From: Marivita sp.
GTDB lineage: Bacteria; Pseudomonadota; Alphaproteobacteria; Rhodobacterales; Rhodobacteraceae
Assembly (NCBI RefSeq): GCF_017643905.1
Contig: NZ_JAEPMO010000014.1
Location: 1-44,245 of the forward strand
Direction of reading: 5' to 3'
Length of the DNA stretch: 44,245 nucleotides
Shown here: one piece after another, positions 1 to 44,245 of the stretch
How positions within the stretch are numbered: position 1 is the first letter of the stretch
How the letters are laid out: the number at the start of each line of letters is the position of its first letter
Notes under the pieces: generated by a model
The model's database searches: none
What the model saw: only the letters and a program-made list of their open reading frames with translations
Told to the model about the DNA's origin: nothing
Position numbers and translations under genes: made by a program

Positions 1-167
1 CGCGGTCAAAAATGTGGCGGGGCGCCAGAGGTGTTCAAAACTGAATGAATGGTTGGCGGAAGACCCCTTGGTAGGCGTCAATATCAATACGCGATAATGT
101 TCGAATATGAGGTGAACGCTTGCACATCCGTTCCAAGTCCGATCGTTCCTCACCATGGTCACGAAAT

Positions 168-195
168 ACGGCCGGACCCCTGGGAGTCCGACCGT
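168..195 (-). terminator. Hairpin downstream of phasin gene, possible terminator
   Basis: The two 13-nt arms at 168-180 and 183-195 are complementary apart from two positions that form G-U wobbles in RNA. On the minus strand the stem lies about 50 nt past the phasin stop and is followed only by a short ATTT, so it would be a weak intrinsic terminator. I see no gene in the rest of 1-246. Confidence 0.4.
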
Positions 196-246
196 ACAAT
201 AGTGGTTCAAAACCTGGGTGCAGTGCCACACCCGATAGCGTGAAGT

Positions 247-693
247 TCAGACAGCAGCTGCCGCTTTTTTTACAGCGCTACCCGCGTCGGCGGATGCTTT
301 CTTGAAAGAAGTCGCCGCTTCGCCCGAGAAATCCTTGCTGGCAGCCATCATGAGCTCAAAGGTCTCCATCTGGAGTTTTTTTGCAAGTTCTGCGAAGGCA
401 GTCATGCTCTCGGTTGCGACGTCTGCCTGGGCCGATACGTAATCACTCATCGCCTGCGCATAATCAGCCGGTTCTGCTTTGGCTTTCGACATCTCAGCCA
501 GTTTCGCCAGCGTGTCCTTGGTCCATTTTTGGGAAATTTCAGCAGACTTGTCCGCTGCTTCGATGGCAACGTGAGACAGTTTTTCGGTCAGGGCCAGCGA
601 GTTCTTGTATGCATTTTCCATCGATTTTGTATCAACCGGGAACGCGTCCATCATCTCCTTGAGGGTCGCCGCCATGTCTGTCGATTTATTCAT
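247..693 (-). CDS. phaP: Phasin family protein (PHA granule-associated)
   Basis: The 148-residue product is an amphipathic, almost wholly helical protein rich in Ala, Lys, Glu and Met, with no cysteine and no signal peptide. This is the profile of phasins, which coat polyhydroxyalkanoate granules in the cytoplasm and control their size. Length and the Lys/Ala-rich tail fit the Rhodobacterales PhaP group. An in-frame start 33 nt upstream is possible, but ATG at 693 is preferred because an AAGAAGGA ribosome site lies about 8 nt before it. Two CTGC-N3-GCAG palindromes upstream match the operator known for the PHA repressor PhaR. The usual neighbours phaC and phaR are not seen: upstream DNA is a helicase remnant and the left side is cut by the window edge. 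Confidence 0.88.
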   Translation of the reverse strand: MNKSTDMAATLKEMMDAFPVDTKSMENAYKNSLALTEKLSHVAIEAADKSAEISQKWTKDTLAKLAEMSKAKAEPADYAQAMSDYVSAQADVATESMTAFAELAKKLQMETFELMMAASKDFSGEAATSFKKASADAGSAVKKAAAAV

Positions 694-751
694 TGTCGCA
701 AATCCTTCTTTGCTCGGCGGGTCCACCCCGCTGTCCTTTGGTGATGCTCAA

Positions 752-798
752 GGCATATTTGCTGCAGCGCAGCATTGCAAGGATTTTCTGCGGTGCAG
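752..798 (-). promoter_or_regulatory. Phasin promoter with two PhaR-type operators
   Basis: Two perfect CTGC-N3-GCAG palindromes occur at 762-772 and 788-798. A leftward promoter fits around them: TTGCAA (775-780), a 17-nt spacer, then TATGCC (752-757). One palindrome lies inside the spacer and the other just upstream of -35. PhaR proteins of Rhodobacter and Paracoccus are known to bind this type of TGC-rich site and to be released when PHA accumulates, so PHA-dependent derepression of the phasin is expected. The promoter hexamers are only moderate matches. Confidence 0.65.
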
Positions 799-893
799 CA
801 TTTTTGGTTGAGCATGCATGCGTGCAATTCTTTGTCTCTTCGCATCGCGAAACCACTCTACGACACGCTGGTCCCAGCCTATAACACGACCCT

Positions 894-1118
894 CTACAAG
901 AGGGATGGGCGGAATATCCCGCCGTGGTCATCCCAGTCGTGACACAGCACTACCCAATGCTGCAGCGCAACCAGATCTATACCGGGATCACACCGGGCAA
1001 GAAGCTTATCGTTCGCGTTTGCCAGACGAAGGCCGTGGCGATCTTGGCGAAAAATATCTCGGCACGGCGGCGCTGGTCGAAGCTGGATGAGTGGCTTGGC
1101 GGCAAACTAGCGGCCTAG
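894..1118 (+). pseudogene. 3' remnant of RecD/TraA-type ATP-dependent helicase
   Basis: The reading frame ending at the TAG at 1116-1118 encodes about 70 residues with EYPAVVIPVVTQHYPMLQRN followed by IYTG-TPGKKLIV and RRRWSKLDEWL. This is the conserved C-terminal UvrD_C_2 signature of RecD2-like exonuclease V alpha subunits and of the helicase part of conjugative TraA relaxases. The catalytic helicase motifs and all upstream sequence are missing, so only the last few percent of the gene survive. The usual Arg of the VTRGK motif reads TPGK, consistent with decay. It probably marks an old deletion or an integrated mobile element. Confidence 0.75.
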
Positions 1119-1123
1119 CTGCG

Positions 1124-2371
1124 TCAGCCGTCGCGATCTGCTTCCGAAAGGGCCGCAATATTCCACGCCAGCCTTTCGACCATCAGCCCCGCCGAAAGCG
1201 CGGTCCCTGCAATTCGCTGAAGCGCTTGCCGCGCCTGATCCACCTCGTCAAGACGCGCAGCCGCTACCATCAGGTGCTCAACGGCTTCATCGATGTCGAT
1301 CGGGCTCGGCTCATACCCACGGCCCTCGAGCAGATGCCGAATGGCCTGCAAAGCGACCGCCATTGCGAAGCCCGGTTCCTTGAGTTTCAGGTCCCGTGCT
1401 GCGCGGATCAGGGTCGCAGGTGCCGCATCGTGATGTGCGGCACAGTCAAGCGCGATATCGAGGAACCGCGCTGTCTTCGCGGCGGCGAACCACTTTCCTT
1501 TCGTGCCATGCGTGTCGATCAAATCCTCGAGGATTCGGCGCGCGTCGAGGTCGGGGTAACGCTTCACCAGATCGCGCCACATCGCGAGATAGGTGTTGCC
1601 CGAGACCGAGGGCAGGCCAAAGCGGCGATAGGCTTCTTCCTCGCGGCCCTGACTTACGAGAATGCGTTCACAGAACGCAGCAATCTCGACATGGCCCCAT
1701 TGTCGACGCTGATCCAGGAGCAATGCCTCAGCACGGGCAAGAGCGTCATCCTCGCGTCCTTGGCGCAGCAGTGCCTCGGCACCAAATTTCTCATCAAACC
1801 AGAGGCGTGTCTTTTTCCGCTCAAGAAGCTCCAGCAACTCGTCATACCGCCCAGCCTCTAACAAGCAGGACAGCGTCAGCGTCCCCGTTGGCACATGAAT
1901 AAAGTGCATGTGGTCGGACCAAGCTGCCTCGATCATTTCGAGGTCCCGGTCGGCGTGAAGGCTCATCAGCGCAGGATAAGCTGCGATTTGGCCAAATCGG
2001 TCTGCGATCGGCGCGAGATAATCCACACCGTCGTCTTCGATCGCCTCGCGCAGTTGTTCAAGCCATTTCGCGCGAGTTTTTTCATCAGCGGGCGCATCGA
2101 TGAGTACCGGCAGCAATTCCTCGAGCGTCCGGCGCACGGCATTGCCTAGCGCGCCCGACGACGAGTCGATATGCTCGAAGGCTCGCCAGATGCGCTCCGC
2201 AAGCACTATGACACCCTCTGCCGCTGTCACAGGATCGACCCGTGCAACAGCCCGAATTTCTGAGCTTGCGGATTTCAGACGTTCAATGGCCTTGGACGAT
2301 GACCGCCAGCTGTAAGTGCCCGCCCGCATGCCCGGCTTGAACGCCCATTTATGTGCTGCTGCCTTCGCCAT
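1124..2371 (-). CDS. Uncharacterised helical-repeat (TPR/solenoid-like) protein
   Basis: The 415-residue product starts MAKAAAHKWAFKPGMRAGTY and is then almost entirely helical, with repeated A/L/E-rich helix pairs, for example around the LLEAGRYDELLELLERK and REDDALARAEALL segments, that look like TPR or Sel1-type solenoid repeats. There is no transmembrane segment or signal peptide. I do not recognise a catalytic motif. It lies 3 nt downstream of the ParE-like gene in the same direction, so it may be cotranscribed with the ParDE module and could be its third component, although chance proximity is equally possible. Similar-looking long proteins of unknown function occur in proteobacterial genomes. 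Confidence 0.7.
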   Translation of the reverse strand: MAKAAAHKWAFKPGMRAGTYSWRSSSKAIERLKSASSEIRAVARVDPVTAAEGVIVLAERIWRAFEHIDSSSGALGNAVRRTLEELLPVLIDAPADEKTRAKWLEQLREAIEDDGVDYLAPIADRFGQIAAYPALMSLHADRDLEMIEAAWSDHMHFIHVPTGTLTLSCLLEAGRYDELLELLERKKTRLWFDEKFGAEALLRQGREDDALARAEALLLDQRRQWGHVEIAAFCERILVSQGREEEAYRRFGLPSVSGNTYLAMWRDLVKRYPDLDARRILEDLIDTHGTKGKWFAAAKTARFLDIALDCAAHHDAAPATLIRAARDLKLKEPGFAMAVALQAIRHLLEGRGYEPSPIDIDEAVEHLMVAAARLDEVDQARQALQRIAGTALSAGLMVERLAWNIAALSEADRDG

Positions 2372-2374
2372 CCC

Positions 2375-2692
2375 CTAACGCCCCCGCGCGGTGCTGCGCG
2401 CGATCCAGTCCGAACCAGCATAACCGATGACATGCACCAAGACCTCGCGCTCGGCCTCGTTGACGGTAAAGGCAATGACCGCCTTGCGTCCTGCCGGTAT
2501 CGCGCGAAGACCCGGAGCGATTTCTGAGCGAACGCTGCCTTTCAGAGGAGTGTCAGCCAGACTGGAAATTACGGCCTCAATCTCTGAAAGCCGCCGCTCG
2601 GCCGCCTCCGGCCCAGCGTAATCGGCGATCAGCTCCACGATCGATGCCAAGTCATCCGCGACAGCCGGGTGAAACCGGATTCGATATGTCAT
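2375..2692 (-). CDS. parE: ParE/RelE-family toxin
   Basis: A 105-residue protein with the RelE/ParE fold pattern: N-terminal MTYRIRFHPAVADDLASI strand-helix, a central RSEIAPGLRAIP segment, and the C-terminal strand VLVHVIGYAGSDW. ParE toxins inhibit DNA gyrase, while RelE relatives cleave mRNA; the sequence alone does not settle which applies here, but the ParD-type partner favours ParE. The start overlaps the stop of the antitoxin gene by 4 nt (2689-2692), the usual antitoxin-first coupled arrangement. The uncharacterised gene at 1124-2371 follows 3 nt later. Confidence 0.85.
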   Translation of the reverse strand: MTYRIRFHPAVADDLASIVELIADYAGPEAAERRLSEIEAVISSLADTPLKGSVRSEIAPGLRAIPAGRKAVIAFTVNEAEREVLVHVIGYAGSDWIARSTARGR

Positions 2693-2958
2693 CCCTGCCG
2701 CACGACGCCGATACGGGCGCGCGCCGCCGCAAAGGCGTCCTCGGGATCTACATATTCCGCATTTGGTGTTCGCATGCGCGCGCGGATTTCATCTGCCATG
2801 GCATCAAGCGCAATCCCGCGCTCTTCTTCATCCCGGATCATCTGTTCAAGCGCTGCCGCTACAGCTGCGCTCTGCGAGGCGAAGACGCCCTCACCTACTT
2901 TGTCAGTCAGGAAACGATGATGGCGATCTGTGAAACTGAGCGTGGTTTTGACTGTCAT
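2689..2958 (-). CDS. parD: ParD-like antitoxin (ribbon-helix-helix)
   Basis: An 89-residue protein. Residues 1-40 (MTVKTTLSFTDRHHRFLTDK, then ASQSAAVAAALEQMI) match the ribbon-helix-helix DNA-binding domain of ParD. The C-terminal half is acidic and likely disordered, as expected for the part that wraps the toxin. It is first in the operon and is translationally coupled to the ParE gene through ATGA. A GAGG ribosome site lies 7 nt before ATG at 2958, and a 13-bp palindrome just upstream is a likely autoregulatory operator. Confidence 0.85.
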   Translation of the reverse strand: MTVKTTLSFTDRHHRFLTDKVGEGVFASQSAAVAAALEQMIRDEEERGIALDAMADEIRARMRTPNAEYVDPEDAFAAARARIGVVRQG

Positions 2959-2968
2959 AGCGAAGCCT

Positions 2969-2981
2969 CAAGTATGACTTG
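2969..2981. promoter_or_regulatory. Palindrome upstream of parD, probable operator
   Basis: CAAGT-ATG-ACTTG is a perfect 5+5 inverted repeat ending 11 nt before the antitoxin start. ParD proteins bind such sites as dimers and repress their own operon. The call rests on position and symmetry only. Confidence 0.4.
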
Positions 2982-3120
2982 GTAATCTACACATCACATG
3001 GCGCTGTGACAAGAAGGGCGATTCCCCCAAGCGCACCATGAGGTCACTGCTATTCTTCGACATCGTAGCCTACTGATCGCAACTGTCCGGCGCGCTCTGC
3101 AATGCCCACCCGGCCGGCAT

Positions 3121-3252
3121 TCAAACACGCTGTTCATTTTCAATTTCGGACAAAGCAGGTGCAAAGATACCTGTCAGCAGCGCTAACTGTTCAAGGCTAA
3201 TAGTCCGATCGCTCCGGACCTCGCGGGTTAGGCGGCCCAGATCATCTCTCAC
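3121..3252 (-). pseudogene. Short XRE-type HTH remnant (43 codons)
   Basis: A GTG-initiated frame of 43 codons reads LGRLTREVRSDRTISLEQLA followed by LLTG and LSEIENEQRV before the stop. This resembles helices 1-4 of an XRE/Cro HTH domain (RxxRG-SLEQLAxxTG-xxLSxIEN). It stops immediately after the recognition region, and an adjacent frame continues with plausible coding sequence down to about 3055, so I read it as a frameshifted remnant of a small regulator. It may alternatively be a real micro-ORF. Confidence 0.35.
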
Positions 3253-3583
3253 TATTGACCAACAGCTTCACCCTTCCGCTTTATACAAGGATGGAGACCC
3301 CATGGGGCTTTCACTGAAATTTATCGTAAACGGTGAAAACGATGAGATTCGATCAGATCAAAACCCCACATTTACTGAATAAGGTAACCGTCATGGAAGC
3401 GGCCAACGTCGATTTTGGGAGGGTTGAATGTCGGCGAGTGCGCGTGGGCCGTATGCGAACGCACGCGATTGTCGACGAATGTTGTTTTTCTGGAGCGGTG
3501 TTGACGTGGCGTTGACGTAAACCGCAAAATATCTTGGGGTATCAGATTACCATCGGACAAGAGTTTGATTTATTTATGGAATA
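3253..3583. other. Intergenic stretch next to tRNA, no gene seen
   Basis: A 331-bp stretch. Short frames exist on both strands, but none has family-like sequence or a convincing ribosome site. I see nothing else that I can support here. Confidence 0.5.
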
Positions 3584-3630
3584 TGGTTGCGGGGGTAGGA
3601 TTTGAACCTACGACCTTCAGGTTATGAGCC
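3584..3630 (-). tRNA. 3' half of tRNA-Met(CAU), candidate attachment site
   Basis: The reverse complement of these 47 nt is the anticodon loop (CTCATAA, anticodon CAT at 3624-3626), 3' anticodon arm, variable loop, T arm (GTTCAAATC) and acceptor end with encoded CCA of an alphaproteobacterial elongator tRNA-Met. The 5' half (acceptor, D arm) is absent: sequence beyond 3630 shows no D-loop or matching acceptor strand. A tRNA cut inside the anticodon stem with its 3' half left behind is the usual attachment-site duplicate of a tyrosine-integrase element. The orientation places the element on the right (coordinates above 3630), so the intact tRNA should lie past the right edge. Confidence 0.8.
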
Positions 3631-3889
3631 GCAACATACTGTTTCCACTTATTCTTTCAATTTCAATCCATTAGGCGACAAGCCTTTGTAAGCACAACGC
3701 TTTTCGTCGTTTTCTGTCGGATTTCAGCGCCTTCAGACAGCACACAATGTAGCCAAAACTGCGTTCACCGGTTGACCAGACGTTGACCGAAAGCATGATT
3801 GCACGGGGGAAGCATCGTCACGAAGGACGGAAAGCAGGCGTTTGCCGTGCGTTTCACGACTGATAAGTCTAAAATTAAGGCAGACTTTT

Positions 3890-4894
3890 ATGGAAGACAG
3901 AACACCGGTTGACGAGCTGTTTAGCAAGGCTGACGAGATAATCTCGGCATTGCCTACGACTAAGGACAAAAACTCTTTTTACGATCTGGCGGACGTTAGC
4001 ACACAGCAGAAACGCAAAAAGTGGGAAGAAGGGGCCGATCAGCTGTTGAGGTTGGCCGAAGTGGCGCCCGATGAAAAGAAATTCTACTTTCGGTTTTGGG
4101 CTGGGGATGCGTTCACAGGCTTAGGTGAACTAGATCGGGCGTTGCAAACAAAGCCCCAGCCCCTGTTGGGAAGCCGAAACTCCGCGCAGACTGACAGAAT
4201 TTTGAGCCTCAAATTTGAATTGGGCGGGCTGGTCTCAGGGCTAGATATCGCAACTCTCTTTGGGCCGAAATTTACAAAATTTGGACGTGACAATATCGAA
4301 AATGTAGTTGCTTTTCTTCAGACACAGGTTGAACAACTCCAAATGCACGATGGACGTAACCTGCTGACAGAATGGGCAAAGGATGCATACATTCATCCGC
4401 ACGGGATGTCGCTATTCGATGGGCACGCCAGCCACGTGCTTACTAAGTCTCCACCTGGCTACAGTTTCAGTCTTTCTCCAAGCGCAGAAAAGCTGTGCGT
4501 TGGATTGATGCGAGAGGCTGAAAATACATTCAGAGAGGAGCGCGATATCCCCCGTGTTGGCGAAGGATGGGTAGCTGAGACCGCATTGTTCTACGAAGTG
4601 CGGGATGCCTTTCCAGATGAAACGGTTATTCAGCACGGCAGGCCCAAATGGCTTGGGAGGCAACATCTTGATGTTTTTATGCCCGACCGAGGCATAGCCG
4701 TTGAATACCAGGGAGAACAGCACGACCGGCCAATAGATTTTTTTGGAGGAGAAGAGGCTTACAAGAAAAATGTAGAGCGCGACCGCAAAAAACTTGAGTT
4801 ATGCAAACGCCATGGTATCCGAGTAATCTATGTGCGTGAAGGGTATGACCTCGCGGAATTGATCACTGAAATCCTTTCAGAAATTCCCGAGTAG
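3890..4894 (+). CDS. Protein with C-terminal Vsr/PD-(D/E)XK-like nuclease domain
   Basis: The product has 334 residues from ATG at 3890; another ATG 48 nt upstream is in frame. Residues 1-240 are not recognised. The last ~70 residues read LDVFMPDRGIAVEYQGEQH, then DFFGGEEAYKKNVERDRKK and GIRVIYVREG. This is the pattern of very-short-patch-repair-like or DUF559/DUF723-type PD-(D/E)XK nucleases: Asp of LDVF, Glu-x-Gln in VEYQ, and the conserved H followed by FFGG. The gene is AT-richer than the late phage genes. It stands alone between the attachment site and the leftward regulator operon, a common place for phage cargo. A defence or exclusion role is inference; DNA cleavage is the family expectation. 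Confidence 0.65.
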   Translation: MEDRTPVDELFSKADEIISALPTTKDKNSFYDLADVSTQQKRKKWEEGADQLLRLAEVAPDEKKFYFRFWAGDAFTGLGELDRALQTKPQPLLGSRNSAQTDRILSLKFELGGLVSGLDIATLFGPKFTKFGRDNIENVVAFLQTQVEQLQMHDGRNLLTEWAKDAYIHPHGMSLFDGHASHVLTKSPPGYSFSLSPSAEKLCVGLMREAENTFREERDIPRVGEGWVAETALFYEVRDAFPDETVIQHGRPKWLGRQHLDVFMPDRGIAVEYQGEQHDRPIDFFGGEEAYKKNVERDRKKLELCKRHGIRVIYVREGYDLAELITEILSEIPE

Positions 4895-5170
4895 CTATCG
4901 CGCATCGGAAAACTGATTGTGCAATCACATAGAATAGCCGTTTTGGAGAAGCTGCATACCGCAGCACATTCTGACACACTGAATTTCTGGCAAGAACCGA
5001 GTGAGAAAGTGGTCCATCACCTTCTGATTTCAACGTTTTTGAAATCGCCAGCGCCAAATCTAACAAAGGAGGCACCGGCTGCGCCTACGGAATTTCGCGG
5101 TGCTATAGTACCAGAACCGCGTAACAGAGCCGATTTTCACCTCTGCTCTGATGCGAAGAGGCACGCGCGA

Positions 5171-5734
5171 CTAAGCCTTGGGGCGATGCTGATCTACCTT
5201 GCCCAAGAAATTGATGTCGCGCCCGTAGTGTAAGCCCGACGCATCGCACACGGCGCGCAGCGCACGCTCGATATCAGCGGTTCCGACATTTGCACTGACC
5301 CACCACCCAGAAAACGTCTCAAGGGTTGGCAGGTCAGGTCTGCCGGGATGTACCGAATCTTGGGTCCGGGCGACAAAGGCGCGCTTCCGCGAGGACATCG
5401 TTGCCAGTCGCTCGATGGCAGCAGCATCGATCGATTCCAGCGCATCGACAACCTTCCTGAGCATCTTGCCAAGTGTTGGGGCCGTTAAGGTCTCGCCGAG
5501 AACAACGACGCCGTATTTGTTGCCGCGGTCTTGCCGCAGCGGTTCAACCACCGCATCGGGCGCAGCTCTTACTGGAATAGGTGGAGGCGCCACAGTTGGG
5601 GCCGGGGCGCCAGCTAGACGAGCGACGACCGAGTCCAGCGTTTCCCGATCATGAGCACGCTGAGCCATCAAAAGCGCGACGGTTGCCTCGCGGAGCCTGA
5701 CCGTCATCATCGGAGAAGAAATGGTCGTGTTCAT
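5171..5734 (-). CDS. Uncharacterised protein, third gene of XRE operon
   Basis: The 187-residue product begins with a helical segment (TVRLREATVALLMAQRAHDR), followed by a Pro/Ala-rich linker at about 42-66. The globular C-terminal domain starts near NKYGVVVLGETL and includes the SRKRAFVART and PGRPDLP motifs and a GWWVSANVGTADIERALR helix. I do not recognise the family. The start overlaps the stop of the DUF4258-like gene by 4 nt, so it belongs to a three-gene operon led by an XRE regulator. The two-domain shape with a flexible linker resembles an effector or DNA-binding partner, but no catalytic residues stand out. Confidence 0.7.
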   Translation of the reverse strand: MNTTISSPMMTVRLREATVALLMAQRAHDRETLDSVVARLAGAPAPTVAPPPIPVRAAPDAVVEPLRQDRGNKYGVVVLGETLTAPTLGKMLRKVVDALESIDAAAIERLATMSSRKRAFVARTQDSVHPGRPDLPTLETFSGWWVSANVGTADIERALRAVCDASGLHYGRDINFLGKVDQHRPKA

Positions 5735-6024
5735 TTCGATGCCCTCCCGCGCCGCAGGGTACGGCGCTGATCGTTTAGGTCAGAGCGGTACACGGTTATC
5801 ACGGCATCGCCGCGGAGGACGACCTTCATTCCGCTGAGCCGCTCGACATGCTGGATCCGCTTCTTTAAGCGGCTGATCTCCTGCGAGGCGTCCTCGCGGG
5901 TCATCATCCATTCTTCGGGGCCGACGGGGCTCGCGAGTTCCAGAACGAGATCAAGACCGGCATCGCACAAGCCGCGCTGGCGCAACCGCGCCTCGGCGTG
6001 TGGGGTGAGCGAGACGGCGGTCAT
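5731..6024 (-). CDS. DUF4258-like small protein
   Basis: A 97-residue protein. The N-terminal TPHAEARLRQRGL and C-terminal VVLRGDAVITVYRSD fit DUF4258, a RelE/BECR-fold-like family in which His/Arg of H-x3-R-x2-R-G and a final beta-strand are conserved. Many members sit next to an HTH gene and are suspected toxins. Here it is coupled by ATGA overlaps to the XRE gene upstream and to an unknown gene downstream. A middle helix with TREDASQEISRLKKRIQHVE may insert between the two motifs. The basic RRTLRRGRASK tail could bind nucleic acid. Toxin function is inference. Confidence 0.6.
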   Translation of the reverse strand: MTAVSLTPHAEARLRQRGLCDAGLDLVLELASPVGPEEWMMTREDASQEISRLKKRIQHVERLSGMKVVLRGDAVITVYRSDLNDQRRTLRRGRASK

Positions 6025-6977
6025 ATCTTGATCTCCGAAAATTTCGCTCGCCGCTCAGCCTTGCTCATTTCCTCTTTTTCGCGAACCTCGGGCGGGATCT
6101 TGTCGATCAGCCATGCGACCCGCTCAGGCGTCTTTTCAACGGCTTTCAGATCTTCCGGCATGTCGGCGATGCCAACGCGGACGTTCTTCATCGCGAACCC
6201 CGCCCAGTAGTCGCCGCCAGTGAGATCGGAGAGCCAGTTCTCGAAGACGGGCCATCTTGGCACACCGCCGCCATAGGGCAGTTCGATGTGTTCAGAGTCG
6301 ATTGCGGCGCGGTCTACCTTTTCCGCTAGTTCGGTCAGGAAACCAACGAACGGGTTTCCCTCGTTCGGGTCAAACGGATCGCAAACGAGACTGCCTTCCG
6401 CAGAAGCGAGAATCTCGTTGCCAAATATGTCTCGACTGGCCAGCGAGCGTTCCTCGTCTATGCATGCATTTTCAAAATCGCTACGTGCGTTATTGCCGTG
6501 TCTCAGATGTCCGGGCAGCTGGCTCATGGCCGTTTCAAAGGCTTCGCCAGCCGCAGCCAGCCGTTGCCGCCTTTCTGCAAGGCTCATCTCTGCAAGCAGA
6601 GTGAACATCCACGGCGCGGCTTCTACAAGATCGTGAAATTGGATTTCGTAATGGTGTAACACCCACCGGTAGTTCTGGCGCGCCGCATCCGGAAGCAGGA
6701 CCCTGATGGGCGTGTAGCCGCTCTTCTTCCAGTCTTCGTCGCTCACCTCGCTAGAAGGTTTGCCAAGCGCCTCGGATGTAACATCCAATGCCCTCGCGAG
6801 GCTTTCGACAGTATGCGCCCGCACGCGGTCCGGCGGGGTCTCGCCGGTTTCGATGCGCGCGATGGTCCGCTTGCTGACCCTAGAGCTATTGATCTGTTCA
6901 CACCGCTCCGCGAGGGCTTGCTGGGAGAGATTTCGCTCCTTACGCAGCTGCTTGAGGGTGTCTGGGTTTATGGACAT
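6021..6977 (-). CDS. XRE-family HTH regulator with long C-terminal domain
   Basis: The 318-residue product has a clear XRE/Cro HTH at residues 5-65: LKQLRKERNLSQQALAERCE, then VSKRTIARIETGETPP and LARALDVT. The remaining ~250 residues are an acidic, helical domain of unknown fold without obvious S24 peptidase residues, so this is not a LexA-type cleavable repressor. It leads a coupled operon with a DUF4258-like gene and an unknown gene. Four copies of a TATGTCATCA-like half-site lie 30-190 bp upstream, the nearest forming a palindrome, which suggests autoregulation. The ribosome site AGGAG lies 6 nt before ATG, inside a hairpin. It may act as the prophage repressor, or as the antitoxin-like member of its operon. 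Confidence 0.75.
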   Translation of the reverse strand: MSINPDTLKQLRKERNLSQQALAERCEQINSSRVSKRTIARIETGETPPDRVRAHTVESLARALDVTSEALGKPSSEVSDEDWKKSGYTPIRVLLPDAARQNYRWVLHHYEIQFHDLVEAAPWMFTLLAEMSLAERRQRLAAAGEAFETAMSQLPGHLRHGNNARSDFENACIDEERSLASRDIFGNEILASAEGSLVCDPFDPNEGNPFVGFLTELAEKVDRAAIDSEHIELPYGGGVPRWPVFENWLSDLTGGDYWAGFAMKNVRVGIADMPEDLKAVEKTPERVAWLIDKIPPEVREKEEMSKAERRAKFSEIKI

Positions 6978-6980
6978 TTT

Positions 6981-7001
6981 GTTCTCCTCGTTTCCGAGAA
7001 C
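6981..7001 (-). promoter_or_regulatory. Leader hairpin sequestering the XRE gene's ribosome site
   Basis: In the leftward RNA the arms GUUCUC and GAGAAC pair perfectly, and an alternative inner stem CUCG-GAAA-CGAG has a GNRA tetraloop. The Shine-Dalgarno AGGAG lies in the 3' part of this structure, ending 6 nt before the start codon, so translation of the regulator may be limited by folding. Confidence 0.4.
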
Positions 7002-7005
7002 ACCC

Positions 7006-7165
7006 TATGTCATCAACGCTGATGACGTATACAGCCATTTAAGTGGCTTATGTCATCAATTTTGAATACCAAAATTTTCGAACCTGACCTCATTTCTGAC
7101 TTCGGTGTCATCAATTCTTGATCCCCACCCACACTGCGGGTGCCTTCAGGAACCTTATGTCATCT
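7006..7165. promoter_or_regulatory. Operator array: four TATGTCATCA-like repeats
   Basis: A near-perfect palindrome spans 7006-7029: TATGTCATCA, ACGC, TGATGACGTA. Further half-sites occur at 7049-7058 (TATGTCATCA, exact), 7104-7113 (GGTGTCATCA, followed by a TTGAT arm) and 7156-7165 (TATGTCATCT). They cover the space directly upstream of the leftward XRE gene, as expected for cooperative repressor binding. The binding protein is most likely the XRE product itself, but this is inferred from position. Confidence 0.6.
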
Positions 7166-7217
7166 CACAGTGCCATTTCCAATTAGTCTGACACGACTTC
7201 AGGGACCAGGGGGCAGT

Positions 7218-7427
7218 CTAGCGCGCTGTTGATACGCGGCGGATTGAGGCCGATTCGCCCGGAGGGGCGATCGAGGCAAACAGACTCTCTACCGTCGACA
7301 TGAAATTCAACACTTCATTGTCGCGCGATTCGGTATCGAGGGCTATCCAAACGGTTCGTTTATCTTGCTCGCCATCGCCAAGTTCTGATCTTGCCTGCTC
7401 GGCGAATGATAGGTTCAGTGACGCCAT
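7218..7427 (-). CDS. Small hypothetical protein (doubtful)
   Basis: A 69-codon frame, MASLNLSFAEQARSELGDGE onward, with balanced composition and no recognised domain. The ribosome site is poor (TGGA directly before the ATG). It lies in the otherwise gene-free 650 bp between the XRE operon and the integrase, in the direction of the XRE operon. It may be a real small phage gene or a chance frame. Confidence 0.3.
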   Translation of the reverse strand: MASLNLSFAEQARSELGDGEQDKRTVWIALDTESRDNEVLNFMSTVESLFASIAPPGESASIRRVSTAR

Positions 7428-7525
7428 TCCATTGCGGCCATGCGGTTGACAAAGGTCCGGTCTGGGCTAATCGCACACCACCCTCGCCAAACCAGTCATG
7501 CAACAGAACGGAATTCACCCGCCCG

Positions 7526-7554
7526 TTCAACCCCACCTTCCGCCTATTTTCCGC
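7526..7554 (+). repeat. 29-bp element, copy 1 (upstream of integrase)
   Basis: This block matches 10970-10998 at 25 of 29 positions, with a shared CCACCTTCCGCCT core and TTTCCGC end. Here it ends 74 nt before the integrase ATG; the other copy ends 64 nt before the first early gene. The similar distance to a start codon suggests a common promoter or operator element; the alternative is a duplicated recombination site flanking the int-WYL segment. Confidence 0.5.
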
Positions 7555-7628
7555 TCCCCGCCCCATGCTCTGACTTGATAGAGGCGCTGATCTACGCCTG
7601 TGTCAGACGAGAAAGGAGAGCAGAAGGG

Positions 7629-8888
7629 ATGGCAAACCGACTGAAACTGAACGAAAAAATCCTTCGCGATGCGGAGCCGCAAAAAGGCAACAGCTACCAG
7701 ATCTTCGACACGGAAATCCGTGGGCTGGCAGCAAAGGTACAACCCTCCGGCAACCGCGCCTTTACGCTGGACTACCGCTTCGCCGGACGGCAGCGCAGAC
7801 TGACGATCGGGCGTTGGCCGGAGTGGAGCGTGACGGCGGCGCGTGAGCGGGCACGCGAGCTGCGCCGCATGATCGATGAGGGCGAGGATCCACTGGCGGC
7901 CAAGGAGGAGCTGCGTGAAGCCCCACGCGTTACCGACATGATCGACCGCTACATCAGGGAACACCTGCCCAAGCTATCCCCGACCAACGCCGGCGATCAG
8001 ATTTCCATGCTGCGGAAAATGGTCGAACCCGCATGGGGGAACCGGCTGGTGACCGACATCACCAAATCCGATGTGGCCAAGTTTCTGGATTTCGTGGCCG
8101 AGGGCCGCCCGCGGCCCTGCAAGCAGAAGCCCAACAATCGGGCCCGGAAACTTCAGGGCCACAAGCCCACCCCGATCCGCGCGAACCGAATGGGGGAAGT
8201 GCTGCGCAAGATGTTCACCCTAGCCATGGAATGGGAATGGCGGTCTGACAATCCAGCGCAAGGGTTTCACCGGCGCATTGAACATGCCCGGGAGCGTTTC
8301 CTGTCGCCTGAGGAGCTGACCCGCCTTGCAGCGGTGCTCGACAAGGCTGAAGATCAGCGCGCCGCTTCGATCATCCGAATGTGCATGCTGACTGGCGCAC
8401 GCGTCGGAGAGGTCCGGCAGGCACGGTTCGAGCAGTTCAACCTCGACTACGCCATCTGGTCAAAGCCGGCATCAACAACGAAGCAGCGCAAGATCCACCG
8501 CGTCCCGATTTCGCAGGACGTGGTGGCGATTGTTCGGCAGCGCCACCTTGTCGTACCACGCGGCAACCCTTGGCTGTTCCCCGGTGACGCCGTGGGCAAG
8601 CCTGTCCGCGAAATCCGTCGTTTCTGGCTCATGGTTCAGCGAGAGGCCGACCTGCCCGACGTCCGCATCCATGACCTGCGTCACACGTTCGCCTCGTTGC
8701 TGGTCAGCGGCGGTGCGTCACTCGAGATCATCGGACGCCTGCTGGGCCACAGCCAGATGCAGACCACGCAGCGCTATGCCCACTTGATGGAGTCACCCCT
8801 GCGTGCAGGCGTGGACAGCGTGGCCAGCATCTTCCGGCCGCGGCCACAGCTAGTGCACGATGCCGATCAGGACCAGCGCTCAGCGTGA
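7629..8888 (+). CDS. int: Tyrosine-type site-specific integrase (P4-like)
   Basis: The 419-residue product catalyses integration and excision at the attachment site. The N-terminal ~90 residues form the DUF4102-like arm-binding domain (LAAKVQPSGNRAFTLDYR, LTIGRWPEWSVTAARERA), followed by a SAM-like core-binding domain (~100-210). The catalytic domain has Arg258 (TGARVGEV), Lys288 (TKQRKIHR), His348-x2-Arg351 (HDLRHTFAS), His374 (LLGHSQ) and nucleophile Tyr383 (TTQRYAHL); all are present, so it should be active. ATG at 7629 is chosen over longer in-frame starts because AAGGAG lies 10 nt before it and the protein then begins like its family. Integrases of this type commonly target tRNA genes, consistent with the tRNA-Met remnant at 3584. 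Confidence 0.93.
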   Translation: MANRLKLNEKILRDAEPQKGNSYQIFDTEIRGLAAKVQPSGNRAFTLDYRFAGRQRRLTIGRWPEWSVTAARERARELRRMIDEGEDPLAAKEELREAPRVTDMIDRYIREHLPKLSPTNAGDQISMLRKMVEPAWGNRLVTDITKSDVAKFLDFVAEGRPRPCKQKPNNRARKLQGHKPTPIRANRMGEVLRKMFTLAMEWEWRSDNPAQGFHRRIEHARERFLSPEELTRLAAVLDKAEDQRAASIIRMCMLTGARVGEVRQARFEQFNLDYAIWSKPASTTKQRKIHRVPISQDVVAIVRQRHLVVPRGNPWLFPGDAVGKPVREIRRFWLMVQREADLPDVRIHDLRHTFASLLVSGGASLEIIGRLLGHSQMQTTQRYAHLMESPLRAGVDSVASIFRPRPQLVHDADQDQRSA

Positions 8889-8902
8889 TTTGGCGCTGGG
8901 CG

Positions 8903-9499
8903 CTATTTCCGGCCCCGAAGGATCCGCCAGATCATCAGGATCCGTTTACGGATCGTGCTGTCCTCGGGGACTTTGCCCGACTTCGAGTTACGGACAAACC
9001 ATTCCTGCACCTCGCCCACGAGGGCCGCCTGGCTTTCTGGAACCCCGTAATCGTTGATACGTTTGAAAAGCCATGCATACATCGCGTCCCAGTCATAGCG
9101 CGGCGTTGCACCTGCGGAATGCGCACTGCGGCGCAGGAGATCGCGCTCATCCTCATAACGCTGCACGTCTTGCCCGGGGACGAGAAGATCGTTGCTGCGG
9201 ATCAAAATGCCTTCGGCCGGATCGGTGATGTAGATCCAGTCGCCCCCCTCATAGGGCGCGATGCGCCGCAGCGTGGCTGTCTCTTCGCTCGGGCCGATGC
9301 GGCGAAACATGGGTAGGACGTCGGCGATGTTGACCTGGACCAGGCCTCCTATGCGCTGCAGGCCGCAGTCGACGGGTGAAATGCCCGTGACCACCCTCAG
9401 CTGCCCGAGGATTGCTGCGTCCACAACTCTGTGCACGCCGTGATCCCAGCGGATAGACAGCTCCATAATCGAATAAAACGTACTTGGTGTCGCAGTCAT
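8903..9499 (-). CDS. Uncharacterised phage protein
   Basis: A 198-residue protein of unknown function. The first half is beta-rich (RVVDAAILGQLRVVTGI, DWIYITDPAEGILIR); the last ~50 residues are helical and basic, with EVQEWFVRNSKSGKVPEDS and a KRILMIWRILRGRK end that may bind DNA. ATG at 9499 is chosen because a strong GGAGGAAAGG site precedes it. The frame is open for over 200 nt further upstream and would add a hydrophobic helix, but no ATG occurs there until deep in the divergent gene. It is convergent with the integrase (14-nt gap) and divergent from the WYL regulator. Confidence 0.65.
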   Translation of the reverse strand: MTATPSTFYSIMELSIRWDHGVHRVVDAAILGQLRVVTGISPVDCGLQRIGGLVQVNIADVLPMFRRIGPSEETATLRRIAPYEGGDWIYITDPAEGILIRSNDLLVPGQDVQRYEDERDLLRRSAHSAGATPRYDWDAMYAWLFKRINDYGVPESQAALVGEVQEWFVRNSKSGKVPEDSTIRKRILMIWRILRGRK

Positions 9500-9725
9500 T
9501 GATCCTTTCCTCCATGTTCCCGTGACCTCATCGGCGCGCACGTCTCGGCCCACCGCCCCCTTGCGCAGTTTACGCGCCAAGGTCCGCGCGCCGCGGTGAG
9601 ACACGCGTGGGTGGATTGCGAGAACGATGTACGTGGGGATCGTGAGAATCGCCCATGCCGCCACCAACAGCTTGCGAAAGCTGGAGGAAAATGCACTCAA
9701 TAGGGCGTAAAATTCTGGCACCCAA
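9500..9725. other. Divergent intergenic region, unknown gene / WYL gene
   Basis: A 226-bp spacer between divergent starts. It must carry the promoters for both genes, but I see no confident -35/-10 pair. The leftward strand stays open in the frame of the 8903-9499 gene and would encode a hydrophobic segment, which I treat as non-coding by default. Confidence 0.35.
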
Positions 9726-10733
9726 ATGAAATATGTTCCCTTTTCCAAAACCCACGAGCTTCTGCGCCTCGCTGACATGGCAGCCGCGCGCGAGGACGGC
9801 GTAAGCCTCGAGGAGATCAAGCAGACCTTCGGCGTGACACTTCGAAGCGCACAGCGCATGACACAGGCCCTTACACAGGCCTTTCCGAGCGTTGTTGTGT
9901 CTGGCGGCAAGAGGGGCGAGCCGAAGCGATGGTCACTAGCCGGGGGCGAGCGACTTCTGCATCTCAAAGGCATTCGGGACGACGAACTCTCTGCGCTGGA
10001 TATGAGTATTCGCCGCGCGGAGCGGGAAGGGGCAATAACCGAAGCCCGCGCGCTGGCCGCCCTGCGCGATCGCTTGGTTGTCCTGCATTCCACAAGCGAG
10101 GTCGTGCGGGCAGAGGCGGATGCCGAGGCCACTTTGCAGGCGCGTGGCCACGCCTGTCGACCAGGGCCCAGCACGGCCTACGATCCCGCAATCCTCGAAA
10201 TCATCGATCTTGCCTTGAAGGGGCCGTTCAGACTGGAGATCACATATCTGGCAGAATTGGACGACGAGCCACGCCTGCGCACCGTCGAGCCCTATGGAGT
10301 GCTCTTCGGGACCCGTTGCTACCTGGCGTGCCGTGATCTGGCCGCCGATGAACGCATCAGAAACTTCCGCGTAGATCGGATTTTGAACGCTCGCCGGCTG
10401 AACGACAGCTTTCAGCGCAAACAAGGGTTTGATCTCAAACAACACGTGGCGCGCGCATTCGAATCCTTTCACTCCGAAACCGAGTTCGGAACAGTGATCT
10501 GGCGCTTCAGCAGTAAAGCAGCACGGGCAGCACGCAATTACGTGTTTCATCCCAACCAGACCATCGAGGACGATGATGATGGTGGGCTGATCGTCAGCTT
10601 TGAGGCTGCTGGCTGGCTGGAAATGGCCTGGCATCTCTACAAGTGGGGCGACACGGTCGAAGTGATCGCCCCTGAACAGTTGCGCCGCATGGTGGACGGC
10701 CATCGCCGCGATGATTTCCCATCTTTGCCGTGA
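9726..10733 (+). CDS. WYL-domain transcriptional regulator
   Basis: The 335-residue product has an N-terminal winged HTH (about 8-72, with SLEEIKQTFGVTLRSAQRM), a central WYL domain (about 155-222, with RTVEPYGVLFGTRCYLACRD and RNFRVDRI) and a C-terminal WCX-type extension ending in WHLYKWGDTVEVIAPEQLR. WYL proteins bind nucleic-acid or nucleotide ligands through an SH3-like barrel, and several (BrxR, CapW) repress phage-defence loci. Here it sits between integrase and early genes, so it may regulate lysogeny or the downstream cargo operon. The first residue of the WYL triad is Cys (CYL), a common variation. It is divergent from the unknown gene at 8903. Confidence 0.85.
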   Translation: MKYVPFSKTHELLRLADMAAAREDGVSLEEIKQTFGVTLRSAQRMTQALTQAFPSVVVSGGKRGEPKRWSLAGGERLLHLKGIRDDELSALDMSIRRAEREGAITEARALAALRDRLVVLHSTSEVVRAEADAEATLQARGHACRPGPSTAYDPAILEIIDLALKGPFRLEITYLAELDDEPRLRTVEPYGVLFGTRCYLACRDLAADERIRNFRVDRILNARRLNDSFQRKQGFDLKQHVARAFESFHSETEFGTVIWRFSSKAARAARNYVFHPNQTIEDDDDGGLIVSFEAAGWLEMAWHLYKWGDTVEVIAPEQLRRMVDGHRRDDFPSLP

Positions 10734-10862
10734 TAGCATGGCCAACCATCAGATAGAAAAGATGTGCAGCCGCTTCCAGAGAGAGCCGCGCCTGACGGCA
10801 CGGTGAAATCCGCATACATCCATTCTCTGGGGCTTTACGCACCCGTCGCCCCGAACAAAACG

Positions 10863-10888
10863 CCGGAATTTGCCTTGGAAAATTCCGG
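10863..10888. promoter_or_regulatory. Perfect 9-bp inverted repeat before early operon
   Basis: CCGGAATTT and AAATTCCGG are separated by 8 nt. There is no T-run after it on either strand, so an operator is likelier than a terminator. It is 175 nt upstream of the first early gene, in a 329-bp gap that also holds an AT-rich stretch (10929-10949) and a second dyad, GGTGGAAT / ATTCCACC, near 10951-10981. Confidence 0.4.
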
Positions 10889-10969
10889 GAAGCGGGATGG
10901 AAGCCGCTCTGGCGTCGCCTGAAGCCTACAAAAATACCAATAAAATAAGGGGTGGAATGTGGCTTGGCC

Positions 10970-10998
10970 TTCAATTCCACCTTCCGCCTCGTTTCCGC
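10970..10998 (+). repeat. 29-bp element, copy 2 (upstream of early operon)
   Basis: This is the second copy of the block at 7526-7554, with four mismatches in two pairs. It ends 64 nt before the ATG of the first early gene. See the first copy for interpretation. Confidence 0.5.
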
Positions 10999-11062
10999 CC
11001 ATCAACCTCTGCTTCGATTCTCCCAGCCCGTCCTAACGGGGATTGAAACAAGGAGATCAGGA

Positions 11063-11314
11063 ATGTCGGAGACGATGACGCTCGACCACGAGACTACGCC
11101 GCTCAATCTGCTTGCGGACTGGATTAGCCGGGATCAGCTGGCCCAAGAGTTGATGATCACGACGGATACCCTGTCGCGCTGGGAAGCGCGGCGCGAGGGA
11201 CCGCCCTGCATGCGGGTCGGCCGGAAAGTATTCTATCGCCGGACCAGCGTCGAACAATGGCTGCTGAGCCGAGAGCAAAGTCAGCCCATTCGGCAGCGGA
11301 GGGGACGCCGATGA
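11063..11314 (+). CDS. Small HTH protein (AlpA/excisionase-like)
   Basis: An 83-residue protein with a MerR/AlpA-like winged helix: WISRDQLAQELMITTDTLSR, WEARREGPPCMRVGRKVFYR and TSVEQWLLSRE. This pattern is typical of phage excisionases and small regulators. ATG at 11063 has AAGGAG 8 nt upstream. It is the first gene of the early operon and overlaps the next gene by ATGA. It may act as recombination directionality factor for the integrase or as an activator of early genes; the sequence does not distinguish these. Confidence 0.8.
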   Translation: MSETMTLDHETTPLNLLADWISRDQLAQELMITTDTLSRWEARREGPPCMRVGRKVFYRRTSVEQWLLSREQSQPIRQRRGRR

Positions 11315-11574
11315 GCATTCCCCTTCCCTTCCGCAAGCCCCGCGCCCGGGATCGTGTTCGCCAGGAGTGGATTGACGAGCGCCGGCGTGAGGCGCGCATG
11401 GTGGTGGTCGATATGGTTCACCATTCCGACTATCTCGTTCGGCTCGCCTGCAATGTGTTGGTCCAGCATGGTGAAACCCCCGAGGAGCGCGAGGACGCGC
11501 GCATCCTGCTTGTCGTGCTCGATGCCAAAACGCCCGGGCGCCTGCCCGCGCCAGATCGGGAGGGCCGCTCATGA
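11311..11574 (+). CDS. Hypothetical early phage protein
   Basis: An 87-residue basic protein starting MSIPLPFRKPRARDRVRQEW, then helical (RREARMVVVDMVHHSDYLVR, HGETPEEREDARILLVVLDA). I do not recognise the family. It is coupled to the HTH gene before it and to the VRR-NUC gene after it by 4-nt overlaps, so it is almost certainly translated. The ATG at 11311 is set by the ATGA overlap. Confidence 0.65.
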   Translation: MSIPLPFRKPRARDRVRQEWIDERRREARMVVVDMVHHSDYLVRLACNVLVQHGETPEEREDARILLVVLDAKTPGRLPAPDREGRS

Positions 11575-12002
11575 AGCGACGCGGCACACCCGAAGCAGAC
11601 CTGCAGCGCGCTGTCGTGACCGCGCTGCGCTTTGCCCTACCTAAGAGCGCCATCATCCATCACGGTGCAAATGAGGTGACCGAGGCCGGCCCGCGTGGAG
11701 CCAAGCGGCAGGCAATATTGGTTGGCATGGGCGTCCACCCCGGCTTTGCCGACCTGATCATTCTGTGTGACGGCAAAGTCCTTTTCCTCGAGCTGAAATC
11801 CCTCAAGGGCCGCCTCAGTCCAGCGCAAGAGGTGTTTCGTGATGCGGTGCTGTCCCAAGGCTTCGGCTGGGCGCTTGTGCGCTCGCTTGATGATGCGCTG
11901 GGCGCGCTGGCAGATCACGGGTTCACAACCCGTGTGGTCAACACTTCTATCTCGTCGACGTCAGAATTTGACGTCGGCAAGTCACGGAGGGGCGCGACAT
12001 GA
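11571..12002 (+). CDS. VRR-NUC domain nuclease
   Basis: A 143-residue stand-alone VRR-NUC protein, the nuclease fold shared with FAN1. The PD-(D/E)XK residues are visible: Asp61 (HPGFADLIIL), Glu74-x-Lys76 (FLELKSLKG) and Gln86 (LSPAQ). Phage members resolve branched DNA structures such as Holliday or flap junctions during replication and recombination. It lies in the early operon next to a replication-type HTH protein, which fits this role. It overlaps both neighbours by ATGA. Confidence 0.9.
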   Translation: MKRRGTPEADLQRAVVTALRFALPKSAIIHHGANEVTEAGPRGAKRQAILVGMGVHPGFADLIILCDGKVLFLELKSLKGRLSPAQEVFRDAVLSQGFGWALVRSLDDALGALADHGFTTRVVNTSISSTSEFDVGKSRRGAT

Positions 12003-13009
12003 GCCATGCCGCAACCAACTGGGCTATCCAACAGCGCGGTCTGAAACCCACGACCAAGATCGTGCTTTGGCATCTATGTGATCGTTTCAATCCGGATTTC
12101 GGCTGTTTTCCCTCCCAGGAGCAGCTTGCTCATGATTGCGAAATCAGCCGATCGACGCTGAACGAGCATCTGACCTTGCTTGAGACGGCTGGCCTGATCC
12201 GTCGCGTGCAACGCCTCAATCCCGGCAACAAACGGCAGATGCCGACCCGCTACATCTTGGCCTTCGAGCCGGGCTTTACCCAAGATAAGCCAGCTCCGTG
12301 TCCGGAAACCGGACATGGTGGTGACGTGCAGAACGATCTGCCGTTCGCGCCCCCGGAAATCGCTGCCGAAATCGGCGCATCTCCTATGGATAACTTGACC
12401 CCGTGTCCGAAATCCGGACGCGGAGCCGTGTCCGATTTTGACCCCGACCCGTGTCCGGAAAAAGCCCCGAGCCGTGTCCGAAATCCGGACAGTAACCTTG
12501 TAAGAGAACCAGTAAGTAAACCAGTAAAGGAGGAGGAGGGCGCGCAAGCGCGTGACGGCCTCGGCGAGGAGTTTTTCGGATCGTTGCTTGCGGCACTGGG
12601 GTTCGACCCTGACGGCCCCCTGCCCGGCTGGTGGCAGGGCTGGCCACCCCGTGAGCATGTTCGGAGATGGCAAACGGACCTCGGGTTGAGTGAGGCCGAC
12701 ATCCTCGAGGTGGCAGGGGCGTCGCGGCAGGAACACCCCGAACCTCCCGACGGCCCTAAGGCGTTGGACCGTGTCATGCAGCGCGCCGCCCAGCGCCAGG
12801 TGGATGATGCGTCGCGAAAACGGCGCAGGCCAAAGGCGGCCTCTGCGCAGAAAACCCGCCCAATTACAGACCTGCCGGTCTTCTATGCCGAGATGGTCAA
12901 CTCTGATCGCTACCTTCCCGTGAGCGCGATCTCGAACTCTATGCGCGACGTGATGCTTGCCCGTGGCCTCGTGACGGCCGAGCGCCTCCGTGAACGGGGC
13001 ATCAGATGA
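11999..13009 (+). CDS. HTH replication-type protein with internal iterons
   Basis: The 336-residue product carries an HTH_36-type winged helix at about 10-90 (KPTTKIVLWHLCDRFNPDFG, FPSQEQLAHDCEISRSTLNE, LETAGLIRRV). A low-complexity linker follows at 97-180, where repeated PCPETGHG / PCPKSGRG / PCPEKAPSR peptides are the translation of DNA iterons. The C-terminal domain (about 185-336) resembles the DnaA/DnaC-loader-recruiting region of phage primosomal proteins. Its position matches lambda O: early operon, ATGA-coupled, origin-like repeats within the gene. The initiator role is inferred from these features; I see no helicase or primase motif in it. Confidence 0.75.
   Translation: MSHAATNWAIQQRGLKPTTKIVLWHLCDRFNPDFGCFPSQEQLAHDCEISRSTLNEHLTLLETAGLIRRVQRLNPGNKRQMPTRYILAFEPGFTQDKPAPCPETGHGGDVQNDLPFAPPEIAAEIGASPMDNLTPCPKSGRGAVSDFDPDPCPEKAPSRVRNPDSNLVREPVSKPVKEEEGAQARDGLGEEFFGSLLAALGFDPDGPLPGWWQGWPPREHVRRWQTDLGLSEADILEVAGASRQEHPEPPDGPKALDRVMQRAAQRQVDDASRKRRRPKAASAQKTRPITDLPVFYAEMVNSDRYLPVSAISNSMRDVMLARGLVTAERLRERGIR
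12296..12490 (+). repeat. Iteron-like repeats, candidate prophage replication origin
   Basis: CCGTGTCCG starts at 12296, 12401, 12426, 12449 and 12472. Three copies extend to a near-palindromic 19-mer (12296-12314, 12401-12419, 12472-12490), the first containing a perfect GTCCGG-AAA-CCGGAC. The last four are spaced 23-25 bp apart, about two helical turns. A more AT-rich stretch (12491-12530, AGTAAGTAAACCAGTAAAGG) follows, as in origins with a melting element. They lie within the gene for the probable initiator, as in lambda O. Confidence 0.65.
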
Positions 13010-13692
13010 AACACGATCGCAGTTTGCATTCACGCGCTGGGCGGGTCGGGCCAAGCCGCCCGAAGCGGTCCATGTCGGTTCAGCAGGCACTAGAATGGGC
13101 ATTCCGGGTAGAGCATGCCCAGCTTGAGTTGCCAGAGCCACCCGATCCCGAGCGCGAGCAAGGGTTTGGCTTTGGCCTCGAATACGTACTGCTGCAGCGC
13201 GCCATCCTCGGCTGCAAGGTTGATGGCGGCCAGTACAAGATTGGCAGCTACGTCCATGAGGACGCCGAGGTCATTGCAGCCACTGTCGCAGGCATGCCCG
13301 ACCACCTCGGCGGGAAGCGCATGGCTATCCGCGTGGCAGAGCTCGCTCGCGCTGGGCTGACGCCAGACTGGATGCCGGGGGCCGTGCCGCGCTGCGTGCC
13401 CGTGGACATAAAACGAAACCGACATGGTGATCGCGCAGTCAGCACCGTCGTTGGAACTGAGCGCGTTCTGGTGAAAGGAAAATGGCGTAGCGTCGAGGTT
13501 CGAGCATGTCCCGTGATGTTCAGACCGGATGCCAGCCAGATTGAAGCTGCTCGGCGCGCCTATCAGGTTTGGTGCGAAGCGCTGGGCTGGATTAGAGACG
13601 GCCTAACGGCAAGCAGGCTCCTGCGAGACGTCGAGCTCACGGCGACACAGCCGAAAACGCAGCCTTGGTTAACACCGCAAACGCGAAGATAG
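13006..13692 (+). CDS. Hypothetical early/late-switch phage protein
   Basis: A 228-residue protein with a basic N-terminus (MKHDRSLHSRAGRVGPSRPK), a helix SVQQALEWAFRVEHAQLE, and a C-terminal segment (QIEAARRAYQVWCEALGWIR) that could be an HTH. The family is not recognised. Its position as last gene of the early operon is where lambdoid phages carry antiterminators or late regulators, but this is only positional. It is ATGA-coupled to the iteron gene. Confidence 0.65.
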   Translation: MKHDRSLHSRAGRVGPSRPKRSMSVQQALEWAFRVEHAQLELPEPPDPEREQGFGFGLEYVLLQRAILGCKVDGGQYKIGSYVHEDAEVIAATVAGMPDHLGGKRMAIRVAELARAGLTPDWMPGAVPRCVPVDIKRNRHGDRAVSTVVGTERVLVKGKWRSVEVRACPVMFRPDASQIEAARRAYQVWCEALGWIRDGLTASRLLRDVELTATQPKTQPWLTPQTRR

Positions 13693-13741
13693 ATTCACGC
13701 TTCGGTGCCCTGGAAGTCGGGCAAACTTGATCGCATCCCAC

Positions 13742-13770
13742 TTGATTGCAATGCAATCACAGCTTACTTT
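13742..13770 (+). promoter_or_regulatory. Promoter with embedded 17-bp palindrome for the six-gene operon
   Basis: TTGATT (13742-13747), a 17-nt spacer and TACTTT (13765-13770) form a sigma70-type promoter 24 nt upstream of the antitoxin ATG. The palindrome TGATTGCAATGCAATCA (13743-13759, perfect 7+7 arms) covers the -35 and most of the spacer, the classic arrangement of toxin-antitoxin autoregulation. No other promoter-like site is obvious before 21752, so all six genes may depend on it. Confidence 0.6.
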
Positions 13771-13793
13771 GAGCAAGCAGCAGGGAGGAGACC

Positions 13794-14036
13794 ATGGCAA
13801 GCATCACGATTCGTAGCCTTGATGACGAAGTAAAGCGCCGCTTGCGCGTTCGCGCGGCCGAGCATGGTCGGTCGATGGAGGAAGAGGCCCGCGAAATTCT
13901 GCGTCAGGTTGTCGGGCAAGCAAAACCCGCTCACGATCTTGCCGCGGCCATCCGTGCACGGGTCGCGCCTCTGGGTGGCGTTGATCTCGACCTTCCGCAG
14001 CGTGAAGCCATGCGTGAACCGCCCGCGTTTGACTAG
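13794..14036 (+). CDS. FitA/VapB-type ribbon-helix-helix antitoxin
   Basis: An 80-residue protein. Residues 1-40 (MASITIRSLDDEVKRRLRVR, HGRSMEEEAREILRQ) are the RHH/Arc-like domain of the FitA family; the rest is the toxin-binding tail. A GGAGGAG ribosome site lies 3 nt before ATG. It is expected to neutralise the PIN toxin encoded 9 nt downstream and to bind the palindrome in its own promoter. It is the first gene of a six-gene coupled operon that continues into the methyltransferase. Confidence 0.9.
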   Translation: MASITIRSLDDEVKRRLRVRAAEHGRSMEEEAREILRQVVGQAKPAHDLAAAIRARVAPLGGVDLDLPQREAMREPPAFD

Positions 14037-14045
14037 GCCTGACGC

Positions 14046-14468
14046 ATGATCATCCTCGACACGAATGTCATCTCGGAGCTGTTGCGTCCGGCCCCGGAGC
14101 CAATGGTCGAACACTGGCTGTCCGCTCAGGACGGGCTCAAGGTCTACTTGACCTCGATATCTGAGGCAGAACTGCGCTACGGCCTCGCGATCATGGGGAG
14201 CGGCAAGCGCCGCGCCGCGCTGGTTGAAGCTGTGGACCGCATCCTGCGCGAGGACCTGGCCGGGCGCATTCTGCCCTTCGACAGCAACGCCGCGCAGTCC
14301 TTCGCCACCATAGCAGCCGCACGTCGCGCCGCCGGGCGACCGATTGCCCAAGCCGATTGCCAGATTGCATCCATTGCCCACGCTTGCGGCGCCACGGTCG
14401 CCACGCGCAATACGCCTGACTTCGAGGGTTGCGAGATCGACCTGATCAACCCCTGGACAGCCGCATGA
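14046..14468 (+). CDS. FitB/VapC-type PIN-domain toxin
   Basis: A 140-residue PIN-domain ribonuclease with the four acidic residues in place: Asp5 (ILDTNVIS), Glu42 (SEAELRYG), Asp104 (AQADCQIA) and Asp125 (NTPDFEG). VapC-type enzymes cleave tRNA or rRNA and are held inactive by the partner antitoxin. Its stop codon overlaps the start of the methyltransferase (ATGA, 14465-14468). That is unusual for a toxin-antitoxin pair and links it to the downstream system by translational coupling. Confidence 0.92.
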   Translation: MIILDTNVISELLRPAPEPMVEHWLSAQDGLKVYLTSISEAELRYGLAIMGSGKRRAALVEAVDRILREDLAGRILPFDSNAAQSFATIAAARRAAGRPIAQADCQIASIAHACGATVATRNTPDFEGCEIDLINPWTAA

Positions 14469-17197
14469 ACGCCGTTGAAATCGAACAAGCCGTTTCCGAA
14501 CTCGCCGAGCAGCCTTTTGACGCGGCCGAGTTCCCCTATGCCTTCCTCATGGCCTTCGGAAACAAGGACACGACGATCAAGCGCCTGCGTACCGGCGCGT
14601 CGAACAAATCCGACCTCGGCGGCGTCCTGCAGACCAACAACATCCACCTTGCGACCTGCGCCCCGGGCGACATAGCGGCGACCCTGACCGCCCTGCGCGA
14701 CAGCCCTGCCACCACCCGCGCAAAGGCGAAGTTCATCCTCGCCACCGATGGCATCGACCTCGAGGCCGAGGATATCACCACAGGCGAAACCATCGCCTGC
14801 CGCTACACCGATTTCCCCGACCATTTCGGCTTCTTCCTGCCGCTCGCCGGCATCTCCACTGTCAAGCAGATCCGCGAAAGCGCCTTCGACATCCGCGCGA
14901 CCAGCCGTCTCAACAGGCTCTATGTCGAACTGATCAAGGACAACCCCGACTGGGGAGTGGCCTCCAAACGCCACGACATGAACCATTTCATGGCGCGGCT
15001 GATCTTCTGCTTCTTCGCCGAAGACACCGACATCTTTGTCAGCGACAACCTGTTCACCGCCACCATCGACCAGATGGCCAACCGCGACGGGTCCAACACA
15101 CATCAGGTCATCGGCGAGATTTTCCGTGCGATGAACACGCCCATCGCCAAGCGCGCCGAGGCCAGGCTGCCCCGTTGGGCCGATGCCTTTCCTTACGTGA
15201 ACGGCGGGCTGTTCTCGGGCAGTACCGATGTGCCGCGCTTTTCCAAGATCGCGCAGCGCTATCTCTCCCATATCGGCAGCCTCGATTGGACGCAGATCAA
15301 CCCCGACATCTTCGGGTCCATGATCCAGGCCGTCGCGGATGAGGAGGAACGCTCGGTCCTCGGCATGCACTACACCTCGGTGCCGAACATCCTGAAGGTG
15401 TTGAACCCGCTCTTTCTCGATGACCTGCGCGCCGAACTGGAGGCGGCGGGCGACAACGCGCGCAAGCTGGCCAATCTGCGGGCACGCATGGCCAAGATCC
15501 GCGTCTTTGATCCCGCCTGCGGGTCGGGCAACTTCCTTGTCATCGCCTACAAGGAAATGCGCAGCATCGAGTATGAGATCAACAAGCGGCGGGGCGAGCC
15601 GCAGCGGCGCACCGACATTCCCCTGACCAACTATCGCGGGATCGAACTGCGGGATTTCTCGGCCGAGATCGCGCGGCTGGCGCTGATCATCGCGGAATAC
15701 CAATGCGACGTGACCTATCGCGGCCAGAAAGAGGCGCTGGCCGAATTCCTGCCGCTGGACGCGCAGAACTGGATCACCTGCGGCAACGCCCTGCGGCTGG
15801 ACTGGCTGTCGGTCTGCCCGCCCACGGGGACGGGGGTGAAGTTCCAGGCCGACGACCTGTTCATGCCGCCGCTGGATCAGGCGCAGATCGATTTCGCGAA
15901 CGAGGGGGGCGAGACCTATATTTGCGGGAACCCGCCTTACGTAGGCGACAAATATCAGAGCTTGGAGCACAAGAGCGACCTAGCCAATCTGGCAGTTGGC
16001 ATGAAGAATGCAAAAGCTGTCGACTATGTCGTTGGCTGGATTTGGAAAGCATCAGAATACATCAAACACGTAGATGGTTTATTTGCATTTGTGACTACAA
16101 ATTCCATATGTCAGGGGGTGCAAGTCCCCATAATTTGGCCTCCAGTTTTCAAAAATGGTCAAGAAATTTTCTTTGCACATCGGAGCTTCTACTGGTCGAA
16201 CAACGCCAGCAACAATGCCAATGTGATTTGTGTAATTGTTGGAGTTGCGCCAAAGGGAAATGCGAATTCTCCCAAGAAAATCTATGATGATTGCCATCAA
16301 ACTGTCGCAGAGAACATAAACGCCTATCTCGTTGATGGGCCGAGTGTTATTGTGCAGAAGCACGCCGAACCTGTTAATGGTCTTCCAGAGATGGTTGCAG
16401 GTAATATTCCCCGTGACCTCGGGAATTTCATGTTGGATCCAGAAGCCAAGATTCAACTTTTGAGCGAATATCAAGAGGCCCAGCCGCTAATAAGAAAGAT
16501 ACAAGGCTCCAAGGAATTTATTAATGGAATCGAGCGTTACTGCTTATGGATTGGTGACGATCAGGTGCCTCTAGCACAATCAATACCACCTATCCTAGAG
16601 AGGCTTGATCGGGTTAAAGAATATAGGCGAACAGGGAGTGAGCGCGGAAAGCTCGGTTATGCTACGCCGCATCGTTTTGAGCGGCGGATTTTGGGAAAGA
16701 CTTCAACTATTATCGTCCCAAGAGTGTCGTCAGAACGCCGCGAGTATCTTCCTGCGGGCCTTCTAGAGCCTGACATTATTATTTCGGATGCGGCGCAGGC
16801 TGTCTATGACGCTCCCTTGTATGTGTTCGCTGTTCTACAGACAAGATTGCACACAGCATGGGTCAAGTTGACAGCTGGCCGAATGAAGTCTGACTTCCGG
16901 TATTCGTCTGGGGTTTGTTACAATGCCTTCCCGGTCCCGAAACTGACCGAAAAGAACCGCGCCGATCTGACGGCGGCGGCAGAAGGCATCCTTCTGGCCC
17001 GCGAGGCGCATTTCCCCGCCACTATCGCCGACCTCTACGACCCCGAAAAAATGCCCGCCAACCTGCGCGCTGCGCATGACCACAACGACGAGGTGCTGGA
17101 ACGCATCTACATCGGCCGCCGCTTCCGCAACGACACCGAACGGCTGGAAAAACTGTTCGAGATGTACACGAAGATGACGACAAAGGTAAGCGCATGA
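14465..17197 (+). CDS. MmeI-like adenine-specific DNA methyltransferase
   Basis: The 910-residue product has an N-terminal MmeI_N-like domain (about 1-130), a helical spacer (about 140-320), and an N6-adenine methyltransferase core with motif I FDPACGSGNFLV (348-359) and motif IV NPPY (489-492). The target-recognition domain spans about 495-820, followed by a C-terminal helical cap. I do not see the D-x(n)-E-x-K endonuclease motif that MmeI-type IIG enzymes carry N-terminally, so it probably only methylates, with cleavage supplied by downstream proteins. The ATG at 14465 is set by the 4-nt overlap with the toxin gene and matches the family N-terminus. DNA encoding the target-recognition part is visibly AT-rich compared with both ends, suggesting domain replacement. 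The nuclease gene starts within its stop. Confidence 0.88.
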   Translation: MNAVEIEQAVSELAEQPFDAAEFPYAFLMAFGNKDTTIKRLRTGASNKSDLGGVLQTNNIHLATCAPGDIAATLTALRDSPATTRAKAKFILATDGIDLEAEDITTGETIACRYTDFPDHFGFFLPLAGISTVKQIRESAFDIRATSRLNRLYVELIKDNPDWGVASKRHDMNHFMARLIFCFFAEDTDIFVSDNLFTATIDQMANRDGSNTHQVIGEIFRAMNTPIAKRAEARLPRWADAFPYVNGGLFSGSTDVPRFSKIAQRYLSHIGSLDWTQINPDIFGSMIQAVADEEERSVLGMHYTSVPNILKVLNPLFLDDLRAELEAAGDNARKLANLRARMAKIRVFDPACGSGNFLVIAYKEMRSIEYEINKRRGEPQRRTDIPLTNYRGIELRDFSAEIARLALIIAEYQCDVTYRGQKEALAEFLPLDAQNWITCGNALRLDWLSVCPPTGTGVKFQADDLFMPPLDQAQIDFANEGGETYICGNPPYVGDKYQSLEHKSDLANLAVGMKNAKAVDYVVGWIWKASEYIKHVDGLFAFVTTNSICQGVQVPIIWPPVFKNGQEIFFAHRSFYWSNNASNNANVICVIVGVAPKGNANSPKKIYDDCHQTVAENINAYLVDGPSVIVQKHAEPVNGLPEMVAGNIPRDLGNFMLDPEAKIQLLSEYQEAQPLIRKIQGSKEFINGIERYCLWIGDDQVPLAQSIPPILERLDRVKEYRRTGSERGKLGYATPHRFERRILGKTSTIIVPRVSSERREYLPAGLLEPDIIISDAAQAVYDAPLYVFAVLQTRLHTAWVKLTAGRMKSDFRYSSGVCYNAFPVPKLTEKNRADLTAAAEGILLAREAHFPATIADLYDPEKMPANLRAAHDHNDEVLERIYIGRRFRNDTERLEKLFEMYTKMTTKVSA

Positions 17198-18519
17198 ATA
17201 AGAATGCAGACCCTAACAACGCCACGCCGGGTGACTTCGAAGCCTTGTTCGTGAACAACCGTGAGCTTGATCGAATTTCAGCTTACCTTAACCGCTTCAA
17301 TCCAATTCGCGTTATGCGCATGCAATCCATGGAGATACGGCATTCTGCGATACTTGCATGGTTGCTAGACCCAACTGAAAACCATGGTTTCGATGACGAA
17401 TTCCTACGCGCATTTCTGGCGCAAGCACTTGTTGGATCAAAGAACGCAAAATTATCGGCATTAGACGTCTCTCAAGCAGATCTGCGAGATGCCGAAATTC
17501 AGCGCGAAAAGCGCGACATGGATATTTTTGTTATTTCGCCCTCGCAAGGCTGGGCGTTCGTTATCGAGAATAAGTTTCATAGCAAGCAGAGCGACGGACA
17601 GCTTTCCAAATATCTTGAGCGCGCGAAAAAAGATGCAATGGATGCTGGTAAGGCTTTCACCCACCAAGGTATTTTTCTCACACTGCACGATGAAGCGCCT
17701 AACGACGATGCAGCGGATCAGTATGTTGCTCTGAAATATTCAGAGATATGCGAAATCCTTTCTTCAGTTATGACGGCACGTGAAGGCAGGATGGGCGGCG
17801 AGGTTCGGCAGTTCCTCGAACACTATTTGGATGTTATAAGAGAGGCTACTGATATGAGTGACGATCAGAAGGTCATGGCCAACATCGCGCGACAGCTCTA
17901 CCGAACACACAAAAAGGCCCTCGATTTCATCATGGAGCACGGCGTTTCAACGGAATTCATGGTCGCTGCAGAGATCGTATTTGGAGAAAACCTGGAATAC
18001 GGTGATAAGCTACCTGTTCACGGTTTAGACGCTAGCGTCATGTATCATTCACAAAACCAACGTATATTCAGCTTCCTGCCCACAACCTGGTTGGATGCAT
18101 TGGGTGATGAAACAAGTAAGCCGTGGATAGGCTGCGAAAATTGGTGGGCCGGCTTTCCAGTCATATGCTGGCTACAGTTGAACACTAAACCTGATGGCGT
18201 GCAGGGCGGCCTTTTTCTCTATGCCGAAGTTGGACCTCTTGCCGACGCGGAGGCCCGAACCGACCTAATCGAAAGCATAAAGCATTGTGCACAAGGCAGA
18301 ACCAAGGATCGCATCAAGTTTCGCGCTGATGCCACCAAGCCGGGTGCGAAATATTCGAAGTTTTTCAATCGCAACAACACCACGATAGAGGACATCAGCG
18401 ACGCAGAGGCTATCGCAAAGGGGATGAAAAAACTGATCAAGGAATTTAACCCTGTCTTTGATAATGTCGCGAACAGCCTAAAAGAATATTCGAGTCGTAG
18501 GGGCGATCAAGATGGCTGA
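17194..18519 (+). CDS. PD-(D/E)XK (PDDEXK_4-type) nuclease
   Basis: The 441-residue product has an N-terminal EIRHSAILAWLLDPTENHG motif (about 47-65) typical of PDDEXK_4 proteins, followed by the nuclease core: Asp110 (KRDMDIFV), Glu125-x-Lys127 (VIENKFHS) and Gln136 (GQLSKYL). The rest is a long C-terminal domain of unknown fold, probably for specificity or partner binding. Catalytic residues are complete. It starts in the methyltransferase stop codon (ATGA) and overlaps the helicase gene by 8 nt. The gene is AT-richer than its neighbours. In this context it is the likely cleavage subunit of a restriction-like complex; that role is inferred. Confidence 0.82.
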   Translation: MNKNADPNNATPGDFEALFVNNRELDRISAYLNRFNPIRVMRMQSMEIRHSAILAWLLDPTENHGFDDEFLRAFLAQALVGSKNAKLSALDVSQADLRDAEIQREKRDMDIFVISPSQGWAFVIENKFHSKQSDGQLSKYLERAKKDAMDAGKAFTHQGIFLTLHDEAPNDDAADQYVALKYSEICEILSSVMTAREGRMGGEVRQFLEHYLDVIREATDMSDDQKVMANIARQLYRTHKKALDFIMEHGVSTEFMVAAEIVFGENLEYGDKLPVHGLDASVMYHSQNQRIFSFLPTTWLDALGDETSKPWIGCENWWAGFPVICWLQLNTKPDGVQGGLFLYAEVGPLADAEARTDLIESIKHCAQGRTKDRIKFRADATKPGAKYSKFFNRNNTTIEDISDAEAIAKGMKKLIKEFNPVFDNVANSLKEYSSRRGDQDG

Positions 18520-20566
18520 CACGTCTAGCGTACCTTCCGTCTCCGTCAAATACGCCGCCAATGGCAGCTCGACCAAGTCGAACGAGTTGGGCATGCGGGC
18601 GATGCAGGAACGCGCCTATGAGAAGCGCGGCGAGCAATACCTGCTGATCAAGTCGCCCCCCGCTTCGGGCAAATCCCGGGCGCTCATGTTCATCGCGCTC
18701 GACAAGCTGCATAATCAGGGCCTGCGTCAGGCCATAGTCGTAGTACCGGAAAAGTCCATCGGGTCCAGCTTCAACGACGAGCCGTTGAGCAAGTACGGCT
18801 TCTGGACCGACTGGACCGTCCAGCCGCAATGGAACCTGTGCAATGCCCCCGGCGGAGATGACGGCAAGGTCGGAGCCGTCGGCAAGTTCCTGGCCAGCGG
18901 CGACAAGGTGCTAGTCTGCACCCATGCCACTTTCCGCTTCGCCGTGGACAAGTTCGGGATCGAGGCTTTTGACGATCGCCTGATCGCCGTGGACGAATTC
19001 CACCACGTCTCGGCCAACCCGGACAATAAGCTGGGCACGCACCTGGGCGCACTGGTCGCGCGCGACAAGGTGCATCTGGTCGCCATGACCGGATCGTATT
19101 TCCGCGGAGATGCCGAGGCCGTTCTGTCGCCCGAGGACGAGGCGCGGTTCGATACAGTGACCTACACCTATTACGAGCAGCTGAACGGCTACAAATACCT
19201 TAAGTCGCTCGACATCGGGTATTTCTTTTATTCCGGGTCCTATGCGGACGACATCCTCAAGGTGCTGGACCCAGCCGAGAAGACGATCCTGCACATCCCT
19301 AACGTGAACTCACGCGAGAGCACGAAGGACAAGCATCGCGAGGTCGAGCACATCATCGACGCTCTGGGTGACTGGCAGGGCACCGACCCCGCCACCGGGT
19401 TTCAACTGGTCAAGACGCCTGAGGGGCGTGTGCTGCGCATCGCCGATCTGGTGGATGATGAACCGGCCAAGCGGGACAAGGTCTCCGCTGCGCTGAAGGA
19501 CCCCGCGCAGAAGAACAACCGCGACCATGTCGACATCATCATCGCCCTGGGGATGGCGAAGGAAGGGTTCGACTGGATCTGGTGCGAACACGCCCTGACG
19601 GTCGGCTATCGCGCCAGCCTGACCGAGATCGTCCAGATCATCGGCCGCGCCACCCGCGATGCCGAGGGCAAGACGCGCGCGCGCTTCACCAACCTGATCG
19701 CGGAGCCCGACGCCGCGGCCGAGGCCGTGACCGAGGCGGTCAACGACACGCTGAAAGCGATCGCCGCGAGCCTGCTGATGGAGCAGGTTCTTGCCCCACG
19801 TTTCAACTTCACGCCCAAGACCGTGAAAAGTGGCCCTGTCGAAGGGTTCGATTACGGCGAGGGCGGCTATGATCCGAACAAGGAGAACGTCGGCTTCAAC
19901 GAGGCCAGCGGGCAGTTCCAGATCGAGATCAAGGGCCTGGTAGAGCCCAAGAGCAAGGAAGCCAAGCGCATCTGCCAGGAAGACCTCAACGAGGTGATCA
20001 CCGCTTTCGTTCAGGACAAGACCACGATCGAGCGGGGCCTCTTCGATGAGGAACTGGTACCCGAGGAACTGACGCAGGTTCGCATGGGCAAGATCGTCGG
20101 AGCAAAGTTCCCGGAGCTGGATGCCGAGGATCAGGAAGCCGTGCGGCAGCATGCGGTGGCCGCGCTCAACCTGACCCAGAAGGCGAAGGAGATCGCTCTG
20201 TCGAGCAGCGATGACATACAGACCACGGGAAACACAGCCTTGATCGACGGGGTGCGCAAATTCGCAATGGACGTGCGTGAACTCGACATTGACTTGATCG
20301 ACCGGATCAACCCCTTCGGCGAAGCCTACTCGATCCTGGCAAAGACGATGAGCGAGGAGAGCCTTCGGCAGGTACAGGCCGTGATCTCGGCGAAAAAGGT
20401 GCAACTGTCCTCGGACGAGGCGCGTGATCTGGCGAAGCGCGCTGTCAAGTTCAAGCAGGAGCGGGGCCGATTGCCTTCCATCACATCGCTTGATCCGTGG
20501 GAGAAGAAAATGGCCGAAGGTGTGGCCTATCTCGCGCGCATGAAGCAGGAGGCTGCCAATGGCTAA
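18512..20566 (+). CDS. SF2 (DEAD/DEAH-type) helicase
   Basis: The 684-residue product has Walker A SPPASGKS (48-55), a DEFH box in LIAVDEFHHVS (161-164), motif III TGS (193-195) and motif VI QIIGRATRD (375-383). These motifs form both RecA-like lobes of an SF2 helicase or translocase. About 280 C-terminal residues follow, mostly helical and acidic. Such helicases provide ATP-driven DNA translocation in type I/III restriction and related defence systems. It overlaps the nuclease by 8 nt and the GIY-YIG gene by 8 nt. It carries no nuclease domain itself, so it is expected to work with the PD-(D/E)XK and/or GIY-YIG products. Confidence 0.88.
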   Translation: MADTSSVPSVSVKYAANGSSTKSNELGMRAMQERAYEKRGEQYLLIKSPPASGKSRALMFIALDKLHNQGLRQAIVVVPEKSIGSSFNDEPLSKYGFWTDWTVQPQWNLCNAPGGDDGKVGAVGKFLASGDKVLVCTHATFRFAVDKFGIEAFDDRLIAVDEFHHVSANPDNKLGTHLGALVARDKVHLVAMTGSYFRGDAEAVLSPEDEARFDTVTYTYYEQLNGYKYLKSLDIGYFFYSGSYADDILKVLDPAEKTILHIPNVNSRESTKDKHREVEHIIDALGDWQGTDPATGFQLVKTPEGRVLRIADLVDDEPAKRDKVSAALKDPAQKNNRDHVDIIIALGMAKEGFDWIWCEHALTVGYRASLTEIVQIIGRATRDAEGKTRARFTNLIAEPDAAAEAVTEAVNDTLKAIAASLLMEQVLAPRFNFTPKTVKSGPVEGFDYGEGGYDPNKENVGFNEASGQFQIEIKGLVEPKSKEAKRICQEDLNEVITAFVQDKTTIERGLFDEELVPEELTQVRMGKIVGAKFPELDAEDQEAVRQHAVAALNLTQKAKEIALSSSDDIQTTGNTALIDGVRKFAMDVRELDIDLIDRINPFGEAYSILAKTMSEESLRQVQAVISAKKVQLSSDEARDLAKRAVKFKQERGRLPSITSLDPWEKKMAEGVAYLARMKQEAANG

Positions 20567-21752
20567 GGGTTTCACTGATGAGGACGACGCTCTTCTCGCT
20601 GAGCTTGGCGTCGAGGTCGAGGTCAAGAAGCAGCTCAGCCGCACACCACGCGAAGAGCGCATCATCGCAGGCTTTGAGGAAATTTTGCGATTTGCAGAGG
20701 AGCATGGTCGGCCTCCCCAGCACGGGGAGGATCGTGATATCTTTGAACGCCTCTACGCCGTGCGTCTTGATCGGATACGCGAATTGCAGGAGTGCCGCGA
20801 CCTCCTTGCACCACTGGACGAGCAAGGTCTCCTTGCAAAAACCTCTGCGCCCTTAGCGGGGGACGCCGATGATCTAGATGACGACGCACTCCTCGCTGAA
20901 CTGGGCGTAGAAGTTGCCACGTCACCACTCACAGAGTTGAAGCATGTCCGGTCGACAGCTGAGAAAAAGGCCGCCGATGAAGTGGCGAACCGAGAGAAAT
21001 GCGAGGATTTCGCGACGTTCAAGCCCTTGTTCGAGCAGGTCCAGAAAGAGATGGATAGCGGCTTGCGCGAGACCCGACCGTTCGAGATGAAGGCCGAGAT
21101 CGAAAAAGGACGCTTCTTCATCGTCAGTGGACAGAAAGCTTATGTCGCGGCCAAGGGCGAAACAATCACCAATGAACAAGGCCGCACGGATGCACGTCTG
21201 AGGGTCATTTTCGACAACGGCACGGAAAGCAACATGCTGATGCGCTCGCTTCAGCGCGCTTTGAACAAGGACGACGCCGGACGCCGGATCACAGACCCAT
21301 CAGCAGGGCCGCTCTTTTCGGATCAGACAATCGACGGAGACGAGGCAAGCGGGACGATTTATGTGCTGCGCAGCAAATCCGATCATCCACTTGTCGCCGA
21401 GAACCGCGACCTCGTACACAAGATCGGCGTCACAAATATGAGTGTTGAAAAGCGGATCGCTGGCGCCCAGCTACAGCCAACGTTTCTCATGGCGAATGTA
21501 GAGGTGGTGGCAACCTATGAGCTCTACAATATCAACAGGACAAAGCTGGAGAATTTGATCCATCGGATTTTCGAGCCCGCGCGCCTCGAGATCGAGATCA
21601 TGGATCGTTTTGGGAGACCTGTTCTGCCGCGCGAATGGTTTCTTGTTCCACTCTTCGCGGTCAACGAGGCCGTCGAAAAGATAAAGGAAGGGTCTATCGC
21701 GAACTACCTGTACGATCCGAGGCAGGCAAAGCTGGTCAAGCGCGCGGTATGA
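20559..21752 (+). CDS. GIY-YIG (T5orf172-type) nuclease with duplicated N-terminal motif
   Basis: The 397-residue product has a C-terminal GIY-YIG domain of the T5orf172 type: GTIYVL (265-270), HKIGVT (287-292), Arg299 and catalytic-type Glu331 (TKLENLIH). The N-terminal region carries two copies of DDALLAELGVEV (9-20 and 108-119), possibly docking motifs. ATG at 20559 has AGGAGG 6 nt upstream and lies inside the helicase stop. It is the last gene of the operon. It could be a second nuclease, a nicking partner or a regulator of cleavage. No terminator follows directly. Confidence 0.82.
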   Translation: MAKGFTDEDDALLAELGVEVEVKKQLSRTPREERIIAGFEEILRFAEEHGRPPQHGEDRDIFERLYAVRLDRIRELQECRDLLAPLDEQGLLAKTSAPLAGDADDLDDDALLAELGVEVATSPLTELKHVRSTAEKKAADEVANREKCEDFATFKPLFEQVQKEMDSGLRETRPFEMKAEIEKGRFFIVSGQKAYVAAKGETITNEQGRTDARLRVIFDNGTESNMLMRSLQRALNKDDAGRRITDPSAGPLFSDQTIDGDEASGTIYVLRSKSDHPLVAENRDLVHKIGVTNMSVEKRIAGAQLQPTFLMANVEVVATYELYNINRTKLENLIHRIFEPARLEIEIMDRFGRPVLPREWFLVPLFAVNEAVEKIKEGSIANYLYDPRQAKLVKRAV

Positions 21753-21837
21753 CCCCCTCCCATGGTTCCTCCCTGGCCCTTTGCGTATACGGGGGGGCGC
21801 AGCGCGCAAGTTTTCTAGCGTCTGGCCTTTTCACCGG

Positions 21838-21990
21838 GGAATCCACCGGGAAGCCAGTACTTTCGTGACGCGCAAAAACCTGACTCATTATCAAAGGGTT
21901 ACGCATCCCAGAGCCCTTTCAGGTGGATTCCACTGAGGAATCCAAGGAAGCCACCTTTCGTGGAATCCACCCGTCCCTTTAGGAAGCCAT
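21838..21990. repeat. Composite GGAATCCA / GGAAGCC repeats and dyads
   Basis: In this non-coding gap GGAATCCA occurs at 21838, 21937 and 21962, each followed by GGAAGCC (21850, 21946, 21982). An inverted copy TGGATTCC at 21924 makes a palindrome with the second one (arms 21924-21931 and 21937-21944). GTGGATTCCAC (21923-21933) and GTGGAATCCAC (21960-21970) are also mutual inverted repeats. Position between the cargo operon and the packaging genes makes it a candidate cos/pac, regulatory or recombination region. The rest of 21753-22177 shows no gene. Confidence 0.55.
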
Positions 21991-22058
21991 TGATTCAAAA
22001 CAGAAAACGGATTGACATTTCTAGCCCCCTTGACCTATCAAGGAAACATCGAAGATTT

Positions 22059-22095
22059 GCGCCCGGAGGAGACCCTCGCGGGCGCTTTTGTTTTT
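22059..22095 (+). terminator. Intrinsic terminator
   Basis: GCGCCCG and CGGGCGC form a 7-bp stem around a 13-nt loop, followed by TTTTGTTTTT. It ends 82 nt before the ParB-methyltransferase ATG. It probably ends the upstream six-gene transcript, or a short RNA starting in the repeat region, and insulates the next operon. Confidence 0.8.
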
Positions 22096-22177
22096 CTGAC
22101 ATCGTGACTGCCGACGCGCCCGTGACCTCGGGGTTGGCTTCGGCATGCTTCGCCCCTGCCTGTGAGCTTTCCTTCCA

Positions 22178-23440
22178 ATGGATCTTGTCTTTGCGCCGCG
22201 CCAGATTGAGCTCTGGCCGATCGAGAAGCTGCGCCCCTATGCCAAGAACGCGAAGATCCATGGCGAGGCACAGGTTGCGAAGATCGCGGCCAGCATGGCG
22301 AAGTTCGGCTGGACTGTTCCTTGCCTGGTGGCCGACGACGGCGAGTTGATTGCTGGCCATGGGCGTGTGCTGGCCGCAGGGGCACTGGGCCTGACCGAAG
22401 CCCCTGTCATCCGGCTTGGCCATCTCGATGAAGCGGAACGGCGCGCTTATCGCATCGCCGATAACAAGCTGACCGAGCTTGGCGAATGGGACGAGGCGAT
22501 GCTGCGCGACGAGATCGCAGGGCTCTTGGCGGAAGACTTCGACCTCGATCTACTGGGCTTTTCGGATGAGGACCTGGATGCGCTTCTACAGGATCCAGAG
22601 ACGATGGGCGAAGACGGGGCTGTCGAAGGCGAGGATGACATCCCAGAGCCGCCGGTTAACCCGGTGTCGGTGGCGGGCGACCTTTGGCAGCTTGGATCGC
22701 ATCGGCTGATCTGTGGTGACAGCACCAGCGCCGATGTTGTTGGGCGCCTTCTCGGGAGCGTAAAGCCGCTGCTGATGGTGACTGACCCGCCCTATGGCGT
22801 GGAATACGATCCGTCCTGGCGCAACCAGGCGGGTGCCGCGAAGACGAAGCGCACCGGCAAGGTGATGAATGACGACCGCGCTGACTGGCGCGAGGCCTGG
22901 TCGCTCTTCCCGGGCGATGTCGCCTACATCTGGCACGGCGCGCTGCATGCGGCCACGGTTGCGGACAGCCTGATCGCCGCGGGCTTCGCCATCCGCTCCC
23001 AGATCATCTGGGCCAAGGATCGGCTGGTGCTCAGCCGCGGCGACTATCACTGGCAGCATGAGCCCTGCTGGTATGCGGTGCGCGCCAAGGGCAAAGGCCA
23101 CTGGGCGGGCGATCGGAAACAGACCACGCTCTGGCAGATTGCCAACAAGGATCAGGATGCAGCCACGGTTCATGGGACGCAGAAGCCGGTGGAATGCATG
23201 CGCCGCCCAATCTTGAACAACTCAAGCCCGGGCCAAGCGGTCTATGAGCCCTTCATGGGTTCTGGCACCACGCTGATCGCGGCCGAGACGACTGGGCGCC
23301 TCTGTTACGGGGTGGAGCTGAACCCGGTTTACGTTGATGTGGCCATCGAGCGCTGGCAGGCCTTCACCGGCGAAGAGGCCGTCTTGCTGGACAGCGGCGA
23401 GACCTTTGCAGCGCTCAAGTCGCAGCGGTTGGCCGCGTGA
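22178..23440 (+). CDS. ParB-N/DNA methyltransferase fusion (orphan phage MTase)
   Basis: The 420-residue product has a ParB/Srx-like domain at about 10-100 (LRPYAKNAKIHGEAQVAKIA, DGELIAGHGRVLAA), an acidic linker, then an N6A/N4C methyltransferase with motif IV DPPYG (203-207), HGTQKPVE (332-339) and motif I FMGSGTT (359-365). The order IV before I marks the beta class. Phages use such orphan enzymes to protect or mark their DNA; the ParB domain may help DNA binding. No cognate nuclease is adjacent. It is cotranscribed with the small membrane protein after it. Confidence 0.92.
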   Translation: MDLVFAPRQIELWPIEKLRPYAKNAKIHGEAQVAKIAASMAKFGWTVPCLVADDGELIAGHGRVLAAGALGLTEAPVIRLGHLDEAERRAYRIADNKLTELGEWDEAMLRDEIAGLLAEDFDLDLLGFSDEDLDALLQDPETMGEDGAVEGEDDIPEPPVNPVSVAGDLWQLGSHRLICGDSTSADVVGRLLGSVKPLLMVTDPPYGVEYDPSWRNQAGAAKTKRTGKVMNDDRADWREAWSLFPGDVAYIWHGALHAATVADSLIAAGFAIRSQIIWAKDRLVLSRGDYHWQHEPCWYAVRAKGKGHWAGDRKQTTLWQIANKDQDAATVHGTQKPVECMRRPILNNSSPGQAVYEPFMGSGTTLIAAETTGRLCYGVELNPVYVDVAIERWQAFTGEEAVLLDSGETFAALKSQRLAA

Positions 23441-23646
23441 CCCAATCCCGCCGGCTGTCGCTGGTCGAGGCAGTCACTAATGTCGCCGTGGGCTATGTGC
23501 TGGCGGTGATCACGCAGATCGTGGTGTTCCCATGGTTTGGTATTCACCCCAGCCTTGGCGAGAACCTTGCCATCGGCTCAATCTTCACCGGGATCTCGCT
23601 TCTGCGCAGCTACGCGCTGCGCAGGCTATTCGAGCGGCTGAGGTGA
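23437..23646 (+). CDS. Small phage membrane protein (DUF7220-like)
   Basis: A 69-residue protein starting at GTG inside the methyltransferase stop. The sequence RLSLVEAVTNVAVGYVLAVI, then IVVFPWFGI and AIGSIFTGISLLRSYALRR, shows two hydrophobic segments with a basic C-terminus. Similar short proteins occur next to phage methyltransferases in alphaproteobacterial prophages. The family name is from memory of the pattern and is tentative. A holin-like role cannot be excluded but the position is unusual for one. Confidence 0.7.
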   Translation: MTQSRRLSLVEAVTNVAVGYVLAVITQIVVFPWFGIHPSLGENLAIGSIFTGISLLRSYALRRLFERLR

Positions 23647-23662
23647 GGGCGGGTTGCGGGGG

Positions 23663-24244
23663 TCAGGCGGCCGGAAGTCTGTAAACGGTGCCGCGCTGAT
23701 CGAGCTTCTGGGAGATGATCGGCAGCCCCAGTTTCTTCTTCAGCCCGCCCGAGATCAGACCACGGGCACTATGGGGCAACCAGCCCGTCGCCTCGACGAT
23801 TTCGCCGATGGACGCCCCCTCGGGTCGCTGCAAGAGCGCGATGATTTGAGCCTGCTTGGTACCGGTACGGATGGCAACGGGCTGCGACGTGTCGGCATCG
23901 GGCGATGTTTCGATGGGATCCTTTGCCGCCGATGCCAGTTCCAGCTTTGCCTTGCGCAGATTGGTCATGGTCGTCGCGACTACGGGCTCGATGCCGATCG
24001 CGGCAAGGCCAGCTTCGGTCGCGATTAGCGTGGTGCTGTGACCATCGCCGGTCTCGCGCCAGAGCGGGTCGCCACGACGCAGATTGGCCTCGACCTCTTC
24101 GAGCCAGCCGCGTTCGATCATCTTGGCCACCGCCATTTTCGCGGCCGCGCCAGCCAATCCTTCTGGCAGCGGCATCGCAAGATTGTCGGGGCGCGTGGCC
24201 GCGCGGCTGAGGATGATCGACTGCGTATCGGTGAGTTTGGGCAT
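23663..24244 (-). CDS. DUF3489 domain protein
   Basis: A 193-residue protein. The C-terminal part (GTKQAQIIALLQRPEGASIG, ATGWLPHSARGLI, KKKLGLPIISQK) is a clear DUF3489 winged-helix-like domain. The N-terminal part (LTDTQSIILSRAATRPDNLA, then AVAKMIERGWLEEV) looks like a second HTH. Function is unknown, probably DNA binding. It is the last gene of a leftward run of seven small genes between the methyltransferase and terminase, and is convergent with the small membrane protein. Confidence 0.85.
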   Translation of the reverse strand: MPKLTDTQSIILSRAATRPDNLAMPLPEGLAGAAAKMAVAKMIERGWLEEVEANLRRGDPLWRETGDGHSTTLIATEAGLAAIGIEPVVATTMTNLRKAKLELASAAKDPIETSPDADTSQPVAIRTGTKQAQIIALLQRPEGASIGEIVEATGWLPHSARGLISGGLKKKLGLPIISQKLDQRGTVYRLPAA

Positions 24245-24281
24245 CTTGGCCTCCTATCGTGATGGGATGTCGGGGTTTGCG

Positions 24282-24683
24282 TCAGTCGCTCTCGGCCCTC
24301 TCGGCCGTAATCGCGAAGTGCTGCACCCAACCGGTCAGATAAGGCAGCCCTGCGGGGATACCCTCAGAACGTTCTGTGGCACGATCGATGCGCCAGCCCT
24401 GCCAGCGGCGGATCGCGGAGGCGATGGCGGCCTCGAGCCCGATGTTGCAGCCCGTCATGTTGCCGACGACATCGTCGGCGAAATGGCGGCCGATCCGGCT
24501 GTCGAGAAAGTCGCGGATGCCGATCATCTCGTCTTCGCTGCTGGCGCCTATGGCCTCGGCGATCAGGCGCGAGGCGAGCGTCCAGACCTCCGCGCTGCGG
24601 CGGTCGCGCTGAGGGCAGACGGTCAGGGTGCGAAAGAAGCCGTAATCCTCGTTGCGGCTTGGCAGGTAGGGGTGGGTGGTCAT
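24282..24683 (-). CDS. Uncharacterised small phage protein
   Basis: A 133-residue mixed alpha/beta protein with no recognised domain (RNEDYGFFRTLTVCPQRDRR, RDFLDSRIGRHFADDV, EAAIASAIRRWQGWRI). ATG at 24683 is chosen because an AGGA site lies upstream and longer frames are not phage-like. It is second to last in the leftward cluster. Confidence 0.65.
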   Translation of the reverse strand: MTTHPYLPSRNEDYGFFRTLTVCPQRDRRSAEVWTLASRLIAEAIGASSEDEMIGIRDFLDSRIGRHFADDVVGNMTGCNIGLEAAIASAIRRWQGWRIDRATERSEGIPAGLPYLTGWVQHFAITAERAESD

Positions 24684-24738
24684 GGTCGGGATCCTCGTGA
24701 TGGGGGCTGGCGGGGCGCTCGGCCCCGCCGGTTGGGGC

Positions 24739-25086
24739 TCAGGCGGCGCTAAGGGCTTCGAGCTTGGCGATGTGGCTGCGTAGCGTTGCTGCCTCTTCGA
24801 GCGCAGCGTCGGCCCAGAAGGCGGCGCGGGCGTTGCAGGCGGCTGCGAGGCGCTCGGCATCCTCACGGGTGAAGCGGTTGACCTTGTGCGCGCTGCCATG
24901 ACCCGTGCAGGTCGCGCGATGCTTCCCGCCCTCGGGCGTCAGTTCGAATTTGAGGGGGCCGAAGTCGTCGATGACGATCCAGTTATGCGAGGCGATCGTG
25001 GCGCAGGCGCTGGGCGCGAGGCGGGCTTCGATCTCTTCCGCGGCGGCGCGGAAGTTGGCGATCAGGGTGGCGGTCGGGGTGGTCAT
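24739..25086 (-). CDS. Uncharacterised small phage protein
   Basis: A 115-residue protein. Segments such as NWIVIDDFGPLKFELTPEGG and FTREDAERLAAACNARAAFW suggest a small beta-sheet followed by helices. No family is recognised. It starts at ATG 25086 after a GAAAGG site. It belongs to the leftward cluster of small genes typical of Rhodobacterales prophages. Confidence 0.65.
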   Translation of the reverse strand: MTTPTATLIANFRAAAEEIEARLAPSACATIASHNWIVIDDFGPLKFELTPEGGKHRATCTGHGSAHKVNRFTREDAERLAAACNARAAFWADAALEEAATLRSHIAKLEALSAA

Positions 25087-25188
25087 GGCTCGGGCCTTTC
25101 AGGTGAGTTGCATCGTTTTGGTGCGATGACAGTCGCTCTGAACGGCCGATTAACGTAGCAAAATCAGAGCAATAACCTTGCTTTATAA

Positions 25189-25473
25189 TCACTCGGCAGA
25201 GGCCGTCGCATCAACCCACGCCCCATCCTGCCAGAGGTAGAGATGGGACAGTTCGCAAGTTGGGCGCGGCAGGATGCGGGGCGCTCGGGGCGGATCGAAA
25301 CAGTCCAGCGCCTCGGCAGTGACTTGTCGGATTTCGCGGGCGACGAGGATGTCCTCGGGCGTCCAAGGAGCCAGCGCGGGCAGCATGTGCGACGGATAAC
25401 CGTCGTAATGGACATAGATCTGCGCCCATTCCTCGGGCCCGATCTGAATGGCGATCTGCGCGCGGGTGCTCAT
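25189..25473 (-). CDS. Uncharacterised MSTRAQI-type phage/plasmid protein
   Basis: A 94-residue protein. The start MSTRAQIAIQ and the IYVHYDGYPSHMLPAL segment match a widespread but uncharacterised family seen in phages and plasmids, with an N-terminal strand and a conserved HYDGYP motif. Function is unknown. It is part of the leftward cluster, 10 nt from the gene upstream of it. Confidence 0.7.
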   Translation of the reverse strand: MSTRAQIAIQIGPEEWAQIYVHYDGYPSHMLPALAPWTPEDILVAREIRQVTAEALDCFDPPRAPRILPRPTCELSHLYLWQDGAWVDATASAE

Positions 25474-25483
25474 CGTCGCGTCC

Positions 25484-25702
25484 TCAGATCAGCTTGAGGC
25501 TCGCCAGCAGGGTGCTGGCAGCAGCAAGCTGGGTGGTCGGCAATTCGATCTTGATGTGGGAAATCACGTCGGAGGCCTCCGCGGTGATCCCCGCGTCACG
25601 CAGCTCGGCCTCGATGACCCCGGCGATGGCATCAGGGCACGAGCGTTCGAGATACTTGGGCAGCGCGGCGTAGTCGATGCGGATGGTGGTGATGGCGGTC
25701 AT
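25484..25702 (-). CDS. Uncharacterised small protein
   Basis: A 72-residue protein (ITTIRIDYAALPKYLERSC, GVIEAELRDAGITAEASDV) with a strand-helix-helix-strand look. The family is not recognised. It is tightly spaced between two genes of the same leftward cluster. Confidence 0.6.
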   Translation of the reverse strand: MTAITTIRIDYAALPKYLERSCPDAIAGVIEAELRDAGITAEASDVISHIKIELPTTQLAAASTLLASLKLI

Positions 25703-25714
25703 GGCGATGTCCTT

Positions 25715-25924
25715 TCAGGGTTGGGTGTTGGCTGGGCCTGCGCGGCGTCCGGCTTCAAAGGCTTCCTCGAGTGCTGCGCGGATGGCCCAGACGGCGACAT
25801 CGTGGAAATCCAGCCGGTCCCAGTTCTGGGTCTCCAGCGTCTCGATGCGGAACTGGCGCTGGGCGATCTCAAGGAGCTGGGCGTCGCGCTGGGCAGTTGG
25901 GTTGGTGGTTTTGCGGCGGGTCAT
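25715..25924 (-). CDS. DUF6900-like small protein
   Basis: A 69-residue protein. The core LLEIAQRQFRIETLETQN, then RLDFHDVAVWAIRAALEEAF, matches the DUF6900 pattern (IETLET-x-D-LDFHDVAVW). Function is unknown. It lies in the leftward cluster, 12 nt from its neighbour. Confidence 0.75.
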   Translation of the reverse strand: MTRRKTTNPTAQRDAQLLEIAQRQFRIETLETQNWDRLDFHDVAVWAIRAALEEAFEAGRRAGPANTQP

Positions 25925-25926
25925 GG

Positions 25927-26145
25927 TCAGTCCTCCCAGCGGTGTTCGGGGTGGGTGGTGCGCGCGCGGGCTTCTTCGCGCATCATCTCCTGGGCGCGGG
26001 CCATCTCGACCATCCCGTCGGCCTGGCTCATCCGCCCCGACATCACTTCATCCATCACCCAGTTCACTCGGTCTTGGGCAGGGCTGGTATGATCCCGCCA
26101 CCCTTCGCTCATCGAGCTGTGCCCCATCTTCTCCTGTGCGCGCAT
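25927..26145 (-). CDS. Small hypothetical protein, first of leftward cluster
   Basis: A 72-residue helical, Met- and Arg-rich protein (MRAQEKMGHSSMSEGWRDHT, MARAQEMMREEARARTTHP). ATG at 26145 is chosen over an upstream in-frame ATG because GGAGAG lies about 6 nt before it. It is the first gene of the leftward run, and divergent from the terminase genes. Confidence 0.55.
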   Translation of the reverse strand: MRAQEKMGHSSMSEGWRDHTSPAQDRVNWVMDEVMSGRMSQADGMVEMARAQEMMREEARARTTHPEHRWED

Positions 26146-26168
26146 GGCTCTCTCCGATCCGTGTTTGC

Positions 26169-26183
26169 AGGGTGCGATGCACC
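26169..26183. promoter_or_regulatory. Inverted repeat in divergent terminase/leftward region
   Basis: GGGTGC-GAT-GCACCC is a perfect 6+6 repeat lying 24 nt upstream of the leftward cluster start and 100 nt upstream of the terminase start. It could be an operator or a leader hairpin; nothing in the sequence decides between them. Confidence 0.35.
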
Positions 26184-26284
26184 CGCTTTCTGGACCCATG
26201 AATCGCTCGATCAGGGAGTGTAATCAACTCAAATAGATCGTTTTTCCTGTTTATTTCCAATATGTTGAGGCCAGTCCAAACGCC

Positions 26285-26854
26285 ATGGAAGGTATGTCCG
26301 AACGCGCCTATGCCGAGCACGCGGGCCTCTCGCGCGGGGCCGTGCAAAAGGCGCGCAAGACTGGGCGGCTGGTGCTCTTCGCCGATGGCTCGATCAATGC
26401 CGCCGCCTCGGATGCGCGGCGCGGCAGCATGACCGATCCCGATCAGCAGATACGATCGCGGGGCGGGCTTGGCGCGGGTGGTGATAGCACGGCAATGGCG
26501 CCTAGCGCCGTCTCCGGCCCCGGCGATAGCACGTCCTATATCAAGGCACGTACCGCGCTGACGGTGTACCAGGCGCAGGAGCGCCAGCTCTCGATCCAGA
26601 AGAAGAAGGGCGTGCTGGTCGACCGCGCGCGCGCCGAAACGCTGGTGTTCCGCCTTGCGCGCCAGGAGCGCGACACCTGGGTCACCTGGCCCACCCGCGT
26701 CGCGGCCCTCATGGCCGCGCAGTTATCCGCAGAGGTGGAGAAGGCATCGGGCAGACCCGTGACGATCGAGACTGCGATCTTGCAGAGGGTGCTGGAAACC
26801 CATGTCCGAGAGCAGCTCGACGCCCTCGCAGACCTCAGGGTCTCGCTTGCATGA
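26285..26854 (+). CDS. Terminase small subunit-like protein (Nu1 type)
   Basis: The 189-residue product starts with an HTH (MSERAYAEHAGLSRGAVQKA, KTGRLVLFADGS) as in Nu1/gpNu1 proteins. A disordered Gly/Ser stretch follows, then a long helical region from about 85 (KARTALTVYQAQERQLSIQK) to the end, which would contact the large subunit. Small terminases recognise the packaging site on phage DNA. The 3' end overlaps the large-subunit gene by 53 nt in another frame. It is the first gene of the late operon. Confidence 0.82.
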   Translation: MEGMSERAYAEHAGLSRGAVQKARKTGRLVLFADGSINAAASDARRGSMTDPDQQIRSRGGLGAGGDSTAMAPSAVSGPGDSTSYIKARTALTVYQAQERQLSIQKKKGVLVDRARAETLVFRLARQERDTWVTWPTRVAALMAAQLSAEVEKASGRPVTIETAILQRVLETHVREQLDALADLRVSLA

Positions 26855-28847
26855 AAGGGAAGGAGAAGATGACCACGATCTGACCTCCGGCCTCGATCTC
26901 GGCTTCGACGGGGCCGAGGACGTCCTGCGCGCCTGGCGCCGGGGCATGCGGCCAGATGCCGATCTCACGGTGTCAGAATGGGCCGACAGGCATCGTTGGC
27001 TGTCGTCGCGGGCGGCAGCAGAACCCGGTCGGTATCGCACGGCTCGCGCGCCTTATCTGCGCGAGATCATGGATGCGCTGTCGCCAAAGCACCCGGCGCA
27101 GCGGATTTCGTTCATGAAGGCCGCGCAGGTTGGGGCTACTGAAGCCGGCAACAACTGGATCGGCTTTGTGATCCATCATGCGCCCGGTCCAATGCTGGCG
27201 GTGTTGCCAACAGTGGAAATGGCCAAGCGGACATCGCGCGGGAGGATCGATCCGCTGATCGAGGACAGCCCATCGCTGAAGGAACGCGTGCAACCGGCTC
27301 GCTCGCGGGATGCCGGAAACTCGATGCTGTCGAAGGAGTTTCCCGGCGGTATTCTGGTGCTGACGGGGGCGAATTCGGCGACGGGCCTCCGCTCGATGCC
27401 AGCGCGCTATGTGTTTCTGGATGAGGTCGATGCCTATCCGGCATCGGCAGACGAGGAAGGCGACCCCGTTAGCCTCGCCGAGGCGCGTACCACCACCTTT
27501 GCGCATCGACGCAAGGTGTTCATGGTCTCGACCCCGACCATCCGGGGGCTCTCGCGGATCGAGCGAGAGTTCGAGGCCAGCGATCAGCGGCGCTATTTCG
27601 TGCCCTGCCCGCATTGCGACCAGATGCAGTGGCTGCAGTTTGAACGGCTGCGCTGGGACAAGGGACGGCCCGAAACCGCGGCATATGCCTGCGAGAGCTG
27701 CGAGCGCCCGATCGCCGAGCATCACAAGACGGACATGTTGGCGCAAGGTGAATGGCGGGCGACAGCGACCAGTGCAGACCCCAACGCGATCGGGTTTCAC
27801 CTTTCGGCCCTCTATTCACCGATTGGCTGGAAAAGCTGGGAGCAGATCGCGCGGGACTGGCTGGCGGCCCAGGGCTCGGACGAGATGCTGCGCGCGGCGC
27901 GCAACACGCTCCTCGGCGAGACCTGGGTTGAAAGTGGCGACGCGCCGGAATGGCAGCGGCTGGCGGATCGGCGAGAAACGTTCCCGGCGCAGATTCCCAT
28001 GGGTGGGTTGTTCCTGACCGCAGGGGCGGACGTCCAAAAGGACCGGATCGAGATCGACGTCTGGGCCTGGGGTCGAGGTCTAGAGAGCTGGCTGGTTGAC
28101 CACATCGTGCTTCCGGGCGGCCCTGGTGATCCAGCCTGCTGGCAAGCAATGACAGAGCTGCTTGGCCAAACTTGGGTGCATGAGAACGGCGCGGTGATGC
28201 CGCTTGCCAAGCTGGCCATCGATACCGGCTTTGAGACCTCTGCCGTCTACGCTTGGGCACGGGCACAGGGCATTGCGCAGGTCGCACCTGTGAAAGGGCT
28301 TGAGGGCTTCAACCGGGCGACACCGGTGTCGGGGCCCACCTTCGTCGATGCGACGGTGAATGGACGCAAGCTGAAACGAGGCGCTCGGCTCTGGACGGTG
28401 GCCACGGCCACCTTCAAGGCCGAGACCTATCGCTATCTGCGCCTTGAGCGACCGTCCGATGAGGATTGCGCGCTGGGCGCTCCCAACCCTGCGGGCATGA
28501 TCCACCTGCCCGACTGGGCGGACAGCGAATGGCTCAAGCAGCTGGTGGCCGAACAACTGGTCACCATCCGCGATCGGCGCGGCTACGCCCGCCAGGAATG
28601 GCAAAAGATGCGCGAGAGGAACGAAGCGCTGGACACACGGGTCTACGCGCGGGCTGCCGCGTGGATCCTCGGCGCCGACCGTTTCGACGAACGGATGTGG
28701 CGACAGTTGGAGAAGCAGGCCGGTGTGGAAACGGCTGTCCCAGCACAGGGTGCCGAGCCCGAGACATCGAAAGAACCGCAAGCGGGGCGGATCGCATCGC
28801 CCCGGCGGCGCGGCTGGAAGATCAGTACGCCCAAATACATGGAATAA
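26802..28847 (+). CDS. terL: Phage terminase large subunit (GpA family)
   Basis: The 681-residue GpA-type packaging ATPase-nuclease has a conserved DLTVSEWADRHRWLSS entry motif, Walker A-like KAAQVGATE (106-114), Walker B FLDEVD (205-210), CPHC and CESC zinc-ribbon pairs near 265-300, and a nuclease domain in the C-terminal half (AGADVQKDRIEIDVW). It cuts concatemeric DNA at cos-type sites and drives packaging. The GpA family predicts cohesive ends. The start overlaps the small subunit gene by 53 nt, and no good later start exists. Confidence 0.95.
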   Translation: MSESSSTPSQTSGSRLHEREGEDDHDLTSGLDLGFDGAEDVLRAWRRGMRPDADLTVSEWADRHRWLSSRAAAEPGRYRTARAPYLREIMDALSPKHPAQRISFMKAAQVGATEAGNNWIGFVIHHAPGPMLAVLPTVEMAKRTSRGRIDPLIEDSPSLKERVQPARSRDAGNSMLSKEFPGGILVLTGANSATGLRSMPARYVFLDEVDAYPASADEEGDPVSLAEARTTTFAHRRKVFMVSTPTIRGLSRIEREFEASDQRRYFVPCPHCDQMQWLQFERLRWDKGRPETAAYACESCERPIAEHHKTDMLAQGEWRATATSADPNAIGFHLSALYSPIGWKSWEQIARDWLAAQGSDEMLRAARNTLLGETWVESGDAPEWQRLADRRETFPAQIPMGGLFLTAGADVQKDRIEIDVWAWGRGLESWLVDHIVLPGGPGDPACWQAMTELLGQTWVHENGAVMPLAKLAIDTGFETSAVYAWARAQGIAQVAPVKGLEGFNRATPVSGPTFVDATVNGRKLKRGARLWTVATATFKAETYRYLRLERPSDEDCALGAPNPAGMIHLPDWADSEWLKQLVAEQLVTIRDRRGYARQEWQKMRERNEALDTRVYARAAAWILGADRFDERMWRQLEKQAGVETAVPAQGAEPETSKEPQAGRIASPRRRGWKISTPKYME

Positions 28848-28850
28848 CGA

Positions 28851-29060
28851 ATGACCCTCGACGAGCTGAAACTCCGCCACAGCACGCTCTTGGCTGCGCG
28901 CTACAGTGGCACGCGGTCGGTCAGCTATGACGGCAAGACTGTGAGCTACGCCACGGATGCCGAGCTTGCCGCGGCCATAGGCGATGTCGAACGGCGCATT
29001 GCCAAACTCGAACGCGGCGCTGGGCGCATCCTTCGTCCCTATACAGTGAAAGAACTGTGA
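28851..29060 (+). CDS. gpW-like head-tail joining protein
   Basis: A 69-residue protein (MTLDELKLRHSTLLAARYSG, SVSYDGKTVSYATDAELAAA, IGDVERRIAKLER) with the helix-beta hairpin-helix layout of gpW/gp6. It closes the head portal after packaging and forms the tail attachment surface. It sits between terminase and portal, as W does in lambda, and its TGA overlaps the portal ATG. Confidence 0.85.
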   Translation: MTLDELKLRHSTLLAARYSGTRSVSYDGKTVSYATDAELAAAIGDVERRIAKLERGAGRILRPYTVKEL

Positions 29061-30556
29061 TGAATTGGCGGCAGCGCCTTGGGGCATTCATCGGCGGTTT
29101 TGATGCCGGTCAGCACCATCGTCGCCTGCGTGGGTTCCAAGCCACGCGCGCCCATGTAAATGCTCTCATAGCAGCATCGGGGCCCGACATAACCGCTCGG
29201 GCGCGCTGGCTCGTGCGCAACAATGGCTACGCCGTGAATGCGGTCGAAATCTGGTCGGCCAACACCGTGGGCGACGGGATCAAACCGCTCTCGAAGCTGC
29301 CCGATGCTGCCCGCAAGGAAGAGCTGCAGCGGCTCTGGCTCGCCTGGACCGATGAGGCCGATGCCGAGGGCTTGACGGATTTCTATGGTCTGCAGCGGCG
29401 AGCGGCGCGTGAGGTGTTCCTGGCAGGCGAAGTGTTCGTGCGGATCCGCCCGCGCCGGGTCGAGGATGGGCTGACGGTCCCGCTCCAGCTGCAGATGCTG
29501 CCTTCGGAGATGCTGCCGCTGCATGAAATGGGCGTGGCCCGGAACGGCAACGCGATCCGTCAGGGGATCGAGTTCGACCGGATCGGGCGGCGCGTCGCCT
29601 ATCACTTCTTCCGCCGCCACCCGGGTGACAGCACCGATCCTGGTCTCTCGGGTGAGATTGTTCGGGTGCCTGCCTCGGAGGTCATCCATGTGATCGACCC
29701 GGTGGAAGGCGGGCAGCTGCGCGGCGTCTCGAAACTGGCCCCGGCGATCGTGAAGCTGTTCCTCCTGGATCAGTACGATGACGCCGAGCTCGACCGGAAG
29801 AAGGTCGCAGCGATGTATGCGATGTTCGTGACCTCGCCCGCCCCGGAGAACCCGCTCGCGCCTATCGACGACGAAGAAATGCCCGCAGGCGTCGAGATCA
29901 GCCCCGGTCAGATCGTGCGGCTGGATCCCGGCGAGGATGTCACCGTCGGCCAGCCCGCTGACAGCGGCGCGACCTATGAGCCCTTCCAGTACCGGACGCT
30001 GCTGCAAATCTCGGCAGCGCTCGGGATCCCCTACCCCTACCTCGCCAATGACATGGTGAAGGGGAGCTTCTCGAACTCGCGGCTGGCGCTGATCGAGTTC
30101 CGCCGTCGGGTTTCAGCATGGCAGCACTCAGTGATGGTCTATCAGCTTTGCCGCCCGGTCTATGCACGGTGGCTCGATCTTGCGGTGCTCTCCGGCGCGC
30201 TGGCCTTGCCCGGCTATGAAGCCGAGCGCCCACGCATGCTTGCCGCCGACTGGCTCCCCACGAAATGGGACTGGGTCGACCCGCTGAAAGACGCCAATGC
30301 CGAGATCGCGCAGATCGAGGCGGGCCTGAAATCCCGAACGCAGGCCATCGCCGAACGCGGCTATGACGCGGAGCAAGTTGATCGGGAAATCGCATCCGAG
30401 CGGGAACGCGAACGTGCGCTGGGCCTTGATTTCCGCCGGCCGGGATCGCCCGCGCAGGGCGTGCAGGCAGTGCCGACTGAAGACGATGGGGCTGATCCAG
30501 ACAATGAGACCGATGACGCGGAAGACCGCCCGCGCCCTGACGAGGACCAAGCCTGA
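29060..30556 (+). CDS. Phage portal protein (lambda gpB family)
   Basis: A 498-residue lambda-type portal protein, with RWLVRNNGYAVNAVEIWSAN and the later YPYLANDMVKGSFSNSRLAL motifs diagnostic of the family. It forms the dodecameric ring through which DNA enters and to which the tail attaches. Start is ATG at 29060, overlapping the gpW stop by 1 nt; a GTG one codon earlier is equally possible. The C-terminus is acidic and Pro-rich. It overlaps the protease gene by 1 nt (TGATG). Confidence 0.95.
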   Translation: MNWRQRLGAFIGGFDAGQHHRRLRGFQATRAHVNALIAASGPDITARARWLVRNNGYAVNAVEIWSANTVGDGIKPLSKLPDAARKEELQRLWLAWTDEADAEGLTDFYGLQRRAAREVFLAGEVFVRIRPRRVEDGLTVPLQLQMLPSEMLPLHEMGVARNGNAIRQGIEFDRIGRRVAYHFFRRHPGDSTDPGLSGEIVRVPASEVIHVIDPVEGGQLRGVSKLAPAIVKLFLLDQYDDAELDRKKVAAMYAMFVTSPAPENPLAPIDDEEMPAGVEISPGQIVRLDPGEDVTVGQPADSGATYEPFQYRTLLQISAALGIPYPYLANDMVKGSFSNSRLALIEFRRRVSAWQHSVMVYQLCRPVYARWLDLAVLSGALALPGYEAERPRMLAADWLPTKWDWVDPLKDANAEIAQIEAGLKSRTQAIAERGYDAEQVDREIASERERERALGLDFRRPGSPAQGVQAVPTEDDGADPDNETDDAEDRPRPDEDQA

Positions 30557-31977
30557 TGCTCCATGCCCGCATTGCCGCGCGCGCTTTCAACACGCCGCTG
30601 CTGGTTGAACCCACCAAGGCCATGGCGTTTCTGTCGGGGCTCGGGCCACGCATACTGGGGCGGCGCGTCGAGATGGTGGACAGCGACGGCCCCTCAGATG
30701 GCGCCGCATATCTTCCCGCGCGCGCCAGCATTCTGGCCGGGAACCTCACCGAGCGCCTACAGCAACACGGCGATGCGCCCTACCCTGTCGTGGACGGCAT
30801 CGCCGTGATTGAGATTGCCGGCGTGCTGATCCATCGCGGGGGCTGGATCGGCCAGTCCTCGGGTCAGACCAGCTATGAGGGCATCGCGGCTCAGTTTGAG
30901 GCTGCAGCCGGGGATCCGGCAGTCCGCGGCATCGCATTGGAAATCGATAGCTTTGGCGGCGAAGTTGCCGGGGTTTTTGACCTCGCAGATCGCATTCGTG
31001 CCATTCGCGGCCGCAAGCCCGTCTGGGCCTTCGTCGCCGAACATGCCTTCTCGGCAGGCTACGCGCTGGCATCCCAGGCGGACCGCATCCTGCTGCCGCG
31101 CACCGGCGCCGTTGGCAGTATCGGGGTTGTGGTCATGCATGCCGATCTCAGCGGCCAGCTCGATCAGGATGGTGTGCGGGTCACACTTATCCATTCCGGC
31201 CAGCACAAGGTCGACGGCAATCCCTACGAGCCACTGCCCGAGAACGTCCAAGACGACATCCAGCGCGAGATCGATGTGCTGCGGTTCCTCTTTGCTGAGA
31301 CCGTCGCCGCAGGGCGCGCTGGGCGTCTGAGCCAAAATGCGGCGCTGGCGACCGAGGCTGCCACCTTCCGCGGGGCGGATGCCGTCGCCGCAGGCCTGGC
31401 CGATGAGGTGATCGACCTCACCCGTGGCTTTGCCCGCTTTCGCGAAAGCCTGTCTGCCCCATCACCTACGGCGCGGCAACCCCGCGCCAGTCATCCCCGA
31501 GCAAAGGAGGCAGCCATGAGCGCCACAACTGACGCCACTGAGGCAAACACGGAAATCAGCGATACCGAGGACACCGTGCTGGAGAGCGCGACTGAACAAG
31601 ATGAGCAGGAAGCTGAACAAAGCGTACAGGAAGAAGACCCCGCGCCCGTCGCAGCTGCCGCGCCTTTGCCCGCCCCGGCGGCTGCGCACCCCAGCAATCT
31701 GGCGGAGCTGTCGGCGCAGCTTCGCGAGGCGGCAGCCGAGATCGCCGAGATCGCGGCGCAAGCGGGCCGACTCGGCATCGCGATCGATGCTGCGAAAGCG
31801 CTCCGCGATGGCACTGCGCCAGAAGCCCTCCGCAAACTGGTCCTTCAACGCGCCTCCGCCGCAGCGGATGCCCGCGACATCGTTGCGGCCCCACCATCCC
31901 CGGTTCTGCCCAAATCTACGGAAAGCCCCATCGTGGCTGCCGCGAAGAAGGCTGCCTCGGCGGGCAGCAGGGGCTGA
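30556..31977 (+). CDS. S49-family capsid maturation protease (gpC-like)
   Basis: A 473-residue lambda C-type serine protease: SppA-like domain with DSFGGEV (131-137), nucleophile Ser166 (AFSAGYALAS) and general base Lys218 (GQHKVDGNP), the S49 dyad. About 150 acidic, Ala/Glu-rich residues follow the catalytic domain and look like scaffold. An internal in-frame ATG at 31516 with a perfect AAAGGAGG site lies exactly at the junction, as for lambda C/Nu3. The protease processes prohead components and is itself removed. It is followed by a terminator-like hairpin. Confidence 0.92.
   Translation: MLHARIAARAFNTPLLVEPTKAMAFLSGLGPRILGRRVEMVDSDGPSDGAAYLPARASILAGNLTERLQQHGDAPYPVVDGIAVIEIAGVLIHRGGWIGQSSGQTSYEGIAAQFEAAAGDPAVRGIALEIDSFGGEVAGVFDLADRIRAIRGRKPVWAFVAEHAFSAGYALASQADRILLPRTGAVGSIGVVVMHADLSGQLDQDGVRVTLIHSGQHKVDGNPYEPLPENVQDDIQREIDVLRFLFAETVAAGRAGRLSQNAALATEAATFRGADAVAAGLADEVIDLTRGFARFRESLSAPSPTARQPRASHPRAKEAAMSATTDATEANTEISDTEDTVLESATEQDEQEAEQSVQEEDPAPVAAAAPLPAPAAAHPSNLAELSAQLREAAAEIAEIAAQAGRLGIAIDAAKALRDGTAPEALRKLVLQRASAAADARDIVAAPPSPVLPKSTESPIVAAAKKAASAGSRG
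31516..31977 (+). CDS. Nested scaffold protein (Nu3-like), in frame with protease
   Basis: An in-frame internal start within the protease gene. AAAGGAGG (31503-31510) is a full match to the anti-Shine-Dalgarno, 5 nt before ATG at 31516, stronger than the site of the full-length gene. The 153-residue product is acidic and low-complexity at first (TEISDTEDTVLESATEQDEQ), then helical (LAELSAQLREAAAEIAEIAA), matching phage scaffolding proteins. In lambda, gpNu3 is made the same way from inside gene C. Confidence 0.7.
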   Translation: MSATTDATEANTEISDTEDTVLESATEQDEQEAEQSVQEEDPAPVAAAAPLPAPAAAHPSNLAELSAQLREAAAEIAEIAAQAGRLGIAIDAAKALRDGTAPEALRKLVLQRASAAADARDIVAAPPSPVLPKSTESPIVAAAKKAASAGSRG

Positions 31978-32009
31978 ACTGCTCTCCCTGAAATCTGCAC
32001 CGCCCACCT

Positions 32010-32048
32010 AATCCCCCGCCGTTCCTCCCCGGCGGGGGATTTCTTTTT
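32010..32048 (+). terminator. Terminator-like hairpin within head operon
   Basis: ATCCCCCGCC (32011-32020) and GGCGGGGGAT (32031-32040) form a perfect 10-bp stem with a 10-nt loop, followed by TTCTTTTT. It lies 33 nt after the protease/scaffold stop and 27 nt before the decoration protein gene. It probably reduces transcription between the two parts or protects the 3' end of a processed mRNA; late antitermination would be needed for full readthrough. Confidence 0.75.
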
Positions 32049-32074
32049 GACACCCAATCTTCAGGAGATTGCCC

Positions 32075-32455
32075 ATGTCCGTGCTGACCCAACCGCCCAC
32101 CATGGGCGATGTCCTCAAATACGAGCTGAACCCCAACTTTACCCGCGAGACCGTCACGCTGCTGGCCGGCGCCAGCTACCCTGTCGGCGCTGTGCTGGGC
32201 CGCGTCACCGCGAGCGGCAAGATGAAGCTCAGCACCGCCACTGGCACTGACGGCGCGCAAAACGCTGCCGCTGTCCTGCTTTATGACGTTGATGCAACGG
32301 CTGCGGATGCGACTGGCATCGTCGTCCTGCGTGGGCCTGCCATCGTCTCGAAAGCGGCGCTCGTCTTCGACGCCAGTGTCGATGACGCAGCTAAGACGGC
32401 GGCCAAGCACGCCCAGTTGACCGCGCTCGGCATCATCCCACGCGACGCCGCCTGA
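32075..32455 (+). CDS. Head decoration protein (gpD family)
   Basis: A 126-residue lambda gpD-like protein (FTRETVTLLAGASYPVGAVL, GRVTASGKMKLS, GIVVLRGPAIVSKAALVF). Trimers stabilise the expanded capsid at its three-fold sites. ATG at 32075 is chosen because AGGAG lies 7 nt before it. It sits between scaffold and major capsid, as in lambda. Confidence 0.92.
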   Translation: MSVLTQPPTMGDVLKYELNPNFTRETVTLLAGASYPVGAVLGRVTASGKMKLSTATGTDGAQNAAAVLLYDVDATAADATGIVVLRGPAIVSKAALVFDASVDDAAKTAAKHAQLTALGIIPRDAA

Positions 32456-32496
32456 CCCGGCCGCAAGATTCCTCCCCTCATTCCCCGGAGTTCCCC

Positions 32497-33519
32497 ATGA
32501 CCATCACGCGCAACCCGTTTGACGCGGGCGGCTATTCGCTCGCCGAGATGACGCAGGCCATCAACATCCTGCCCAATCTCTACACCCGCCTCGGCCAGAT
32601 CGGCCTCTTCCGCTTCGAGGGCGTGACGCAACGCTCGGTTGTCATCGAACAGCGCGAGGGGGTGCTGAGCCTCCTGCCCTCGGTCCCGCTGGGCGCGCCA
32701 GCCACGGTCGGCACCCGCGAGCAGCGCTCGATGCGCAGCTTTGCCCTGCCCTGGATCCCGCATGACGACGTGATCCTGCCCGCCGACATTCAGGGCATGC
32801 CTGCGCTGGGCCTATCAGACGCAGCCGATCCGCTTGTTGATGTCATGAACCGCAAGCTGACACTGATGCGTCGCAAGCACGCTCAGACCCGCGAATACAT
32901 GGAGATGAACGCGCTGCGCGGCATCGTGAAGGATGGCGCGGGCACGACCCTCTACAACTACTTCACCGAGTTCGGGCTGGAGATGATCTCGGTCGACTTC
33001 GTCTTCGGCACCGCGGGCACCAACATCCAGAGCAAGGTTCGCACCGTGCTGCGCGGGATCGAGGACAACCTGCTCGGCGAGACCATGACCACGGCGCATG
33101 CGCTGGTCAGCTCGGAATTCTTCGACAAGCTGATCAGCCACCCGAAGACCGAAGAGGCCTACAAGTTCTTCTCGGCCACCGGCGGCCAGCCGCTGCGCGA
33201 GGACATGCGCCGCGCCTTCCCGTTCGCGGGCATCCTCTTCGAGGAATACAACGGCTCGGTCACGCTCTCGAATGGCACCTCCGAACGGCTGATCCCCGCA
33301 GGCGAAGGGATAGCGTTTCCCTTGGGGACTTTTGATACCTTCACCACCTATGGTGGGCCTGCGAACCTGCTGGAAACCGCCAACACGGTCGGTCTGCCGC
33401 TTTACGCGCGGCAGATGATGGATGCGAAGGGCCGCTGGATTGATCTGATGACCGAGGCCTCGATCCTGCCGGTGAACAAGCGCCCACGGCTGGCGATCCG
33501 GATCTTCAGCTCGAACTGA
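32497..33519 (+). CDS. Major capsid protein (gpE family)
   Basis: The 340 residues are the same size as lambda gpE. Features of the family include the N-terminal NPFDAGGYSLAEMTQAINIL, LARMGR-equivalent LYTRLGQIGLFRFEGVTQRS, and central GTNIQSKVRTVLRGIEDNLLG. It forms the icosahedral shell with the HK97 fold. It follows the gpD gene in the expected order. Confidence 0.95.
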   Translation: MTITRNPFDAGGYSLAEMTQAINILPNLYTRLGQIGLFRFEGVTQRSVVIEQREGVLSLLPSVPLGAPATVGTREQRSMRSFALPWIPHDDVILPADIQGMPALGLSDAADPLVDVMNRKLTLMRRKHAQTREYMEMNALRGIVKDGAGTTLYNYFTEFGLEMISVDFVFGTAGTNIQSKVRTVLRGIEDNLLGETMTTAHALVSSEFFDKLISHPKTEEAYKFFSATGGQPLREDMRRAFPFAGILFEEYNGSVTLSNGTSERLIPAGEGIAFPLGTFDTFTTYGGPANLLETANTVGLPLYARQMMDAKGRWIDLMTEASILPVNKRPRLAIRIFSSN

Positions 33520-33531
33520 GGCCGCTGAGAC

Positions 33532-33843
33532 ATGACGGCCTTTGCCGTGGCCCTCGATCTGCTCTTCGCTGATCCGAACCTCGCCCACGAGGCCTGGCAT
33601 CGTGACAGCGAAGGGCAGTTCACCCGCATCCGCATCATCATGCGTCGCAATGATGATGTGACCACGTTCGGGGCAGCGCGCTTGGTCTCAGAGACTATGC
33701 GCTTTGACGTGCGCGTCTCGGAACTTCCCGCGCCCCGTCCTGACGAGCAGATCCTCATCGGTGATGAAACATTCCTGATCCAGGGCGAGCCGATCCGTGA
33801 TCGGGAGCGCTTGATCTGGACAGTCGAGGCAACGCCCGCGTGA
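33532..33843 (+). CDS. Head-tail connector protein (FII/gp-like)
   Basis: A 103-residue beta-rich protein (DPNLAHEAWHRDSEGQFTRI, PDEQILIGDETFLIQGEPIR) in the position of lambda FI/FII between capsid and minor tail genes. The family resemblance is moderate. It likely completes the head-to-tail interface. The stop overlaps the following GTG start (GTGA). Confidence 0.75.
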   Translation: MTAFAVALDLLFADPNLAHEAWHRDSEGQFTRIRIIMRRNDDVTTFGAARLVSETMRFDVRVSELPAPRPDEQILIGDETFLIQGEPIRDRERLIWTVEATPA

Positions 33844-34469
33844 AACTCGACCTCTCCGTCACGGGCGACATCGTCAACGCCATGCGCGCTGAAATCCTCG
33901 CTGGCGAAAAGGCCGTAACCACGGCCATGCACGTTGCAGGCGCTGGTCTTAAATCCGACTGGCGCGCCCAGATCACGCGCGCTCGCCTTGGACAGCGGCT
34001 TGCCAACACGATCAGGTCCAAGACCTTTCCGGCGGCGGGCGAAAGCCTCGAGGCGGCCGCACTGGTCTGGTCCAACGCACCCCAGATCATCGGGGCGCAT
34101 GACACGGGACCCTTGATCAGGTCGAAAGACGGGTTCTGGCTTGCCATCCCAACGCCTGCGGCTGGTAAGGGCACGCGCGGCAAAGCGCTCACGCCCGGTG
34201 AATGGGAAAGGCGGCGCGGTCTGCGCCTGCGCTTTGTCTATCGGCGAAACGGTCCAAGCTTGCTCGTGGCCGATGGGCGGCTGAACAGCCGTGGACTGGG
34301 CGTGGCATCACGGTCCAAGAGCGGCCGCGGACAGAGCACGGTGCCCATCTTTCTCCTGGTGCGGCAGGTGAAAATGTCGAAACGGCTTTCGCTGGCGCGG
34401 GACGCCGAACGGGCGCAGGCGGCGATACCGGGCCTGATCGTGGCGAACTGGCTGGAGGAACGATCTTGA
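33840..34469 (+). CDS. DUF6441 protein, minor tail (gpZ position)
   Basis: A 209-residue protein of DUF6441 type, with an N-terminal helix (KLDLSVTGDIVNAMRAEI), basic region (RAQITRARLGQRLANTIRSK), and AGKGTRGKALTPGEWERRRG. It starts at GTG within the previous stop. In gene order it takes the place of lambda Z, a tail-completion protein. Its 3' end converges with the antisense toxin gene at 34483. Confidence 0.8.
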   Translation: MKLDLSVTGDIVNAMRAEILAGEKAVTTAMHVAGAGLKSDWRAQITRARLGQRLANTIRSKTFPAAGESLEAAALVWSNAPQIIGAHDTGPLIRSKDGFWLAIPTPAAGKGTRGKALTPGEWERRRGLRLRFVYRRNGPSLLVADGRLNSRGLGVASRSKSGRGQSTVPIFLLVRQVKMSKRLSLARDAERAQAAIPGLIVANWLEERS

Positions 34470-34482
34470 GTGGCAATACCCT

Positions 34483-34773
34483 TCAGTATCCGGCCTCACG
34501 CTGATGACGCACGGCCAGAATAACGGCAGCCTCCGCATCGAGGCGATACAGCGCGACGTAACCGCTGCCTCCAAAGGTGATGAACCACTCGCGAAACTCT
34601 GGATCCATGTGCTCCATGGGGCGCCCTGCCCCCGGCTGGTCGCGCAATATCTGCATCCCTTCACGGATCGACTTCGCCGCACGGCGTGCTGCGTCAGGAT
34701 TTTTCTCGGCCAAAAACTTGTAAAGCCGCTCAACATCCCGCAGCGCGGCGGGAGACCAGATCAGTTGTGGCAT
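34483..34773 (-). CDS. ParE-family toxin, antisense in tail operon
   Basis: A 96-residue ParE/RelE protein: QLIWSPAALRDVERLYKFLA, then LRDQPGAGRPMEHMDPEFRE, and a YVALYRLDAEAAVILAVRHQ C-terminal strand with the conserved final RHQ. It overlaps its antitoxin by 13 nt. The pair is transcribed against the late genes around it and so is an insertion (moron) that can be expressed in the lysogen independently of the late promoter. It may act in plasmid-like maintenance of the prophage or in phage exclusion. Confidence 0.9.
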   Translation of the reverse strand: MPQLIWSPAALRDVERLYKFLAEKNPDAARRAAKSIREGMQILRDQPGAGRPMEHMDPEFREWFITFGGSGYVALYRLDAEAAVILAVRHQREAGY

Positions 34774-35045
34774 TCAGGAAGGTCTGCCTCTTCACCAGCT
34801 TCGAGCTTGGCAAGCCAGGCGTCTGCTTCCTCGTATGTCACATGTTGACCCGTGGCTTGATATTCTTGCCACGCCTGAAGTCCGGCTTGGCGAAACGCTT
34901 CGCGCTGTTCCTCGCGGGTGATGAACTGCGCAACCGCTTCACGCAGCATCCAATGCGTCGAGCGATCCCGCGCATCCGCCAGCCGCTTCAGACGGTCACG
35001 GGTTTCTTGGTCGAGCTTCACGGCGATGGGGCGCACAGCATTCAT
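34761..35045 (-). CDS. RHH (CopG/ParD-like) antitoxin
   Basis: A 94-residue protein with an N-terminal ribbon-helix-helix (RPIAVKLDQETRDRLKRLAD, THWMLREAVAQFI) and an acidic C-terminal tail for toxin binding. ATG at 35045 is chosen because AAGGA precedes it and the RHH strand then starts correctly. A perfect 15-bp palindrome lies 23 nt upstream. It is the first gene of the antisense toxin-antitoxin pair. Confidence 0.88.
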   Translation of the reverse strand: MNAVRPIAVKLDQETRDRLKRLADARDRSTHWMLREAVAQFITREEQREAFRQAGLQAWQEYQATGQHVTYEEADAWLAKLEAGEEADLPECHN

Positions 35046-35067
35046 GGGTGAGTCCTTGTGAGTATTC

Positions 35068-35082
35068 ACAGGTATTACCTGT
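35068..35082. promoter_or_regulatory. Perfect palindrome, operator of antisense TA pair
   Basis: ACAGGTA-T-TACCTGT is a perfect 7+7 inverted repeat centred 30 nt upstream of the antitoxin ATG and 55 nt upstream of the rightward tail gene. RHH antitoxins bind this kind of site to autoregulate. Its position could also affect transcripts of the late operon passing through. Confidence 0.6.
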
Positions 35083-35129
35083 AACACGCCTTACCCTCTG
35101 ACAACAGTCAAATTCTTGCACGGTTATCC

Positions 35130-35555
35130 ATGCCCACCCAACGCGAAACTATCCTGACCGCCCTGGCGGACCTGCTCAGGACGATCCCGCATGTGCCTGT
35201 TCTGCGCGGGGAAGTTCTCCCGGAACGCATCCCGCCCGCAGGGATGATGATACTGCGCGACGGCACACCGGGAGAGCCAGGCGTGACGTTGTCGCCGCTG
35301 ACCTATCATTTCCAGCATCGCGCTGAACTCGAGATGATCGTGCAATCGACAACGGGCCGGGACGCCCTTTTCGACGCGCTTGTCGCTCAGATCGGCGCGG
35401 TAATCGCCGCGGACCGGACTTTGCGAGGTCTATGCGACTGGGTCGAGCCGGAGGCTGCTGAACCTGTCGATCTTCCCGTCGAGGGCGCCGCCTCTCTGAA
35501 AGCCGGGATCATTCCGATCACCCTCCACTACGCGACCAGTGACGCGCTGGGCTGA
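35130..35555 (+). CDS. Minor tail protein, U-like tail terminator
   Basis: A 141-residue protein (MPTQRETILTALADLLRTIP, VLRGEVLPERIPPAGMMIL, AELEMIVQSTTGRDALFDAL) with the layout of lambda gpU-type tail terminators. It caps the tail tube during assembly and joins it to the head. It lies directly before the tail tube gene, as U before V in lambda. The antisense TA pair separates it from DUF6441. Confidence 0.75.
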   Translation: MPTQRETILTALADLLRTIPHVPVLRGEVLPERIPPAGMMILRDGTPGEPGVTLSPLTYHFQHRAELEMIVQSTTGRDALFDALVAQIGAVIAADRTLRGLCDWVEPEAAEPVDLPVEGAASLKAGIIPITLHYATSDALG

Positions 35556-35581
35556 CGAGACCAATTCAAGGAGAAACACCA

Positions 35582-36523
35582 ATGGCACGAGCCCAGGGGG
35601 CGCGGGCGCAGATGGCGCTGGCGTTCGAAACGACCTATGGAACGCCGCCTGCGAGCGGCTTCACCAAGATGCCCTTCGCCAGCACGACGCTGGGGGCAGA
35701 ACAACCGCTGCAGACATCGGAACTGCTGGGCTACGGGCGCGATCCGCAGGCACCGATCAAAGATGCGGTGACGGCGGATGGCGATGTGGTCATCCCGATT
35801 GACGCCGAGGCCTTTGGCTTCTGGCTGAAGGCGGGATTTGGAGCGCCCACGACCACCGGCGCGGAAGCGCCCTATAGCCACGAGTTCCGGTCCGGAAACT
35901 GGGCGCTGCCGTCGTTCTCGGTCGAGACCGGGATGCCCGAGGTGCCGCGCTATGCGATGTATTCTGGCTGCATGGTGGATAGCCTCAACTGGCAGATGGC
36001 GCGCTCTGGGCTGCTGACAGCCACGGCCAGCATTGTGGCGCAGGGGGAAACGATCGCCACGACTACGGCAGCGGGAACGTCCGCCAATATCGCGCTGAAA
36101 CGCTTCGGGCACTTCAACGGGGCGATCACGCGAAACGGCGCGAACATTGGCAACGTCGTCTCCGCCGACCTGACCTATGCCAACAATCTTGACCGCATTG
36201 AGACGATACGAGCGGATGGCAAGATCGACGGTGCGGATCCCTCGATTGCGGCGCTGACCGGCAATGTCGTCGTGCGCTTCGCGGATCAGACACTGGTGCA
36301 ACAGGCGATCAACGGCGAGGCCTGTGAACTTGAGTTCTCCTACACACTTGCAACCGGCGAGAGCCTGACCGTCACCGCGCATGCCGTTTATCTCCCACGC
36401 CCCCGGATCGAGATCTCGGGCCCGCAGGGCGTGCAGGCGACCTTCGACTGGCAGGCTGCAAGCGACCCGGTGGTGGGCCGGATGTGCACCGTGACGCTCA
36501 CCAATGACCGCGAGGCTTACTGA
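35582..36523 (+). CDS. Phage tail tube (major tail) protein
   Basis: A 313-residue major tail protein: N-terminal ARAQGARAQMALAFETTYGT, central repeat-like beta segments with GNWALPSFSVETG, and a C-terminal domain (PRIEISGPQGVQATFDWQAA) like the Ig-like extension of gpV. Hexameric rings stack to form the non-contractile tail. AAGGAG precedes the ATG at 35582. Order and length fit siphovirus tails. Confidence 0.88.
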   Translation: MARAQGARAQMALAFETTYGTPPASGFTKMPFASTTLGAEQPLQTSELLGYGRDPQAPIKDAVTADGDVVIPIDAEAFGFWLKAGFGAPTTTGAEAPYSHEFRSGNWALPSFSVETGMPEVPRYAMYSGCMVDSLNWQMARSGLLTATASIVAQGETIATTTAAGTSANIALKRFGHFNGAITRNGANIGNVVSADLTYANNLDRIETIRADGKIDGADPSIAALTGNVVVRFADQTLVQQAINGEACELEFSYTLATGESLTVTAHAVYLPRPRIEISGPQGVQATFDWQAASDPVVGRMCTVTLTNDREAY

Positions 36524-36525
36524 AC

Positions 36526-36894
36526 ATGCTGCGCCTGAACCTGTCGAACGAACCACGCTGGCTTGATTTGGGCCACGGTGTCCGACTGCTTGTAGAGCCG
36601 CTGACGACCGCCATCATGTTGGCCGCGCGCAGCGATCCGGCAATTGTCGCCGCGGCGGTGGAAGCGGACAGCGATGCGGCCCATTCCAACGACGATCTCG
36701 CGCGCATCGTTGCAAAAGCGGTGGCGCGCATCGTCGTCAAGGATTGGGATGGGATTGGCGACGAGGACGACAACCCGCTGCCGCTGACGCCTGAGGGCAT
36801 CGACGCGCTTCTGGAACTCTGGCCGATCTTCGAGGCGTTCCAGACGAAATACATCGCGGGCGCGCTCATTCTGGAAGCGGAAAAAAACGCCTGA
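36526..36894 (+). CDS. Tail assembly chaperone, gpG-like
   Basis: A 122-residue helical acidic protein (LVEPLTTAIMLAARSDPAIV, RIVVKDWDGIGDEDDN). It ends 4 nt after a canonical slippery A AAA AAC, so it is the zero-frame product of a G/GT pair. Gene position (tail tube, this, tape measure) is that of lambda G. It coats the tape measure during tail assembly. Confidence 0.85.
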   Translation: MLRLNLSNEPRWLDLGHGVRLLVEPLTTAIMLAARSDPAIVAAAVEADSDAAHSNDDLARIVAKAVARIVVKDWDGIGDEDDNPLPLTPEGIDALLELWPIFEAFQTKYIAGALILEAEKNA

Positions 36895-37220
36895 CCGCTC
36901 TCGCCGACTGGGAGTTCGGCGGGGGCGGCGACTATTGCGCGGCGTGCACCTCTATGTGCGCGGAATGCCCACGGACCCTGCACAAACCTCTCACTTTGGA
37001 AGGCTGGCAGGTCTGGGATCTGGTACAGCGCCTCGGCGGACAGGTGCGCGTCGTGGGCGGCATGAGTGGCGGCGCTATCCTCGGCTGGGACATGGGCGCT
37101 GCCCTGCAACTTGGCGCAGCCCTCGGGCTTTCGCCCCTGATCATCGCAGAACTGCTGCCGCCCATCGAGGCGGTGATGGTGCGCAAGACAAACGAAGAGA
37201 TCGAACACCGTCATGGCTGA
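36526..37220 (+). CDS. Tail assembly chaperone GT-like, -1 frameshift product
   Basis: Reading shifts by -1 at 36882-36888 (A AAA AAC, in frame as GAA AAA AAC). The -1 frame continues from CGC CTG without a stop to 37220, adding 110 residues to 121 for a 231-residue product. The extension has a CAACTSMCAECP motif (Cys-x2-Cys-x3-Cys-x2-Cys), then LEGWQVWDLVQRLGGQ and a hydrophobic Gly/Ala-rich helix region. A separate ATG at 36954 opens the same frame but without a ribosome site. It is analogous to lambda gpGT, which binds tape measure and tail tube. Confidence 0.8.
36882..36888 (+). other. Slippery heptamer A AAA AAC (-1 frameshift)
   Basis: The heptamer is exactly in the zero frame (GAA AAA AAC GCC TGA), with the stop two codons later. 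It is among the most efficient known -1 sites in bacteria. The GC-rich sequence after the stop could fold into a stimulatory structure, which I did not verify. Confidence 0.8.
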
Positions 37221-39633
37221 GAAGAAGGTATCCGTCCGCCTCTCCGCGACCGGCGGGCGCCAAGTGCGTGCCGAGTTGGAAGGTGTCGGCGAGGCGGGTA
37301 GCCGCGGCATGGGGCGCCTGTCGCGCGAGATGGACCAGGCCAATGCGCGCATGGCGGCCTTCGCGCGCCGGGCGCAGATTGCCGCGGCCGCCGCAGCCGC
37401 TGCGGTTGCCGCGGCAGGTGTTGCCATGGTGCGCAACGGGCTCTCAAGCATCGACGCCCAGGCCAAACTTGCGCAATCGCTCGATACTACGGTGGCCTCG
37501 ATCCAGGTTCTGGAGCGGGCGGGCGAACTTGCCGGGGTCTCGATGTCGGGGATTGAGCAAGCCACCAAGGATCTGACGCGACGCCTCAGCCAGGCGGCTG
37601 CAGGAACCGGGCCTGCCATCGCTGCGCTTGACCAACTTGGGCTATCAGCCGTCGATCTGATGGCGATGCCACTTGATGAGCGTGTGGCAGCGATCAACAC
37701 GGCCATTGAAGCCTTTGTGCCTGCGGCGCAGCAGGCGGCTGTTGCAGGACAGCTCTTTGGCGAGGAAGGCTCCATCGCCATGGCGCGTATCGACAGCGCG
37801 GCCTTGCGTCAGGCGACGCAGGATATGCGCGACTTCGGCGTCATTGTGTCCGAGCAGGATGCGGATCAGATCGAGCAGACCAATGATGCGATCTCGCGTT
37901 TGGGGCTGATCTGGCGGGGCGTATCAAACCAGCTTGCGGTCGCGGCAGCCCCGGCGCTTGAGCGCGTGGCTGGGGTCTTGGCAGGGCTTGCGCGGGTCAG
38001 TGGTCCGTTGGGCCAGGCCATTCAGGGTCTTTTTGCCAATCTTGAGCGCATGACGATCTATACTGGCACCTTTGTCACCTTCCTTGCAGGACGCTGGGTC
38101 GCGGCGATGGCTGCCGCGGCGCTGTCAGTGCGCGGGCTCGCCACTACGCTGGTGGTGCTCAGAGGCGCCTTGATCCGCACCGGCATTGGCGTCCTGATCG
38201 TCGGCGCGGGCGAGCTGGTTTATTGGTTCACCCGGTTGGCCTCCAGTGCAGGCGGCTTTGGCGAAGCCATGGCCCTCTTGAAGGACGTCGCAGTCGAGGT
38301 CTGGGACCGGATCAAGATGGGGGCATCAAGCGTTGGGGCCGCGGCCACAGCCATGTTCTACGATCTGAAGGCTGATGCCGCTTCAGGCATGGCCGGCGCC
38401 ATCGAGAGCGTCGTTAGCTTCGGCAACACCACCGCCAACACGTTTGAGGGCGCACTTTTGGCCGTGCGCGAGATTTGGTCGCGCTTGCCGGATGTGATCG
38501 GGGATCTGGTCTTCTCGGCTGCAAACCGCATGCTTGACGGGATCGAAGCCATGCTGAACGGCGCAATCCGCAGGATTGACGCGTTCACGGGTCGAATTCG
38601 CGATGCGCTGGCGGCGGTCGGGATCGAGACGACCTTTGGTCAGATCGGCGAAATCAGTCTCGATGACATCCCGAACCCGTTTGCCGGGGCCTCCGCAGAT
38701 GCTGGAACGGCAGCGGCAAATGCCTTTCGCCGAGCCTTCGAGGACAACCCGCTCTCGGCCCCTGACCTTGGCCTTGATGGCATTGCGGCGGATGCCCTGG
38801 AAACAGCCAATATTTACCGGCGTGCCGCCACGGACCTCGCCAATGGCGCGACAGCCCCACTCACCTCTTGGGGCGCACTTCGCGATGCTGTTGCGGGCAC
38901 GGGTGAAGAAGGCGCGGCGGCGCTAGATGAGGCCACGGCCTCTGCAGATCGCCTATCGGATGCCATGGGCCGAGCTGGTGGTGCAGCCGGGAGCGCTGGC
39001 GAACGGGTCGCCACCGGGTGGCTTGCCGTGTCGGAATCCCTTCAAGCCTACGCCACGGATGCGCTGAACTGGGGCAAGGGCCTTGGCGAAACATTGACCG
39101 GCGCCTTCAGCGGTGCGGAAAGCGCGTTCCGGAGCTTTGTTGAAACGGGTAAATTCGACTTCAAGGGCCTCGTGCGCTCTATCCTGGCGGACCTTGCGGT
39201 TCTGTCGTTCAAGCGCGCGGTGCTGGGGCCCATCGCCTCGGCGCTCTCCGGCATCTTTGGCTGCGGGTCCGTTGCGGCGGCCGTCTCGCATGCGGGCGGT
39301 ATCGTTGGGCTTTCCGGACATAGTCGCTCGGTGCCTGCGATGGCCTTTGCTGCTGCGACGCGGATGCATTCCGGCGGTTGGGCTGGTCTCCGCCCCGACG
39401 AGGTCCCGACGATCCTGCAGCGCGGGGAGCGGGTGCTGAACCGGCGCGAGGCGGCGGACTATGGTCGGGGCGGCAGCATTGGCGCGGGCGTCACCGTGAA
39501 CATCGACGCGCGCGGGGCACAGATTGGCGCGGCCGAGCAGATCGACGCGCGCCTTCGCGCGGCGATCCCAGAGATCGCCCGCATCGCCAAGGAAAGCGTG
39601 GCTGATGGCCGACGCCGAGGTCAGGTGATCTGA
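37213..39633 (+). CDS. Phage tail tape measure protein
   Basis: An 806-residue protein: N-terminal helical region (LEGVGEAGSRGMGRLSREMD, Ala-rich helix at about 50-72), transmembrane-like segments near 300-345 (MAAAALSVRGLATTLVVLRG; VLIVGAGELVYWF), and a Gly/Ala-rich C-terminal region with FSGAESAFRSFVETGKFDFK and lambda H-type GLSGHSRSVPAMAF. It determines tail length and is ejected with the DNA. It overlaps the frameshift product by 8 nt. Confidence 0.93.
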   Translation: MAEKKVSVRLSATGGRQVRAELEGVGEAGSRGMGRLSREMDQANARMAAFARRAQIAAAAAAAAVAAAGVAMVRNGLSSIDAQAKLAQSLDTTVASIQVLERAGELAGVSMSGIEQATKDLTRRLSQAAAGTGPAIAALDQLGLSAVDLMAMPLDERVAAINTAIEAFVPAAQQAAVAGQLFGEEGSIAMARIDSAALRQATQDMRDFGVIVSEQDADQIEQTNDAISRLGLIWRGVSNQLAVAAAPALERVAGVLAGLARVSGPLGQAIQGLFANLERMTIYTGTFVTFLAGRWVAAMAAAALSVRGLATTLVVLRGALIRTGIGVLIVGAGELVYWFTRLASSAGGFGEAMALLKDVAVEVWDRIKMGASSVGAAATAMFYDLKADAASGMAGAIESVVSFGNTTANTFEGALLAVREIWSRLPDVIGDLVFSAANRMLDGIEAMLNGAIRRIDAFTGRIRDALAAVGIETTFGQIGEISLDDIPNPFAGASADAGTAAANAFRRAFEDNPLSAPDLGLDGIAADALETANIYRRAATDLANGATAPLTSWGALRDAVAGTGEEGAAALDEATASADRLSDAMGRAGGAAGSAGERVATGWLAVSESLQAYATDALNWGKGLGETLTGAFSGAESAFRSFVETGKFDFKGLVRSILADLAVLSFKRAVLGPIASALSGIFGCGSVAAAVSHAGGIVGLSGHSRSVPAMAFAAATRMHSGGWAGLRPDEVPTILQRGERVLNRREAADYGRGGSIGAGVTVNIDARGAQIGAAEQIDARLRAAIPEIARIAKESVADGRRRGQVI

Positions 39634-39634
39634 G

Positions 39635-40222
39635 ATGGCCATTCCTGTTTTGCCGCTGACGCTTGTGTCCTCGCTCGAGCGGCGACTGGTCACGTCTGTG
39701 GCCGAGGCGAGCTCGCCGTTCACTGGCACGTCCCAGATCCAGGACTGGGGTGCCTCCTGGTGGGAATACCAGATCGAGATGGCAGTGACCCAAGGGGCCA
39801 AGGCCCGGAGGCTTTCGGCCTTCTTCACCGCCCTTGGTGGACTGCGGGGCCGATTCCTGTTCTCCGATCCCTCGATCGAGGTGCCGTTGGCGGCGGGCAA
39901 TCCCTATGTCACCGAGGCGCAGGTCGCTGGGGCATCCACCCTTCGCACGGCCGGTTGGGGACTTGGGCTTCGCGCGGGGGATTTCTTACAGCTGGGTTCG
40001 GATGCCACCACCCGGCTTTATCAGCTGACGGCGGATGTGACGCCCATCGGCAGTGAGGCGATGCTCGCCTTCGTGCCGCCGCTCCGGGCCTCCGTTCCGG
40101 TCGGAACGCTGCTCGGCCTTGATGCCCCGTCGGTTCTTTTGCGGCTGACGTCACCGGTTCCCTCAGTCATCGGCCGGGCGGATCAGCATCGCTTCACGAT
40201 TTCAGCGCGGGAGGTCCTCTGA
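39635..40222 (+). CDS. Tail-tip protein, distal tail-like
   Basis: A 195-residue beta-rich protein (MAIPVLPLTLVSSLERRLVT, IQDWGASWWEYQIEMAVTQG, LGGLRGRFLFSDPS) in the position of lambda M or the distal tail protein Dit. The W-rich segment resembles distal tail proteins that link tube and hub. It starts 1 nt after the tape measure stop and overlaps the next gene by 1 nt (TGATG). Confidence 0.75.
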   Translation: MAIPVLPLTLVSSLERRLVTSVAEASSPFTGTSQIQDWGASWWEYQIEMAVTQGAKARRLSAFFTALGGLRGRFLFSDPSIEVPLAAGNPYVTEAQVAGASTLRTAGWGLGLRAGDFLQLGSDATTRLYQLTADVTPIGSEAMLAFVPPLRASVPVGTLLGLDAPSVLLRLTSPVPSVIGRADQHRFTISAREVL

Positions 40223-40782
40223 TGAGCCGCGATCTTACCGTCGCTTTTGCCACTGCGCTGGCTGATCAAAGCCTTCGACTCGTCATCTTCTTCGAAGGGC
40301 AGTTCGCCACGGGCTGGGTGCGTATCTGGTCGGGGCTGGGAGAGGTCAGTTGGAACGGTCAAAGCTGGGCTGGGGCTGGGTCGCTCTTGGGCCTTGGCTC
40401 GCTCGATGAAACCGGAGAGGTCGTGGCGGGCGGCACGGCGGTGTCGCTGTCCGGCGTGCCACTGGACCTTGTTCAAATGGCGATCGAGGAAGCGCGCCAG
40501 GGCCTGCCCGGACGAATTTGGCTGGGGCTTCTGGCCGAGAATGGCAGCATCATTGCCGATCCGGTTCAGGCCTTTTCGGGCCGGCTCGACGTCCCGGAAA
40601 TCAAGGATGACGCCGACACCTGCACGATCACCATCAGCTATGAAAGCCGGTTGATCGACCTGACCGTGGCGCGAACCTGGCGCTACACCCATGAAAGCCA
40701 GCAGGTCTTGTTCCCGGGCGATCTCGGATTCGAATACGTGACAGCGATCCAGGACCGCGAAATCACCTGGGGGCGTGGATAG
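40222..40782 (+). CDS. Tail-tip hub protein (DUF2163-like)
   Basis: A 186-residue protein (FATALADQSLRLVIFFEGQF, VRIWSGLGEVSWNGQSWAGA, GSLDETGEVVAGGTAVSLSG) resembling DUF2163/L-type baseplate hub proteins. It follows the distal tail-like gene and precedes a peptidase, the order seen in lambda (L, K) and in the Rhodobacter gene transfer agent. Family assignment is moderate. Confidence 0.75.
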   Translation: MSRDLTVAFATALADQSLRLVIFFEGQFATGWVRIWSGLGEVSWNGQSWAGAGSLLGLGSLDETGEVVAGGTAVSLSGVPLDLVQMAIEEARQGLPGRIWLGLLAENGSIIADPVQAFSGRLDVPEIKDDADTCTITISYESRLIDLTVARTWRYTHESQQVLFPGDLGFEYVTAIQDREITWGRG

Positions 40783-40784
40783 AC

Positions 40785-41192
40785 ATGACTCGCGTTGACC
40801 ACTGGGAACGCCTGCTTGCAGCAGCGATCGATACCGCACGGGCAAAGCCTTTCGTTTGGGGCGTTCATGACTGCCCGACCTTCGCTTTTGAGGTCCGCAT
40901 GATACTGACCGGCGGTGAGGACATCGCGGCCCTCTGGCGCGGGCGCTACACCACCGCGCTCGGCGGCGAGCGTGTGATGCGCCGCCTGGGCTGGGCCTCG
41001 CTCGAGGAGATGGGCAGCTCCCTTTTGGGAGAACCACGCCAAGCCGTTCTGCTTGCGCAACGCGGCGACATCGTACTGGCCGATACCGGCCTTGGGTTTG
41101 GCATTTGCAACGGGGCCTCGGCCGTTGGCATGGCGCCGGAGGGCCTCGTGACCGTACCGCTCACCTCTTGCCGGCTTGCCTGGCCCATCTAA
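40785..41192 (+). CDS. DUF6950, NlpC/P60-like tail peptidase
   Basis: A 135-residue protein with the pattern KPFVWGVHDCPTFAFEVRMI, where the Cys is the likely NlpC/P60-type nucleophile, then DIVLADTGLGFGICNGASA. This is the DUF6950 arrangement, comparable with lambda K. It probably cuts peptidoglycan during tail-tip entry. The catalytic His candidate is not certain. Confidence 0.8.
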   Translation: MTRVDHWERLLAAAIDTARAKPFVWGVHDCPTFAFEVRMILTGGEDIAALWRGRYTTALGGERVMRRLGWASLEEMGSSLLGEPRQAVLLAQRGDIVLADTGLGFGICNGASAVGMAPEGLVTVPLTSCRLAWPI

Positions 41193-41207
41193 ATACGGAC
41201 CCAATTC

Positions 41208-43754
41208 ATGCCCTTCATCGTGACAGCCGTCACCGCGATCGCGGGGGCGATCAGCGGCGTACTGGCTGCAGGCGGAATTGGCGCGGCACTCTTGCGGATC
41301 GGCGGGACGCTGCTTCTGTCTTATGCGGCGCAGGCCCTGATGCCGAAACCGCAGACGACGATGCAGCCGCGGACGGTGACGATCCGCGAGCCCGTGGTGC
41401 CGCGCGATCTCGTCTATGGCCGCACCCGCAAGGGCGGGGTCATCGTCTTCCTGCACTCCTCGGGGTCGGACAACAAGTTCCTCGATCTGGTGATCGTGCT
41501 GGCCACGCATCGGGTCAAATCGATCGGGGCCATCTATTTTGAAGGCGAAGTGGCGGTGAATGCCGCCGGGACCGCGCAGGGGCGCTGGGCCGGAAAGGTC
41601 GTTGTCGAAAAGAAACTGGGCGCCGCCAACCAGACCGCCTTCGCGGGCCTGAAATCCGCGCTGCCCGACAAATGGACGGAAAACCATCGGCTGCGGGGCT
41701 GTGCTGCGATCCGGCTGCGCCTCACCTATGATCAGGATGCCTTCCCGGGCGGGATCCCAAACATCACGGTGGATCTGGAGGGCAAGGACGATATCTGGGA
41801 CCCGCGGACGCAAACCGCAGGCTATTCCGAGAACCCCGCCCTCTGCCTTGCCGACTATATGGCCAACACGACCTGGGGCATTGGCGCGCGCATCGGCCAG
41901 CCAGACGGGATCGACGAGATGTCCCTCGTGGAAGCCGCCAATATCTGTGACGAGACCGTCCCACTCGCGGGTGGCGGGTTCGAACCGCGTTACGCCTGCA
42001 ATGGGGTGATCACCCTCTCGGAGGTCCCGAAGACGATCATCGAGGGGATGCTGTCGTCCTTCGCCGGGCGCTGCGCCTTCTCGGGCGGGGCCTGGCGTAT
42101 CCACGCGGGGGCGTGGCGCGCGCCGGATGTCGCGCTGACCTCGGACCATGTCCGCGAAGGCGGGCTGACCTTGGCGACACGCGTCACGATGTCGTCGAAC
42201 TTCAACGGCGTGCGCGGACAGTTCGTCAGCCCCGAGAACGATTGGCAGCCGGATGACTTCCCGGCTTACGCCTCGGATGTTTACCTCGCAGAGGACGGCG
42301 GTGAGCGGAAATGGCGCGATATCTCGCTGCCCTTCACGATCTCTGCCTCGATGGCGCAGCGGCTTGCAAAGATCGAACTTGAACGCGCGCGACGGCAGAT
42401 GACGGTGCGGCTCTCGGGCAAGCTTTCGGCTTGGGCGGCCACCGTCGGAGATGTGGTGACGCTGTCCTACGCCCGCTGGGGCTTTGCCGCCAAACCCTTC
42501 GAGGTGCATGGGGTGAGCCTCGATTTGACGGCCTCGGGCGATGGCGCACTGCTCCTGCCGGAACTGGTCCTGCGCGAGACCTCGCCATTGGTCTATGACT
42601 GGTCGGCGTCCGAGCAGCAGATCTACGCAGCTGCCCCACGGACGGCGCTGCCCAATGCTTACGACATCCCGGCACCCGGCGCACCGCAGGTCACCGAGGA
42701 CCTCTATGTGACGCGGGACGGCGGGGGGCTGAAGGTGCTCGCGAAAATCAGTTGGGAGGCGGCACCTTCCGGGTTTGTCGCGGCCTATCAGCTGCAGGGC
42801 AAACTTTCTGGCGGGGCCGACTGGATCGACTATGGCCGCACCGACGGAACTGCGCTTGAAATTCGCGACATCGCGCCGGGGGCTTGGGCTTTCCGGGTAA
42901 AAGCGATCTCGGTTCTGGGCGTTTCTTCGCCTTGGCAACGGACCGAGGCAGAGATCCTCGGGCTAACTGCCCCGCCAGCACAGCTCGAGAATGTGACGCT
43001 CCAAACGGCCGGCGGCCTTGCGATCCTGAAATGGACCCGCTCGGCCGATCCCGATGTTCGCGTGGGCGGCAACATCGTCATCCGGCATTCCAAGGAAGCG
43101 ACGGCCACCTGGTCCGACAGCTATTCGATGGACCGGGTCTCCGGCAGCGAAGCCATCGCCGTCGTGCCTCTGAAACCTGGCACCTACCTGGTGCGCGCCG
43201 AGGACAGCGGCGGCCGTGCCGGTCCTGAAACCAGGGTCTCAACCAAGGGCGCGCAGGTGCTTGCCTTCTCGACTTTGGACTTCCTGCAGGCTGATCCCGG
43301 CTTCGTCGGCCCGAAATCAGGGCTACAGGTTACGGGTTCGAACCTGACGCTCGCCACGGCGACCGCGAATGGTGTGACGCAGGTCAGCACGATGGACGGC
43401 CAATACGCCTTTGCCGCCGGTCTTGATCTTGGCGCCGTGAAGCGCGTGCGACTGCGCTCGGAAATCGGCGTGGCGGCACTCGCGTTGAATGACCGCATCG
43501 ATGCCCGCACCGCGCTGATGGACACATGGGCCGACTTTGACGGATCGGCCGGTGCAGAAATCGACGTGCTCTTCGAGATCCGCGAGACCGACGACGATCC
43601 GGCCGCATCGCCCAACTGGGGCCCCTGGGGTCGTCTCGACAACCACGAAATCGAAGCCCGCGCGGTAGAGGCGCGGGCGTTTCTCACGACGAAGGATGCG
43701 TCCTACACGCCCATCGTCAGCCAATTGCGGCTCTATGCCGATAAGGTCGCGTAA
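41208..43754 (+). CDS. Central tail tip protein (J-like, host specificity)
   Basis: An 848-residue protein. The N-terminus has a hydrophobic segment (about 5-45) and EPVVPRDLVYGRTRKGGVIV, LIGDGR-equivalent IYFEGEVAVNAAGTAQGR, and the middle region (NICDETVPLAGGGFEPRYAC, VPKTIIEGMLSSFAGRCAFS) matches gpJ-type central fibres. About residues 485-700 look like fibronectin type III domains (PAQLENVTLQTAGGLAILKW). It contacts the receptor. It overlaps the next gene by 1 nt (TAATG). Confidence 0.9.
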   Translation: MPFIVTAVTAIAGAISGVLAAGGIGAALLRIGGTLLLSYAAQALMPKPQTTMQPRTVTIREPVVPRDLVYGRTRKGGVIVFLHSSGSDNKFLDLVIVLATHRVKSIGAIYFEGEVAVNAAGTAQGRWAGKVVVEKKLGAANQTAFAGLKSALPDKWTENHRLRGCAAIRLRLTYDQDAFPGGIPNITVDLEGKDDIWDPRTQTAGYSENPALCLADYMANTTWGIGARIGQPDGIDEMSLVEAANICDETVPLAGGGFEPRYACNGVITLSEVPKTIIEGMLSSFAGRCAFSGGAWRIHAGAWRAPDVALTSDHVREGGLTLATRVTMSSNFNGVRGQFVSPENDWQPDDFPAYASDVYLAEDGGERKWRDISLPFTISASMAQRLAKIELERARRQMTVRLSGKLSAWAATVGDVVTLSYARWGFAAKPFEVHGVSLDLTASGDGALLLPELVLRETSPLVYDWSASEQQIYAAAPRTALPNAYDIPAPGAPQVTEDLYVTRDGGGLKVLAKISWEAAPSGFVAAYQLQGKLSGGADWIDYGRTDGTALEIRDIAPGAWAFRVKAISVLGVSSPWQRTEAEILGLTAPPAQLENVTLQTAGGLAILKWTRSADPDVRVGGNIVIRHSKEATATWSDSYSMDRVSGSEAIAVVPLKPGTYLVRAEDSGGRAGPETRVSTKGAQVLAFSTLDFLQADPGFVGPKSGLQVTGSNLTLATATANGVTQVSTMDGQYAFAAGLDLGAVKRVRLRSEIGVAALALNDRIDARTALMDTWADFDGSAGAEIDVLFEIRETDDDPAASPNWGPWGRLDNHEIEARAVEARAFLTTKDASYTPIVSQLRLYADKVA

Positions 43755-44245
43755 TGCCCCAGACATCCAGCTTCGTGATCGCCAACGACGCGGGCGCGGC
43801 CGTTCGGGCGCGCATCAATGAGGTGATCGCGGCCCTGCAATCGACGAGTGCGGGGGCCTTGGCGCCAACGGCAACCACGGCTGGCATGCTCTGGGTCGAT
43901 ACCTCGGTCTCTCCGCCGGTTCTGCGTCGCCGGAACGCCACGAACACGGGCTGGGACGCGCTTCTCGATGCGGCCGGCAATCTGGCGGGGCTCGCGAACA
44001 CCGCCGTGGCACGCACGAACCTCGGGCTCGGGACCATGGCGACCAAGTCGGCGGCGGATTACGACGCGGCGATCGCGGCGAAGGCTGCGCTCGCTGGCGC
44101 GACCTTCACCGGCGTCGTCACGGCCCCGAACTTCGTCTCCTCGTCTGATATCAGGCTGAAATCCGATGTGGAGACCATCGTCGACGCGATGGCCTTGGTC
44201 AGCGCCTTGCGCGGGGTGCGCTTCACCATGGATGGCAGCCGCCAG
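43754..44245 (+). CDS. Tail fibre with S74 chaperone domain start (partial)
   Basis: The frame is open for 164 codons to the window edge. The N-terminus (MPQTSSFVIANDAGAAVRAR) is a fibre attachment domain, then a collagen-like spacer with AALAGATFTGVVTAPNFVSS. SSDIRLKSDVETIVDAMALV and ALRGVRFTMDG mark the start of an intramolecular chaperone (Peptidase_S74) domain, which self-cleaves after trimerisation. The gene is truncated only by the window. Confidence 0.85.
   Translation, partial: MPQTSSFVIANDAGAAVRARINEVIAALQSTSAGALAPTATTAGMLWVDTSVSPPVLRRRNATNTGWDALLDAAGNLAGLANTAVARTNLGLGTMATKSAADYDAAIAAKAALAGATFTGVVTAPNFVSSSDIRLKSDVETIVDAMALVSALRGVRFTMDGSRQ

Follow-up and report, generated by a model that had tools for sequence, protein, structure and literature searches.

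A probable modular, DnmA-YeeB-YeeC-type operon with restriction-modification-like genes in a Marivita prophage

Introduction

Does the six-gene operon found in a prophage of Marivita sp. constitute a system of its own, or is it assembled from a known core and exchangeable parts? The operon lies in the window, by which we mean the whole stretch of 44,245 nucleotides that was analysed, and an earlier note had described its genes (Table 1) as one unrecognised system. A cluster of an MmeI-like methyltransferase without REase motif, an SF2 helicase and a T5orf172 nuclease has been reported from Bacillus subtilis and relatives as DnmA-YeeB-YeeC (PMC9973331). According to the accessible part of that paper, deletion of dnmA, yeeB and yeeC left the sensitivity of B. 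subtilis to three phages unchanged, and the authors regard the B. subtilis locus as a non-functional relic; the sole support for defence by such a cluster is that paper's account of Vibrio crassostreae.

Table 1. Features of the operon and of the prophage that holds it
Feature	Position	Strand	Evidence or remark
Operon, six ORFs	13794-21752	+	all frames complete in window
RHH antitoxin/autoregulator, FitA-like	13794..14036	+	PF22513 FitA-like_RHH E=1.3e-20
PIN-domain toxin, FitB/VapC/StbC family	14046..14468	+	PF01850 E=5.1e-13
MmeI-like DNA methyltransferase, DnmA type, without REase motif	14465..17197	+	PF20473 MTase E=2.7e-112 and four further MmeI domains
Target recognition domain (TRD), methyltransferase residues 621-827	16325..16945	+	often swapped
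PDDEXK_4 nuclease, exchangeable middle slot	17194..18519	+	PF14281 E=1.4e-26
SF2 helicase, YeeB-like	18512..20566	+	weak DEAD/ResIII/Helicase_C matches
T5orf172/GIY-YIG nuclease, YeeC-like	20559..21752	+	MUG113 1.1e-15, T5orf172 6e-12 (PF13455, PF10544)
Promoter-like element TTGATT-17 nt-TACTTT	13742..13770	+	sequence
Palindromic operator candidate TGATTGCAATGCAATCA, in spacer	13743-13759	+	sequence
Prophage holding the operon	6021..43754, ends not placed	.	PHROGs
Prophage repressor	6021-6977		PHROGs
Prophage integrase	7440-8888		PHROGs
Prophage replication gene	11999-13009		PHROGs
Prophage terminase	26802		PHROGs
Prophage portal	29057		PHROGs
Prophage capsid	32497		PHROGs
Prophage tape measure	37213		PHROGs
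Prophage tail fibre	41208		PHROGs
Left neighbour PA, phage protein, left edge of cargo interval	13006..13692	+	phrog_9306
Right neighbour PB, phage ParB-like/N6_N4 methyltransferase, right edge of cargo interval	22178..23440	+	phrog_498 E=1.2e-152

Results

The RHH and PIN genes are separated by 9 nt, and the next four joints overlap by 4, 4, 8 and 8 nt, which suggests a single transcription unit. ORFs, Pfam matches and joints bear out the six co-directional, overlapping genes of the earlier note; its promoter-like element also stood, while it fell short in scope and had left out the prophage setting. The GC content of the operon is 56.8%, as against 62.0% for the rest. The PIN toxin scores under the cut-offs of the NCBIfam VapC models. 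Among the Pfam matches of the helicase, DEAD (3.2e-5) is below and ResIII (1.2e-4) at the cut-off; G53-K54-S55, D161-E162-F163-H164, R379 and R382 are invariant in a 14-row alignment, and a Ligilactobacillus plasmid carries a helicase about 46% identical, followed by a GIY-YIG gene. In the PDDEXK_4 nuclease, D110, E125-N126-K127 and Q132 are invariant across 8 aligned sequences. The name 'pseudomurein-binding repeat' given to helicase homologues was set aside, its basis in the window being a short C-terminal repeat match (PF09373). The PADLOC candidate PDC-S26 is a single-protein profile match (E=2.2e-71).

The best PADLOC match of the methyltransferase is REase_MTase_IIG (9.4e-287). In type IIL enzymes a single chain carries both the nuclease and the methyltransferase active site; the window protein has no conserved ExK, and its phmmer alignment with the MmeI structure 5hr4 begins at residue 87. 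A D-x7-25-[DE]xK pattern occurs in 17 of 123 N-termini of the family, with no conserved column, and is absent from that of the window. This agrees with the earlier suggestion of a split restriction-modification (R-M)-like set, with a methyltransferase lacking a recognisable nuclease motif and one TA-type promoter-like element ahead. As in DnmA-YeeB-YeeC clusters, such a methyltransferase is followed on the same strand by the helicase and then the T5orf172 gene. BREX and DISARM were rejected because none of the other five genes matches any profile named PglX/BrxX or Drm; secondary PglX and DrmMI matches of the methyltransferase reach 3.1e-24 at best, versus 9.4e-287 for type IIG, and it stays far under the cut-offs of the NCBIfam BREX models. 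Type I R-M was likewise rejected, no type I specificity or restriction profile occurring among the matches listed for the window genes, which for the methyltransferase are all but 8 of 33 PADLOC matches; a weak N6_Mtase match (2.8e-5) was also seen.

The single promoter with a TA-type palindrome that had been proposed ahead of all six genes is present as a promoter-like element, which encloses TGATTGCA-A-TGCAATCA. RHH-then-PIN gene order and a candidate operator palindrome in the putative promoter are both features of FitAB/VapBC loci. Of the 9 non-redundant RHH-PIN loci, all but L081 (L numbers denote loci of our collection) show by eye, 5' of the RHH gene, TTGATYGCA with a -10-like hexamer 17 nt further on; the DNA around this layout differs between the eight. 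The exact palindrome occurs in the window and L059 only; at its position the inverted repeat of L183, L027, L032 and L033 is shorter, and L003 and L051 have none of at least 6 bp.

Loci were chosen by helicase similarity, giving 158 non-redundant loci that lean to alphaproteobacteria; a scan of genome contigs contributed the best 80 of 558 confirmed matches. A methyltransferase end lies upstream of the helicase in 148 of the 158, and 149 have a GIY-YIG homologue of more than 340 aa without a stop. In these 149 homologues, Y268, K288, G290, R299, E331 and H335 are each kept in at least 90%. The helicase tree was built by a quick method and drew long-branch warnings. L211 and L212, with more than 4 kb from methyltransferase to helicase, are counted among the 148 but were left out of the tree and of the 84-locus set; L028, L220, L223 and L225 were left out of the tree because their extrapolated helicase start ran into a stop.

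Directly 5' of the methyltransferase, the RHH-PIN pair is present in 9 of the 127 loci with readable upstream DNA, overlapping it by 4 nt in eight and abutting it in one. It is absent from the other 118, among which L054 has a PIN-like fragment. The earlier note had itself named absence of the pair from most homologous loci as a finding that would count against its reading; by that test, one unrecognised system of six genes is not supported. Other occupants of this front slot, searched for as ORFs whose ends lie between -150 and +40 nt relative to the start of the methyltransferase, are solo HigA-like, RHH, HTH_17 or XRE regulators. On the helicase tree RHH-PIN requires at least 4 changes against a shuffled mean of 8.8, with gain and loss indistinguishable, so the pair is also retained within clades. 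HigA-like solo regulators require 10 changes (shuffled mean 10.7; 57 of 200 shuffles as low) and PDDEXK_4 requires 6 (mean 6.9; 21 of 200), rates near random that imply little or no inheritance with the core. A HigB gene 5' of the HigA-like regulators was rejected: ORFs that encode at least 55 aa and stop close to the HigA-like start were compared by eye in 11 loci (L075 has none), and no common one was apparent. Of the two run in Pfam, that of L045 had no match and that of L053 a WGR domain.

Related RHH-PIN pairs precede a type I R-M operon (PIN 93%) and Eco57I-like genes (74%), and all plasmid pairs with a PIN at least 79% identical whose context was read precede R-M genes (L027, L238, L239, L240). 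Other relatives have no R-M operon behind them (L244, L241), so the coupling may be opportunistic.

The interval between methyltransferase and helicase, the middle slot, is shorter than 200 nt (empty) in 62 of 148 loci and longer in 86; in 57 its first gene overlaps the methyltransferase stop by 4 nt. Its contents are unrelated (nucleases, RhuM, AlbA ATPase, CcdAB, AbiEii, BrnT), and PDDEXK_4 is one among many. The clusters are single-linkage phmmer groups, which may merge or split families, and the occupants of both slots are named from Pfam/PADLOC results for representatives. Recurrent families of 290, 277, 260 and 137 residues gave no Pfam/PADLOC match at E<=0.01 with one representative each; the last has a PD-(D/E)XK-like pattern by eye. 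PDDEXK_4 matches of more than 1 kb were found in 8 loci, and among the 7 of these with readable upstream DNA only the window has RHH-PIN.

We compared 76 pairs of loci, not independent of one another, whose helicases share 90% identity or more. The middle state differs in 54 (7 of them sharing one of at least two families) and is the same in 22 (both empty in 17), and the TRD is less than 70% identical in 71. Homology between the window and L183 covers 13784-15939, 16926-17198 and 18530-21691; these blocks are separated by the TRD region and by the middle gene, and the breakpoints fall near gene or domain borders. With L188 and L195, homology begins at the methyltransferase start (14466 and 14462, respectively), and a second block spans PDDEXK_4.

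Phage homology resumes at about 21753, adjoining the GIY-YIG stop. In relatives, the same prophage interval is occupied by type I or type III R-M genes or is nearly vacant, and it represents one more cargo site rich in R-M genes within a family of temperate phages.

Discussion

At the level of sequence, our comparison establishes a conserved three-gene core with two apparently exchangeable positions, a regulator/TA slot overlapping the methyltransferase start and a hypervariable slot between methyltransferase and helicase. No description of two exchangeable slots in DnmA-YeeB-YeeC operons was found in the literature searched, including the accessible part of PMC9973331. The locus of the window is probably a modular R-M-like operon of this kind, carried as prophage cargo, with RHH-PIN and PDDEXK_4 occupying the two slots. 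With an interchangeable TA pair and a nuclease plugged into a known trio, the six genes look like a mosaic rather than a dedicated new system.

The operon is probably autoregulated, and perhaps also addictive, via its TA head. The RHH antitoxin, with PIN as co-repressor, would bind the palindrome inside the putative promoter and set the expression of all six genes. The methyltransferase would mark its own non-palindromic site, the helicase, as a translocase, and the GIY-YIG nuclease would attack unmarked DNA, and PDDEXK_4 may act as an accessory nuclease widening or backing up this attack. Loss of the operon or prophage would be made costly by the PIN toxin, and the lysogen would gain protection against other phages.

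It is possible, though we think it rather unlikely, that RHH-PIN is a generic plasmid or phage addiction cassette that came by chance to lie before restriction operons as well as other cargo; the overlap of 4 nt would then be a by-product, and the toxin would have no role in restriction. In L244 the same prophage interval contains a related pair by itself, another is followed by an IS110 transposase in Jannaschia, and more distant Rhizobium plasmid relatives are listed (a listing, not gene context) as VapC with a plasmid stabilization protein. In Pseudosulfitobacter TT37-68, RHH, PIN and methyltransferase persist, while the match to the helicase is reduced to its residues 4-123 (second fragment 1-38) and the stretch read has no GIY-YIG match. 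However, the plasmid pairs with PIN at least 79% identical whose context was read all precede R-M genes, and the overlap and promoter layout are kept in separate clades.

The earlier note's dedicated six-gene abortive-infection system, in which promoter shutdown frees the toxin, appears very improbable. The gene overlaps would suit it, and PrrC, a toxin held in check by an R-M complex (PMC3506569), offers a precedent, but of the 127 loci whose upstream DNA is readable the window alone has the six-gene combination, 118 lack RHH-PIN, and the core matches the published DnmA-YeeB-YeeC. We also consider it unlikely that the core is a decaying relic, with restriction lost and the methyltransferase left over as an orphan regulator. 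Besides the B. subtilis precedent (PMC9973331), a broken helicase in L238 and an early stop of the methyltransferase frame in 4 of 127 loci (L065, L067, L178, L208) point that way; against it, the window frames are complete, and methyltransferase, helicase, GIY-YIG and PDDEXK_4 all retain their active-site residues.

Returning to the modular operon, we tentatively propose, with more doubt than belief, that DnmA-YeeB-YeeC is a two-port platform, whose front port would take interchangeable autoregulators, either lone antitoxins or complete TA pairs, and whose middle port would take second-line effectors checked by the methyltransferase-helicase complex and freed when a phage blocks restriction. 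If so, the swapping of middle genes and TRDs would reflect an arms race over effector-specificity pairing. The middle slot may be naturally enriched in second-line effectors, and the front slot suggests that antitoxins, with or without toxins, have been recruited as control proteins of restriction-like operons.

Several known systems share parts of this arrangement. The core domains and gene order are those described for DnmA-YeeB-YeeC in the accessible part of PMC9973331, to which the window adds the RHH-PIN head and PDDEXK_4 between methyltransferase and helicase. Methyltransferase, spacer, TRD and C-terminal domains align with those of MmeI (type IIL, PDB 5hr4); without an ExK, however, restriction would need other genes. 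As in FitAB, VapBC and StbBC, an RHH antitoxin precedes a PIN toxin and a palindrome lies in the promoter-like element, whereas here the toxin gene runs over the start of the methyltransferase gene, and one promoter would serve both the toxin and a restriction-like operon. In the accessible parts of PMC3506569 and PMC3710099, R-M loci with embedded toxins (PrrC, RhuM, HEPN, Fic/Doc) likewise carry exchangeable toxin-like accessory genes, RhuM being common to both, but the core of the window is DnmA-type instead of HsdMSR, and its accessory genes lie between methyltransferase and helicase. Finally, R-M control (C) proteins, as far as described in the accessible part of PMC3874152, are DNA-binding autoregulators within R-M operons, a role comparable to that proposed here for a regulator which, unlike them, is an antitoxin paired with a PIN toxin.

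The Operon Is a DnmA-YeeB-YeeC Cluster With a Toxin-Antitoxin Head

The genes, strand and overlaps of the operon reported in the earlier note were re-found, confirming that its six-gene operon is real and well described. All genes lie on the + strand in the order RHH, PIN, MmeI-like methyltransferase (MT), PDDEXK_4, SF2 helicase (HEL) and T5orf172/GIY-YIG nuclease (GIY), with a 9-nt gap at the first joint followed by overlaps of 4, 4, 8 and 8 nt. The proposal that they form a new six-gene system is not borne out. When matched to the published description, the MT-HEL-GIY core is of the known DnmA-YeeB-YeeC kind, described in PMC9973331, in which an MmeI homologue lacking a nuclease precedes an SF2 helicase and then a T5orf172 nuclease. 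The window carries a form of DnmA-YeeB-YeeC that is headed by a TA pair, and the operon is modular and recombines fast. The alignment of the window MT with MmeI (5hr4) begins only at residue 87, and a conserved ExK motif was not found in this MT. On function, the same paper saw no effect on phage sensitivity in B. subtilis with the three phages tried, and cites protection in Vibrio crassostreae.

Three partly overlapping genome samples were searched for helicase homologues (E ≤ 1e-60), giving 17 positive genomes among 385 at the level of the class, 45 among 390 for the order and 15 among 299 for the phylum. At least 558 confirmed stretches were present in the species collection, and 264 plasmid records (E ≤ 1e-5) and two phage records, both fragments, carried homologues. 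The viral, plasmid and genome loci together with the window gave a pool of 167, with 158 left as non-redundant when helicase genes were compared at 99% nucleotide identity; 131 had a full MT and 148 a readable MT end, and in the 10 lacking an MT end the helicase lay close to a contig end.

Features around the operon in the window
Feature	Coordinates	Remark
HNH/homing-endonuclease-like gene	3842-4894	left of the prophage repressor (PHROGs)
PA, replication-side phage gene, phrog_9306	13006-13692	left neighbour of the operon
Promoter-like element, TTGATT-17 nt-TACTTT	13742-13770	palindrome inside the spacer
PB, ParB/methyltransferase gene	22178-23440	right neighbour of the operon

The Operon Occupies a Variable Prophage Interval

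The operon (GC 56.8%, vs 62.0% in the remainder of the window) is surrounded by prophage genes for a repressor, integrase, terminase, portal, capsid, tape measure and tail fibre. Among the best 80 of 90 viral loci with a PA homologue, PB followed downstream inside the fetched DNA in 57. In these loci together with L003 and L051, two further loci, the PA-PB distance ranged from 410 nt to 9.9 kb, with six at 410-533 nt. The cargo of the 59 loci, named from one representative per cluster, includes type I R-M genes (REase in 13 loci, MTase in 12, specificity in 11) and type III R-M genes (MTase in 6, weakly REase-like in 4). In this prophage family the PA-PB interval (window 13693-22177) is a cargo site, occupied by type I or type III R-M genes, this operon, a lone RHH-PIN pair or almost nothing. 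Prophage defence hotspots as such are already known (PMC9122126).

In 11 of 13 operon-free relatives, phage homology to the right of the operon resumes at window 21750-21754, adjoining the GIY stop (21752); in L312 it starts at 21762, and no match to L265 was obtained on this side. The left flank (13601-13800) had no match in the operon-free relatives compared at E ≤ 1e-4. L003 and L051 also carry an RHH-PIN-MT-x-HEL-GIY operon within the interval. Since their helicases fall outside the helicase clade of the window, the sequences suggest that the operon reached this site more than once. A second, partial PA homologue (70%) is present in the genome of the window itself (G000:C98:18333-18701) and suggests a second related prophage there.

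Regulators Before the Methyltransferase

The gene directly before MT was surveyed in the 127 loci that have a complete MT and 700 nt or more of DNA ahead of it, counting ORFs that end between -150 and +40 nt of the MT start; names come from Pfam on representatives. An RHH-PIN pair stands there in 9 of 127 loci, with a 4-nt overlap of PIN stop and MT start in eight and the two abutting in L059. Other regulators are HigA-like XRE proteins (11 loci), solo RHH_9 (7), HTH_17 (4) and a further XRE type (3), with single cases including Fic (L030), a resolvase (L107) and a WYL protein (L221). No ORF of at least 50 aa ended in this range in 26 loci, and the remainder hold ORFs without assigned identity, some surely spurious. 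This census indicates that antitoxin-type regulators head many operons, mostly without a recognised toxin. The solo HigA-like genes end at the MT start (L045, L053, L060, L061, L065, L069, L075, L173, L176, L197 and L202), and no HigB was recognisable beside them in these 11 loci. By eye, they have variants of an upstream element in common, TGTCGATTATCACTATA, which reads TGATAATCGCCGATTATCA in L202, and their products look like control proteins. In L054, MT comes after an XRE gene and a fragment resembling PIN (3940-4726), possibly a decayed RHH-PIN head.

A Variable Middle Gene and Mosaic Structure

The distance from the MT stop to the HEL start was below 200 nt in 62 of 148 loci and larger in 86; in 57 loci the start of the first middle gene overlaps the MT stop by 4 nt. 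The commonest recurrent middle cluster (16 loci) encodes a protein of 137 aa in which the pattern D46...Q61-x-K63 is conserved and which has no match in Pfam or PADLOC. It is followed by AlbA/HATPase (9 loci), RhuM (8), a 260-aa family (8), a mixed cluster with one weak T5orf172 match (7), a family weakly similar to Type IV REase, ZacB and PbeA profiles (7), 277-aa and 290-aa families and BrnT (6 each), DUF1016/YhcG (4) and CcdAB (2). PDDEXK_4 occurs in 6 loci by clustering, with 8 matches above 1 kb by tblastn. Single loci hold AbiEii with DUF6088, PIN, GmrSD-like and CoiA-like genes, and DUF4258 with a weakly MqsA-like gene. In the plasmid record L238, the middle position encodes a HEPN protein. 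Remnants of the HEL 5' end lie within 4 of 84 middle slots (L032, at about 8198-8314 between stacked middle genes; L027; L033; and L178, 28 nt only, plus an MT-end remnant), as expected if they are footprints of stacked cassette insertions.

Minimum changes were counted on a helicase tree (123 rows; quick LG+G4, SH-aLRT only, long-branch warnings) and compared with 200 label shuffles. RHH-PIN required at least 4 changes (shuffled mean 8.8; 0/200 as low), HigA-like 10 (10.7; 57/200), the middle family 61 (73.0; 0/200) or, in occupied loci only, 50 (55.9; 1/200), and PDDEXK_4 6 (6.9; 21/200). Helicase identity reached 90% or more in 76 pairs of loci. In 71 of these pairs the target recognition domain was less than 70% identical, and in 55 the upstream class was equal. 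The middle state was equal in 22 pairs, both being empty in 17, and unlike in 54, seven of which have one family in common.

The window is homologous to L183 over 13784-15939, 16926-17198 and 18530-21691, with sharp breakpoints; the two gaps correspond to the region of the recognition domain and to the middle gene. Homology to L188 and L195 runs from the MT start codon, omits the recognition domain and continues through PDDEXK_4. Because of these breakpoints, the operon looks mosaic, with parts from an RHH-PIN lineage and parts from a PDDEXK_4 lineage.

Role of the RHH-PIN Pair and Comparison With Known Systems

From their positions, RHH would set the expression of the core and the middle gene would act as a second-line effector. 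A search of 244 genomes from the order gave PIN homologues (E ≤ 1e-15) in 12, and four of the seven that are at least 55% identical stand before a DnmA-type MT. The other three of this identity are L242 (621-6146; PIN 74%), with the pair about 60 nt before MmeI/Eco57I-type methyltransferase genes and a ResIII helicase gene; L243, adjoining convergent DUF1156 and DUF499/HEPN genes; and L244, without companions in the same prophage interval. For the five homologues below 52%, the window MT was not matched in the neighbouring stretches. A Marinibacterium plasmid (L239, 8749-14887) carries RHH-PIN (PIN 93%) before the HsdR-HsdM-like genes of a type I R-M operon, 351 nt away without overlap.

The PIN toxin may equally serve the stability of the element. 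In line with this, RHH-PIN-MT outlasts a fragmented helicase and a lost GIY on the Pseudosulfitobacter TT37-68 plasmid (L238, 8749-15388), where RHH-PIN-MT-HEPN-ATPase is kept, the helicase is in fragments and no GIY-YIG match was found in the stretch. About 30 similar sister records of this plasmid were among the matches listed. On Rhizobium plasmids, PIN relatives are listed, by annotation only, as VapC with a plasmid stabilization protein.

PMC3506569 proposed that immunity genes are coupled to suicide genes, with recurrent toxin displacement in R-M loci. PMC3710099 describes R-M operons with RhuM and HEPN genes, and C-protein control of R-M is compared with antitoxin control of TA in PMC3874152. 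The window fits the picture drawn in these three papers; for the DnmA-YeeB-YeeC core, no report of this kind was recognised among the literature matches listed.
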